The notes beneath the pieces were generated by a model, which made no database searches, had not been told where the DNA came from, and saw nothing but the letters and a program-made list of their open reading frames with translations. This document shows positions 1 to 64,000 of a DNA stretch of 64,000 bases, one piece after another. Numbering within the stretch: position 1 is the first letter of the stretch; every line of letters begins with the position of its first letter. Position numbers and translations under genes: made by a program. The DNA is from Lactarius indigo (taxonomy: Eukaryota > Basidiomycota > Agaricomycetes > Russulales > Russulaceae), in the NCBI GenBank assembly GCA_025766275.1, contig JAFKAC010000146.1, forward strand, positions 51,775-115,774. The letters are read 5' to 3'.

Positions 1-67
1 CCCCCATCAACATCATCCTGGGTGATAACAGCACCATCCAAGGTACTGGCCTTGGCCGCATCCCCGT
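1..67 (+). pseudogene. Copia-1 polyprotein fragment a (protease C-terminal part)
   Basis: The first 67 bases read in one frame as part of a Ty1/Copia polyprotein just after the protease active site (LGDNSTIQGTGLGRIPV). The frame stops at a 5-bp CCCGT (63-67) where Gypsy-A is inserted, and resumes at 8646 after a second CCCGT. Removing the insertion and one CCCGT restores the frame exactly (RIPV then QMKANG). The start of the gene lies outside the window. Confidence 0.85.
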
Positions 68-645
68 TGTTACGCCCTAGCAGGGGCGTGGGTTCTGAAG
101 GTTTCTAATCACACAAGTATCAAGCGAAGACCTCTGTTGTCTTATTGCTATGAAATACAAGTGGCGAAAATGTGGCACAAGGTGCAGCACTACTCTGTAA
201 GGTAGGACTCCTCGTCCGAAGTGTCTGACACTTCTCTACACTTGATCTTGCTAGTGCACAGAGTATAACAGGTGTGACGCGTTGATATAGTTCAACTGCA
301 AAGACTTCGAAGTGTCCTGGTTAGGGACTGAGATAGGGGATGCACAAGAAGAGGAGAATAAGGCGAGGTCACACCAAAGTACGGAGGCGAGGTTGCTAGA
401 TTGCAAACGAAGCCAAGTCTGGCTTCCTACGGTCTATGGTACAGGTTTATATAGGACAGGGTTCCAAACAACATGAACACAAGTCCACACAATATCAAAG
501 AGACTAAACGGAGTAAACAGGAGTTCGGATCAAAGAAACAGCGCCACTAGTAACAGTAGCTCCTTTGGTAACAAGGTATGGTACAGAAGGGGAAGGCAGG
601 GTGGGGACATACTGTGGTTTAAGTCCGAAGCGTCGGATCATAACA
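68..645 (-). repeat. LTR family A, 3' LTR of Gypsy-A
   Basis: This 578-bp LTR has TGTTA/TAACA ends and matches 8068-8645 except at position 213. On the plus strand it reads TGTTACGCCC...GGATCATAACA. A purine tract (650-659, read on the minus strand as AGAGAGGGG) lies against its inner edge and is the likely plus-strand primer. Confidence 0.95.
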
Positions 646-649
646 TGAG

Positions 650-659
650 CCCCTCTCTA
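650..659 (-). promoter_or_regulatory. Polypurine tract of Gypsy-A
   Basis: On the minus strand this reads AGAGAGGGG four bases before the 3' LTR. A purine run at this place primes plus-strand DNA synthesis in LTR retrotransposons. Confidence 0.7.
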
Positions 660-671
660 AGTCAACTCTCC

Positions 672-2546
672 CTAGAGTGCTTCGAAGTCCATCAGGTCAT
701 AGACATCGTTGTCTACGTCGTTGGAGGGGGTGCTTTCGCGAGGGAGGGGGCAGCGATGTTGGCGAAGGAAGTTGAAGGGACCATGGGCCCCACACTTGCG
801 ACAATTTTCATACTTGGGGCACTTGATTTCTTCGTGGCTGTTGCTGGTAAAACACTTGCCACACCACTGAGTGCGTTCTTCTGGGGCTGGCCAGAGGCAC
901 TGATAGGGGAAGTGGTCAGTGCTAGAACACCTCCAGCAGAACTTCTGTTTTTGAGGGCAGGCGAAGGAGAGGTGGTCTTCAGACTGGCACCTGTAACAAA
1001 GTCGAATGGTGCCAGTCTCCTTCTTGTTGGCTCTGCGCTTGCGTCTCTTCTTCCTTTCTGCAGAGGGGCTAGGTCCTTCTGGTTCGTCGTGGAGTCGTGG
1101 CATGGAGTGGTGGCGAGGTGGAGCAGGGGCAGAAATGGGGTGGACTTCAAAGGGGTGAGTTTCTTCTTCCGGAGGAGGGGGGTGTAGTGTGAGCCATCGG
1201 TCTGCAATCCGGACATAGGCCTTGTGTTCTTGCAGCCTTCTTCGGGTGCTAGTTAGCTGCATGTCCATGTTGAGGAGGTGCCTTTTGAGGGGCTCCATTG
1301 TCTTGTACAGGCCTTCAATCTCCTTTCGGAGGGCCTTCTGGTTTCGCAAGAGTCGGCGAGTCCTGGAGATTTCTGCTGTGAGGCGGTCATCTTTCAGGTC
1401 TTCTAGGACTTCGTCGACTTGTCTGGCTGTGGGGGAAGCTTCATCCAAGTTCTGCATCTGAGCTGGGGTGATGGGGGGAGCTGGGTTGTGGGGATCGTCG
1501 TTTCTGGGAAGGAGGAAAAGGGGGAGGCCATAGTGAGGGAGGTTTTTGCCCATGGTGCCGATGACATCTTCTTTGTTTTCACTGATCTTGATCCACTTGG
1601 CATCCTTTCGGATGTACGAGGTTGGATCAGCGTTGTCAGGGATGAGGAAGTGGACATAGCGGCTGCTCCAGGGGTCATTCAAGAAGAAGGGGTAGCCAGG
1701 GTCGTCGTCTTCTTCAGCAGTGATGTGCATTCTTTCATAGTTAATGGGGAGTGCGTCCATGATTGGGTCGTTGATTATTTCGCTGAGCCGAGCCATGGTC
1801 ACTCTAGGATCAGGGGGGGAGGTGGTAGGTCGGTATATCTCAGGAGTAGGGGGAGCTGTGTGTCCAGGAGGGGGAACACGAAGGGCTATTCCTCCTCCTT
1901 CTGTTTCTATGACGCTGGGCATGGTGGGATCGATGGGTTGTGGTTCCTGGATGAGTGAAGGCAAGGAAGGGGGTCGTGCTGGGAAGGGAGAATAGCCAGA
2001 GGAGGGTGTGACAGAGGGTGTTTCGTCAAAGGAGCCTCTTTCCATGGCACGAGCAACAAGACGTTCTACAGAGGAGGAGCGAGAGGGCATGGTGAGGAAG
2101 CTAGTGGGGAAGGTGGTTACTGTTCGTACTGTTACTTCCTTTCGTTTTAACCATTGCTTTGCTCCTTCGCTTCTGGGGTTGCTTTCAAAGTGTTCCTGAA
2201 TAAGTTCTGGGGCGTTGAGGTTCTTTTCTGGTTCCCAACTGTTGTGTGCATCGGAGTATCCCTTCCACTTGATTAGGAACTGTAACTGGTTCCTGTGGCG
2301 TCTTGTTTCTAGTATTTTCTCGACTTCCCACTCCTGTTCTCCATCTACTAGATCTGGGGGTGGTTCCGTAAAGTTCTTTCCATGTATGGAGGTTTCTTTG
2401 TATGGCATCAGGAGTGACGCATGGAATACTGGGTGGATCCGCCACTGATGGGGAAGTTTCAGGGCATATGTGGTGGCGGAGATCTTCTTTGTGACCCTGA
2501 AGGGTCCATATCTTTTTGGGGCTAACTTGAAACTAGGGTGCGTTGT
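672..2546 (-). CDS. Gypsy-A pol 3' part: integrase GPY/F, chromodomain, long C-terminal extension with zinc knuckles
   Basis: This is the continuation of the pol frame that the LTR-B at 2547-3172 interrupts; without the LTR and one GTTGT the frame runs NLKTT-HPSFKLAPKRYGPF. Residues are counted from 2561, so the first few come from the LTR. The order is GPY/F module (about 12-60), chromodomain (about 78-130, WEVEKILE...FLIKWKGY...SWEP), then about 490 residues that ordinary chromovirus integrases lack. The extension has a Pro/Ser linker (150-255), a globular segment with DDPGYPFF (about 287-294) and VIGTMGKNLPHYG (about 333-345), a coiled coil (380-455), a basic KKRRKRR patch (about 504-510), two canonical CX2CX4HX4C knuckles (522-535, 542-555), two variant Cys/His units (567-581, 587-604) and an acidic tail ending in YDLMDFEAL. 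Fusion to Pol is seen directly. The role is unknown; nucleic-acid binding is inferred from the knuckles. Confidence 0.88.
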   Translation of the reverse strand, partial: TTHPSFKLAPKRYGPFRVTKKISATTYALKLPHQWRIHPVFHASLLMPYKETSIHGKNFTEPPPDLVDGEQEWEVEKILETRRHRNQLQFLIKWKGYSDAHNSWEPEKNLNAPELIQEHFESNPRSEGAKQWLKRKEVTVRTVTTFPTSFLTMPSRSSSVERLVARAMERGSFDETPSVTPSSGYSPFPARPPSLPSLIQEPQPIDPTMPSVIETEGGGIALRVPPPGHTAPPTPEIYRPTTSPPDPRVTMARLSEIINDPIMDALPINYERMHITAEEDDDPGYPFFLNDPWSSRYVHFLIPDNADPTSYIRKDAKWIKISENKEDVIGTMGKNLPHYGLPLFLLPRNDDPHNPAPPITPAQMQNLDEASPTARQVDEVLEDLKDDRLTAEISRTRRLLRNQKALRKEIEGLYKTMEPLKRHLLNMDMQLTSTRRRLQEHKAYVRIADRWLTLHPPPPEEETHPFEVHPISAPAPPRHHSMPRLHDEPEGPSPSAERKKRRKRRANKKETGTIRLCYRCQSEDHLSFACPQKQKFCWRCSSTDHFPYQCLWPAPEERTQWCGKCFTSNSHEEIKCPKYENCRKCGAHGPFNFLRQHRCPLPRESTPSNDVDNDVYDLMDFEAL

Positions 2547-3172
2547 TGATGAACAGCACACATAGATAGCTTACTCACAGAGGGACAAAGTGTTCTGTGG
2601 TGAGACAAGCTGGGTGGCTGGAAGCAGCAACAGGGGAAGTCTAGCAAGGTAAAGCAAAGTGTCTGGCACACAAGCAGTGAGAACTGATATTGTTACATTG
2701 AAGAGAAGGGAGCTTACCTGGCACACAAGCAGTGAGAACTGATGTGGACCAGGGGCGTACATGGTACTCTACTTATACACTTTCTGGTAGTGACACTGTA
2801 CAAGGGATGTAACACTAAGTCACGCAGTACAAGGAAGTATTGTTCTACAAACGGACAAAGGAGTGGACGTTCTGAGAACAAGGAAAGAAAGAATAAGGAG
2901 AGTCCAGAAGCAAATGATATCATAGTGACATCATAATAAAGATAAAGCTAAGTATGGAACAAAGGAAGGTACAAAGGCGTTATACAACGCAGAGTCCGGA
3001 TGTATGATGTCATTAGAAGTACAGTGATGTCATAAATGACGCAATGGTAAGTCCAGATTGTACAGATCAATCAGTATCTAATCTACAAGTCCTGTATATC
3101 TAATCTAAAGCAGTCCATGCTGCAAGTCCGGTCCGTACGAGCCGCTAAGTGCGCAAGGGTCACTTATCAACA
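2547..3172 (+). repeat. Solo LTR-B (Copia LTR) inside Gypsy-A pol
   Basis: This 626-bp element runs from TGATGAACAG to TTATCAACA and is flanked by GTTGT (2542-2546 and 3173-3177). It matches the LTRs of the Copia element at 56879-63090. It carries the duplicated form of the presumed transcript start (segments ending near 2685 and 2742). It interrupts the integrase coding frame between the DDE core and the GPY/F module. Confidence 0.95.
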
Positions 3173-5922
3173 GTTGTTTTCAAGTTCCTGGCATCCAGCC
3201 ACACACTATCTCCTTCTGTGTGTTGTTCGAAGCGAGAGGATCCTTTGTAGAGTGACTGTGCATGGGTAATTGCTGCTTGGGCGGTCCTTCTGGCTTCCTG
3301 GATTCGCTCCAATCTTTCTTGTGTTCCTGGTACTGTGGTTGTTCTTTCTGGTTGGTGTACTCTTGGGATGTATCCAAGGATTAATTCGTAGGGTGTCTTT
3401 TTAGTGGTTGCGCTTGGCCAGGAGTTGTGGGTGTACTGTGCCAGTGGTAGTAGCTCCGTCCAATTGTCTTGTTGATGGTTTATGAACATTCGGAGGTACT
3501 GTTCTAACCACTGGTTTGTTCGCTCTGATTGTCCATCTGTTTGTGGGTGGTATGCTGTGCTGATGTTTTGTTCTATGTCAAGCACTCTGCACAGTTCTTT
3601 GATGAACTTCGCTGTGAATCTGGGGTCTCTGTCGGAGATGACCCTTCTTGGTAGTCCATAGTGTGGCAGGACAGTTTTGGCATAGAGTTTTGCCACTCCT
3701 TCTGCGTCTATTGTTTCGCTGCATGGGATAAAGAAGGCTGCTTTGGAACAGTCATGATCCGTGATGGTGAGAATTGTGTCATTGTCTTCTGATTGGGGTA
3801 GCTTTGTGATAAAGTCTAGAGCGATGGTTTCAAAAGGGAGTGCTTCTGGGTTAGTCTTGATGGGGAATATCGGCGGTTTCGGGTTCCCAGGGAAGTTCTT
3901 GTTTGATTGGCATGTGGCACAGCCCTTTACATATGCGGATATGTCGTCTTTCATGTTTGGCCACCAATAGTCTTGTGACACTAGCCACAAGGTCTTTGTT
4001 ATTCCGGGGTGTCCAGCTGTTTTTGTATCGTGAAACAGGGAAATTACCCCCCTCTTTAGCGGTGTGTTGTCCACAACCACCAGTTTGTCACCTCTCCACC
4101 AGTGTTTGCCTTGTTTTACTAAGTGGAAGGGGGCGGCCCACTCGTCCAGAGTGTCTTGGTGGTCTATTTGGTGTGCCATGACCCGGTCATCTATCCTTAT
4201 GGAGAGAGCGGAGTTTACGAAGATGGTTGGGGTCAGGACCACTACATCAGTGTTATCCCCTGCTCCGGTGTCGTGGTCAGGGCGTCTTGACAGGGCATCA
4301 GCATGGTTTTGGGGTCCGGGCTTGTGGTGAAGTTTGATGTGATAGTCTGCAAGTCTGGGGATGTATCGCGCCACTCTCCTATTGATTTGTCGAGGGTGGC
4401 GGTAATACTCTAGGTTTTTGTGGTCTGTAAACACTGTGATTTCGTGGGGGGATCCTAAAAGAAGGTGTCTCCAGTGTTCCAGTCCTCTGATTACTGCCAG
4501 GAGTTCCCTGTCATGGATGTCATAGTTGTGCTCCGCTTCAGAAAATGATTTGGAGAAGTATCCCACAGCTTGTGGTTTGTTTCGGCTGTCTCTTTGTGTT
4601 AAGATTGCCCCTGTGGCGAAAGCGGAGGCATCTACTTCTAGTTCGAAAGGTTTGTCCATATCTGGTTGGCATAAGATGGGGTCTTTGCACACAAGCGTGA
4701 TGAGAGCTTCTAAGGCTTCTGCTGCTTCCTTTGTCCATCTGAAGGGTCCTTCTGACGTCTTTATTGTGTCCGTGATGGGTCTTGCTAAGTGAGCGAAGTT
4801 GGGGATGAAGGGTCGCTGATAACTTAGTGTTCCCAACACGCTTCTTGCTTGTTTGACTGACTTGATGTCTCTTGGCCAGTCTTTTAGTCCTTCTACCTTC
4901 TTTGGGTCGATTTTGATTTGAGACCCATCGATGACAATGCCTAGGTAGTGGATCTTTCTTTGTTCGAACACACATTTCGACGCTTTAAGGAAATAAGATT
5001 CCTTTTCACAGATTTCCAGGAATTCGTGTACAATTTGTCTGTGGCGTTCTGTATCTTCTTCTGTGGCTATCAGGACATCGTCCATGTACACAAATAGCTC
5101 TCTTGGGTATTTGTCCATAAGTGGTCGAAGTATTCTGCTCATGGTCCTTGCAAAGGTAGCTGGTGCATTTGTGAGGCCGAAGGTCATGACTCGAGGGATG
5201 AACAGCCCCCTTGGTGTCTTGAAGGCTGCCTTCCATTGGTCTTCCTCTTTTATGCGGATATTATGGTATCCCCATCTGATATCGAACTTTGAGAACAGTG
5301 TTTTCCCATTTAAGTTGGTCAGGATGTCGGAGATGAGAGGTAGTGGGTAAGTGTCTTTTATTGTCCAGGTGTTTAGGGGTCTGTAGTCCAGGATAGGGCG
5401 CAACCCTCCGTCTGTTTTCTTTCTGAAGAAGAAGGAGGAAGCGTAGGGGGAGCTTCCTTCATAGATGTATCCTTTTGCTATGTTTTCGTCGAGATATGCC
5501 TTCAGCTCCTTGTCTTCTTCTGGAGTCAAGGGGTAGATTTTGCAGTTGATCTTGTTGGGTGCATCTGGTCGCAATGTGATGGGATGGTCTTCTTCTCTTT
5601 CTGGGGGAAAGCGCTGTGCTTCTTCGTCTGAGAATACTTTGTTGTGGCGCTGGTATTCTTCTGGGATTGCGGTTTCTTTTACTGGGTCAAAGGTTGTTTT
5701 GGTTGCTGCCGCTTTCGCTTCTTGGTGTCGCTTTCTTCGGAAGCGGTACCCTCCTGTCAGGATGGTGATGGCTTCTCCTTTCAGCTCTTGTTTCTTCCAG
5801 TCTATGTCTGGGTTTTCGTGTTCGAACCAGGGGTATCCAAAGATCATTCTGTCTTCTCCTAGGCTCGTTACGAAAAACTGGAAAGGAGTTTCTTCTTCTC
5901 CTCTTTTATCCATAGCTGGCAT
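3173..5922 (-). CDS. pol: Gypsy-A pol: reverse transcriptase, RNase H and integrase core
   Basis: The open frame encodes the central enzymes that copy element RNA to DNA and insert it in the genome. Counting from 5922, the end of the protease domain (FGYPWF, about 28) is followed by RT with FDIRWGYHN (about 213) and the catalytic YMDD (279-282), RNase H with VDASAFATGA (about 429) and HADALSRR (about 540), the integrase HHCC zinc domain (about 632-672, GHPGI...CATC), and the DDE core with D703, D764/D766 and E800 (HPQTDGQSE). Length and order match Ty3/Gypsy chromoviruses. The frame continues at 2546 beyond the solo LTR-B. Relative to the protease frame it is shifted by minus 1 near 5900, either by a base lost in an A-run or by a second frameshift event. 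Confidence 0.95.
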
Positions 5923-6185
5923 GTTTCTGTCATGGTGCCATCTTTGTTTAGCGATCCATCCACATTCCGGACCAATCTGGGTGGTTTCAGAGGAGTGGTT
6001 CCTAGTCCAAGTTTTTGGATTAGGTTTCGGTCGATTAGGTTGTCTGTTGCACCACTGTCTAGCAGCACATTTATGCGAGCTTCTTTGTAGTAAAGGCGAA
6101 CGAGGACTTTGATTGTCATAGCACTATCGCGAACACTATACATTGAATTGGCCTCCCTGTCAGCTCTCACAGGTCGGCATCGCAA
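5868..6185 (-). CDS. Gypsy-A aspartic protease segment
   Basis: The retropepsin signature LLDSGATDNLI (about residues 41-51) marks the protease that cuts the Gag-Pol polyprotein. It lies in the minus-1 frame relative to gag, which it overlaps by 19 bases, so it is probably made by ribosomal frameshifting at the GGATTTT at 6185-6191. Its frame ends at 5868, while the homologous continuation (GEEETPFQFFV...) lies in the next frame and overlaps from 5922. A one-base loss in the A-run near 5905 would explain this. Confidence 0.8.
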   Translation of the reverse strand: MRCRPVRADREANSMYSVRDSAMTIKVLVRLYYKEARINVLLDSGATDNLIDRNLIQKLGLGTTPLKPPRLVRNVDGSLNKDGTMTETCQLWIKEEKKKLLSSFS

Positions 6186-7858
6186 AAATCCTGATCTAAG
6201 GCATAGTAGCGTCTCTTTTCGTCCTCTGTCATGCCTTGGACGAGTGCATGGGCTTGTCGGACTTTATCTTCGGTTGTGGTAGCAGCTACTGATGAGGTGC
6301 TTGCTTCTGGGGTGTATGGGGGTGCAGTGTCCGCTTCTTGGGTGTCTGTGGCTCTGGCTTTGGTTTGGTTGGTGGTGTTTTGTCGTTGACAGTTCCTAGC
6401 CATGTGTCCTTGCTGTCTGCATTTGAAGCAGCGTCCTTCTTTCATGAGGGCTTTCTTTTCTTCTTCGGTAAGCTTCTTAAAGGGGGTGGAGGTGGTGGCA
6501 TCTACATCCATTGCATTTGGGTCTCGCTTTGGTCGTCCTTGATGGACATTTTGAGTTGGCCCTGGGTTTCTGTTCCCTGGTCTGGCTTTTAGCAGCTTCC
6601 AGCATTGGTGTTCTGCTCTGGCAGCGGTTTGCCACTCGTCCATGGTGTTTGGGATGGTGGTTCTCATAAGGCAGGCACGATACAGTCCTGTGGGTAGTCC
6701 TCTTTTGAAGAATTCCACCGTTCCAGGGGCATCTCTTGCCCATCCTGCTATTCCTGCAAGGTGTTCGAAGTCGAGAATGTAACTGTCCAATGCTCCACCC
6801 TGCATCGTCAAACTGATGAGCTTCTGATAGGCTCTTTCTTTGTTTAGAGTGTCGGTCCAGTCTCTGTCGAAGGTGTCGAGGAAACCGTCCCAAAGGTCTT
6901 TGCTGTTTTTGGTGAGGGCTTTGGTGGGGTCTGCTAGTGCCGCTTCCATGTCATCTTCAGTTTGGTTGACCCATAGCTGTACACCGGGTCCTTTGAACAT
7001 TGTAAGGGCGAATAGTACTCGTGCATAAGGTTCTTTGATGAGTTCATTTTCACTGTTTAACTTGATGTATCGTAGTAGTTCTCTTTTGAACTGACCACTC
7101 TCTGTTCTATCTCCGGTGAACGGAGTAGGGGGTGCTCCTTTGAGTCCTCCTGAGCTCGTTGTTGGTGTTCCTCCTGTTCCGGTGCTTGAGCCGGTACCTG
7201 TGCCAGTGCCTGTGGCGTTTACAGCTGACATGATAAATGTTGGCTGTGGTGTGATGGGGATCTGGGGTGGTTCGACTGGGGAGGGCAATCTGATTGGTGG
7301 TAGTGTGGCTGGGAATCCTTCTTCTGCTGGGGATGGTTCTATCCAGATAGGGATAGTGGGGCTGGCTTGTGACGAAGCTTGTGTGGGTACTGTGATGTCT
7401 AGGCGGTGTTCTGAGGAGTGAGATAGTTCTGAGTGTGATTCTGCTTCGTCTGAGCTGGGTTCTTCCGATGATGAGTCTTGTTGTAGTCCGTATGTTCCCC
7501 TAGTGTTTCTTGGTGCTGAGGATGATTGTTGTGTGGGTGTTTCTGGGTTCTGTTCGTCTTCTTCGTTCCACCAGCCTAGTCCTTCAGCAAATCTGTGTGG
7601 TGTGATGTTTATGGCTCTGGTGTGGTATGTGTTCTGAAAGTATCTGAGGATGTACCAGTTGTTGTTGATAAATTCCACTGGTCTGAGTTCGCCTTTGATG
7701 AGGCACTTGTAACAAGGTGGTCTGCCTGATGTTGTGGCCCAACGAGCTCCTCTTCCTAGTTGACTGCTTTTAACGTGGTGTGGGAGGTCGTCTTGTGTTC
7801 TGGTTGTGACTGGGGTCCAATCGTTGTCTGATTCAAAGGTGACACTGATGCTAGCCAC
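6167..7858 (-). CDS. gag: Gypsy-A Gag polyprotein
   Basis: This 563-codon frame encodes the particle-forming protein. Visible parts are an N-terminal domain (1-100), an acidic Ser-rich stretch (100-200), a Gly/Thr repeat (about 215-240), a capsid-like helical region (about 250-420), the DPNAMDVDA box, and one CCHC knuckle (CFKCRQQGHMARNC, about 469-482). The frame opens at GTG (7858, GTGGCT) and its first in-frame ATG is codon 210 (7231), just before the capsid region; the same arrangement occurs in families C and D. Either GTG is used, or the protein starts at codon 210, or both. Gag ends at a TGA overlapping the protease frame. Confidence 0.9.
   Translation of the reverse strand: MASISVTFESDNDWTPVTTRTQDDLPHHVKSSQLGRGARWATTSGRPPCYKCLIKGELRPVEFINNNWYILRYFQNTYHTRAINITPHRFAEGLGWWNEEDEQNPETPTQQSSSAPRNTRGTYGLQQDSSSEEPSSDEAESHSELSHSSEHRLDITVPTQASSQASPTIPIWIEPSPAEEGFPATLPPIRLPSPVEPPQIPITPQPTFIMSAVNATGTGTGTGSSTGTGGTPTTSSGGLKGAPPTPFTGDRTESGQFKRELLRYIKLNSENELIKEPYARVLFALTMFKGPGVQLWVNQTEDDMEAALADPTKALTKNSKDLWDGFLDTFDRDWTDTLNKERAYQKLISLTMQGGALDSYILDFEHLAGIAGWARDAPGTVEFFKRGLPTGLYRACLMRTTIPNTMDEWQTAARAEHQCWKLLKARPGNRNPGPTQNVHQGRPKRDPNAMDVDATTSTPFKKLTEEEKKALMKEGRCFKCRQQGHMARNCQRQNTTNQTKARATDTQEADTAPPYTPEASTSSVAATTTEDKVRQAHALVQGMTEDEKRRYYALDQDFCDADL
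6185..6191 (-). promoter_or_regulatory. Candidate minus-1 frameshift site GGATTTT (gag to protease, Gypsy-A)
   Basis: In the gag frame the minus strand reads CAG GAT TTT TGC, giving the heptamer G-GAT-TTT 15 bases before the gag stop codon. It resembles the G-GAU-UUA site of betaretroviruses. The protease frame is minus 1 to gag and has no in-frame start codon at the overlap. Confidence 0.55.
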
Positions 7859-8067
7859 GATTGTGGTCTGTCTTGGGTGCTGATTTGTGTAAGGGGATGG
7901 CTGAAGCGGCCTCTTGTGTCAGGGAGGATCCGTCGCCCGGCTATGCCGTCGTTTCTGGGTTCTTTTGGAGTGTCTGGTTGTTGGCTGATGCATCCTCTTG
8001 GATCGTCGCCCACTCTGCTGTGTGGCAGTAGTGTCTTAGGTGTGTTGGGAGTTGTAGACTTGGCTTA
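7859..8067 (-). other. Gypsy-A 5' leader
   Basis: About 209 bases lie between the 5' LTR and the first gag codon. The part nearest the LTR is the self-priming site. A short minus-strand frame (8013-7756) overlaps it but has no family match and lacks an ATG, so I do not call it a gene. Confidence 0.6.
8056..8066 (-). promoter_or_regulatory. Self-priming primer-binding site of Gypsy-A
   Basis: On the minus strand this is AAGCCAAGTCT, one base inside the 5' LTR. It is the exact reverse complement of AGACTTGGCTT in the LTR (8410-8420), which begins 33 bases after the TATATAAAC box (8445-8453). No tRNA 3'-end match (TGG...) is present at the LTR edge. Tf1/sushi elements prime reverse transcription by folding the transcript's first 11 nt onto such a site. 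Confidence 0.85.
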
Positions 8068-8645
8068 TGTTACGCCCTAGCAGGGGCGTGGGTTCTGAAG
8101 GTTTCTAATCACACAAGTATCAAGCGAAGACCTCTGTTGTCTTATTGCTATGAAATACAAGTGGCGAAAATGTGGCACAAGGTGCAGCACTACTCTGTAA
8201 GGTAGGACTCCTTGTCCGAAGTGTCTGACACTTCTCTACACTTGATCTTGCTAGTGCACAGAGTATAACAGGTGTGACGCGTTGATATAGTTCAACTGCA
8301 AAGACTTCGAAGTGTCCTGGTTAGGGACTGAGATAGGGGATGCACAAGAAGAGGAGAATAAGGCGAGGTCACACCAAAGTACGGAGGCGAGGTTGCTAGA
8401 TTGCAAACGAAGCCAAGTCTGGCTTCCTACGGTCTATGGTACAGGTTTATATAGGACAGGGTTCCAAACAACATGAACACAAGTCCACACAATATCAAAG
8501 AGACTAAACGGAGTAAACAGGAGTTCGGATCAAAGAAACAGCGCCACTAGTAACAGTAGCTCCTTTGGTAACAAGGTATGGTACAGAAGGGGAAGGCAGG
8601 GTGGGGACATACTGTGGTTTAAGTCCGAAGCGTCGGATCATAACA
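8068..8645 (-). repeat. LTR family A, 5' LTR of Gypsy-A
   Basis: This 578-bp LTR is the promoter-bearing copy for the minus-strand element. The TATA box is at 8445-8453 (minus strand TATATAAAC), and the presumed transcript start AGACTTGGCTT is at 8420-8410, inside a short hairpin (GAAGCCA...TGGCTTC). Confidence 0.93.
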
Positions 8646-8991
8646 CCCGTCCAAATGAAAGCCAACGGGCAGTGGAATCGCGCTGTGCTGCAAGACGTCC
8701 TCTATGTACCCGAACTCCACGGAAACCTCCTATCAGTTCCGCAACTTGCTCGGCGTGGCGCAGACGTTCGCTTCACAGAAGGGGGTTGTCAAATTTACGA
8801 CCAACATGGCATACTCACCTGTGAGGGCACCCTCCGCAGGAACCTGTACATCATGTCAATCCGCATCATATCCCCCGAAAGCGCCCGCGTTGCAGTGGCC
8901 CAAGTCGACACATTCCCCATTGACGGTGAGGAACTTGCCCCATGTGCAGAAGCCGCCCTAGTTGCGCGCAGTGCAACATCAAAAGCTGATG
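8646..8991 (+). pseudogene. Copia-1 polyprotein fragment b
   Basis: This continues the 1-67 frame after the CCCGT duplication: QMKANGQWNRAVLQDVLYVP followed by LLSVPQLA, the conserved stretch between protease and the GAG-pre-integrase domain in Copia elements. It ends at TGATG (8987-8991), the target duplication of solo LTR-J, and continues at 9770. Confidence 0.88.
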
Positions 8992-9764
8992 TGTCACGGA
9001 CGCTCTATTTTTGCCTTATTTTTCCGTATTTTTATGGATATATTTGGTGAAGATACGAGTCTCTAGCGTTGTGTCAAACATCCAAGTCCTTATCATTAGA
9101 TATGATAAGATGGTTAGTCACGTGATGCCAACATGTGCACCTACAAGCACGTGACCCTGGGACAGTAACTCCCTTATAGGATGTTACCTCTTTAGGTCAC
9201 TTTCCTCATTAGTACAGTAGTTTCTCATTGGACGATAAGCAGGGAACATTCTAGATAGTTCTAGACTACGTTGTTATAGGGTTGTGACTCATAGATAAGG
9301 ACACGTCATTGTTCTGTCAGCGTTAATGACTGTGCATCAGTCAGCACAATAGATAACGCTATTATTAGACATGATGCGTCAGCGTCTAACTCATTACTAT
9401 TACACGTACCTTTAGTAATAAGGTTCTATAGTAATTCGAACTCAGCCGCAGCAGTGTATATAAACCCTCATGTAGCGTCCTGAGTGGAACCAACTTGTCC
9501 TCTTGGTTCTCCACTCAGGTATGTATCATCCCTTGTATTCCCTTACCTCTCCAATGTTAACTTGTCCTCTTGGTTCTCCACTCAGCGTGCCACTGCGTGA
9601 TCACTTGACCTTTGGTCTTGAATAAAGACCTCACGTGTGTCTACTCTCCGCAGTGACTGTACGTTCGGCGCGTGACTTGTCTCCGCGCTAGGCTTGGGTG
9701 TGCTACTAGTTCAGTTCACTTACCTTCTCTTGGTCTAGTTGTCGCGATAAGTCATACCGCTACA
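8992..9764 (+). repeat. Solo LTR-J inside Copia-1
   Basis: This 773-bp LTR (TGTCACGGAC...CGCTACA) is flanked by TGATG (8987-8991, 9765-9769). It has a TATATAAACC box at 9457. A 27-bp segment occurs twice (9492-9518 and 9559-9585), the first copy being followed by GTATGT and the second ending in CAG, so the intervening part looks like a 67-bp intron. No coding content. Confidence 0.9.
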
Positions 9765-9769
9765 TGATG

Positions 9770-10262
9770 TGCACACCTGGCACCGCCGGTTTGGCCACCT
9801 CAATGTCGACGCTGTCCTAAACATGGTGCGCAAGGGAATGGTCAGAGGGATGGAAATTGCTGGAAGTACATCACTCACCTCACATCACTGCGACGCCTGC
9901 CTCATGGGCAAGCAGACGCGTGCCGAAATCCAGCAGACAACGGAGACACGTGCCAGCGAAGTCCTCGGCCGAGTCTTCTCCGACATCTGTGGCAAGCTGC
10001 CCACGCGTTCCCACCAGGGCTTCGAGTATTTTGTCACCTGGATCGACGACGCATCACACAAGGTCTTCGTGACCGGTCTCCACGAAAAGTCTGAAGTTGT
10101 CACCCACCTGAAGGCTTTCGTTGCGTGTGCTGAACTTGAAACGGGCAAGTGCCTCAAGATCCTGCGTACTGATGGAGGGGGCAAGTATGTCGCAAACTCA
10201 GTGCAAGTGTACCTGAAAGACAAAGGGATTCAGCACGAAATGACAACACCAGATACACTGCA
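9770..10262 (+). pseudogene. Copia-1 polyprotein fragment c (GAG-pre-integrase and integrase)
   Basis: The frame continues as HTWHRRFGHLN (GAG-pre-integrase HHCC region, with HCDACLMGK), then the integrase core with FSDICG (first catalytic Asp), YFVTWIDDAS and ILRTDGGGKY (second Asp). It breaks at 10262, where LTR-D begins, before the catalytic Glu. The rest of the gene is not in the window. Confidence 0.9.
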
Positions 10263-10848
10263 TGTTACGATGTTTCCATTCCTGCCGTAATCTTTCTTTC
10301 GGACTCGTCCTTTCCTCTCTCTGTTTGACCCTTACCCTCACATTACGAGCCCTGTATGACTACGCGAACACTACGTTTACCCGGTTCCTATCATGCACTT
10401 TGCTTATTGTTGTTATCTTTCGATAAAGCTTGACATGTGCTAGTTTCCGTTCATTTCTCAGTCACGAGCGGACCCGCGTGATTCCCCTTTGTTCTTGATA
10501 CAGACATCCTTTGTTCTCGTTATGTTTCATCTTTTGTTCTCTGACAAGGAACAGCATTGCGCCCTTGTCTGTACGGTACAACACCACGCGTATTTAAACC
10601 CAGTACTACCTAGCTTGTACGGTAGACTAGACTTCTTGTGTAATACTACACTCGAACGCAGAGTCCCTTGTCTCCCGATCCCTGTCTTCGCTAGACCTTC
10701 GAGTCTTAGCCTCCCTCTACAGTCCAAGTGACATACGTCCTTGTGACTCTTGTGCACCATCTCTACTGAAGTCGAGCCTTTGAGCTTGGACTACCGAACG
10801 GACTGACTTAGTACAGGTTGTACTTAACGCCCCTGTAGTGGCGTTACA
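10263..10848 (+). repeat. LTR family D, 5' LTR of a truncated Gypsy-D
   Basis: This 586-bp LTR (TGTTACGATG...GGCGTTACA) has TATTTAAACC at 10591-10600 and AGACTAGACTT at 10624-10634, 33 bases later. It is followed at once by a matching self-priming site and a gag frame, so it is a 5' LTR. The five bases before it (CTGCA) are not repeated after it, as expected for one end of an element whose other end is missing. Confidence 0.88.
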
Positions 10849-10850
10849 TT

Positions 10851-10861
10851 AAGTCTAGTCT
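10851..10861 (+). promoter_or_regulatory. Self-priming primer-binding site of Gypsy-D
   Basis: AAGTCTAGTCT lies two bases inside the LTR and is the exact reverse complement of AGACTAGACTT at 10624-10634, the presumed 5' end of the transcript. Confidence 0.85.
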
Positions 10862-12120
10862 CCACAGTGGCTCTCACCAGCCGAAGCCGAACACAGTTCA
10901 TCAAAGAGTACCTGGAGCGGCATCCCCAAGACGACCTAAGACCTTCCATCAAAGGTACCGCTCTTTGGAGGAACACCCCACACGACGAAGGGTACTACGT
11001 CTACGACCCCGACAAACTCACATACGAACCAATCAAATACATCGAAGACCAACATATCTGGGCCTACGTTGCCTACTCCGACTCAAAGCACTCCTGGTAT
11101 TCCTACAAACCTGTCCCCACACACCTAGGCCTAGGACCAGGAAAAGGACAAATCAGCGCTATCGAAGCTGATTCTGATATCGAAGAACCATCCTCTGAAC
11201 CTGACTTAGATAACCCAACACTTATGCCCACCATCCAATGACCTGTGGACTTCGCATTGTATGCCAACATGTCCGCCACCCAACTCTCCACCACCCTCAC
11301 CACCTCACAACCAGCCGCAGGCTCCTCGGCAGCGAATCCTACAAGTAGTGGAGGACATCCTGTGGGAGGAAGTATGTCGACAAGCGGAGGAGGCACTGCG
11401 GGAGGCTCAGGAAGCCATCATGGAGGCGGTGCGCCTGGAGGTGGAGGCGGTGCGCCTGGAGGTGGAGGCGGTGCGCCTGGAGGCGGAGGCGGCGTGCCTG
11501 GGGGTGGAGGCGGCGGAGCAGCAGCAGGCCCCGCTGTTGGAGGACCTCCCCCACCAAACAGACGACTCGGAGGAAATCCCCTGCCAGAATTCACCGGAGA
11601 TCGAGAAGCCAGTAGAGCTTTCCTCAACACCTTCGCGCTCTACCGCAGAATGAATCTGAACATCCAACAGCTGACCCTCCCCTACTCTCGCGCCATGACC
11701 CTTCTCTCATACATCCGAGGACCGTTGGTAGACGACTGGGTCGAAGAACAAATACAGTGGTTAGCCGATCAACTAGTAGGAGGGGTAGCCATGAACGCCG
11801 AAAACCTGTGGAACACCATCAAAACAAGGTTTATCCAAGCCTACACAGATACCACGCAACAACAGAAGGCTCGCCACGCCATTCAAAATTTACGAATGGA
11901 CAAGGAAGACATCGACACGTACATAGCCAAATTCTCCAATTTGGCAAACAAAGCAGGGTACAATAAAGACGAGGCAACGACCTTGGAAATCTTCCAAAAA
12001 GGACTCCTGAATGCGTTGGTCATAAACGCAATCAAATTTCATCACCCCGTGGATTGGGATGATTGGAAAACAGCGGTCACACTCCAACAAGCGGAATATC
12101 TTCTGCTCAAAGATAGACTT

Positions 12121-13252
12121 TGTTATGATCCGACGCTTCGGACCTAAGTCACAGTATGTCTCCACCCTGCCTTCCCCCTTCTGTACTATACCTTGTCACC
12201 AATGGAGCTACTGTTACTAGTGATGAACAGCACACATAGATAGCATACTCACAGTGGACTAAGAGGACTGTGGTGAGATAAGCTGAGTGGCTGGAAAGCA
12301 GCAACAGGAATCTAGCAGAGTGAAGCAAGAGTGTCTGGCACACAACAGAGTGAGAACTGATGTGGACCAGGGCGTACAGAGTACTCTACTTATACTATAC
12401 AGGGGTGTGACACTAGTACAAGGACAGTAACATAGAGTCACGGAATACAAGGAGCGTTTGTTCTGCATACAGGACAAAAGGAATGTACCAAAGGAGAACA
12501 AGGCGACCAGAACAAAGAGAGTCTAGACAAGTATGATATCATAGTGACATCACAATAAAGATAACGCCGCAAAGAGAACAAAGGAAGGAGTACAATGAAA
12601 TGTCCAGAGTGTTCTACATGATGTCATTGTACATGATGTCATAGATAAGCTAAGAAGTCCGAGATTGTACAGATCATCTAATCTACAGGTCCAATATATC
12701 TTATCTAAAGCAGTCCATATCTGCAAGTCCTTTAGAGCCGCTAAGTGCGCGCGGGCCACTTATCAACAACTAGTGGCGCTGTTTCTTTGATCCGAACTTC
12801 TGTTTACTCCGTTTAGTCTCTTTGATATTGTGTGGACTTGTGTTCATGTTGTTTGGAACCCTGTCCTATATAAACCTGTACCATAGACCGTAGGAAGCCA
12901 GACTTGGCTTCGTTTGCAATCTAGCAACCTTGCCTCCATACTTTGGTGTGACCTCGCCTTATCCCTCTCTTCTTGTGCATCCCCTCCCTCAGTCCCTAAC
13001 CAGGACACTTCGAAGTCTTTGCAGTTGAACTATATCAACGCGTTACACCTGTTATACTCTGTGCACTAGCAAGATCAAGTGTAGAGAAGTGTTAGACACT
13101 TCGGACGAGGAGTCTTACATTACAGAGTAGTGCTGCACCTTGTGCCACACTTTTATCACTCGTATTTCATAGCAATAAGACAACAGAGGTCTTCGCTTGA
13201 TACTTGTGTGATTCAGAACTTTTAGAACCCGCGCCCCTGCTAGGGCGTAACA
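12121..13252 (+). repeat. Solo LTR-A inside Gypsy-D gag
   Basis: This forward LTR-A (TGTTATGATCC...GGGCGTAACA) is flanked by GACTT (12116-12120, 13253-13257). Without the nested LTR-B and its duplication its length is 579 bp, as in Gypsy-A. It holds the TATATAAACC box and the AGACTTGGCTT start sequence near 12870-12910. Confidence 0.93.
12221..12768 (+). repeat. Solo LTR-B nested in LTR-A
   Basis: This 548-bp LTR-B (TGATGAACAG...TTATCAACA) is flanked by ACTAG (12216-12220, 12769-12773). It has the single-copy form of the presumed transcript start. Nesting order: D gag, then LTR-A, then LTR-B. Confidence 0.95.
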
Positions 13253-13572
13253 GACTTACCAAAGGGAGGACAGACAAGAAGGGAGGGGCCTCTTGTGACC
13301 AATGGCTAAATGCCCTTAACAAAACCAAAGATCCGAATGCAATGGATATTGGCCGCACTCGCGTCAGAGCAGCAATGACGGACGATGAAAAGAAGCAACT
13401 CCAAAAAGAGGGAAGATGCTTCCGATGCCGAGGACAAGGACACATTTCCAGGTTCTGTCCCCAGAAACCGGCCGTCACAGCTAAGACAGCAAGTACCAGC
13501 GACCCCACCCCAACCACTGCCACCATCTCGATGACTGCGTCACGCCCCCTCTCAAACGAAGAACAAGCTGAC

Positions 13573-13989
13573 TGTTACGCCCTAGCAGGGGCGTGGGTTC
13601 TAGAGGTTCTGAGTCACACAAGTATCAAGCGAAGACCTCTGTTGTCTTATTGCTATGAAATACAAGTGATAAAAGTGTGGCACAAGGTGCAGCACTACTC
13701 TGTAATGTAGGACTCCTCGTCCGAAGTGTCTAACACTTCTCTACACTTGATCTTGCTAGTGCACAGAGTATAACAGGTGTAACGCGTTGATATAGTTCAA
13801 CTGCAAAGACTTCGAAGTGTCCTGGTTAGGGACTGAGGTAGGTGATGCACAAGAAGAGAGGGATAAGGCGAGGTCACACCAAAGTACGGAGGCAAGGTTG
13901 CTAGATTGCAAACGAAGCCAAGTCTGGCTTCCTACGGTCTATGGTACAGGTTTATATAGGACAGGGTTCCAAACAACATGAACACAAGT
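13573..13989 (-). repeat. Partial LTR-A, reverse orientation
   Basis: This starts TGTTACGCCCTAGCAGG and follows the Gypsy-A LTR for 417 bp, then stops where LTR-E begins (13990). The missing remainder is not found right of element E, so a deletion or rearrangement removed it. Confidence 0.88.
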
Positions 13990-15070
13990 TGTTACGGTTC
14001 TGCGTGTTGAACCCTTACTGTACCGGTTGTGGCTACGGCTGTAAGGTATATTAGTCACAGACTCGGAGTTTACGATAGGAGTTAGGCGTTGGGAGATGAC
14101 TTGATCCTAGTACAGGTAGTAGTAGTATTAGGATTGCGGTACTTACGCGATACGTTGGATGCTACAATACGGTGACTCATAGCAGCACTTGAAAGCCTGC
14201 TCTTCTTGTATTTAAGGTAGCTGTGGAAGACCAAGATACGCCATCTTGGTCTTCTTCAATCGTCACTTCTTGTCTCACGCATCTGATGAACAGCACACAT
14301 GAAGATGATACTCACAGTGACAAGAAGACTGTGGTGAGATATCAAGAGTGGCTGAAAGGCAGCAACAGGGATGAAGTCAAGCAGAGTGAAGCAGAGGTTG
14401 TCTGGCACACAAACAGTGAGAACTGATGTTTATACATTGGAGGGAAGGGAGCTTACCTGGCACACAAACAGTGAGAACTGATGTGGACCAGGAGCGTACA
14501 TGCTACTCTACTTATACACTTTCTGGGAGTGACACTATACAAGGGATGTAACACAAGTCACGTACTACAAGACAGTTATTGTTCTACAAACGGACAAAGG
14601 AATGGACGTTCTGAGAACAAGTACAGAAAGAACAAGGAGAGTCTAGAAGTCAGTGATATCACAATGACATCATAATAAGGATAGAACAAAAAGAGAACAA
14701 AGAAGGATACAAGAACGCATAGTACAATGAAAGGTCTGGATATGTCCATATGATGTCACTGTACATGATGTCATAGATAAAGAAGTCCGAGATTGTACAG
14801 ATCAAATCTAATCTAAAGCGGTCCTAATTAATCTACAGCAGTCCGTATCTGTAAGTCCGGTCCGTAAGAGCTGCTAAGTGCGCAAGGGTCACTTATCAAC
14901 AGCATCTTGCCTCGTCTCTGGATCCAGAGCATAAGAGTCATCCGAATCTGCTAGTGTCTTCGAACATCTAGCCGCTGCCTTCGTGCCATACGCCTAGTGC
15001 GTGATTAGCTAAGTCACAAGTCGCCTACTGTTATACACTCAAGTCGAGCTAACGTTGTGACGGCGTTACA
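13990..15070 (+). repeat. LTR family E, 5' LTR of truncated Gypsy-E
   Basis: The ends are TGTTACGGTT and GGCGTTACA. The net length without the nested LTR-B is 458 bp, close to the 454-bp solo copy at 38912-39365. TATTTAAGG is at 14209. AAGACCAAGAT (14227-14237) and ATCTTGGTCTT (14243-14253) form a perfect inverted pair around the presumed start site. Confidence 0.9.
14284..14901 (+). repeat. Solo LTR-B nested in LTR-E
   Basis: This 618-bp LTR-B is flanked by GCATC (14279-14283, 14902-14906). It carries the duplicated form of the presumed transcript start. Confidence 0.94.
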
Positions 15071-15072
15071 TT

Positions 15073-15083
15073 AAGACCAAGAT
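15073..15083 (+). promoter_or_regulatory. Self-priming primer-binding site of Gypsy-E
   Basis: AAGACCAAGAT, two bases inside the LTR, is the exact reverse complement of ATCTTGGTCTT (14243-14253), which starts 34 bases after the TATA-like box. Confidence 0.85.
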
Positions 15084-15091
15084 ATCTAATT

Positions 15092-16648
15092 GTGGCGACT
15101 GTCAACACCCGAGAACAGTGGACGAACTTCCATCCCTACTACTTAGAACGAAGGGGAGATCGCAACGTACCAACCCGATTCCTAGGAGCAGCCCGGTGGA
15201 TAGACCGAGGAGACGAAACCGGATATTTCGTCGAATTTAACGGACCTATGAGGTTCAGACCCGTTGAGTTCAATTTCGACCACTTGTGCTGGGTAGAAAT
15301 TACGTGGAACCCTATAGACCATCGCTGGGACGTCGTCAGACCAGCGGGAAGACAGTATCAGTGCGACATCGACGCATGAGAACTCAATTCACGAGCAGAC
15401 TGGGGACCGATTGACGGTCAGATACGGGAACACTCCACAGGAGAAGTGGTAAGCGAAGAAACCGAAGAGGAAGAACAAAGCGAGGAAAATCGACCAGCAA
15501 GCGTTGGGCCTATTGAGCAATACACTATCCAACGAGCTGAGTCTCTACACATCTCAGAACAGCCAGAAGTCATTCACGTACAGTCGCCTGCAGCAGAGAT
15601 GGCCACAACTACGATGACAGCAGAAGAAATCATGACCGTAAGAGAACAAGCAGCACGAGAAGCAGCCGAGGCAATCAGAGCAGAATCCCAACGACATCTC
15701 CTACCCATTAATCCTGAAACGGGACATCGCATGACCGCGGACGACACCGCGATTTTTCGGGCTATTGGACCCGACCGAGGAGACCCCCCATCTGGGGACG
15801 GACCAAGACGAGGACTACCACTTGACCCCCCTCCAGGATGGGGAGGACCCCCAGGAGGAGACTTTCCCCGACGATTGGGTGGAGGAGGAAATCCACCGGA
15901 CATTCCAAACAACCCACCAGGAGGAGGTCCACCAGATGGAGGAGGAGCTCCACCAGGCAGAGGAGGAGGCCCACTAGGAGGCGGACACGAGAAACTAACC
16001 GGTGAACCCCCCACTATTTTCGATGGAGATTGCACTAAAGTCGACTCTTTCCTCACACAATGGCATGTATACTGGGGTATGAATCTCGACACCCCCATCA
16101 TGCGCAACGACTACCGACGAAGTCTCCTCTTCCTCTCCTACATCAAGGGGGTATCCGTCAGCAAATGGGTACTCTCGTACCTCAAGTGGCTCAACCGACA
16201 AATACAATGAGGGATAGACCAACATACAAGGGATCTATGGAACGCAGTGGCGGAGGGTTTTAATCAAAGGTTCGTTAATACCCTTGAATGAGAACAAGCT
16301 CAAGCCCTGTTGAGAAAGGGGCTTAAAATGGTCGATGGAGATATCGACAAATATGTCAACGAATTCGAAGAAGCCGCCAGGAAGGCCGGCTACCGCCTCA
16401 ACGACCCCCAGACCATCGACTTGTTCACGAAGGGGTTACCCAAGAAGTTGTACGAAAAAACCTACGACCTGGACGAGCCAGAAACATTCGACGAGTGGAA
16501 GCGGGCAACCCTTCGTCGACAACGCAACTACATTCACATCCGTGCAAGGGTGGATGAATACAAGGACACTAAGCCGAAGAAGGTGAGCAATGCCGGATGG
16601 ACGGTTCCTCAAAACCTTGCAAATCCATGGGCAATGGATACTTCCGCC
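15092..16648 (+). pseudogene. gag: Gypsy-E gag, decayed and 3'-truncated
   Basis: The frame opens at GTGGCG (15092), encodes the N-terminal domain shared with Gypsy-C (REQWT..., RRGDRNVPTRF, GYFVEFNGP, FRPVEFNF, WNPIDHRWD), then an acidic linker, MATTTMT (ATG at 15599), a Gly/Pro-rich tract and the capsid-like region up to the AMDTSA box. In-frame TGA codons occur at 15377, 16208 and 16288; the first is an Arg codon in the same place in Gypsy-C, consistent with CGA to TGA decay. Similarity to E2 ends at about 16648, before the zinc knuckle, where fold-back DNA begins. No pol follows. Confidence 0.85.
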
Positions 16649-16763
16649 ATATCCATCCCTTCTTTCCCTCGTACCACCACCATTATATATAGACGAATGA
16701 TAACTGGGTTCAGGGTTCACTGTGGGTTCTGGGTCTATTTTGACTTAGGGTTACCGCGTATAT
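16649..16763. other. Junction sequence, nothing recognised
   Basis: This stretch follows the break in E gag and precedes the first palindrome. No coding signal or LTR end is visible. Confidence 0.5.
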
Positions 16764-16851
16764 CCAAGTAATGGTCCCGCGTTTGACCATCATTGACAAA
16801 CGCGGGACCATTACTTGGCCCGCATTTGACCATCATGGTCATATGCGGGCC
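16764..16851. repeat. Two abutting palindromes P1 and P2
   Basis: P1 has perfect 22-bp arms (16764-16785 and 16797-16818) around an 11-base loop. P2 (16817-16851) is a near-palindrome beginning GGCCCGCATTTGACC and ending GGTCATATGCGGGCC. Both have the core CGCGTTTG-ACCA or a one-step variant of it, which also appears in the array at 35289-35600. Confidence 0.9.
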
Positions 16852-16853
16852 TC

Positions 16854-17174
16854 CAAAGTTGATCTGTATCAATAGAAGGGTGATATTTGTACTCGAAATA
16901 TATGTTTTATTGTATTTCGAGTTGAATGGCATATTCAGGGTGCCAGTACGGTCCCGCGTTTGTCCATCATGCCTAAACGCGGGACATTATTACATGGTCC
17001 CCATATATACATATTGAATAAATAAATGAGGGGCCATAACTTGACCCGCGTTTAGACACAATGGACAAACGCGGGATCGTATGGGCACCCTGAACATGCC
17101 ATTCAACTCGAAATACAATAAAACATATATTTCGAGTACAAATATCACCCTTCTATTGATACAGATCAACTTTG
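16854..17174. repeat. Inverted repeat with 91-bp arms containing palindromes P3 and P4
   Basis: The arms 16854-16944 and 17084-17174 are reverse complements with about one mismatch. Between them lie P3 (16950-16985) and P4 (17043-17078), palindromic copies of the CCGCGTTTG...CAAACGCGG unit that also face each other. This is fold-back DNA without a coding frame; I see no target duplication. Confidence 0.9.
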
Positions 17175-17189
17175 AAGGCTCATGTTTAT

Positions 17190-17786
17190 CAGTGAAATTG
17201 ATTGATTGATTGATTATAGATTGGTGTTAGATTGTGTCTTTGTCTCTTACCAGTGAAACATTTGCTTTGTGGAGTTGGGGGGTTTATATTGTTAAGTAAG
17301 GTGAAAAGGTGTGATGTGATGTTGACAGCCTTTATAACTTGCGAGGCAGGTAGTAATATTATAGTCTGTATTTTGTCATGGAATCATATCTGTGAGATGT
17401 GCATAAGGAGGCTTCCATTATCTGTGACCCATCTGTAATATACCAATGGCAAGCACAATGTGCTGCTCTGTATGCTGGAGAGCGAGCAGCGCGAGCAATC
17501 CATGCTATACAGAGCAGCACATTGTGCTTGCCATTGGTATATTACAGATGGGTCACAGATAATGGAAGCCTCCTTATGCACATCTCACAGATATGATTCC
17601 ATGACAAAATACAGACTATAATATTACTACCTGCCTCGCAAGTTATAAAGGCTGTCAACATCACATCACACCTTTTCACCTTACTTAACAATATAAACCC
17701 CCCAACTCCACAAAGCAAATGTTTCACTGGTAAGAGACAAAGACACAATCTAACACCAATCTATAATCAATCAATCAATTTCACTG
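17190..17786. repeat. Near-perfect palindrome, arms 284 and 280 bp
   Basis: The left arm 17190-17473 and right arm 17507-17786 are reverse complements, apart from one GATT unit more on the left; the spacer is 33 bp (17474-17506). The same short peptide frames appear on both strands as a consequence. It may be a fold-back transposon, a recent inverted duplication, or a long-read hairpin artefact. Confidence 0.93.
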
Positions 17787-17896
17787 AAGGAGGTCAGATA
17801 ACAAGACCAGATGTAACCACAATGTGCAATTGACCAATTTCAACTGAGGTAACTCTGTATATGCATCCAACTCAGACCAAGTTCTTAGATGAAACT
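17787..17896. other. Spacer, nothing recognised
   Basis: AT-rich sequence between the palindrome and a decayed LTR-B, without a coding signal. Confidence 0.5.
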
Positions 17897-18104
17897 TGAT
17901 AAACAGCACAGATGAACAGCATATTCACAGTAAACTGAACACTGTGGTGAGATAAGCTGAGAAGCTAGAAAGCAGCAGAGGGGATCTTGCAAGTTGTACA
18001 GATCAAAATATGTAATCTAGGAAGTCCAATTAATCTTATCTACAGCAGTCCATATCTGTATGTCCATTTAGACCCACTAAGTGAACACAGGCTACTTATC
18101 AACA
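17897..18104 (+). repeat. Decayed, internally deleted LTR-B
   Basis: Both ends (TGATAAACAGC... and ...CTTATCAACA) and the terminal 100-120 bases match LTR-B, but the middle is missing and CpG sites are lost. The flanks AAACT (17892-17896) and AACCT (18105-18109) are a target duplication with one mismatch. Confidence 0.8.
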
Positions 18105-19027
18105 AACCTTTGTAGCCTGGGTCTGTCTCTCCTTCAACATGCTTCCTGTTATTACACTTCTCACACAACCTTGCTTCTGCCTGTCAATAAGCCACAGTGT
18201 TAGCATGTGGCTACAATGCTAAGCAATTGGCATAGGTCACAACACTGAGATGGCAGCTTGGCCACATGGATGAGCTATGTGGCCTTGCCTCTACAAATAC
18301 ACAAATGCAACTGTGATTCCATTCAACTGAGAAGTGTTAGAACCTTATATCTAGTTATAGTAAATATATATTGTGATCTCACTTTTGTGTATTTAAGCCA
18401 GCAAGTTATGCTATCGAATAACCAGTTCTGAGAACACTATAGTAGTTATATCGTAAATACATTGCCTCATAATAATAGGTAAGCTAAGTAGTACACTACT
18501 GCCCTATGCCTGCTCAACAAGTCACCCTTATTTGATTTAGAGGATATGTGGTACCTGAGTCAATTCTTAGAGGAAAACCTGGGCCTGGTCTAACATCCTG
18601 ACAATGTAGTGTACTTGGTATTGTTATATGACTCTGGGAACTGCCTAAACCCCCAAACATTTGCAGTGCTGCCTGACCAGGGGATTGAACCATGGACATC
18701 CAGGATTGGACCCTTCCTTACAGTATGAGGATCAGAGATACCATCCTTCTTATTGAAGATGCTGTGGGATAAAAAACCCCAGGTGCTGTCTCAGTGAAAG
18801 AAGGTTGTTTTAGTGAGTTGAAGCATGGGAGAAAAAAAATAAAACATCAACATGTTTGGCTTTCATTAATAATGTGGCATAGGCAAGTTGAGATGTGACT
18901 TGTCATCCTTGTTGTGCCCACCTTGTGTTTTTTCAGTGCCCACCTCTCTGCAATATATAGCTTTCTCCACCCTCAACTTCTTGACCCTTTCTTCTTCCCC
19001 ATCAACATTACTGCCTATGCCTACTAT
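18105..19027. other. CpG-poor sequence, no gene seen
   Basis: About 920 bases nearly lack CG dinucleotides, with many TG/CA in their place, as in old methylated repeats. No family match, long frame or LTR end is convincing. A GGTTCAATCCCC-like box lies on the minus strand near 18680-18691 without a full tRNA fold. Confidence 0.5.
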
Positions 19028-19043
19028 GTTATGCCCTAGCAGG
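19028..19043 (-). repeat. Terminal 16 bp of an LTR-A
   Basis: TGTTATGCCCTAGCAG is the end of LTR-A in reverse orientation. It is cut by the 5' LTR of element C', so C' probably inserted in an existing LTR-A. Confidence 0.6.
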
Positions 19044-19549
19044 TGTTACAGTACAGACTCTGACTCACATTTGGATGACTCATGGCTGGTTATGACTATG
19101 GCCCAATAGTCATATTAGTCATGGAATATTACATTGTATCAGTCAGCATGTAGTTTGCATGTGATTTGTGACTCATGTATGACTTGTTCCTAGGATAGCT
19201 GTACTAGGGTTTGAGCTAGTTAAGTTATTGGTTACTTACATCTTAGCAGCACTTTAAAGCCTGCATGTACCTGTATAAGTAGTAGTCATGGAAGACCAAG
19301 AGTCTCCATCTTGGTCTTCTTCAATCCACCCTTTGAATTGCCTTTCATCTGCCTTAGTCTCACACTAAGAGTGCCTCCACTTTGACTTGCCAAGGGTCAA
19401 GCCTCTTACCTCTTTTGCTGCAGTTGTGTGCTGTTAAGCCCCTCTTCAGCATGCATTGGGTTGACACTGAGGTCCCCATTCACCTTACTCTGCTAAGTCA
19501 TCTATGCTGTCATGAGTCCAAGTCGGACTAATGCCCATGGAGCATAACA
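19044..19549 (+). repeat. 5' LTR of old Gypsy-C copy (C')
   Basis: This 506-bp CpG-decayed relative of the Gypsy-C LTR (TGTTACAGTAC...GAGCATAACA) has TATAAG near 19274. The 11-mer ATCTTGGTCTT (19305-19315) and its complement AAGACCAAGAT (19552-19562) just inside the LTR have both survived without change. Confidence 0.88.
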
Positions 19550-19914
19550 TTAAGACCAAGATCCTTCAAAGTGGTGTATTTGACAAGAGAACAGTGGATG
19601 TCCTTCTGTCCTTACTCCCTCAAATGATGAGGAGATTGTAACATACCTACACAATTCCTGGGAGCTGCTCAGTGGAGAGAACAAGGAGAAGACACCAGAT
19701 ACTTGTGGAGTTTAACAGGCCTAACCATTTCCAACCTGTTGAGTTCAATTTTGATCACCTCTGTTGGACAGAAGTTACGTGGAACCCCATAGATCACTAC
19801 TGGGATATCATACAACCAGCTGGATGAAATTATAACTATGACATCAATGCTTGTGAGCTTAATAGTTGCACAGACTATAGTCCTATAGACAGACAAGCAC
19901 AAGAACATACTGAC

Positions 19915-21075
19915 TGTTATGCCCTAGCAGGGGCGTGGGTTCTGAAGGTTCTGAATCACACAAGTATCAAGCAAAGACATCTGTTGTCTCATTGCTATGA
20001 AATACAAGTGGTGGGGTGTGGCACAGTGTGCAGCACTACTCTGTAATATAGGGCTCCTCACCTGAAGTGTGTAACACTTCTCTACACTTGATCTTGCTAG
20101 TGCACAGTGTTATGATCCAACGCTTCGGACCTCAGTCACAGTATGTTTCTACCTTGCCTTTCCCCTTTTGTACTATACCTTGTTACCAAAGGAGCTACTG
20201 CTGCTAGTGGCGCTGTTTCCTTTGATCCAAATATCTCCCCATTCCGCTTGGTCTCTTTGATATTGTGTGGACTTGTGTTCATGTTGTTTGGAACCTCATC
20301 CCATATAAACCTGTACCATAGACCATAGGAAGCCAGACTTGGCTTCGTTTGCAATCTAGCAACCTTGCCTTCGTACTTTGGTGTGACCTTGCTCTATCCC
20401 CCTCTTCTTATGCATCCCCTACCTCAGTCCCTAATCAGGACACTTCAAAGTCTTTGCAGTTGAACTATATCAACATGTCACACCTGTTATACTCTGTGCA
20501 CTAGCAAGATCAAGTGTAGAGAAGTGTTACACACTTCGGGTGAGGAGCCCTACATTACAGAGTAGTGCTGCACATTGTGCCACACTTTGCCACTTGTATT
20601 TCATAGCAATACGACAATAGACGTCTTTGCTTGATACTTGTGTGACTTAGAATCCCCAGAACCCACACCCCTGCTAGGGTGTAACACACAGAGTCCAACA
20701 GGTGTGATGCGTTGATATAGTTCAACTGCAAAGACTTCAAGGTGTCCTGGTTAAGGACAGAGGTAGGGGATGCACAAGAAGAGGAGATAAGGCAAAGTCA
20801 CATCAAGGTACAAAGGCAAGGTTGCTAGATTGCAAATGAAGCCAAGTCTGGCTTCCTACAGTCTATAGTACAGGCTTATATAGGTCAAGGTTCCAAACAA
20901 CATGAACACAAGTCCACACAGTATCAAAGAGACCAAATGGGTTAGGAGAGTATTCAGATCAAGAAAACAACACCACTAATAATAGTAGCTCCTTTGGTAA
21001 CAAAGTATAGTACAAAAGGGGAAGGGGAAGAGTGAGACATACTACAACTGAAGTCTGAAGTGTTAGTTTATAACA
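19915..21075 (-). repeat. Old reverse LTR-A with a second LTR-A nested in it
   Basis: The outer LTR-A pieces are 19915-20107 and 20692-21075. The flanks CTGAC (19910-19914) and CCAAC (21076-21080) differ at two transitions that both derive from CCGAC, the expected trace of a CpG-containing target duplication decayed on opposite strands. Confidence 0.85.
20108..20686 (+). repeat. Forward solo LTR-A nested in reverse LTR-A
   Basis: This 579-bp LTR-A (TGTTATGATCC...GGGTGTAACA) is flanked by CACAG (20103-20107, 20687-20691). It retains more CpG than the outer copy, in keeping with later insertion. Confidence 0.93.
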
Positions 21076-21296
21076 CCAACAAAGGAATCAGCAGAGAAAA
21101 GCATCAGAAAGCCAAGAATCCCCTAGCAGAGGGAATACTCCAGCAGAAGACACAAGTCTAGGTGCCATTGAAGAGCACATCATTCAATAAACTGAGTCCC
21201 TTACCATCCATCAACCCTAACTGGAAGTAATTCACATATGATCCCCAGCAGTTGCAATGGCCACAACTACTATTACTCAAGAAGAAGAACGACTAG

Positions 21297-21806
21297 TGTT
21301 ATGGTACAGACTTGATGACTCATTACACACGACTCACGACCGGTTATGACTACGGTCCGGTATCAACATTAGTCATGGACTCTTACATCGTATCAGTCAG
21401 CATAGTAGTTCGCATGTGATTGTGACTCATGTATGACTCATTCCTAGGATAGCTGTACTAGGGTTCGAGCAAGTTACGCTATTGGTTACTTACTATTCCA
21501 GCGGCGCTTTAAAGCCCGCATGTATCTGTATAAGTAGTCGTGACGGAAGACCAAGAGTCCCCATCTTGGTCTTCTTCAATCCACCATCTTGACTCGTCTT
21601 TTGCTTGCCTTAGTCTTTGACTAAGTGTGCTTCCGCTTCTACCCACCAAGGGGTAGTACCTCTATATACTTGAGTTGCAGCGTGTGCCGGTGGGCCCCTG
21701 TTCAACTTGCGTTGGGTTGACACGTGATCCCCATTCGCCTAACTTTCGCTAAGTCGATTACGCCGTCTTCACGTCCAAGTCGGACTAACGCTGGTGGAGC
21801 GTAACA
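21297..21806 (+). repeat. 5' LTR of Gypsy-C
   Basis: This LTR runs TGTTATGGTAC...GGAGCGTAACA. The TATA-like GTATAAGTAG is at 21528-21537 and the presumed transcript start ATCTTGGTCTT at 21563-21573, paired with an upstream AAGACCAAGA in a hairpin. The predicted leader contains no ATG. Confidence 0.93.
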
Positions 21807-21808
21807 TT

Positions 21809-21819
21809 AAGACCAAGAT
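21809..21819 (+). promoter_or_regulatory. Self-priming primer-binding site of Gypsy-C
   Basis: AAGACCAAGAT lies two bases inside the LTR and is the exact reverse complement of 21563-21573. Confidence 0.87.
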
Positions 21820-21826
21820 TCCCATT

Positions 21827-23797
21827 GTGGCGTACTCGACCAGAGACCAGTGGACGTCCTTCCGTCCCTATCATATTATACGACGAGGAGACCGCAACGT
21901 ACCAACAAGATTCTTGGAAGCTGCTCAGTGGAGAGAAAGAGGAGAAGACACCGGATATTTCGTGGAGTTTAACGGTCCTAACCGTTTCCGACCCGTTGAG
22001 TTCAATTTCAAACACCTCTGTTGGGTCGAGATTACTTGGAACCCCATAGACCATCGCTGGGATATTGTACGCCCAGCAGGAAGAAACTACAACTGCGATA
22101 TCGACGCACGAGAACTTAACAGCCGCGCTGACTACGGTCCCATCGACGGACAAGCGCAGGAATATACCGATAAAGGTGTTAGCGGAGGAGAGGAATCTGA
22201 AGGTCAATCACCAAGTAGAGGAACAACGCCAGCAGAGGAAGCTAGCTTAGGAGCTATTGGCGATCATATCATACAACAAACTGAGTCCCTTACCATTCAC
22301 CAGCCCGAACCAGAAGTAATTCACATCCACAGTCCAGCAGTCGCAATGGCAACAACCACCGTTACGCAAGAAGAACTGCAGCTCACCCTTGAAGCAAGGG
22401 ATCAAATAGCCCTAGAAGAACAAAGACGCATCGCAGAAGAATCCAGAGCTAATCTAGCTCCCATCAACCCTCATACCGGTCATCGAATGACCGACGATGA
22501 CATAGCAATCCACCGTGCCATTGGACCAGATGTGGCTGACCCTCCTAGTGGTGGAGGTGGACCTCCTGGTGACTTACCAGGAGGAGGACCTCCATCAAGA
22601 GGACCCGGATTTGGAGGATTCCCTGGAGGACTCCCTGGAGGATTCCCGGGAGGACCACCAGGAGGAGGACATCCAGGAGGAGGACTACCAGGTGCAGGTC
22701 CCATTGCTCCCCCTCCCAGTAATAAGCTAGCTGGCAAAGCACCCACAGTATTTGACGGAGAACGCACCAAGGTCGAAGCATTCCTCACTCAATGGCACGT
22801 CTATTGGAGCATGAACGCCGACGAAGGCATCATGGCAACACCATATCGACGGGCCCTACTCTTCCTTTCTTATATCAAAGGCGTCAACATTAGCGAATGG
22901 GTATTAGCCATGCTCACCTGGCTCAATGGCCAGATACAGGCAGGAATACCCCGTACAAGTGAAGGACTATGGAACGAAGTCACGCGCAGCTTTATGCAGC
23001 GCTTCCGGAATACCATGGAACAAGAACAAGCTCAATACGAGCTTAAGAAAGGAGTCAGAATGATCGGGAGCAACCTAGATGAGTATTGCACCCAATTCGA
23101 ACAGTTAATACGCCGCGCTCAGTATAGACTTGACGACCCACAAACGCTTGACCTATTCGCGAGTGGATTACCAAAGGACCAATATGAAAAGGTCTACACT
23201 CTCGACAACCCTCGCAATTACTGTGAATGGAAAGAAGCGGCTACAACCCGTCAACAACAATACCTCCACCTCAAAGCAGTATTGAATAGAGGAGTTCCTC
23301 AAGGGCAGGGACAAGGACGACCACGACAACAACGACAGTGGCAGGGGCCACCAAGAAGTTCCTGGCAACCAAGAAACCTACCCCGAGATCCAAACGCCAT
23401 GGATACCTCAGCAGATCGAATCCGAGGACGACTTGCAGGAGCGGAAGATGTACTCGCCCCTTGTCCCCCATATTGACCAAGAGGAGGATTCATCCAAAGG
23501 GGAGGAGGACGTAATAACCAAAGGCCAGTCACCTGTTATAATTGTGGAAAGGACGGACACATGGCCCGTGACTGTAGACAACCAAAAGGAAGCTATCAGC
23601 CTCAAGCATCAACTAGTCGCTACATTGATACCGACTATCATCAACAAGAACCAGAGACTGCTACTAGGGCGGTTCAAGACGCACCCCCTCAACAGCACGC
23701 CAGTGACTGGCTCAACGGAGTAGCAGGAGAATCGGACGATGTAAAGGACATTATCCTCCAACAATTGTGGAAGAAGGAGGGTTTTCAGGACGCCTGA
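21827..23797 (+). pseudogene. gag: Gypsy-C Gag polyprotein with one in-frame stop
   Basis: The frame opens at GTGGCG (21827); the first in-frame ATG is at 22346 (MATTTVTQ). Parts in order are the N-terminal domain (TRDQWTSF, RRGDRNVPTRF, WNPIDHRWDI), an acidic linker, a helical Glu-rich segment, a Gly/Pro tract, the capsid-like region (KAPTVFDGERTKVEAFLTQW), the DPNAMDTS box, and one CCHC knuckle (CYNCGKDGHMARDC, about 23537-23578). A TGA at 23474 precedes the knuckle, in the pattern expected from CGA decay, because the same frame continues with clear homology. Gag ends at TGA 23795-23797 just after the GGGTTTT site. It should form the particle and bind element RNA. Confidence 0.9.
23779..23785 (+). 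promoter_or_regulatory. Minus-1 ribosomal frameshift site GGGTTTT (Gypsy-C)
   Basis: In the gag frame the codons read GAG GGT TTT CAG, so the heptamer is G-GGT-TTT in the exact X-XXY-YYZ phase. It lies nine bases before the gag TGA, and pol continues in the minus-1 frame with no start codon near the overlap. The same heptamer occupies the same place in element E2 (44445-44451). Confidence 0.85.
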
Positions 23798-26700
23798 ACC
23801 CATCGGCCTGGGTGAGGGCAGTTAAATGTAACAGTGTAATCATGACTCGCTATCGTTCTATGAGAGTTCCAGTATCGATTCGCACCAGTTACGCAATGGC
23901 CAACATACAAGCACTAGTCGACTCCGGGGCAACCCACTGCTTCATAAAGCCTTCCTTCGCAAAAAGGATGGGGCTTGGGACAAAACTACTCGACGTCCCA
24001 AAGAAAATATGGAATATTGACAATACCGAGAATAAATCGGGACGTATCACTCATTACACTGATGTTGATGTTCAAACTAAAGGAATCCATAAAGAAATAA
24101 GTTTCCTTGTCACGGACATCGGAAATGAAGACATCGTATTAGGATACCCCTGGCTTGCCATCTACGACCCGCATATCAAATGGTCGCAAGCTGCCATTCA
24201 TGAAGATATGCTCCCCATCATCATTCGTTCCACCAACCCTTACCTCAAAACAACGTCAATAGTCGCAACAACTACTGTCCAAGACGACGAATACGAAGTA
24301 GTACACTCCTGTGTTATTACCGACGAACAGCGACAACAATTTGAAGAAGGGTGTCGAATCAGGGCAACGGCCACTGACCTCGCCATCACCGCTCAGCAAT
24401 ATGTAACCAAAGCTGAGTTACCACCCAAATATCGCGAATTTGAACGCCTCTTCAGCGAAGAAGCATCGGACAGGTTTCCGCCAAGCAGGCCTTGGGATCA
24501 CGCCATCGAATTTAAACCAGGAACAGCCAACGCAATCGATTGCAAAATATACCCCATGACTCAAGAAGAAGACAAGAAGCTGCGCGAGTGGATCAATGAA
24601 CAACTCAAGAAGGGGTATATACGACCTTCTAAATCCCCATACGCTTCGTCCTTCTTTTTCATTAAAAAGAAAGATGGAAAATTACGACCCGTTCAAGACT
24701 ATCGGAAAATTAATGCAGTTACCATTCGCAATCAGTATCCACTCCCTCTCATCTCCGATCTCATCACGGACCTCAGTAACACTCACATCTACACCAAACT
24801 CGACGTTAGATGGGGGTACAACAACATACGCATCAAAGAAGGAGACGAAGAGAAGGCGGCGTTCAAGACGCGCTACGGGTTGTTTGAACCGACGGTGATG
24901 TTTTTCGGCCTTACCAACTCTCCGGCAACGTTCCAGACCATGATGAATTTCATATTCAGGGACATCATAGCTAAACATGAAGCCCATGGAACGGTAATCC
25001 GGGTTTACATGGACGACATTGGTATCGCAATGGGACTTAACCACTCCCTTCAAGACCACATTGAAGCAGTCAAAGACGTTCTCCGCGTATCCACAGAACA
25101 CGACCTGTATTACAAGCTTGAAAAATGCCTCTTCCACTCCCCACGTATGGATTACCTGGGGGTAATCCTTGAAAAGGGGGTGACACGCATGGACCCTGTC
25201 AAAATTTCAGGCATTAAAGATTGGCCTACGCCAACCAAGGTTAAGGACGTCCGCTCGTTTCTCAGTTTTTGCAATTTTTACCGTCCTTTCATACGAGGTT
25301 TCGCAACCAAGGCACGACCCCTCAACAAACTTACCTGCAAGGACACCAAATGGCACTGGGGAACCGAAGAAGAAAGGGCATTCCAAGACCTTAAAACCCT
25401 TGTCACTAGCGAACCTGTCCTTGCACACCCAAACCTCACTCAACAATTTGAGTTAGAAGTCGATGCATCAGGTTTTGCAACAGGAGCAGTCCTCCTTCAG
25501 CGCAAAGCAGATGGTAAACGACACCCTATCGGTTACTACTCATCCACCCTCAACGAAGCCGAACGAAATTACAACATTTACAATCTTGAACTCCTAGCAA
25601 TTGTCAAAGCTTTCCGCCACTGGAGACCCCTCTTAGCGGGCTCTCCCCACAAGATCAAAGTATTCTCCAACCATCTCAACCTACAATACTGGAAATCGCC
25701 ACAGAAGATTAGTAGACGCGTAGCCAGGGAAGTACTTGAACTCTCCTAATATGACTTCGAGATTCATCACATTAAAGGAACTTCCAATGGGCATGCAGAC
25801 GCACTGTCGCGAAGGCCGGATTACGATCAAGGAGAAAATGACAACGAAGGGATAACAGTATTACCGGAAAGCGTCTTTGCACGCGCCACCACGCTAGAAG
25901 AACCACGACATCCACATTGGAGACCTGAGATCTTACTGGTGGAAATGACTCCAGAACACCCCATATACGAGCAAGACATAGCTAAGTTGAAACCTTGGGT
26001 TGATGCTCATAAGCTAAAAGACATCGAAGGAACATGGTACAAAGACGGACGCCAAGTGGTTACGGGCGGCATCCACAACAAACGCACTATCATTGCCACT
26101 CACCATGATTCCCCTGTATACAGCCACCCCGGTATCAAACGTACTCTCCAATTCACCGAGCGACACTACTGGTGGCCGCAGATGAAGAACGACGTTATGG
26201 ATTACGTCAAGGGCTGTGCAGAATGCCAGCGACATAAAGTCAACCTCCGTCCCATCAGAGCACCCCTACAACCCATTTACCCGAAACCGGAAGCCCTGCC
26301 ATTTGAGACCATTGCAGTGGACTTTATTACTAAACTCCCCATCTCTCGCGGCTACGACTCTATTCTAACGGTAACAGATCATGATTGTACCAAAGCCGCC
26401 ATTTTCCTCCCTTGCAATGAAGAAATAATGGCCGAAGGAACGGCTGCCCTGTACGTGTCCCATGTCTTCCCACGATTCAGACTCCCCTCGCGTGTTATCA
26501 GTGATCGAGACCCCCGTTTCGCATCCAAGTTCATGCGAGAGATATGCAAGATTCTTGGCATTAGCCAAAATATCTCAACCGCTTATCATCCCAGAACCGA
26601 TGGCCAATTGGAACGAACAAATCAATGGCTCGAACAATATCTCCGCTTCTGGGTGAACGAACGACAAGACGACTGGGTTCGCTATCTGCCTATGGCAGAA

Positions 26701-27594
26701 TTCACGCATAACAATTGGCCCAACGAGACTACACGGGAGTCCCCTTTTTTCCTCTTATCAGAATTCAATCCCCACGCTGATTGGACCGATAGGCCTTCCC
26801 CTATCCCACAGGTGTCCCTGAGACTAGACCAGTTCAAACAGGCGCGACAGCGTGCCTTCTCCTGTATGCTCAGGGCGCAAAAGTCATGGGTCAAACACAA
26901 AGATATGCCCAAGTTCAAAGAAGGAGATCTCGTGTGGCTCAAGGGACGCCACTTGCAAATGCACCAACCAACCGCAAAACTAGCCGCTAAACGGCACGGA
27001 CCATTTAAAGTCATCCAGGTGATGTCCCCTGTCAACTATCGCCTCGAGCTTCCCACGCAGTGGAGCATCCACGATGTCTTTCACATAGATCTTCTCACAC
27101 CTTATCGCGAGACACCCACGCATGGACCAAACTATCAGCGCCCACCACCGGATTTGGTTGATAACGAGGAAGAATACGAAGTTGAGAAGATTCTAGACTC
27201 TCGGCGATTCGGCAGAAGACGACGGCTCCAATACCTTGTGAAATGGAAGGGGTATCCTGACTCAGACAACCAGTGGATAGATAAGGATGACGTATTCGCC
27301 GACGAAGCCATACGGGAATTCAAACATTCCAACCCCGACCGAGAAACGCATATAAGAATGACCTCCTGTCACGATAAGTCCCCATCAATCCTTCACTCCA
27401 TGTCCTCTACTCGACAAAATGACCAGCTCGCACTCCTCTCTACCCTCGTCAACAACTCCTCCGCCACGCTTGTTAACCCCGACTCCACCAATGACACCGC
27501 AACCATTGGAACTGCGGATGGAGACCATACCTCCATGCAGCATGAGGAAGGCGGCCCTATCACTAGTGAAGAACTGTACCAGACATTGCAATGA
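23786..27594 (+). pseudogene. pol: Gypsy-C pol: protease, RT, RNase H, integrase, chromodomain
   Basis: The frame carries the retropepsin (LVDSGATHCF), RT (LDVRWGYNN, catalytic VYMDDIGIA), RNase H (VDASGFATGAV, HADALSRR), integrase HHCC (HPGIK...CAECQ), DDE core (AVDFITKLP, VISDRDPRF, HPRTDGQLE), GPY/F (KRHGPFKV) and a chromodomain (YEVEKILDSRR...YLVKWKGYPDSDNQW). A single TAA at 25747-25749 (where E2 has Glu) splits RNase H from integrase; otherwise the frame is open to TGA 27592-27594. That TGA is followed in the same frame by the C-terminal extension, so it probably replaces an Arg codon. Confidence 0.92.
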
Positions 27595-28572
27595 TTCCCT
27601 GTGCCCGTACAGGGAACTCTCGACGACGATCCAACAGCAACTCAGCCAGCACCTCCACCAATGTACGCCCTCACAAACCCCAATACCGGTGAGCCCAAAG
27701 CCTTCCTCACAGAAGACGAGCTTTTTCGGCTTCAAGCAGCTGTCCCGCGCGGTGAAACCACCCAATGCCATGAAGAAGTATGAACAAGAATGGAAGGAGA
27801 CAGTGGCATGGTGGCAGCAGGAGCAACTGCATATCGCCGCCTGCCGACGCTGAATGATGAAGGAGCGGAAAGAGTACTGGACGAAGATGAGGATGAAGAC
27901 GAGCTTAGAGACCATTACCCCATCAGGCACGCATTCCTTAACCATGAATTCTACGCTGAAGATCCAGCCACCACTCCCTACCTCATCGACGCAGCGGGGG
28001 GGCCTTTACACCGAGGACGAGTCGCCGTGGCACAAGTGGCTCATTATACACCAATGGGCGAACGAGACCCCGCAACCAGGCTCATCGTCCCTGAGGGGTT
28101 CCGGGTCAATAGAGGACCCGATTACATTCCGTTCCCGATCAAGCTCCCCAATGGACCGACGATACAAGCATCCCACGTACAGGTTATCTGAGGAGGAGAC
28201 CCCTTCGTACTCGGACTAGCTCCGGGGTTGGGTTTCCTCTATGGCAAACCCCTTTACGCCACCCCCCATCTCCCGAAGAACAACCGCGCATTCATACCGC
28301 ACGAGGAGTACTTCATGCTCCGCGACCGACACCCCACCGACCTACTACTAATGCGTATCGGGGACGTCACTCTCATTCAGGAACTACGCCAGTTCCGGCA
28401 ATTCACGTTTGCCGAGGACCAGCTAGACAGGCGGATTCGGCAGTTGCAGTTGGAGCGGGAGATGGTGGTCGCAGACAAAATGGACAGTCTCTATCATCTC
28501 AAAAGAGCTAACATATTGGCACGAATGGAAGATGAAGCAGAGTGGATGCAGCAGGAATCAGTAGCGGATTAG
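27595..28572 (+). pseudogene. Gypsy-C Pol C-terminal extension (no zinc knuckles)
   Basis: This frame is in phase with pol and broken only by TGA codons (27592, 27781, 28189), ending at TAG 28570. It has a Pro/Thr-rich linker, a very acidic DEDEDEDEL run, a segment with YIPFPIKLPNG and LYGKPLYATPHLPKNN that lines up with the DDPG...PHYG segment of Gypsy-A, and a C-terminal coiled coil (about 28400-28560). The zinc-knuckle array seen in families A and D is absent. Function unknown; the homology is by eye, moderate rather than strong. Confidence 0.7.
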
Positions 28573-28604
28573 TGAGGTGGGCCTCACTCCTGAAAAGGGG
28601 GTGG

Positions 28605-29114
28605 TGTTATGGTACGGACTTGATGACTCATTACACACGACTCACGACCAGTTATAACTATGGTCTGGTATCAACATTAGTCATGGACTCTTACATCGTA
28701 TCAGTCAGCATAGTAGTTCGCATGTGATTGTGACTCATGTATGACTCATTCCTAGGATAGCTGTACTAGGGTTCGAGCTAGTTACGCTATTGGTTACTTA
28801 CTATTCCAGCGGCGCTTTAAAGCCCACATGTATCTGTATAAGTAGTCGTGACGGAAGACCAAGAGTCCCCATCTTGGTCTTCTTCAATCCACCATCTTGA
28901 CTCGTCTTTTGCTTGCCTTAGTCTTTGACTAAGTGTGCTTCCGCTTCTACCCACCAAGGGGTAGTACCTCTATATACTTGAGTTGCAGCGTGTGCCGGTG
29001 GGCCCCTGTTCAACTTGCGTTGGGTTGACACATGATCCCCATTCGCCTAACTTTCGCTAAGTCGATTACGCCGTCTTCACGTCCAAGTCAGACTAACGCT
29101 GGTGGAGCATAACA
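28605..29114 (+). repeat. 3' LTR of Gypsy-C
   Basis: A 510-bp copy of the 5' LTR. Most differences are CG in the 5' copy against CA or TG here, including the terminal GAGCATAACA. Confidence 0.93.
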
Positions 29115-29899
29115 ACTAGCCAGCAAAGTGATTGACCAGTTGGCCCAAGAAGAACAACAATGTATCACCCAAGAAGCCCAGGCCATACTGGCCCCTATCA
29201 ACCCTCAAACTAGGCATTGAATGACCAACAACAATGTCACTATACACTGTGCCATTGGGCCAGATGTACCAGACCCACCTAGCAGCAGGGGGCCTCCCAG
29301 AAGACTACCAGGGGAAGGACCACCCCCACAAGGTGGGGGATTCAGAGGATTCCCTGGGGGGTTCCCTGGAGGAACATCAGAAGGAGGAATACCAGGTGCA
29401 GGTCTCATCACCCCTCCCCAAAATAACAAGCTAGCTGGTGAAGCACCCACAGTATTTGACAGAGAACATGCCAAAGTAGAGGCATTCCTCACACAATGGC
29501 ACTCTATTGGGGCATGAATGCAGATGAAAGTATCATGGCAATGCCTTATTGAAGAGTGCTACTCTTTCTTTCCTTCATCAAGGGGTGTTAACATCAGCAA
29601 ATGGGTATTAGCCATGCTTACGTGGCTCAATGGCCAGATACAAGCTGGCATATCTTGAACAAGTGAAGGACTGTGGAATGAAGTCACATGTAGCTTTATG
29701 CAACACTTTAGAAACACCATGGAACAGGAACAAGCTCAATACAAGCTTAAAAAAGGACTCAAAATGATTGAGGGAAATCTATATGAGTATTGCACCCAAT
29801 TCAAGCAACTAGTATGCTGAGCTCAATATCAACTTGATGACCCCCAGACCCTCAACCTATTCATGGGGGGACTACCAAAAGACCTCTACAAGAAGGTTT

Positions 29900-30515
29900 T
29901 GTTGATAAGTGACCCTTGCGCACTTAGTGGCTCGTACGGACTGGACTAGCAGCATGGACTGCTTTAGATTAGATTAACTGGACTTGTAGATTACATGAAT
30001 TTGATCTGTACAATCTAGCGCTTACTATTGCGTCATGTATGACATCATGTACAATGACATCATGTAGAACACTCTGGACACTTCATTGTACTCTGTCCTT
30101 TGTTCTCCTTTAGTTCTTATCTTTATTATGACGTCACTATGATATCATCCTTGTCTAGACTTTCTTTGTTCTGGTTGCCTTGTTCTCCTTTGGTACACTC
30201 CTTTTGTCCTATATGTAGAACAACACTCCTTGTATTCTGTGACTCTATGTTACTGCCCTTATACTAGTGTCACGGCTCTGTATAGTATAAGTAGAGTACT
30301 CTATACGCCCTGGTCCACATCAGTTCTCACTCTGCTGTGTGCCAGGTAAAGTCCCTCTCCTGTAATACTATTATCAGTTCTCACTCTGCTGTGTGGCAGA
30401 ACACCGCTTTGCTTCCACTTGCAAGATCTCCCTCTGCTGGTTTCCAGCTGCTCAGTTTATCTCACCACAGTCTTCAGTCCACTGTGAGTATGCTGTTCAT
30501 CTGTGCTGTTCATCA
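29900..30515 (-). repeat. Reverse solo LTR-B in C' gag
   Basis: This 616-bp LTR (TGTTGATAAG...CTGTTCATCA) is flanked by GGTTT (29895-29899, 30516-30520). The Copia sense strand is the plus strand here: TATAA at 30286, then a 27-bp segment at 30319-30345 followed by GTAAAG and repeated at 30373-30399 ending in CAG. Confidence 0.94.
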
Positions 30516-30701
30516 GGTTTACACTCTTGACAATCCTCAAAACTACCAAGAATGGAAAGAGGCAGCAACTGCATAACAGCAACAATACATGCACCTCAAA
30601 GCACCGCTGCAACAGCATGCCAGTGATTGGCTTAATGGAGTAGCAGAAGAATCAGATGATGTAAAAGACATTATCCTTCAACAATTATGGAAAAAGGAGG
30701 G

Positions 30702-31220
30702 TGTCACGAACCTATAATTTGGTCATGACTCAAGGGTGCTTAGGACTGGTCCGCATTGGCCCAGTCTTATGTAATCACCTTCCTAAAGGGGAATTCTGAA
30801 TCGGAGTTTGAATTCTGTTCTCAAACAATCATGTGATCTGTCATGTGATTAGTCATGTCTCCTAAACCATGTGTTGTGTACATGTGTACTAATCAACGGT
30901 TGATTGTTGATCAATCAACGAAGATAATCAACCAAGTCACCATCCCTTGGGGATTCCCGCATTGACTGTGGAATCACGCCATTCACATGCAAGATTGCGC
31001 CATTGACTGCAGCGCAGTTGTTCTATGTTTAAACGCCTTCTGATTGGACTCTATTGTTAGGTGTCTCTAGAATGTTCCTTTGCGCAGTACTGCGCAGCAC
31101 CCGTGAATGGGCCGTAAGCCTGCCCTAAAGCTACGCACAGACCACCCCCTGTAGTATATAAGCTGGTGCAATTCTACGGACAGTCCCTCAGACTGTCCAC
31201 TTGTGACATCCTCCCTCTTG
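30702..31220 (+). repeat. LTR-like fragment H
   Basis: This starts TGTCACGAAC, related to the start of LTR-J, directly after GAGGG of C' gag. It has TATATAAGC near 31155 and a GGACAGTC/GACTGTCC hairpin about 33 bases on. It is interrupted by LTR-I, and its far end could not be placed because no GAGGG duplication was found. Confidence 0.6.
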
Positions 31221-31961
31221 TGTCATGCCTCTGCGGGGGTGTGGGCTTCTGTAATGGCTTCCTGTCACATGGCAGTCAACAGCCAAGTTGGATTGGCACT
31301 GAATGTAACGACTCCCAAGGTCCCTGGTAACAGCTCCTGTGCTAAGGTAGCTGAGTCGGCGGCAATCCCCTGGTACTGAGGTGGGAAAGTCCTTCTGTAA
31401 CAGCCCCTTGTATTAAGGTGACTGAGTTTGTAGCAATGGACGAGCACAAAGGCCTAAGTCCAAAGGTCAGGTGTCACTGGGCTGACCAGTAAGACAAGAC
31501 GAGGGTAAGAGGGAAGTCAAGGGGAAGCCTGCACAGAGGCTGAGAGGGGAATGACCCAAAGGGGATAAGGGTCAAGGGTCTGAGGTTCTGGGTCAAGGAC
31601 TTGAGTGCTGAAAGGACTGAGGCGCTCAAGGAGTCAATTGGAGATACAACGCAGATAGTTGATTAAGCCAAAGCTAAGGAGCTAAGGTGCACTACAGGGT
31701 TCCTTATATAGTACAGGATTGTGCCTGAGCGCATAGTGCTACTGGTTGCTATAGATAGAATGATGTGCTGGCAAAATGGTATCAACATCATGCAAGATGG
31801 TGTTATGCTAGCAAGGCAGAAGAAGGGTAGACAAGAATAGCACAGAAGGTGCTGGAATAATCAGATAAAAGGGAAGCATAGGTTTAAGAAAGGTAACTGC
31901 CAAGAAAGGGAATGGATGAGATAAGGGCAGAAAGGGAAAGGTGACTGGGGAGTTCATGACA
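31221..31961 (-). repeat. Solo LTR-I
   Basis: This 741-bp element has inverted ends TGTCATG/CATGACA and is flanked by TCTTG (31216-31220, 31962-31966). A TATATAAGG box on the minus strand near 31702 suggests the minus strand is sense. No internal coding sequence. Confidence 0.85.
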
Positions 31962-31966
31962 TCTTG

Positions 31967-32561
31967 CCTCTCAGCTCCTTTGAGTGCCCCGCTCATTGCG
32001 CGCCACTACTCCTCTCTGAGCCAAGAGCGTATCTTGGGTTCTTCTGTTGTGGAGCATCTCTTCTCCACACCCTCTCAGCCCCCAGTCTCTGCCTATGTTG
32101 TGACTTCCCTGTTGAGTGACAGTGAGTCATCACAGGTGCCTTTGTGGATTATATTCTGCTAAGTTGGGCTGGCTTATTATTTAAGCTGAAGTTGAGCTAA
32201 TGTTGCGATGGGTTACGTTTCAGATAGAGTGAGTTGGGACAAGGATAGTGTTGAAGGAGAGTGCACTCATGTGCGTGACACCTTGGCGTTGGGAGTCGGC
32301 CACATCTCACGTGTGGAAGGAAGTACACCCTGGAGGAGTGATGGTAGTAGAGTCGAGATGTATGGACGCATACGCAACACATTTGTTCATTATTTGATTA
32401 CCTTAGGACTTAGATACAATCAAGTTGTGATTGGGGACAACCCCTGTATGTAGTTGATTGCGGTATTACTGTATGGTTGTAGTTTTGTTTGTCTGATATG
32501 CCTGAGGATGTATTGATGTGAATCCACGGTGTTTACACAGTATTTATTTGCGCGTTGTATG
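31967..32561. other. Unclassified sequence, probably the rest of H
   Basis: The sequence continues fragment H after LTR-I. A short plus-strand frame (32208-32453) lacks any family signature. The region ends at the GTATG target duplication of the next LTR-A. Confidence 0.4.
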
Positions 32562-33140
32562 TGTTATGCCCTAGCAGGGGCGTGGGTCCTAAAGGTTCTG
32601 AGTCACACAAGTATCAAGCGAAGACCTCTGTTGTCTTATTGCTATGAAATACGAGTGGTACAAGTGTAGCACAAGGTGCAACACTACTCTGTAATGTAGG
32701 ACTCCTCGTCCGAAGTGTGTAACACTTCTCTACACTTGATCTTGCTAGTGCACAGAGTATAACAGGTGTGACATGTTGATATAGTTCAACTGCAAAGACT
32801 TTGAAGTGTCCTGATTAGGGACTGAGGTAGGGGATGCACAAGAAGAGAGGGATAAGGCGAGGTCACACCAAAGTACGAAGGCAAGGTTGCTAGATTGCAA
32901 ACGAAGCCAAGTCTGGCTTCCTATGGTCTATGGTACAGGTTTATATAGGACAGGGTTCCAAACAACATGAACACAAGTCCACACAATATCAAAGAGACTA
33001 AACGGAGTAAACAGAAGTTCGGATCAAAGAAACAGCGCCACTAGTAACAGTAGCTCCTTTGGTAACAAGGTATAGTACAGAAGGGGAAAGGCAGGGTGAA
33101 GACATACTGTGACTTAGGTCCGAAGCGTCGGATCATAACA
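32562..33140 (-). repeat. Reverse solo LTR-A
   Basis: This 579-bp LTR-A (TGTTATGCCC...GATCATAACA) is flanked by GTATG (32557-32561) and GTACG (33141-33145), a target duplication with one CpG transition. Confidence 0.92.
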
Positions 33141-33625
33141 GTACGCACTGGCACTCCAGAAACTTACGGTTCTTCTGGTGTGCCAGGCAAGTAACTCTTA
33201 CACTTGTTCAATAAGAGAATCTCATGCTTCTTCTGGTGTGCGAGACATAATTCCACTCGCTGCGTTTTATTAGATAGAACAGATTGGATGGTAAAACTGA
33301 GATTGGAGGGGATGGGGAAAAACATGGGTAATATAGTGGGATTGAGTGTGGAAAGGAGGGAATGGAAGGACGAGAGATAATAAAATTGAGAATGAAATTG
33401 ATTGTAATATAGAACGACAAGGGAGAAGGAGGACAGAGGGAAATGTTATAGATGGAGAGGAGAGTGAAAAGGAGATGAAAAGGAGAGTGAAAGGGAGGGG
33501 GAAGGGAGAAAGAGATGAAAGGGGGAAGAAAAAGGGAGAAGGAGAAGGAAGAAAAGGGAGAAAAAGGAAAGGAGTCATGGGGGTTGGAAGAAAGAGGAAA
33601 ATGGAGGAAGGGGGAAAGAAGATAG
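33141..33625. other. Intergenic, purine-rich
   Basis: From about 33290 to 33625 the plus strand is dominated by GGA/GAA runs. It lies 3' of the minus-strand gene at 33626-35128 and would be a pyrimidine-rich trailer of that gene. Long frames on the opposite strand are low-complexity Leu/Phe/Pro/Ser and are not called. Confidence 0.5.
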
Positions 33626-35128
33626 TTAAAGGGGAGGTCTAAGAGAAAGACCGATGACGGATTGACACAAAAAGCGAGCGTTATGGTCGCCTACGAGATG
33701 AGAAACGGCATCGAAAGAAGAAAAGGGAGAGGGAGAGGAGAGTCTCCTGGAGAGCTCGATAGAATGTGCGCGGATGTGAGAGTTGTTGAAGAGGCCCCAC
33801 TGAGTGCCGAAGCCACCTTTACTCTTATAGCTATCATGAGAGCCCCAAACGAGGCCGAGACGAATGAGGTTGATGTAAGAGATGCCCTTGACGGCTAGAA
33901 AGAAAGAAGGTGAGAAGGGATTTGGGGAAAGGAAGGAAGGAAGGAAATGACTGTGTTTTGCGGTCCAAGGGGCGCCGAGAGTCTTAGTTTGGGCGAGTCT
34001 TTGGCCGAGTGGGGAGGAGGGTTCATGAATGGCGATGATGAAAGTGGTGAGCATGGAGATGTAGATAAGGCGATTTGAGACGCCCTTCTTGCCTTTACGA
34101 TCTTGCCAAGGGAGAGTGGAATAAGCTTTGTAAACAGCGTAAGTGTCGAAGGCGTTGGCGAAGGGAAGGGAAGGGATAGGATTTGGGGGGAAGACGAAAG
34201 GAAGGAAGTGGGATACGATGATGGCAGTGATGAGGGCGAGACGATGAATGGGTTTATTGGGGTCATAGTTGTGGATGACCCAGTTGTAAGTATCGTCGAC
34301 GTAAGGCTCGCCTGTGCGGGAAGGGGCGACGAAGTCGAGGGGGAGGGAGGATTTGTTAAGGATTGTGTGAAGGAGGGGAATTGTGATGGGGTGAAGAGAC
34401 CATTGTGCGGCGGTGTCAGTGAAAAGAGCAGAGCGGAGAGCTTCGTGTGCGGCTTGATGAGAAGGATTGGGAAGATGATGGGAAGGGCCTTGAAGGGGGA
34501 CGATTTGGCGAGCGGCATCAGCGAGGCCAAGACTTGCCCAGGAGTCAAATACGGGGACGTGAGGGGAAGCACCTGAAGAGGAAGACCTAGGACGATGAGA
34601 GGGAACGAAGCGGATAAGAAGATGAGAGAGGGAGTTAAGGAAAGAGTGACGAAGCAAGAGATGGAGGTCGTCATCAGGAGAGAGAGGGGGGAGGGAAAGG
34701 ATGATGGAATGAGCATGTTTGAGGAGGGGAAGGAAAGAGCCTGAGGAGAGGACGGGAGCATGAGGAAGAGAGGGGTTTGTTGGGTCGGACATTGCGATGA
34801 GGGAGTTGACGAAAGTTGTGGGGGTCATTGCATGCTGACGGAAGTTAGGGAGACCATGAGAGATGAGAAGTGGGTCTGCGACAACGGCCTGGAGAAGAGA
34901 AACGAAAGTGGCCTGTTGATCTACCTGACCATAGGCGAGGGGTCGTTTGAGGGAGAGCCAAGATTTGAGGAAAGACTCTCTCTCTTTTCCCCGAGCGACG
35001 GCTAGATCGATCGCGTTCTGATCTGGAGCTGCAGAAATGATGGCGTGGATGTCTCTCCTGACGCCATCTGCGACGAGTTTTTTGACGTCGTCGAAGAGGG
35101 CTTGGAAAGCGATGACGGAGATGTGCAT
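33626..35128 (-). CDS. Hypothetical protein, 500 residues, single exon
   Basis: The open frame continues upstream to 35344 into the palindrome array, but the first ATG outside the array-derived part is at 35128 (MHISVIAFQALFDDVKK), which I take as the start. Features: a helical N-terminus, a Ser/Pro-rich middle, a conserved-looking block PYVDDTYNWVIHNYD (about 300), two hydrophobic stretches (LALITAIIVSHFLPFVF and LIYISMLTTFIIAIHE) that could be membrane or buried helices, and a C-terminus ending LSLRPPL. I do not recognise the family. Codon use and the length of the open frame favour a real gene; it reads like lineage-specific basidiomycete proteins, but that is an impression. It lies in the same orientation downstream of the five-exon gene. 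Confidence 0.65.
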   Translation of the reverse strand: MHISVIAFQALFDDVKKLVADGVRRDIHAIISAAPDQNAIDLAVARGKERESFLKSWLSLKRPLAYGQVDQQATFVSLLQAVVADPLLISHGLPNFRQHAMTPTTFVNSLIAMSDPTNPSLPHAPVLSSGSFLPLLKHAHSIILSLPPLSPDDDLHLLLRHSFLNSLSHLLIRFVPSHRPRSSSSGASPHVPVFDSWASLGLADAARQIVPLQGPSHHLPNPSHQAAHEALRSALFTDTAAQWSLHPITIPLLHTILNKSSLPLDFVAPSRTGEPYVDDTYNWVIHNYDPNKPIHRLALITAIIVSHFLPFVFPPNPIPSLPFANAFDTYAVYKAYSTLPWQDRKGKKGVSNRLIYISMLTTFIIAIHEPSSPLGQRLAQTKTLGAPWTAKHSHFLPSFLSPNPFSPSFFLAVKGISYINLIRLGLVWGSHDSYKSKGGFGTQWGLFNNSHIRAHSIELSRRLSSPSPFSSFDAVSHLVGDHNARFLCQSVIGLSLRPPL

Positions 35129-35288
35129 TGCCCTGTTCTGTACTGAAGAGAAGGAAGGGTTGTATGAGACGGAAGGGTTGATGATGAGGGTGTGGTTGAG
35201 ACGGAGTTTTGCATGATAGGCCTGTGAAAGGGTGAGGAAGGAACGGAGAGGATGAACGGAAAGAGAAAACGGGATAGACAGGTGGGGT
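35129..35288. other. Spacer between the 500-residue gene and the palindrome array
   Basis: This is the region upstream of the ATG at 35128. It is still open in the gene's frame, with no stop as far as the array, so either the 5' untranslated region is short or a longer N-terminus begins further up. Confidence 0.5.
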
Positions 35289-35600
35289 ATTCCTCGCCGC
35301 GTTTGGCCACCGTGGCCAAACGCGGTCGCAGTATTTGTGACCACGTTTGACCACGATGGTCAAACGCGGCGAGCAATATCGCGGCCGCGTTTGACCACCG
35401 TGGCCAAACGCGGCGAGGAATATCGCGGCCGCGTTTGACCACCGTGGCCAAACGTGGCGAGGAATATCGCGGCCGCGTTTGACCACCGTGGCCAAACGCG
35501 GCGAGGAATATCGTGACCGCGTTTGGCCACGATGGTCAAACGCGGTCGCAGTATTTGTGACCACGTTTGACCATCGTGGTCAAACGCGGCGAGGAATATC
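35289..35600. repeat. Tandem array of seven 44-bp units, each with a 27-bp palindrome
   Basis: Palindromes start at 35298, 35342, 35386, 35430, 35474, 35518 and 35562, exactly 44 bases apart. Each has arms CGCGTTTG(A/G)CCA and TGG(T/C)CAAACGCG (outer base variable) around a 3-base centre. Linkers are GCGAGGAATATCGCGGC or, after units 1 and 6, GTCGCAGTATTTGTGAC. The array is translated as repeats in several frames and has fused in frame with the end of the five-exon gene. The palindrome core matches P1-P4 at 16764-17078. Confidence 0.95.
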
Positions 35601-38275
35601 GTGGACAACCGAGTGGGTATTCACTCACATGGAAATGCTGGAGGGAGTATGTGACTTCTTGCGCCTTCCTTGATGCTATCGCAGGGTGCCCGTCCTTCAT
35701 CGGCCATCTACGCTCATCCACATGCAACCCACGCTTCGCCGCTTCCAATAGGTTCCGTTCCTTGAACACTGGCATCAGCATCGGGAAGCCATCCTTGATC
35801 AACCCTTGGCTCAAGCCAAGGGGTCTCATCAGTGACGTCGCCAAACACGCCGCATTCCCTGTGTGGCAGTAGCACACCGTCCGCTCCAGTGCTGCCATCA
35901 ACTCCAACTTCAGCTGGCTCGGTTCTTCGTCTTCCCCCTCTTTCGCAAGCTCCTGCTCGTAGATCATCTCGATCAACGTCGTGATTGGCGACGATACCCA
36001 CTTGAATAGCGATGGGAATACCTGCCATGTATCCAATGTTCAGCTTGTTTCTCGAATCACCATCTCTGCTCTCAAGTCTCTCACCTCTGGCTTCAGGATC
36101 ACCAGGTAGTCTTTGATCGTGCCCCTCACCTCCTTTCTCTCCCATAGCTTCACCAGTGGCAAGATCACATCCGTGAACAGACTCCTGTTCACCAGTCAGC
36201 GTCCTTCTTCTCCTCTCCTATCCACGCCCTTCTCTTACCTTCCAGTTCTCACTTTCAGCGCCCTCACATTCACCGCGTACACAATTTCTCCTCGGCAGCT
36301 CACAGGACAGTCGTAGCAGCTGATCTTGTTGTGGAACCGCTTCCATGGTAGCGCCACGCTGCACTGCTCTTGCTTGTCTCTTGCCGTCGCTCTGTCCTTC
36401 ACCGTCGTCGCGAATTCTCCTGCTAACGCCACAGTCACCGTCCCCTTCTCCGTGTCCATGTCTCCTGCTCGGCTCGCAGCTCGGTGCGAGATGTAGTTGT
36501 AGAATTGTGACGAGATCGGCTTGATCACCTGCGTCCGTCCAATTCTTCTCATCCCCTCCTCGCTGCTCCTGCTGCTCTCCACGCTGCTCCTGCTGCTCCT
36601 GCTCCTCTCTGACTCTCCTCCATTAGGATCCACACGCACCTTCTTGCTGATCTCCCTGATCCCTTTGTAGAAACACGGCGGTATCCCCTCCGCCTGCACG
36701 TTTCCCACAGTTCGCAGGAACCCCAATGGGTACACATCCACCCTCCCCGTCGACTCCCGAAGCTCATCAAACTCCTCCATCCTCTCCTCTTCACTTAGCG
36801 GGTACTCACGCGAAGGGTGGAACAGATTCTGCACGTTTTCAAGGTCCATCAGCACTCCGCATGCCGGGTCCGATTCCAGTCGCTTCGCTCGTCGCCGTGG
36901 TATCTTTCTCCCGTTCGAGTCGTATATCCCGATCTCCTCCCCGTCTGAGTTCATCACACCCAGCCTCTCCACGTTCACTTTCTTTCGACTCTTCTTGTCG
37001 TCCCCGTCGTATAGCGTCCCAAACGCCCGCTTCAGCGCTTTCCCATCGAACTCCTCCCACGTCCGTGCTTCCGTGCACCTGTACACACCATGTCAGCTCC
37101 TCTCCTTCCATCAATTCTCACTCACTCTATCAGCGTCGCCAGTGCCACCGTCGTGAACGCAACCTTCGAGTAGTCTCGCTCCTTCTCCCAGTTCGACCCC
37201 TCCACCTTCTCATTTCCCACTTCCCCAATTTCCACGTTTTGCCCGTATCGAGACGTCACCACAATCGGTGAGTGCTTCTCCAAGAACCCGTCCTTCTTCC
37301 ACGACGATGGCGCATTCTCCACCCATTCTTCGTACCCTTCCGACATCAGCTCATCCAGCTGCCGCGCGTTCCTCTGGTTTAGCTTGATCGTTCCATGCTC
37401 TCTGTCAAGTCCATCCCATCCGTCAGCTTCTCAATCTCCTACCTCTCCCTTTCTGCTTACAGTACGTTCGTCACCTCCTCCCATTTCACGCTCCCGCTCT
37501 CCAGGTTCAGCTCGTATACACTCTTCCCCTCAGGCGTCGCGAACGACAGCTCTCCAATCTTTCCCATGAAGTACGCAAACATCATCACCACCTGTCGGTA
37601 GTGACGCCGCAATAGTTGCGGCCTTCCTGTCTTGTACCCCGCTGAGCATGGCTCCACTTCGCACCGGATGAACTCGTTCGGTGCCATCCCCACGAATACG
37701 TCTTCGTTCCGTGCTCGTCCGATGAACAGCATCTTCCCGCACGTGTCAAATCCTACCATCCCTCGCTTCCCTCGGAACTCTCGCAGCGGTTGCTGCAGGT
37801 CTAGCTCAAGCATGAAGTGCTTCGCCGTCCTTCCCATAGGCAGTACCGCACCCAGCCCCACAACGCTCCCCACTGTCAGCTCGTAGTCCAGCATCATTCT
37901 CTCCATCGTCATGATCACCTGTCCCTTCCCCACAGGCAACTTCATATCAGCATCAATCTCAATTTGGTTTCGCACCGTCAACATCCTCAGTCCTTTCCTC
38001 TTCCTCTCCTTCTCCTCCATCATGTACTGCCTTCGCATCTCCGATAGCTTCACTTTGTGTGCTTGCTTCGAGTTGAACCCGTCTTCCTCTCCCCAGTCTT
38101 CAAGCCTGTTCGCCAAGATTTCCGTTAGCACTTCTCCCTGCCCCATCTTCTCCCACCCCTCCACTTCCATGTCTTCTGCCACCTCGCTGATGTCCACAGG
38201 TCCTCCTTCCTTTCCTCCCACCTCAATCCCTTCTTCTGCCCACGATCTGTCCAATTTCAGCTTCCTTCTCCCCAC
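35536..38275 (-). CDS. Hypothetical protein, five exons, 3' end running into the palindrome array
   Basis: Exons on the minus strand are 38275-37461, 37401-37126, 37078-36239, 36184-36085 and 36021-35536. Introns are 59, 47, 54 and 63 bp with donors GTAAGC, GTGAGT, GTAAGA and GTGAGA and acceptors ending AG; the frame is kept across all four. The exon-1 frame opens after a stop near 38289, but the first ATG is at 38170, so either translation starts there or an upstream exon is missing. Visible features: an acidic Lys/Arg/Glu helical N-terminus, FDTCGKMLFIGRARNEDVF in exon 1, and ITTLIEMIYEQELAKEG in exon 5. I do not recognise the family. Exon 5 reads into the array and stops at 35536; a GTGAGT at 35628-35623 may be the donor of a further intron whose downstream exon was lost or replaced. 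Confidence 0.72.
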
Positions 38276-38768
38276 CTTCCTCGCTTATATAGATAGATCA
38301 CCCACATCTCACTTCTTGTCTCTTCTCTCAATATATCTCTTGCTGTGTTCACCATTCTTATCAATTTCTGTGCTTTGTGCCAATCAAGGGGAGTGACGGT
38401 CAAACAGATCCTAATCTCTCACGCCTTTCCCTTTCCCTCCAAATCTTTATCCAGCCTTTCTCACGTGATCTTATCCGATCTCTCCAGTCACATGCTTCTT
38501 CCTCATCCTTCATACCACTCCATGTGACTTCGTCTCATTTCCCACGCACATATCACCCAACCACTCTCCTTTTTCACCCACAACCAAAACTCCAATTTAA
38601 ACACACACATTTCCCAACCTTCAACCACTTACCAACGCAGGCCACGCCATCATTCCATGACCCGACATGGGGGGGGAGGCCGAAAGTCCCTAAAAATTTG
38701 CTTTTTGGCCATCTAACGCTGAGTTGGCTTAATTCCGCATACCCTTGGGACCAAAAAAGGTAAGAGCC
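38276..38768. other. Upstream region of the five-exon gene
   Basis: The minus strand has TATATAAG at about 38292-38285. No frame with protein-like content is seen. It ends at the LINE target duplication (38769-38783). Confidence 0.5.
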
Positions 38769-38911
38769 TGTTCAGTTCAGATTTTTTTTTTTTTTTTTTT
38801 GAACCATGTTTATTCCGGGACAGTACATAATACAAGACCGGTCTTCGACTCCCTGCAGAGCAAAATTTGAGCAAGAGGTAACGTAAGAGAAGTCACGTGC
38901 GACAGAGCGAG

Positions 38912-39365
38912 TGTTACGGTTGCGCATATTGACCCTTACTGTACCGGTTGTGGCTACGGCAGTAAGGAAAATTAGTCACGGACTCGGAGTTTACGATAGG
39001 AGATAGGCGTTGAACAATGACTTGATCCTAGTACAGGTAGTAGTAGTATTAGGATTGCGCTACTTACGCGATACGTTGGACGCTACATTACTGTGACTCA
39101 TAGCAGCGCTTGAAAGCCTGCTCTTCTTGTATTTAAGGTAGCTGCGGAAGACCAAGATACGCCATCTTGGTCTTCTTCAATCGTCACTTCTTTGTTCTCG
39201 CATTTCTATCTTGTCTCCATCTCGACAGGAAAGTGCCGCCTTTATACTAGTGCCTTTGAGCATCTAGAAGAAGCCTTCGCGCCATACACCCTTGGGCGTG
39301 ATTAGCTAAGTCGTCAGAGTCGCCTTACCGAGCTCAAGTCGAGCTAACGCTGTGACAGCGTTACA
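38912..39365 (+). repeat. Solo LTR-E in the LINE 3' region
   Basis: This 454-bp LTR (TGTTACGGTT...GACAGCGTTACA) is flanked by GCGAG (38907-38911, 39366-39370). It contains the AAGACCAAGAT/ATCTTGGTCTT inverted pair around the presumed start. Confidence 0.94.
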
Positions 39366-39505
39366 GCGAGGGTAGAAAATTGAGCCACCTCATGAAGGAA
39401 GGCCAGGTACAAACAGAAGAAAGTAGCATACTGCGCGAAGTGAAGTTAATGGCAGAGGAGTAATATGAGAGGGTAAGGAAAATGTCACCGCATCGGGCAG
39501 CTGTT

Positions 39506-41485
39506 TTAGGCTGGGTCCAGATCGTAGTCAAGCAGGTTTTCGTTAGGCAGGGCAGGGTTAGCGAGGTATTGTTGGAGCTCCGTTAGTCGCTGTTCTTGTG
39601 ATGACGGAACAGCGACTGGAGCCTCCAGGTCTGGTTTGGTGGCCAGTTTGGTGAGTTGGAGGAAACGGAGGAAGGTGTAGACGGTGGTGGTGGGGTCCCC
39701 AGTGAAGAGGTCAGTGGGGTCGGTGCGGACCAGAGGGTCCAGGGGATAAGGGGAGTCGTCAAAGGGGTCGTTGTCGGCAACATCATGAGGGTAAAGGAGT
39801 GCACGTTGCGGTTTGTAATGAGGGCAATCATACATGAGGTGATAGTAGGATTTATCCAGGAAGCAACATGGGCATATAGCGACCTCAGGTGGGAGGTCGG
39901 GCCAGTGTCGTATTGGTGTAGTCAGAGGTGAATGAGTGTAGGGTGGCGAGTTGAAAAGTGGTGGTGTGTGTGCGGCGTGTGATGGGAGTGTATGACAGAT
40001 CTGGCTTTTTTGGGGGTATGGCGGCCAGCCATAATGGGTGGTTGTGTCCATCGGGCGGTTTGTGGTAGTGGATAGAGTGCCTGTAGGCGTTGGGGAGTTT
40101 GTGTTGTGGGGTATCGATGATCATGCGGGTCCATTCTGCTCCCCAGGCTTGGAACGCCTTGGTCCGGCACATTTTCTTAACATGTGCAGGTGATTGGATT
40201 TTGCGGAGGGTGGCCGCCGGTGCCTGGGTACATGCCTTGAGCGCTGCCTGCCGTGCCTGTTGATCTGCTGCTCGCTTCTTGTGTGAACTGGCCCACACGA
40301 GGTGAATCCTCGTGTCCCTGTGCGTGGAGTAAAAGAGAGAGTAAGTGCGTGGTGGAAATGTAAGACGTCGGTTTGGTGGGTGAGGGAATGTGTATGTGTA
40401 ATGCCCCGTAGAGCCGCTTCGTCGTTGGAAAAGATGTAGATATGAGAAGGTGGTGCGCGTGACAACTCAGCTGATATAAACTCGGCGGCCTTGGAGATGC
40501 CGAAGAGGTGGACGTCGTGTTGCTCCACCCCTGAACCGAGTGTCCATGTCCGAACACATGGCTCCGCCTCTCCTTGCCAGACCGATATGGCCGCACCGCC
40601 TACATTGAGATTATCAGGCCAGTTGCAATTGCTCACAGTGCCAGCCACCCGAATTAGTACCGTACTTGCCTCTGCCCTTGACACATAAAGGTTGTTGAGC
40701 AGGGTGTTCCGGCGGTGGGGATGGGCCTTCCCTTCACAAGACACATGCGCTTCCCAGTTGTGAACCTCCCAGGGGGTGATGGCTGTGACGTCGACGCGCG
40801 CAGTCAACAGAGGGTTGACGCGCGCACCGAGAGCCTCCAAGGCAGTGGGGCGCTGGTTAAGGGTTGTACATCTTCCAGACCGGACGTACAGTGCACTGTT
40901 ACACACCACCCCTCCATTACTGGAGTGTGGGCTGTTCTGGACCGGAGGTTCCCAGTCGACGCCCAGGCGGGCAATCAACTGTGACGTCCGGGGGATACGG
41001 AACAGTCTGATGGCAGAGGTTGTGGTTAGTTTCTCCATGTAGTGCCTGGCAGGCAAAATACATAGGAATTCGTGAAGGGGTGCTCGTGGGGCCATCCGGA
41101 AGGAGCCGGAAATGACCCGCACCCCTTCATTCATAACTACCTGAATCTTGTTAAGAAGGCTCTTCTTCTTTCTTGACGTCATCCAGAGTTGGCATCCATA
41201 GGACAGCACCGGCATACATACTGCATTAAACAGCAGACACCAGTTTGCCATGGATATGCCCCTCTGGGAGTTGCCGAGAAGCTGTAAGGCCTTCAGGGAG
41301 GCACGTGCCCGATTGCACATCGTGGACACGTGCGGCTCCCAATCTAGGCGTTGGTTAATGAAGAAACCGAGGTATTGTATCGTAACGGATGCTCGAATGG
41401 GGTAATAAGAGTGGGAGGTGGGGTCTGGTAGGTAAATGAGCGTAGGGGGGCGATGTCGTGAATTTTTGCGAGTATATGGGGGGTT
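39506..41485 (-). pseudogene. LINE ORF2 remnant: RT end, RNase H, C-terminal zinc motif
   Basis: The frame enters at the truncated 5' end with VTIQYLGFFINQRLDWEPHV, typical of the RT thumb region of Tad-type LINEs, then MPVLSYGCQLWM and an RNase H-like domain (GGAAISVW, YIFSNDEAALRGI). A frameshift near 40300 moves it to IHLVWASSHKKRAADQQARQ and later to a frame ending in a CPCCFLDKSYYHLMYDCPHY zinc motif (about 39900). The stop is at 39506. The endonuclease and most of RT are missing, so it is inactive. Confidence 0.85.
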
Positions 41486-41500
41486 TGTTCAGTTCAGATT

Positions 41501-41870
41501 CTTCAAACAATCTGACCCAGATTATTACCACATATAGTAGGTAGATCATTTCCCAAACTTGTCACCATATCTGACACCCAAACTCAACACCTATCACAAC
41601 TCATGGTTAAACACCATGGTGATACAACTGTGCTCTCCCTGGCTGATAACTCAGAAAACCTGGTTTCCAGTTACTTTCCCATGCCCTCTGCGCTCATCTG
41701 CACTTTCCTGCACTTTCCTGCACTTTTCTGCGCTCTCTAAGCACCGCTTTCCCACACTCTCTGAGTCGGCGGCTTCCCACTCCCTCTGGACAGTTCCATA
41801 GGTGTTTCATAGCATTACCCTGTTCCCCCATATCTATGCACCCTCTTTCCTTAGTCTACACCCCTAGTAT
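41501..41870. other. Intergenic sequence right of the LINE
   Basis: No coding frame of note. It contains a short run of CTGCACTTTC-type repeats (about 41690-41740). It ends abruptly at an LTR-C with no target duplication. Confidence 0.5.
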
Positions 41871-42370
41871 TGTTACGCTCCACTGGCCTTAGTCCAACTT
41901 GGACTCAGGATAGGTGTAATCGACTTAGCAAATATTGAGAAAATGGGGATCACATGTCAACCCAATGCAAGCTGAACAGGGGCTCTTCTGGCACACACTG
42001 CAGCAAAAGTGGAAGAGTACTATCCCTTGGTGGATAGAAGCAGAAGTACACTTAGTCTCAGACTAAGGCGAGCAAGAGATGAGTCAAGAAGGTGGATTGA
42101 AGAAGACCAAGATGGAGATCCTTGGTCTTCCGAGACGACTACTTATACAGATACACCCAGGCTTTAAAGTGCCGCTAGAATAGTAAGTAACCAATAGTGC
42201 AACTAGCTCAAACCCTAGTACAGCTATCCTAGGAATGAGTCATACATGAGTCACAATCACATGCGAACTACTATGCTGACTGATGCAATGTAAGAGTCCA
42301 TGACTAATACTGATACTGGGCTGTAGTCATAACTGACCATAAGTCACACTTCAAGGTTTGCACCGTAACA
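41871..42370 (-). repeat. Reverse LTR-C, diverged
   Basis: A 500-bp relative of the Gypsy-C LTR in reverse (TGTTACGCTCC...CACCGTAACA). The left flank is AGTAT and the right flank GAGAG, so no duplication. The right flank is mid-gag of element E2 while the left is unrelated sequence, pointing to recombination or deletion here. Confidence 0.82.
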
Positions 42371-43355
42371 GAGAGCATTCCACAGGAGAAGCCATAAGTG
42401 AAGAAATGGGAGAAGAAGAAAGTGAAGAAATCCAATCCTGAAGTGTTGGGCCCATAGAACAATACACCATCCAACAAGCTGAGTCCTTGCATATCTCTGA
42501 CCAGCCAGAAGTCATTCATGTATGATCACTGGCAGCAGAAATGGCAACCACCACTATGGCAGCAGAAGAAATTATCACCATAAGAGAATAGGCTGCGCAA
42601 GAAGCAGCTGAAGCCATCAGGTGAGAATCACAAACACACCTACTCCTGATTAACCCAGAAACTGGGGTACAAATGACCACAGATGATGCAGCAATTTTCA
42701 GGGCTATAGGACCTGATCAAGGGGACCCTCCATCAGCAGAACAACGAGGAATACCACTGGACCCACCACCTGGGAGAGGAGGACCCCCAGATGGTGACTA
42801 CCCACATCAACGGAATGGAGGAGGAATGCCTCCAGACATACCAAGAGGACCACCGGGAGGAGGACCCCTAGGAGGCAGACTGCCAGGAGGAGGAGTCCCA
42901 GGTGGAGGACATGGACATTAAAAACTGACAGGTGAGCCACCATCCATATTCAATGGAGACCGCACTAAAGTAGACTCATTCCTCACACAATGGCACGTAT
43001 ACTGGGGGATGAACCTCAACGCCCCTGTCATGAGGAACAATTACCAAAGATCCCTCCTTTTCCTATCTTACATCAAGGGGATCAGCGTCAGCGAATGGGT
43101 GTTGTCCTACCTCAAGTGGCTCAACCGTCAAATACAATGAGGGGTTGATCAGTATACGCGCGCACTATGGGATGGAGTAGCAGATGGGTTTAATCAGAGG
43201 TTCGTAAACACACTTGAGAAAGAACAAGCTCAAGTGCTTCTAAGGAAGGGGATGAAGATCGTGGATGGAGATATTGACAAATACATCAACGAATTCAAAG
43301 AGGCCACGCGAAAGGCTGGATATCGACTTAATGACCCACAAACCATCAATCTCTT

Positions 43356-43791
43356 TGTTGATAAGTGACCCACGCGCACTTAGTGGCTCGTATGGACCAG
43401 ACTTACAGATATGGACTGCTGTAGATCAACTAGAACCGCTTTAGATTAGATTTGATCTATACAATCTCAGAACGTCCACTCCTTTGTCCGTTTGTAGAAC
43501 AATAACTGCCTTGTACTATGTGACTTGTGTTACATACCTTGTATAGTGTCACCCCTAGAAAGTGTATAAGTAGAGTAGCATGTATGCTCCTGGTCCACAT
43601 CAGTTCTCACTGTTTGTGTGCCAGGTAAGCTCCCTTCCTCCCAATGTAACATCAGTTCTCACTGTTTGTGTGCCAGACACTTCTGCTTCACTTGCTTGAC
43701 ACAACCCTCTGCTGCTATCCAGCTGCCTCCAGTATCTCACCACAGTCTACCTTGTCACTGTGAGTATTGGTTATGTCTATGCTGTTCATCA
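43356..43791 (-). repeat. Reverse solo LTR-B in E2 gag
   Basis: This 436-bp shortened LTR-B is flanked by CTCTT (43351-43355, 43792-43796). It has the duplicated transcript-start segment: 43599-43624 followed by GTAAGC, and again 43651-43676 ending CAG. Confidence 0.93.
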
Positions 43792-44444
43792 CTCTTCACT
43801 GCAGGAATACCCAAAAAATTGTATGAACGAACATATGACCTTGATGAGCCGGAAACATTTGATAAATGGAAGGTGGCCGTGCTCCACAGGCAGAAGAATT
43901 ATATCCACATGCGAGCAAGGCTTGACAACTACAAGGAAACCCCGAAAAACAAAAACAAAACTGGTAACGCCGGATGGACCATTCCCCAAAATTTGGCGAA
44001 CCCTTGGGCCATGGACACTTCAGCCAACCAAACTAGGGCCAAAGCCCAATTGGCTGGCTCAGAAGAGATCGACTACAACAAACCACCATATATGGGCCTA
44101 CCTCCATTTCCACCAAGGGGGGGGCCAGGAGCAAGGGGGCGAGGTTGGGGAGGGTTCTGACGGGACCTAAGGACAGTGTTGTGTTATAACTGTAACGTGC
44201 CAGGACACCTCTCACGAAACTGCCCCCATTCTAGGCAACCACAGCAGTGGCAGTCCAATCCTGGACCTTCCACCATCTGAGCCAGGGAGACCGACTATTA
44301 TATGCAAGAACCACCACCAGCACAAATACAAGCCACGTCAACAAACAAAACAGCAGAGGAAAGGGCTAAGGAATGGCTCACTGGAGTGGCAAATGCCCCA
44401 GACAATGTGAAGGATCTGATACTGCAGGACCTGTGGGGAAAAGA

Positions 44445-44451
44445 GGGTTTT
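44445..44451 (+). promoter_or_regulatory. Minus-1 frameshift site GGGTTTT (Gypsy-E2)
   Basis: GAG GGT TTT CAG in the gag frame, nine bases before the gag TGA, as in Gypsy-C; pol continues in the minus-1 frame. Confidence 0.82.
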
Positions 44452-47036
44452 CAGAGTGCCTGAACCCATTCGCCTGGGTGAGGGCTCTAAATTGTAATTC
44501 TGTAATCATGACGCACTTTTGTTCTCTTCGAATTCCAGTCTCAATTTGCACAATGGCCGACATAAAAGCATTGGTGGACTCAGGAGCCACCGATAACTTC
44601 ATACACCTGACTTTCGTAAAGAAGATGGGCATCGGAATCCAACCGTTGCCCCATGCACAAAAAATCTGGAATATAGACAATACAGAAAATAAAGCTGGGT
44701 CCATCACGCACTTTACCAACTTAGACATCTACATGAAAGGATATCACAGGACCATGAGATTCCTAATAACGGATCTCAGAAGCAAAGAACTTGTCCTAGG
44801 TTATCCATGGCTAGCCACATACAAACCAACAATCAACTGGTGGGATGCAGTCCTACATGAAGAGGTCATGCCTATTGTGATTAGCACGCAGGACAGTCTA
44901 CATCATCACACCGTCATTGTGAGCGCCCTTACTAATGACAAAAAGGAAGACGTAATCCATGAGATGGATGAAGAAGGTACATACCTATGTGTGACTACAT
45001 CTACAGAATTAGCGATCCAAGCTAAGACCAAGGAGAAGCCAGTAGAATTACCCACAGTATACCAAGCCTTCCAAAAACTCTTCAGCGAAGAAGCATCCCA
45101 ACGCTTTCCCCCTGCAAGACTGTGGGACCACGCTATTGACTTTAAGCCAAATACCCCTTCAGCCATAGACTGCAAGATATATCCACTTACGCAAGAAGAA
45201 GAGGGAAAATTAAAGGAGTTCCTGGACGAGAAACTCCAACAAGGGTATCTGCGCCCCTCCATCTCTCCATACGCATCATTATTCTTCTTTGTCAAAAAGA
45301 AGGACGGAAAACTATGCCCCGTCCAGGACTACCGCATCATCAACTCACATACCATATGCAACCAATACCCACTTCCCTTAATCCAAGACCTCATTTATGA
45401 CCTCAGCAATGCGCATATATACACCAAACTCGACATCCGCTGGGGGTACAACAACATTCACATACGGGAGGGCAATCAGGAGAAGGCGGCGTTCAAAACT
45501 AAGTTTGGGCTCTTCAAGCCAACAGTCATGTTCTTCGGACTCACTAATTCACTGGCAACCTTCCAGACCATGATGAATCACATATATCGAGACACTATCA
45601 CCAAGCATGAGCTTCGTGGCACTGTCATCCAGGTCTATATGGACGACATTGGCATCGCCATGTGCAAGGGACATGACTCTGCGGATCACACTGCTGTGGT
45701 CATGGACATTCTCCACGTCGCCCAGGAGCACGATTTATACTTCAAGCTCGAAAAATGCCTCTTCCACCAACCTTGGATGGATTACCTGGGGGTAATCCTT
45801 GAAAAGGGGGTAACACGCATGAACCTGGTAAAAGTTTGCAGCATCAAAGACTGGCCAACACCAACCAAAGTTAGGGACATACTGTTACGATTTTCTTGGG
45901 ACTCGTCCTTTCACATACTACTATTCCCTTCCCTATACTATACGAGCCCTGTACGATTACGCGGACTTTACGACTACCCGGTTCCTATTGCGTGCCCTAC
46001 TTATCGATGCTCCCTTCTGATAAAGTTTGACATGTGCTAGTTTCCGTTGTGTTCTCGATCACGCATGACCCCGCGTGATTTATCTTTATTCCCAGTACGA
46101 CTTTCCCTTGTCCTCTTTATGTCTTTTCCTTTGTCCCGAAACTGGCGATGGTGCCATCTGTTTGTAGTTGCCATACTGGCCATTATCTATTTAAACCTAG
46201 TCCTATCTAGCTTGTACGGTAGACTAGACTTCTTGTGTAATACTACACTTTAACGTCTCGGCATTGTCTCACAAATCCCTTGCTTTTGCTAGACCTTCGA
46301 GTCTTAGCACTCCTCTACGATCCAAGTGACTAACGTCCTTGTGATCCTTGTGCATCATCCTACTGAAACCAAGCCTTGGAGCTTGTGTTACCGCGATTCG
46401 ACTGACTTGGTACAGGTCATACACAATGCCCCTGTAGTGGCGTTACACATACGATCCTTTTTGGGCTTCTGTAACTTTTACCGCCTATTCATCCAAGGTT
46501 TTGCCACCCATGCATGACCACTGAACTGACTAACGAGAAAGGACACTGAATGGAGATGGATGGAGGATGAAGACTGCACGTTCAAGACGCTCAAACGTCT
46601 TGTCACTGAAGAACCAGTGCTGGCACACCCCAACCTACAGGACCAGTTTGAACTAGAGGTTGACGCATCTGGATTCATGGTAGGTGCTGTACTCCTACAA
46701 AAGAAAAGTGATGGGCACAAGCACCCCATAGGATACTATTCTGCCACATTGAGCGAGGCTGAATGCAATTATGACATCTATGACCTAGAACTCCTTGCCA
46801 TCATCAAAGCCCTTCAACACTGGAGACCCCTGCTCGCTGGATCTCCTCACAAAATCAAGATATTTTCAGACCATCTCAATCTTCAATACTGGAAGACACC
46901 ACAGAAAATTAGTCAAAGGGTCACCCAGGAGGTACTGGAGCTGATGGAATATGACTTCAAAATCCATCACATCAAGGGGAAGAACAACGGTAGAGCAGAT
47001 GCGTTATACAGACGACCAGATTACAACCAAGGAGAG
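44452..47036 (+). pseudogene. pol: Gypsy-E2 pol: protease, RT, RNase H; integrase missing
   Basis: Pieces 44452-45882 and 46453-47036. Protease LVDSGATDNFI, RT LDIRWGYNN and VYMDDIGIA, then after a solo LTR-D RNase H VDASGFMVGAV and GRADALYRRPDY (the usual Ser of DALSRR is Tyr). Stops occur at H-A-*-P-L-N and L-N-*-L-T near 46517-46530. The frame is cut at 47036 by element F2, before integrase, and does not resume in the window. It resembles Gypsy-C pol closely. Confidence 0.88.
45883..46447 (+). repeat. Solo LTR-D in E2 pol
   Basis: This 565-bp LTR (TGTTACGATT...GGCGTTACA) is flanked by CATAC (45878-45882, 46448-46452), at the RT/RNase H boundary. Confidence 0.94.
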
Positions 47037-47606
47037 TGTAATGCCACTACAGGGGTGTTAGGTATGACTTGTACCAAGTCAGTCAAATTGTGGTAGTGCA
47101 AGCTCCAAGGCTTGGCTTCAGTAGGATGATGCACAAGGATCACAAGGATGTTTGTCACTTGGACCGTAGAGGAGGGCTAAGACGTGAAAGTCTAGCAAGA
47201 AACGGGGGTTTGTGAGACAAGGGGAAGCACAAAGGCATCTGTGTTAGACCAGTGTAGTTATTACACAAGAAGTCTAGTCTACCGTACAAGCTAGGTATGA
47301 CTAGGCTTAAATACGAATCAGGTTTGTGTGGTCATAGTAAACAGATGGCACCATCACCTGATCAGAGAATAAAGGGAAAGGCATAAACGGAATGAAGCAT
47401 GAACATAATGGGAACAAGGGTGAATCATGTGGAGTTGTGCATGGGTAGGAACAGGGCAGAAACTAACACATGTCCAGCTTTATCAGAAGAGACCATCAAT
47501 AAGGAAGGTGCGCGATAGGAACCAGGTAATTGTACAGGGCTCATGTAGTATCAAGGTGGGGATAGCAAGAAAAGAAAGAACGAGTCTGGAAAGAAAGTTC
47601 ATAACA
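47037..47606 (-). repeat. LTR-D, 3' LTR of Gypsy-D copy F2
   Basis: Reverse LTR-D of 570 bp (TGTAATGCC...GTTCATAACA). Its right edge is joined to TTACCCCCCC, on the minus strand a purine tract GGGGGGGTAA, so it is the 3' LTR of a minus-strand element. Confidence 0.88.
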
Positions 47607-50600
47607 TTACCCCCCCTTCTGATCTGAAGTCGCCATGACTTCAGGACTTGGGATCAACAAGGTTGTAGATGTCAGCGTCCAAGTTGTCCTCCAACCACAG
47701 GGAGATGTCCAGATGGCAGTGATGGGTTTTGAGAAAGAATAGAGGGCTGCAAGCGTTGCATTTTCAGCACATTTTGTACTGCGGGCATCGAATCTTGTTG
47801 GGATTAGTGTTGGTATGGAAACACTGTCCGCACCACCTCCCTTGAGTTTTGGCCGCAATAGTCGGTGGTGAGGGTACTGTGAAGGAGGTGGTGGCTTTGG
47901 GTGGCATTTCTTGATGTATGCACTCCTCCGTGTGTTGTGTTGTAATAACCTCATTGACCATCTCTGCTCAGTGAAAGATACATTGGTGGGATTGATGTTC
48001 TTGACTTTGACAGTGCTGACACACTGGTCAGGGTCTGGTGGGGCAGTTGTGCACAATGTGATGGGGGCTATTACAATGGTAACAACATTGTTGACGAGGT
48101 TTGTCGGTGAGGTGGGGGAATTCGACCGGTCCCCTGCATCGAGGAGAGAAGGGGATAGCATATCAGGAGTGGCATAGTGGGGCTGGGAGTGTGGTCATAC
48201 GAGCGTACTCATCTGCTATTGTGGTGAGGGCTCCTGCATCAATGGGAGTGTGACACGGATAGGGGTGAAGGGTTCTAAAGGTGGTGGTGGAGTGGTAGAT
48301 GTGGACAATGGGGATGATGGTGCAATTGGTTCTGGTGGAGGAGTAGGGCTTTGGCGAGGAGGGGGTGTTGGTGAGTATTGGCCTTCCTTGGGTGTGGATG
48401 GAGTGACCTCCCCTGGTTCTCATTCTGGGGAGCAGGGGATGATCGGGATGGGGTTGATGGTCATGGTGGATTGGGGGGAATGGGGAATTGACGGTGGTGG
48501 TGATAGGTGTGGGATGTCGGATATGTTGATGGTGACAATCCCTCATTCAAGGGCATCTTCTGGTTGGGGGTTGCTGAGAATATTGACCAAAGTGGTGTCA
48601 GATACTGGGGTGAAGGCCATTGCGTTTGTTGTTCAGGTTGAGGAGGTATGGTCAGAGGGGTCCTTCTCTTATACCTTTTGTCCAGCCCCTTCAGTGGATG
48701 GGTATAAGCAGTAATAGTCTCTGATTGCGTCCTTGGCATGTGTTAGATTGGCTGCGGGTTCCCATGTGTTGTCACTTGTGGGGAATCCTTTCCACTTTAC
48801 CAGGAAGTGGAGTTTGCGCCCTCAGCCTCGTGCTTGGGCATCTTTGATTCACTCCACTTCATACTCCTCTTCTCCGTCAATAAGGTCAGGTGGGGGCCGG
48901 GTGAAGTTTGTTCCATGCATCTCCATTTCCTTATACGGTGTGAGAAGGTTCGCATGGAATACAGGGTGGATCTTCCATGATGTGGGGAGTTCAAGTTTGT
49001 AGGAAATGTCTGATAGAACCTTCATTATTTTGAATGGTCCATATCTTTTGGGGGCAAGTTTGCTTGTGGGGTAGAAGGTGTGGAGATTTGTTCCTTCTAA
49101 CCATACATGGTCTCCCTGTTGATATGGTGTGAACCCCGTTTTGCCTTGTTGTGCCATAAGGTGTTGCGCATGTTTGATACTGTCTTGGGCATGCTGTCTG
49201 AGGATTAACAAGTCCTCCAGTTGTTGGTCCACTGCTGGACTCTTCGACTGTTTGGGATTCCATGTTGTTCAAGGTTCCCATCCCATAAGGAGTGAGAACA
49301 GGGAGTGCTTGGTCATGGTGTTCATCCAAGAATTGTGCGTGAATTGCACCATGGGTAAGACTTCTGCCCAATTGTCTTGCCTTACATTACACCAGTGTCG
49401 TAAGCATTGTTCCAGCCACTGGTTGGTGCATTCTGACTGGCCATCAGTTTGAGGGTGGTATGCCGATGATATGTTTTGTTGTATCCCCAGAGTATTGCAC
49501 AGCTGCCTCATGAAGGTAGATGCGAATCTGGGGTCTCAATCAGATATGATTTTTCAGGGTAGGCCATAGTGAGGATATACATGCTGGAGATAAAGTTTGG
49601 CCACTCCTTCTGACATTATGGTTTCGTTGCAGGGGATAAATATCACTGCTTTCGAGCAATTGTGATTGGTGATGGTGAGGATCGAATCAAATTTGTTTGA
49701 TACAGGGAGTTTGGCTATGAAGTCCATGGCCACCACTTTGAAAGGTTTGGCTGATGGGTTTGTCGTAATAGGGAATAAGTGTGGTTTCTGCCAGTGGGGG
49801 TTGATCTTATTGCTTTGGCATGTGGCACATCCTTTGACGTAGGCTTCCACATCCTTTTGCATGTTTGGCCACCAAAAATTGTGTCATACTAGTTCTAGGG
49901 TGTTTGAAATTCCTGGGTGTCCGGTGCTCAGAGTATCGTGGAAAAAGGTAATCACCCCCCGTTTAAGATCATTGTTTCCCATGACAACGAGAGCATCACC
50001 CTTCCACCACAGCCCGTCATGTTTCTTTAGGTTATGGGGCTCGATCCATGGGAGGAGCATTGCTTCATCCATATTTTGTGCGATTTGAGTCCATATGTCT
50101 GTGTCGTGCATCGATGTTTGGGTGATTCTAAGGAATACACTTTCAGGTAAGACGGTAACATGGTCATTATCTGTGGTACTGTCATTGTAGTCAGGGCATC
50201 TAGATAGCAAGTTGGCTTGGGTATTCTTTGTGCCGGGGATGTGCTTGAGTACGAAGTTGTACTCCGAGAGTTCTTGGAATTCTCGGGCCACTCTTTGGTT
50301 TATCTTTTGTGGTTCCTTCCAATATTGAAGGTTGGCGTGATCAGTGTGTATGATTATCAGGTGGGGGGATCCAATAAGGTATGTGCGCCATGTTTGCAGT
50401 GCTTTAACGATTGCAAGTAGTTCACGGTTGTAGATATTGTAGTTTCGTTCTGCTTCCATGAGGGATTCCGAGTAGAACACAACGGGGTGGAGTTTCTGAT
50501 CTTCTCCCTTTTGGTTTAGCATGGCTCCCAAGGCATAGCTGGAGGCATCTACTTTGATTTCAAAAGGTTGGTCTAGTCGAGGGAATAGGAGTACGGGTTC

Positions 50601-51903
50601 GCTACTGATGCGATCTTTGATAGTGTCAAACACCTTTTGTCTTGCTTCCGTCCAGTCCCAGGGTATGTCCTTCTTGGTAAGGTCGTGCAGGGGTCATGCA
50701 ATGGTTGAGAATCCCCTTATGAAATGCCTGTAGAAGTTGCAGAATCCCAAAAAGGCTCATACTTCTTTAAGCATTGTTGGTGCTTTCCAATCCCATACCC
50801 CTTGAACTTTGACAGGGTCTATGCGCAGTTTCCCATGTCCAATGATAAGCCCCAGATATTCCACCTCATGGACCTTGAACACACATTTCTCTGGTTTGAT
50901 GTAGAGGTCGTGTTTGTTGCAGAGGTCTAGTACTTGGTGGAGTATGTGTCTGTGATGTGCTAAGTTGTCTGGTGTCGCTATAAGGATATCGTCCATGTAT
51001 ACAATGACTTCTCCAGTCAGCACCAATTCCCAAAAGATGGTATCCATCATAGTCTGGAAGGTGCTTGGGGAGTTTGTTAGACTGAAGAACATCATCACCC
51101 TGGGTTTGAATAATCCCTGGTTGGTTTTGAATGCCGCTTTCCATTTGTCCCCTTCTTTGGTGTGAATGTTGTTGTACCCCCATCATATATCTAGTTTTGA
51201 ATACAATCGGGTGTTTCGAATATGGTTGATAAGTTTGGGGATAAGGGGAAGTGGATAGTGGTTCTTTACAGTGACATCATTGAGTCGTCATTAATCTTGT
51301 ACTGGGCGTAATTTTCCATCCTTTTTGAAGAAGAATGGGGACATGTAGGGCAATTTCGATGGTTGAATATACTGTTTTTCTAGATGTTCCATGACAAATT
51401 CCAAGAGTTTCTCAGTTTCCAGGATGGTCAGCGGGTATACTTTGCAATCCATGGTTCTGGGGCTTTGGGGATTAAATCAATCACATGGTCCCATGTTCTT
51501 GACGGGGGAAAACGTTGTGATGCTTCCTCACTGAAGACTTTCTGATGTTTCCAGTATTCTTTGGGGACCATCTCTTTGAATGTCTTTTGGGGTTTCTTCG
51601 CCGCCTCTCACTGTGCCAATTCTGAGGCTGTGGTTGTTTTGCACAGGCAGATGCACAGTTCCTCTTCTTGTTCCAGTTGTTCCCAAGCCGTTTCGTCAAG
51701 TTGATACATCTCCAATGCCTTAATGGTAGATTCCATAGGCATGGCTTTGTCTAACAAATGAAGGCTGGTGATCACAACTGTTGGAATTCTTCATCAATAG
51801 TGGTGTCTCGCCAATGGAACTTGGGTTCAAACGCCATGAACCAAGGGTAACCTAGTATCACTTCATTGTTCCCTAAATCTGTAATAAGGAATCGAAGGTT
51901 TTG
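47607..51903 (-). pseudogene. pol: Gypsy-D copy F2: pol from protease end to C-terminal extension
   Basis: Read leftwards: protease end (FLITDLGNNEVILGYPWF, near 51890-51840), RT (51480-50650, YMDDILIA near 51000), RNase H (VDASSYALGAML, about 50555), integrase HHCC (HPGI...CATC), DDE core (AMDFIAKLP, HPQTDGQSE near 49450), GPY/F (LAPKRYGPFKI, about 49060), a chromodomain (48850-48720), then the extension with PLNEGL and a variant Cys/His array WCGQCF...IRCPQYKMC (about 47835-47765) and an acidic tail ADIYNLVDP. Many frameshifts and TGA stops. It is cut at 51903 by the 3' LTR of F1, and its gag is not in the window. Confidence 0.87.
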
Positions 51904-52484
51904 TGTTACGCCACTACAGGGGTGTATAGTATGACCTGTACCAAGTCAGTTGAGTTACGGTAGCGCAGACTCCAAGGTCTGGCTTCAGTAGGTTGATGCA
52001 CAAGGATCACAAGGACGATAGTCACTTGGATCATAGGGGAAAGTTAAGACACGAAGGTCTAACAGAGATGCGGGGGTTCTTGAGACAAGGGAAAGCACGA
52101 AGGCATCCGTCTTAGATGAGTGTAGTATTTACACAAGAAGTCTAGTCTACCATACAAGCTAGATATAACTAGAGTTAAATAGGAATCGTGCTGTATGGCT
52201 GTTACAAATAGATGGCGCCATCGCCAGGTTGAGGAATAAAGGGATAGACATAATGGGAACAAGGCATAGATATCAAAACGAAAGCAAATCACGCGGGGTC
52301 ACGCGTGAACAGGAATAAGTTGGAAACTAGCACATGTTGAACTTTATCAGAAGGGGACATCGATAAGTAGGGCGCGTGATAGGAACTGAATAATCATAAA
52401 GTCCGCGTACTTGTACAGGGCTCGTATAGTGTGGGGAAGGGAATGGTGACATGTGAAAGGACAAGTCCAAAGAAAATTGTAACA
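51904..52484 (-). repeat. LTR-D, 3' LTR of Gypsy-D copy F1
   Basis: Reverse LTR-D of 581 bp (TGTTACGCC...AATTGTAACA). The right edge adjoins TTACCCCTCGCC, a purine tract on the minus strand. The left flank TTTTG lies inside F2 protease, so F1 inserted in F2. Confidence 0.88.
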
Positions 52485-54030
52485 TTACCCCTCGCCTTGG
52501 CCTGAAGACGCCTCGACTTCAGCTCTCCGGGTTGACAAGGTCATAAATGTCAGCGTCAAGGTTGTTCTCCGGCCACGGAGAGATGTCTAGTCAACAGTGA
52601 TGGGTTTTTAAGGAAGAAAAGAGGTCCGCGAGTGCCACACTTGCAACACATCTTGTACTGAGGGCACCGAATTTCGTTGTGATTGGCGTTGGTAGTGAAA
52701 CACCGCCCGCACCATCTTCCTTGCATGTTGGCAACAATGGTCGGCAGGTTCGGTACAGTAAAGGAAGTGGTGGCCTCAGCAGATATCGATTGGCATATGC
52801 ACTCTTCTGCCTGATGAGTGGTGATGACCTCATGGACCATTTCTGCACAGCGAAATATGCAGCGATGGGATTGGTGCTCCTGGCTTTGGCAGTGTCGACA
52901 TGCTGGCCTGGGTCTGTTGGGACAGTCGCGCACTAAGTGATGAGGACTGTTACAGTGGTAACAGCATCGGTGACGAGGTTTGTCGGTGAGGTGGGGAACT
53001 CGAGTGGTCCTCTGCGTCAGGGGGCAAATGGGATGGCGTATCGTGAATGCCAGAGGGGAGCCAGGAGTGCCATCATACAAGCATACTCATCTGCTATTGT
53101 GCTAAGGGCTCCAGCGTACTGCAGGCGTCTTTTAGTACTGGCCAGCATCAGATCCACTGTCAGCTGCTCCGCTCGAAGTTTATGAGTGTCCTCCTCCAGT
53201 TTTTCGTACTTCTCGTCTAGCTCCTTTAGTGCCAGGAGTCCCGTGTGTAGCCTTGTGATCTCTGCCGTAATGCATGGGGAGTTAAGTTCGATGAGTGTCT
53301 CATCTAGGGCGCAGGCTTGGATGTCATGAGGGTCGAAGAACTGGAGTTGTTCTGCCGTGAAAGGGGGGGCCGAGACATTGGGTCTAAGAGTCGAGAGGTA
53401 GACCTCCTCTCCGTAGTGTGGTTGCCTAGCACCCATTGTCCCCACTACCTTGGTGAATCCTTTGCGATAGTAAATGTACTTTGCAGTGTTGGATCCACCA
53501 TCAGGTAGTGGGATCTGTAATGGGAAGTATTTTGGTGTTCCTGGGAGGTTTGGGAAGAAGGGTGCACCTGGGTCATCAGTGTCTTCAGGGGGAGAGTCAG
53601 GTCGGTTATAGTCGATGGGCGTGTGGACGTGGACCGGGGTGAAGGGTTCTAGGGGTGGTGGAGGGGTGGATGATGGGGATGATGGGGGTGATGGTACCTG
53701 TGGTTTGGGTGGCGGTGTGGGTTGTTGATGAGGAGGGGGTGTCGGTGAGTATTGTCCCTCCTCAGGTGTCGATGGAGTGAGCTCCCCCGGTTCTCGCTCT
53801 GGAGAACAAGGTACAATAGGGGCATTGGGGAATGGATGGTGGTGGTGACAGGTGCAGGATGTCGGAGAGGTCAATGGTAACAATCCCTCGTTCAAGGGCG
53901 GCTTTGAGTTGGGGATTGTTGAGGATGTTGACGAGGGTGGTGTCGGATACTGGGGTATCTGTCATTGTGTCGTTGCTGAGGGGGCTTGGTCAGAGGGTCT
54001 TTTTCTTATACCTTTCGCCCTACCCCTTCA
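52485..54030 (-). pseudogene. Gypsy-D copy F1: Pol C-terminal extension with zinc-knuckle array
   Basis: Leftwards from the chromodomain: a TGA after IPIH (in phase), a basic/Pro linker, LNEGLLPL, DDPGAPFFPNLP, KVVGTMGARQPHYG, ITAEITRLHTGLL and a coiled coil ending LASTKRRLQ, then two canonical knuckles (CYHCNSPHHLVRDC, CRHCQSQEHQSHRC), variants WCGRCFTTNANHNEIRC and CCKCGTRGP, and a tail ADIYDLVNPES. The segments match Gypsy-A's extension in the same order (DDPG-PFF, V-GTMG...PHYG, LTAEI, STRRRLQ, CCHC x2, WCGKCFTSNSHEEIKC, VYDLM). Frameshifts near 53020 and 52600 break it. Shared order across two families argues for one conserved module of unknown function. Confidence 0.82.
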
Positions 54031-56878
54031 GTGGATGGGTATAATTGGTAGTAGGTCTCTGATTGCATCCCTAGCGTGTGTCAGGTTGGTCGTGGGTTCC
54101 CATGTGTTGTCACTCGTGGGGAATCCTTTCCACTTAACCAGGAAATGAAGTTTATGCCCTCGACCTCGTGCCTGGGCGTCTTCAATGCGCTCCACTTTGT
54201 ACTCCTCTTCTCCATTGATAAGGTCAGGTGGAGGCCGGGTGAAGTTTGCTCCATGTATTTCCATTTCCCTATATGGTGTAAGAAGGTTCGCATGGAATAC
54301 TGGTGGATCTTCCATGTTGCGGGGAGTTTGAGTTTGTAGGAAACATCTGATAGAACCTTTGTTATCTTGAACAGTCCATATCTTTTTGGGGCGAGTTTAC
54401 TTGTGGGATAGAAGGTACAGAGGTTCGTTCCTTCTAACCATACCTGGTCTCCTTGTTGATAAGGCGGTGAATTTCATCTTGCCTCGTTGCATCATGAGAT
54501 GTTGCACGTGTTTAATGCTGTCCTGGGCGTGTTGTCTCAGAACCAGCAGCTCTTCCAATCATTGGTCTACTGCTGGGCAGCTCGATGGTTTGGGACTCAG
54601 GTTGTACGCGGTTCCCATCCCATAAGGAGCGAGAATGGGAGTGTTTCATTGTGGTGTTCATCCACAAATTGTGCATGAATTGTGCCATAGGCAGAACTTC
54701 TGCCCAATTGTCTTGCCTTATATTGCACCAGTGTCATAAGTATTGTTCCAGCCACTGGTTGGTGCGTTCTGACTGGCCATCAGTCTGGGGGTGATATGCC
54801 GATGATATGTTTGTTGTATCCCTAGGGTGTTACACAGTTGCCTCATGAGGTGGATGCAAATCTAGGGTCTCGATCAGATATAATTTTTCGGGGTAAGCCA
54901 TAATGGGGGTATACGTGTTGGAGATAGAGTTTGGCCACTCCTTCTGACGTTATGGTTCGTTACAAGGGATGAATATAGCTGCCTTCGAGCAGTCGTGATC
55001 GGTGATAGTGAGGATTGAGTCAAATCTGTTTGATACAGGGAGTTTGACTATGAAGTCCATTGCCACTACCTTGAAGGGTTTGGCTGATGGGTCTGTGGTG
55101 ATGGGAATAGGTGTGGCCTTTGTCTATGAGGATTGATTTTGTTACTTTGACATGTGGCACATCCTTTGATGTATGCTTCCACATCCTTTCGCATGTTGGC
55201 CACCAGAAGTCACGTCGTACTAGTTCCAAGGTGTTTGCAATTCCAGGGTGTCCTGCGCTTGGGGTATCGTGGAAAAAGGTGATTACCCCCCGTTTAAGAT
55301 CGTTGTTTCCCACAACAACGAGGGTGTCACCTTTCCACCATAAGCCGTTGTGCTTTTTTAGGTTGTGGGGTTCGACCCATGGAAGTATCGTGGGTTCTTC
55401 CATGTTTTGGGTAATCTGCATCCATATATCCATATCGTGCATGGACGTTTGAGTGACTTTTAGGAATACCTCTTCTGGTAATACCGTGACATGATCATTG
55501 TCGGTTGTCCCATCGTCGTAATCAGGGCGTCTTGATAGGGAATCCGCCTGGGTGTTTTTAGTGCCGGGGATGTGTTTAAGCATGAAATTGTATTTGGAGA
55601 GTTCTTGGAACTCTCGCGCCACGCGTCGACTGATCTTCCTTGGTTCTTTCCAATACTGAAGGTTGGCATGGTCTGTGTGAATAGTTATCAAGTGGGGGGA
55701 ACTGATCAGATATGTGCACCAGGTCCGTAGGGCTTTGACGATGGCCAACAGTTCTCTGTCATAGATGTCGTAATTGCGTTCTGTTTCCGTCAACAATTCA
55801 GAGTAGAACGCGACCGGGTGCATTTTCTGGTCTTCCCCTCTTTGGTTTAGCACCACTCCTAAGGCGTAGCTGGAAGCATCTACTTCGATTTTGAAGGGTT
55901 GATCTAACTTTGGGAATAGGAGTACCAGTTGGAACTGATTCGTTCCTTGATAACATTGAAGGCCTTTTGTCTGGCATCCATCCATTCCCAAGGTACATCC
56001 TTCTTTGTGAGGTCGTGGAGTGGTCTTGCTATCATGGAGAATCCTCTTATGAATCGTTGATAGAAATTGCAGAAGCCTAGGAAGGCTCGTACTTCCCTCA
56101 GGGACTTTGGTGGCCTCCAGTCTCGTATTCCTTCACAGGGTCCATTCGCAACTTGCCATGTCCAATGATTAGCCCTAGGTATTCCACTTCATAGACCTCG
56201 AATATACATTTTTCTGGTTTGATGTACAAGTTGTGTTCATTGCAGAGGTCTAGGATGCAGTGTAGCACTTGTCTGTGGTGGGCACGATTGTCTGCAGTTG
56301 CGATTAGGATATCATCCATATAGACGATGACTTCTCCATTAGTACTAGTTCCCAGAATATGGTGTCCATCATGGTTTGGAAGGTACTGGGGAGTTGGTAA
56401 GGCCAAAGAACATGACCCGTGGTTTGAATAGTCCCTGATTAGTCTTGAACGCCGCTTTCCATTCGTCACCTGGTTTGATTCAAATGTTATTGTATCCCCA
56501 TCATATGTCAAGCTTAGAATAGAGCTGCGCTTCTCGGATCCAATCAATGAGTTCCGGAATCAGGGGAAGTGGATAGTGGTTCTTTATGGTGAGTTCATTG
56601 AGTCGGTGGTAATCTTGTACTGGACGTAATTTCCCATCCTTTTTCTTGATGAAGAAAAAGGGAGATGCGTAAGGGGATTTCAACGGTTGTATGTACCTTT
56701 TGTTCAGGTGTTCAGTTATGAACTCTGATAACTCCTTGGTTTCAGGGACTGTGAGTGGATACACTTTGCAATCCATGGTTTCGGGGGCATTTGGGACAAG
56801 ATCGATAGCCGATAGCGTGGTCCCAAGTTCGTGATGGAGGGAAACGTTGGGAAGCTTCCTCACTGAATACCTTGCAAT
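54031..56878 (-). pseudogene. pol: Gypsy-D copy F1 pol: RT, RNase H, integrase, chromodomain
   Basis: Leftwards: RT (56878-56100; [25 protein letters not shown] near 56315), RNase H (VDASSYALGVVL, about 55880; TQADSLSRRPDY, 55540), integrase HHCC (HPGIANTLELVRRDFWWP, about 55240), DDE core (54990-54700), GPY/F and chromodomain (YKVERIEDAQARG...[17 protein letters not shown], 54215-54080). Numerous one-base frameshifts. The right end is cut at 56878 by LTR-B of the Copia element, upstream of the RT finger region (RYSVRKLPNVSLHHELG). Confidence 0.87.
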
Positions 56879-57448
56879 TGATGAACAGCATAGACAGAAC
56901 CAGTACTCACAGAGGCAAAGAGTCTGTGGTGAGATACTAGTGGCAAGCTGGTTAGCAGCAGAGGGGAATGTCAAGCAGTGAAGCAGAAGGTGTCTGGCAC
57001 ACAAACAGTGAGAACTGATTGTGGACCAGGAGCGTACATGGTACTCTACTTATACTCCTACAGAGGGTGACAGTAGTACAAGGTAAGTAACGTTAGTCAC
57101 AGAATACAAGGGTGCTATTGTTCTACAAAGAGACAAAAGAGTGGACGCTTTGAGAACAAGGGAAAGGAGAACAAGGAGAGTCCAGAACTAGATGATATCA
57201 TACTGACATCATAAAGATAATACCAAGTAAAGAACAAAGAGAAGTACAAAAGCAGTTATACAACGCAGAGTCCGGATGTATGATGTCATAGGAAGTACAG
57301 TGATGTCATAGATGACGCAATGGTAAGTCCAGATTGTACAGATCAAATAGTATCTAATCTACAAGTCCTGTATATCTAATCTAAAGCAGTCCATGCTGTA
57401 AGTCCGGTCCGTACGAGCCGCTAAGTGCGCAAGGGTCACTTATCAACA
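56879..57448 (-). repeat. LTR-B, 3' LTR of Copia-F
   Basis: Ends TGATGAACAG/TTATCAACA. Single-copy form of the presumed transcript start. Confidence 0.93.
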
Positions 57449-57467
57449 TCTCCCCGTGATCTACAAT

Positions 57468-59235
57468 CTAAGTACACACAAGTCCCATGTCATCATTGTG
57501 CTTCTGTAGCAGGACACGCGGTAGTGACTTTGTGAAGCCGTCCGCAACCATATCCACAGTAGGAGTTCTAATGAGGGTGATGGTCCCCTTTTCGATGTAT
57601 TCTCGAATGACATGATGCCGTATGGCAATGTGCTTAGACCGTCTCCCAGTGACAGGGTTCAAGGCCAAGTCAATGGCACCCTTATTGTCACCATGAAGTG
57701 GGATGGGGTCGTCGACCTCGTACCCGAGTTCCGTGAGGAAGCTCTGATACCACGCAGCCTGGTTAGCCGCGTCAGGTCATGGCCATGTATTCCGCTTCCG
57801 TTGTGTTTTGGGCAACAGTCTTTTGCTTGCGCGAAGACCAGCTTATTGCACCGTTAGCTAATAAGAACACATAACCAGAGGTGGAGTGGCGGTCATCAGT
57901 CTGATCAGCCAGACTGGAATCAGTGTAGCCATGAAGGCCGTCGCCATTGGCGCCATCATAGACAATACAGCATATCCATAGTTCCCACTAGGTAGGACAG
58001 GACATACTGCGCAAGTCGCAGATGTTGTGGTGAAGGGTTCGCTGCGTACTGCGCCAAACGTGACAACAGCGAAGGAGATATCTGGCCTAGTGCCAATCTG
58101 CACATAAAGCAGACTCCCAATAGAGGACTTGGTAGTGAGAGATATCTGAGGCAGTTGCCTGCGACGTATATTTAACCAGGTGCTCGTCAGCACCAGCGGG
58201 CAGGGTGTGTTGTGTGGTGTGGCATCAGACTGCCAAAGCGTTCAAGGACATCCTTGATGTAGCCAGACTGATCTATTTCGATGCGTCTAAGGGAGCGGTG
58301 CGCACAATGCGCATACCAAGATAAGACTCTATCTCCCCGAGATCTGTCATCTCATAGCGTTCAGACAAGTCGACTTCAAACGCTTGATACCACTCAGCGA
58401 GGGACCCAGTATAGTGATGTCGTCAACGTAGACAATAACGAAGAGTGGATCATACCCCTCCCGTTGAGGCATCACATATATGCCAGCATCAGCAAACGTC
58501 CGCTTAAAGCCGAGTGCAGTGAGCACTCCATGGAATTGCAAGTTCCATGCGCGGGAGGCCTGTTTGAGACCATAGATCGCCTTAACCAGGCGACACACCT
58601 TCGTCTCAGAGCCAGTGACAGTGAAACCTTGTGGCTGCTCCATGTATATCTCCTCGTCAAGCACGCCATTGAGAAAAGCAGACTTAACATCCATCTGATG
58701 GATGTGCCAGTCCTCCAGCGCGGCCAACGCCAGAAGTAACGTAGCGACTCAAATCGTGCGACGGGAGAGAAGGTTTCATCAAAATCTACGCCAGGGATCT
58801 GCGTGAATCCCTTAGCCACCAAGCGAGCTCTGTAGCGGCCATCCGCTTTGAGCTTAAAGACCCATTTGGATTTTACTGCCTTGCGATTAGGCGGGAGATC
58901 CACTAACTCCCAAGTCCCATTCTTAGCTAGGGCGTCCATTTCATACTGACACGCCTTAGTCCACTCATCTGCAGCTGCAGACCGCATGGCCTCTGCATAA
59001 GTTGCAGGGTCTCGGCCCACAAAGGCAGCAGCCAGTAACTCCGCATACCCCAGACGCCTGCCCGCCATGCCGCATTGTCCGCATTGAAGTAACGCGGATT
59101 AGGACAGGGACACGAGCAGTGCGCCTTGGTGCATTGTCCATCTCGCGCAACAGCTGACTACGCTGTGCACGATCCTCAAATCCCCCAGGCATTTCTGGTG
59201 AGGGAGGAGGGACATGGCGCATAATGCGCGTTGCA
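57468..59235 (-). pseudogene. Copia-F reverse transcriptase and RNase H
   Basis: RT enters with EAMRSAAADEWTKACQYEMDAL and NGTWELVDLP (about 59000-58890), then KWVFKLKADG, FSPVAR, QMDVKSAFLNG (58690), KAIYGLKQASRAW and the catalytic YVDDI (about 58415). RNase H pieces are near 58190-57700, and the Copia C-terminus KHIAIRHHVIREYI...DMVADGFTKSL ends at 57468. The frame changes several times by single bases, so no full enzyme can be translated from the sequence as given. Either decay or homopolymer sequencing error could cause this. Confidence 0.85.
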
Positions 59236-60584
59236 CTAGGACGCGGCGGGGGGTGAAGTGGGAGTGGTTTGCTCACGCTTTGGTGTGGTGGGCGGAGCAG
59301 CAGAGCAGGTGGTGGAGTGGTGGGGCGTGGTTGGACTTGGGGGGTCTAGGAGCTTTTCAACATCCTCCTCCTCACTACTACTGGAGTGTGCAGGGGAGGG
59401 GGCTCGCATTGGTGGTAACGCCGGCGGGTGAGGCACGGCAGTCACTGTTGTGCTAGGCACGACTGGTGGTGAAGGTGTGGGGTGTGTCTCAACACCCTGG
59501 AGGGACGGGAAGCTACTCTCGTCGAATGTCACATCCCTGGACACTCGGACGGAGCGGGTTGAGCGGTCCCAGAGCTTATAGCCCTTAGATTCGGGCTCAA
59601 ACCCGATAAGCGTGACCTCAATGGCCTTCGCATCCAATTTGCGACGCTTATCAGCGGGTACATGCATGTACCCCTTGCATCCAAAGACGCGAAGATGTGA
59701 GACATCGGGCACTTTGCCAGAGTGCCAGAGCTCATAGGGAGTGCGCCACTTAAGCCCACGGACTGGAGAGCGGTTATAGATGTGCACAGCTGCGCACACT
59801 GCATGCTCCCAGAAGCCTTTAGACATGCCAGCTGTGTGAAGCATGGACATTGCCTTATCCATAATGGTGCGGTTAAACCGCTCGGCTTTCCGTTGGACTG
59901 TGGTGAACCCGGCATCGTGAGGTGATGCTCTATCCCTTTCTGCTTAAGAATGTCCTGCGTGACACTCGACATGTACTCGCCACCGCGGTCAGAGTGCAGA
60001 GCGCGCATTTATGGCCAGACTGGGTTTCACCCCAGGCCAAATACATTGCAGCGACTTAGCAAACTGGTCCTTGACTTAAGGAAGTGACCACAGTGAACTT
60101 AGTGTGGTCGTCTATGAAGGTGGCTGTGTAGTCGAGCCTTGCAGGGACTGAGTCTGCATAGGACCGGCGAGGTCACTGTGCAATCTCAAATTGACGAGTT
60201 GTCCTTTTGTTGGAGGACGCAGAAAAGGGTTGGCGAGTGGATTTACCCATCTCGCACCCACGGCAGACTGTGTGGGCGTGGTAGAGCTATCTATGTCCAT
60301 GCCAGTAGTGGCAGAGGGACCATGCGCCTTCAGCGCCGCAGAGGAGATGTGTCCCATGCGTTGATGCCAGATATCAAGTGTGGCAGCACTTGATTTTGTG
60401 TGGGCGTTGAGGCCGACGCTGGCTGCGTCCAACCAGTAAAGGTTGTCCTCAAGGTAGCCTTTGGCCACACACTTTTGGTTGATAGATATTTTAAATGAGC
60501 CACTATCAAAGGCAATCTCAGCACCTTTTGTGCTAGGGCGCGCGTGACAAGAAGCGCGTCTTCACCTGTGGTAGGTGTAGCACA
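59236..60584 (-). pseudogene. Copia-F GAG-pre-integrase and integrase
   Basis: WHQRMGHIS (about 60370) marks the GAG-pre-integrase HHCC region, LHSDLAG the first integrase Asp, ALHSDRGGEYMS (about 60000) the second, and GSPQSNGKPSG the place of the catalytic Glu, where a frameshift interrupts the motif. Then TPYELWHSGKVPDVSHLRVFGCKGYMHVP and the WDRSTRSVRVSRDVTFDE box, followed by a Pro/Thr-rich linker to RT. Confidence 0.85.
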
Positions 60585-61741
60585 TTACTGAGGGTGATAG
60601 AGATACCTGGCTCGTTGTAAAACGACAGACCCGACACCCACTTGGTCTATAGTGGACTTATCACCCAGGCGTACAGTGCCTTTAGTTGGGGTGTAGTCCT
60701 TGAAGTCAGACCGATGTGGTGTAATGTGGTGTGTAGCACCACTGTCCATCATCCAACGCACACGCGAGGCAGCATACAAGGCAACAGAGATTGATTCAGA
60801 GGCCCAATCTATGGCGGGCTCTACGACCTCCTTAATGGAGGCGGTGGTAGGTACTAGGACATGACTTTGCGGCCTTGTTGCCTGCCTTCTCCTTCTCCTT
60901 TGCGTCAGCCTCATCCTTTTTCTTCCTGCAGTCAGGCTTGATGGCCCTTTTTGTTGCAATAGTGGCAAGTTAGACCAGAGTGGTCCTTCTTGCCCTTTCT
61001 TGCCCGTCGACTTGACGGGGGCCACCTTGTTGAGGGAAGAGCCAGAGGGCCCGGCGCGGCGAGCTTCTTCCGACACTATGCGCGCAATTATTTCAGCGTG
61101 CTTGAGTGCGGAGGGGGCCCCACTGGCAAGGATGGTAGAGGCCAACACCTCATAAGAGGGCGGCAGCGCGTGGAGGAGAATGAGACAGAATTGAGTGTCA
61201 GTGACACCCATCTGTGCGTTGGAAAGGGCAACCGCAGCTCATTGAGCTTGGCCAATTGAGGCCATGGGTGCGGAGTCGTGAGGCGGGCTTGAGTTAGCTG
61301 GATCCACAATTGAAGATGGTGGTGCTGCCCGAAGCACCAGCGTATACGTCTCTGAGCTTGTCCCACTTGGCTTTGAAGGGGGATAGGCGGTATTGTCGGC
61401 AACGAGGGAGTAGACGTCAGGTTTGAGGTAAAGGCGGAGTACGCCTTGCCCGACGCTGTACTGAGTCCCATTCGTCTTGAGGGACGTCTACTGGTCCATG
61501 GTGGAGGGTGAACACATCCTCTGCTTCATGCAGCGTGAGGATGGCTTCAATCGTCCCAGACCACTCATTCCAGTGAGTGCCATCGAACTGTTCAAGGCGA
61601 ATGCCAGAGGGCATGCCGAACGTTGCGCCATAGGCGGCAGAGATACGAGCAGAGGTGAGGATCCAGGGGGGAAGCGTAGACCCCCGCAGTAGCAGTAGCA
61701 CCAGCAGCAGCGCCAGTGGGAGATGGTGCGCGAGAAGACAT
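60585..61741 (-). pseudogene. Copia-F gag and protease
   Basis: ATG at 61741 (MSSRAPSPTG, Ala/Thr-rich), then after a frameshift RLEQFDGTHWNEWSGTIEAIL, the N-terminal Gag signature of Copia elements, a UBN2-type region (FCLILLHALPPSYEVLASTIL), a CCHC knuckle split by a frameshift near 60950 (CHYCNKKGH then IKPDC) and the protease WMMDSGATHHITP (about 60740). At least three single-base frame changes are present. Confidence 0.85.
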
Positions 61742-62507
61742 TGGGATGATTTATCTATCGCGAGGAGCAGTCAGCGATAGTGCTTCATAGTTTGCAAGAC
61801 AAAGATAGAGGGGATACCACTCCTGTCTGTGAATCTGTAAGGCCAGAACGCTAACGCGTCCTGCCTCCTGATTAGCTATGCCAGTGATACAAGGGCTAGG
61901 CCCAGGTTGAAGGAATCCCTTTGCCATACCATGAGCTAGCTGCCAGCCAGGATGTGTCTAGGACACAGCTCAAATGGTTTTTGGTCAGGGGGAAAGTGGA
62001 GGGAATGCTTTCAGAGCACAAGGCTGTCTACCTCAGCCTCCTTGGCCTATTGGTTGCCTCATCGCCACAAGTGGCTTTACTGAATCCTTTCCCATTGCCG
62101 CTACAAGGCAGGTATCTGGTTGCAGAACACCATAAGGTGAACACCCCCCAGAGCCTGAACCAGGTTTTACACTCCCATGGTGAGGAGATCCTGCGCCCAG
62201 TGTGGAGCACCAGAGACAGCTGGCGCTAAGCTCCACAATACACAGCCCAGTGGGCCATGCACGCCTGGATATTTTGAAGTTAAGGGGCTACCAGACCCAG
62301 TCTCCTTGCGCATAGCGCAGGGGCTAGGAAAACAGTAGGGGTGAAAGTAGGACTACTGGGCAGTACATACACAGGAGGTTCCTTAGCAGAGACAAGTGGC
62401 GCCCCACTGCTCTCTGCCTTGGGCAAGGCTGGTAAGGCCCCAGACAGACCTTAGCCTGGTGTGTCCTCCTAGGAAGACAGTGACAGCCAAGTGGAGTGGC
62501 TAGGGCA
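61742..62507 (-). other. Copia-F 5' leader
   Basis: About 770 bases between the primer site and the gag ATG. No family-matched frame is present on either strand; short frames here look like chance. Confidence 0.6.
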
Positions 62508-62522
62508 CCAGGGCCCATAACC
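62508..62522 (-). promoter_or_regulatory. Primer-binding site matching initiator tRNA-Met anticodon arm
   Basis: On the minus strand, directly after the 5' LTR, the sequence is GGTTATGGGCCCTGG. Copia-type elements prime from a half initiator tRNA-Met cut in its anticodon loop and carry GGTTATGRGCCC at this place. Confidence 0.75.
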
Positions 62523-63090
62523 TGATGAACAGCATAGACAGAACCAGTACTCACAGAGGCAAAGAGTCTGTGGTGAGATACTAGTGGCAAGCTGGTTAGC
62601 AGCAGAGGGGAATGTCAAGCAGTGAAGCAGAAGGTGTCTGGCACACAAACAGTGAGAACTGATGTGGACCAGGAGTGTACATGGTACTCTACTTATACTC
62701 CTACAGAGGGTGACAGTAGTACAAGGTAAGTAACGCTAGTCACAGAATACAAGGGTGCTATTGTTCTACAAAGAGACAAAAGAGTGGACGCTTTGAGAAC
62801 AAGGGAAAGGAGAACAAGGAGAGTCAGAACTAGATGATATCATACTGACATCATAATAAAGATAATACTAATAAAGAACAATGAGAAGTACAAAAGCGTT
62901 ATACAACGCAGAGTCCGGATGTATGATGTCATGGAAGTACAGTGATGTCATAGATGACGCAATGGTAAGTCCAGATGTACAGATCAAATAGTATCTAATC
63001 TACAAGTCCTGTATATCTAATCTAAAGCAAGTCCATGCTGCAAGTCCGGTCCGTACGAGCCGCTAAGTGCGCAAGGGTCACTTATCAACA
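62523..63090 (-). repeat. LTR-B, 5' LTR of Copia-F
   Basis: 568 bp, single-copy form of the presumed transcript start. Differs from the 3' LTR mainly by single-base indels. Confidence 0.93.
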
Positions 63091-64000
63091 ACACATTGTT
63101 ATAATAGAACTCCAATTAGTCGCCTTCAATGGCCAGACTCCCTATGGACTATTATACAATGAGAAACCTGATATTGCTCATCTTCAAGTCTTTGACGGGT
63201 GTTATATCCATATCCCTGAAGCTCGCCAGGTGAATAAACTTTCCCCTAAAAGCGAACTAATGATCTACCCTTGGTAGGGGATCTGGAATGGAAGGCTGAT
63301 GTCTTCATGCGCACTCCAAATACTTTGTTTTACTCGGACAAAGCTCTCTTTGATGAAGCATTGTTTCCCAGGTGTCCATTGGACAGTGTTAGGAGTAAAC
63401 CTAAAGGTGTTACTCAGTTAGATGACACAGCCTCTGATGATGAGCTGTTAAATGATGATACCACTCCTGATGTTGATGACGACCCTCCACCTGAGCCTCC
63501 TAAAGTGAGAAGTGCTCCACAAGCCCCTGTGGCACCTCCTCCTAGTACGTCTACTGGAGGAAGGACCGCAGCTACCTCCGCCTTTACCACCGCAACCCGT
63601 ACCAGGTCCTAGTCAGCCTAGGAGGTTGGCGCGTACAAGGAAACAAACTTCTCGTCCAGATAATGTCTATGGAGATAGGCCTCCTACTACGATAATTCGT
63701 GACATTGAGCGGACTCGCACATGGCGACAGTTGACTGGTGACCAGCCGAGTAGCTCTCGGTTATGTTCACGTCAAGATCAGACGGTACCAGGAGATTTTC
63801 CTGAGCAACCCGAGTCTGGTCCTCCTTGTGCATCGGGTGATAATCCGCACCTTTCGGACGATGAAGTAGAGCAGCAATTGCTCACCCGCCTTGCTCAGGA
63901 AGGGGGAGTCAAATTTCTAGATCTTCTGCTTGCCAAAGCAGTTTCACCACAGATCTAGACGCACCTGATACCTCTAATATTCGAGAATGGACTATTGGGA
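63091..64000 (+). pseudogene. Copia-G integrase C-terminus and linker to RT
   Basis: The sequence begins mid-integrase with FNGQTPYGLLYNEKPDIAHLQVF, the Copia integrase C-terminal signature, then CYIHIPEARQ...LSPKSE. An acidic, Pro-rich linker follows (DDELLNDDTTPDVDDDPPPEPP), then RPDNVYGDRPPT, RTRTWRQLTGDQPSSSR and EEGGVKFLDLLLAKAVSP, continuing after a one-base shift as DAPDTSNIREWTIG to the window end. Several frame changes and a stop near 63277 mark it as decayed. Its 5' part is cut off by LTR-B. Confidence 0.83.

Follow-up and report, generated by a model that had tools for sequence, protein, structure and literature searches.

A Ty3/Gypsy chromovirus, here termed element A, occupies positions 68-8645 of the window, i.e., of the 64,000-nucleotide stretch of Lactarius indigo contig JAFKAC010000146.1 (positions 51,775 to 115,774) that was analyzed. 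The element is read on the minus strand. Its 3' LTR (68-645) and 5' LTR (8068-8645) are 578 bp long, differ at one of the 578 sites and are flanked by the target site duplication (TSD) CCCGT at positions 63-67 and 8646-8650. The TG..CA ends of the LTRs and the 5-bp TSD are chromovirus traits. Gag is encoded by an open frame at 6167-7918 (-) with a single CCHC knuckle, so Gag already has a knuckle of its own as noted in a preliminary description of this DNA. The RT, RNase H, and integrase part of Pol is located at 3173-6123 (-) within an open frame (3160-6123) that reaches 13 bases into a 626-bp insert at 2547-3172. The insert resembles a solo LTR with TG..CA ends and the TSD GTTGT, and it splits the integrase from the SH3/chromodomain part of Pol. 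Parts of the insert are similar to stretches near 14.5, 43.5, and 57.1 kb. The protease part is found in another frame than the RT part, with the change near position 5,900. Pfam identified the order RT, RNase H, integrase, and C-terminal chromodomain for element A, in two pieces because the copy is interrupted. The element was previously described as very young and its extension as uninterrupted. The LTR identity bears out its youth and the frame at the end of Pol is indeed intact, but the copy is broken since Pol itself is cut by the insert and the frame change.

The chromodomain part of Pol lies in an open frame at 672-2570 (-) that encodes 632 amino acids and ends with a stop codon at 672-674, 26 nucleotides upstream of the 3' LTR. 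About 500 residues follow the chromodomain in frame, close to the 490 first estimated. The frame starts with an SH3_Tf2-1 domain (residues 9-57; Pfam) and the chromodomain (residues 81-127, positions 2190-2330; Pfam Chromo E 8.3e-16). The remaining region, a linker and a C-terminal module, spans 672-2150 (-). A conserved, Met-led module start common to the relatives described below, MPSRSSSVER, was located at 2061-2090. Then follow a predicted beta core (1506-1706; DDPGYPFF ... GTMG ... LPLFLLP, with DDPGYPFF at 1683-1706 and IGTMGK at 1545-1562), a long predicted helix that may form a coiled coil (1194-1424), a basic patch (ERKKRRKRRANKK, 1020-1058), four zinc units and an acidic tail (DNDVYDLMDFEAL, 675-713), all on the minus strand. 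Zinc units 1 (957-998) and 2 (897-938) both have the spacing CX2CX4HX4C, while units 3 (819-863, CX2CX5HX4C) and 4 (750-803, CX2CX11HXC) are variants. The linker, the DDPGYPFF...GTMG segment, the basic patch, the two canonical and two variant units and the acidic tail listed in the preliminary description could thus all be placed.

No Pfam model reached its cut-off on the module; a named domain covering it, which the preliminary description had listed as evidence against its proposal, was not found. The only Pfam matches were sub-threshold zinc knuckles, with zf-CCHC (PF00098) scoring 19.7 bits against a gathering cut-off of 20.8, and zinc units 1 and 2 fit the PF00098 pattern CX2CX4HX4C. In profile searches the zinc part of the module resembled the HIV-1 nucleocapsid (E 1.4e-4) and the Lin28 knuckles (E 8.5e-4), while matches to GCN4-type coils were weak (best E 0.28). 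The knuckle of Gag and the zinc units of the module are not closely alike (blastp E 0.09). AlphaFold models were of low confidence, with a mean pLDDT of 45 for the whole module and 54 for the beta-helix part. A search of the PDB for similar folds yielded 49 matches with E values of 10 or less, of which none fell below 0.001; Tudor (E 1.6) and chromobarrel (E 4.7) folds were among the top, non-significant matches and are a lead only. The helix was predicted with a pLDDT of 56-76, depending on the block. Among 20,000 shuffles the heptad bias was reached 150 times for the window copy, 890 times for the protein relative P0001 and 484 times for P0010, compared to 3,142 times for family C and 11,394 times for family D (see below), where the signal is weak. 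The coiled coil proposed earlier is therefore a possible one, at best moderately supported by the predicted long helix and the heptad bias.

The window copy belongs to a family of elements (family A) with at least 89 copies of 96-100% identity in the genome, the window copy included. This number is a lower bound because 89 of 949 candidates were scored. At 21 of 30 family A loci that were cut out we found open frames of 1,623-1,640 amino acids, of which two contain a single in-frame TGA within the match. These frames are long enough to cover both the insert point and the point of the frame change, and at locus L002 integrase through module is a single frame. A protein search, of a kind that favors close relatives of the module, identified 14 relatives at E ≤0.01 with 40-48% identity (family P), five of which (P0001 to P0005) aligned over 96-99% of the query. 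In three relatives (P0006, P0012, and P0013) the same protein has a precomputed Chromo domain annotation, and P0010 starts within the chromodomain as judged by eye. A profile search returned 13 proteins, with P0015 and P0016 being additional to the first search. The module start MPSRSSSVER was present with one to a few changes in P0001, P0004, P0006, P0010, P0012, P0013, and P0016. All four zinc patterns were intact in the 43 distinct family A copies compared, in P0001 and in the family C copy L066; by eye, the zinc ligands, including those of the variant units 3 and 4, are also kept in the remaining rows of the P and C alignment that reach the zinc end. P0015, a 226-amino acid fragment, departs from the zinc ligands, and its first zinc units are not intact. 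Those P relatives that extend far enough have a lysine-rich patch, which family C lacks. The acidic tail has [IV]YDL in common with families P and C, and the alignment has the module parts in the same order in families A, P, and C. A 977-amino acid query from integrase to module gave no module match at E 0.01 among 7,994 candidates scored. In viral and prokaryote contigs 14 and 60 stretches, respectively, fitted a pattern, none of which was confirmed as the module.

A second, diverged family of elements in the same genome (family C) carries the module as a separate, out-of-frame gene, ORF3. The genome search for this family was made with positions 53020-53961 of the window, 126 of 1,400 candidates were scored, and six copies were analyzed. 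In both copies that include the end of Pol (L066 and L067) Pol stops shortly past the chromodomain, and the ORF3 ATG lies 41 nucleotides past this normal Pol stop. ORF3 has 482 codons and its ATG, with an A at -3 in L066 and L067, is found near the position of the module start MPSRSSSVER. The module frame was open over the examined stretch in all six copies, of which L069 has no start. ORF3 consists of an N-terminal part, a Pro-rich linker, the beta core, the helix, the four zinc units and the YDL tail. Compared with family A, some 38 additional residues are inserted between its second and third zinc units. The Pol and ORF3 frames overlap for about 100 nucleotides before the ORF3 ATG (L066, 1139-1283; L067, 1060-1201), with ORF3 in the -1 frame. 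A -1 slippery site was considered for this overlap and rejected, the heptamer considered being out of the canonical codon phase. No AG is common to L066 and L067 in the 41 nucleotides between Pol stop and ATG; L066 alone has one, and the nearest common AG is at -42. The window itself holds a degenerate family C module copy at 52559-53961 (-; profile E 1.2e-97 and 3.9e-33) and, in pieces, a further decayed relative at 47644-48419 (-; best pieces E 1.4e-11 and 6.9e-11).

The preliminary description had considered the region to be an extension of Pol. This holds for family A, where the module is an in-frame C-terminal fusion to Pol, but not for family C, and since ORF3 is separate in the latter, "third element protein" is a more fitting description of the unit. 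Homologues in which the region is a separate cellular gene captured once had been named as evidence against the proposal; the separate form found here belongs to a related element and not to the host.

A third Gypsy family (family D) is represented in the window by the element at 21296-28903 (+) and has at least 150 related loci in the genome, 150 of 1,336 candidates having been scored. Many family D matches lie in frames of about 1,610-1,620 amino acids. The C-terminal tail of the window copy (27328-28569, +) is spread over several frames and has, by resemblance, a beta-like part and a helix. The pattern test found no zinc units in the family D tail. An hhalign comparison of profile A2 with profile A3 covered 114 columns with E 1.3e-4 and a probability of 54%, and its score of 40.7 exceeded both the maximum of 100 column shuffles (30.4) and the reversed profile (20.4). 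The fused tail of family D is therefore likely to be homologous to the beta core and helix of the module. Given this lack of zinc units in family D, zinc-based nucleic acid binding is not common to all families.

We used 43 distinct family A modules from 60 loci (L001-L060), after identical, short or gapped matches had been dropped, to assess selection. By simple pairwise counts that ignore the tree, pN/pS for the module was 0.134 (95% interval 0.098-0.179; pS 0.078). This is in line with the selection suggested at the outset and not near 1, the value named there as speaking against it. Forty of the 43 copies had no stop codon in the module and three had one each. For ORF3 of family C, pN/pS was 0.083 (0.063-0.105; pS 0.37) in the five of six copies that are of equal length. 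The other two sense frames, used as controls, gave 1.456 (+1) and 1.415 (+2) in family A, and 2.16 and 2.60 in family C. A selected alternative frame in family A was rejected from these sense values together with antisense frames 0 and 2 (1.026 and 2.456), while the 0.200 of antisense frame 1 is read as a mirror of third codon positions and not as a gene. In the same 38 family A copies the module had a pN/pS of 0.128 (0.091-0.174) compared to 0.083 (0.055-0.114) for the final 400 codons of integrase and chromodomain. Thirteen copies with 500 upstream codons gave 0.116 for module and upstream region alike, and a set of 16 copies (module 0.096, upstream 0.092) agrees with the larger sets. At biallelic sites in family A the ratio of nonsynonymous to synonymous changes was 73:102 among singletons and 21:31 among doubletons, compared to 13:45 for changes in three to five copies and 8:26 for those in more than five; one stop change was found among the singletons and one among the doubletons. 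The lower ratio at the commoner sites implies tighter constraint on changes that copies share than on private ones. Altogether, these values point to strong selection on the module.

The constraint was unevenly distributed along the 477-codon stretch compared. The first 40 codons had a pN/pS of 0.10, the linkers 0.24-0.29 and the helix 0.15-0.18. The tightest blocks were codons 161-200 in the beta core (0.020) and codons 361-400 (0.009), which cover zinc unit 1 and the larger part of unit 2, followed by a block at 0.089. By another cut of the family A module, zinc units 1-2 gave 0.015, units 3-4 gave 0.162 and the tail 0.089. The 30-codon junction before the module was the least constrained (0.389; 41 copies). 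This map would fit two functional units on a loose linker, and cleavage by the element protease would be compatible with it as well. In family D the whole tail had a pN/pS of 0.30 (two copies). Over its last 262 amino acids in four copies, excluding the broken copy in the window, five of the six pairs had a pS of 0.25-0.34 and a pN of 0.04-0.05; no difference was seen between L062 and L063.

Nucleic acid binding is the natural guess for a protein of this composition, and the helix, the basic patch (families A and P) and the four zinc units would most simply be read as a nucleic acid-binding oligomer. We consider it reasonably probable that the module is a third protein of a Ty3/Gypsy chromovirus lineage that binds nucleic acid, oligomerizes, and works with integrase and RT. 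Fusion to Pol would set a low, Pol-like dose and ensure co-packaging with RT and integrase; in family C, re-initiation past the Pol stop would likewise keep the dose of ORF3 low. Inside the particle the module would be freed or stay on its flexible linker, and would self-associate via the long helix. The four zinc units would bind element RNA or cDNA, and the beta core and acidic tail would dock a partner. The module would then aid reverse transcription and the pre-integration complex much like a second nucleocapsid. The lack of a confident fold, the missing basic patch in family C and the missing zinc units in family D weigh against this helper reading, as do the zf-CCHC score below the Pfam cut-off, the looser constraint on zinc units 3-4 than on units 1-2 in family A, the altered ligands of P0015 and the weak heptad signal in families C and D. 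A more specific version, to which we give less than even weight, is an undescribed third chromovirus gene, kept under selection similar to that on integrase and encoding a modular, Pol-dosed nucleic acid chaperone that would act in the pre-integration complex or in target choice. It would occur as a fusion or on its own, and the whole zinc array would come and go as one block.

Other explanations must be weighed against this third-protein reading. The module might serve integration targeting: the beta core or acidic tail would recognize a partner on chromatin, the zinc array would grip target DNA, and integrase would be directed to particular sites. In favor of this are its location past the chromodomain (families A, P, and D), an [IV]YDL tail with the conservation of a docking peptide, and Tudor and chromobarrel among the non-significant fold matches. 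The family C module is, however, not in the integrase frame and the junction to the chromodomain part is weakly constrained (0.39), and we regard a targeting role as unlikely. That the module was captured once from another gene, such as a LINE ORF1 or a host zinc-knuckle protein, and then switched between the fused and separate form seems less probable again. LINE ORF1 proteins combine a helix with a CCHC array, a resemblance by analogy that would suit such an origin, as would the distance between the Gag knuckle and the zinc units of the module. Yet all returned proteins represent this module and none is recognizably a LINE or host gene (most being unnamed, from searches that favor close relatives), and the profile matches in the PDB were knuckles and weak coils only. 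A separate regulatory or export product, which would bind unspliced genomic RNA in the nucleus for export, in the manner of CERV of Cer1, or activate LTR transcription by its acidic tail, appears slightly more doubtful still. The separate ORF in family C, the combination of helix, Cys-rich part and acidic tail, and a basic patch in families A and P that could serve as a nuclear signal are consistent with such a product, but the fusion to Pol in A and P would leave little free nuclear protein unless it was cleaved or spliced, and no AG is shared by L066 and L067 in the 41 nucleotides before the ORF3 ATG.

Two further explanations carry very little weight. The location between integrase and 3' LTR is that of an env-like or capsid-like structural protein, which is nevertheless very improbable, as neither a transmembrane segment nor a Pfam env or capsid match was found; the highest hydropathy over 19 residues was 0.81 in family A, 0.58 in family C (L066) and 0.75 in P0001, compared to a customary threshold of 1.6. 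An env-like protein was rejected on the lack of a membrane segment in this hydropathy analysis. The least probable explanation, of nearly negligible weight, is that the frame has no function and arose by chance read-through. Nothing beyond the unusual length speaks for it, and it is refuted by frame-specific pN/pS values of 0.134 and 0.083 in two families and zinc patterns that are kept in all 43 family A copies.

Chromoviruses are usually drawn as gag and pol, with pol ending at the chromodomain. Family A is like other fungal chromoviruses in having Gag and Pol, the order protease-RT-RNase H-integrase-chromodomain, LTRs and a 5-bp TSD, but differs by adding a conserved four-zinc module past the chromodomain. 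Clades of basidiomycete chromoviruses include MarY1, Laccy1, Laccy2, Tcn2, Puccy1, and Puccy2, and the main-text passages on fungal chromoviruses in the same source describe no zinc array past the chromodomain (PMC2864245). The accessible portions of general papers on fungal and oomycete elements describe no such module, and in a literature search mostly outside subscription journals no title or abstract opening names it. The module looks like a real, so far undescribed third gene. The ORF3s of bdelloid rotifer LTR retrotransposons are similar in being extra genes after pol that are family-specific, of several kinds and in many cases not env; the types named in the accessible text (env, esterase, exonuclease, transmembrane, and coiled-coil) include none like the module (PMC5408684). 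CERV of the Cer1 element serves RNA export in Caenorhabditis elegans (PMC10309623). Unlike the module it is spliced from gag-region exons to a 3' ORF and has globular M and G domains, and the accessible text mentions a possible C4 finger and no CCHC array (PMC10309623). TRP28 of Retand, one of the additional ORFs of plant LTR retrotransposons, is antisense, has another domain and belongs to a non-chromovirus, according to the part of the source available (PMC11963269). The HIV-1 nucleocapsid (PF00098) shares with the module two CX2CX4HX4C units preceded by basic residues, whereas the module is not in Gag, has four units of which two are variant-spaced, and adds a beta core, a long helix and an acidic tail.

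A conserved third protein, fused or free, would mean that part of the replication or targeting machinery of chromoviruses has been overlooked. The families offer a natural comparison of fused with free forms and of forms with and without zinc units, and thereby of what these elements need beyond the standard enzymes. Annotators may mistake such ORFs for host zinc-finger genes.

Element A also contains a putative self-priming site of 11 nucleotides at 8056-8066 (-). It starts one nucleotide after the 5' LTR and is the exact complement of LTR positions 226-236, which lie 33 nucleotides past a TATA motif (position 193). In Tf1-type self-priming a site just 3' of the 5' LTR, instead of a tRNA, pairs with the transcript start. 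A complement of at least 11 nucleotides starting at most 8 nucleotides from the LTR occurred in one of 2,000 shuffled LTRs, and 8056-8066 is a possible Tf1-like signal. Element A presumably sits in a Copia relic, to judge by eye from the frames and motifs there. Elsewhere in the window we observed an inverted repeat of 273 bp at 17201-17779, 100% complementary with a 33-bp spacer, and a tandem array at 35297-35604 with a 44-bp period and partly palindromic units.
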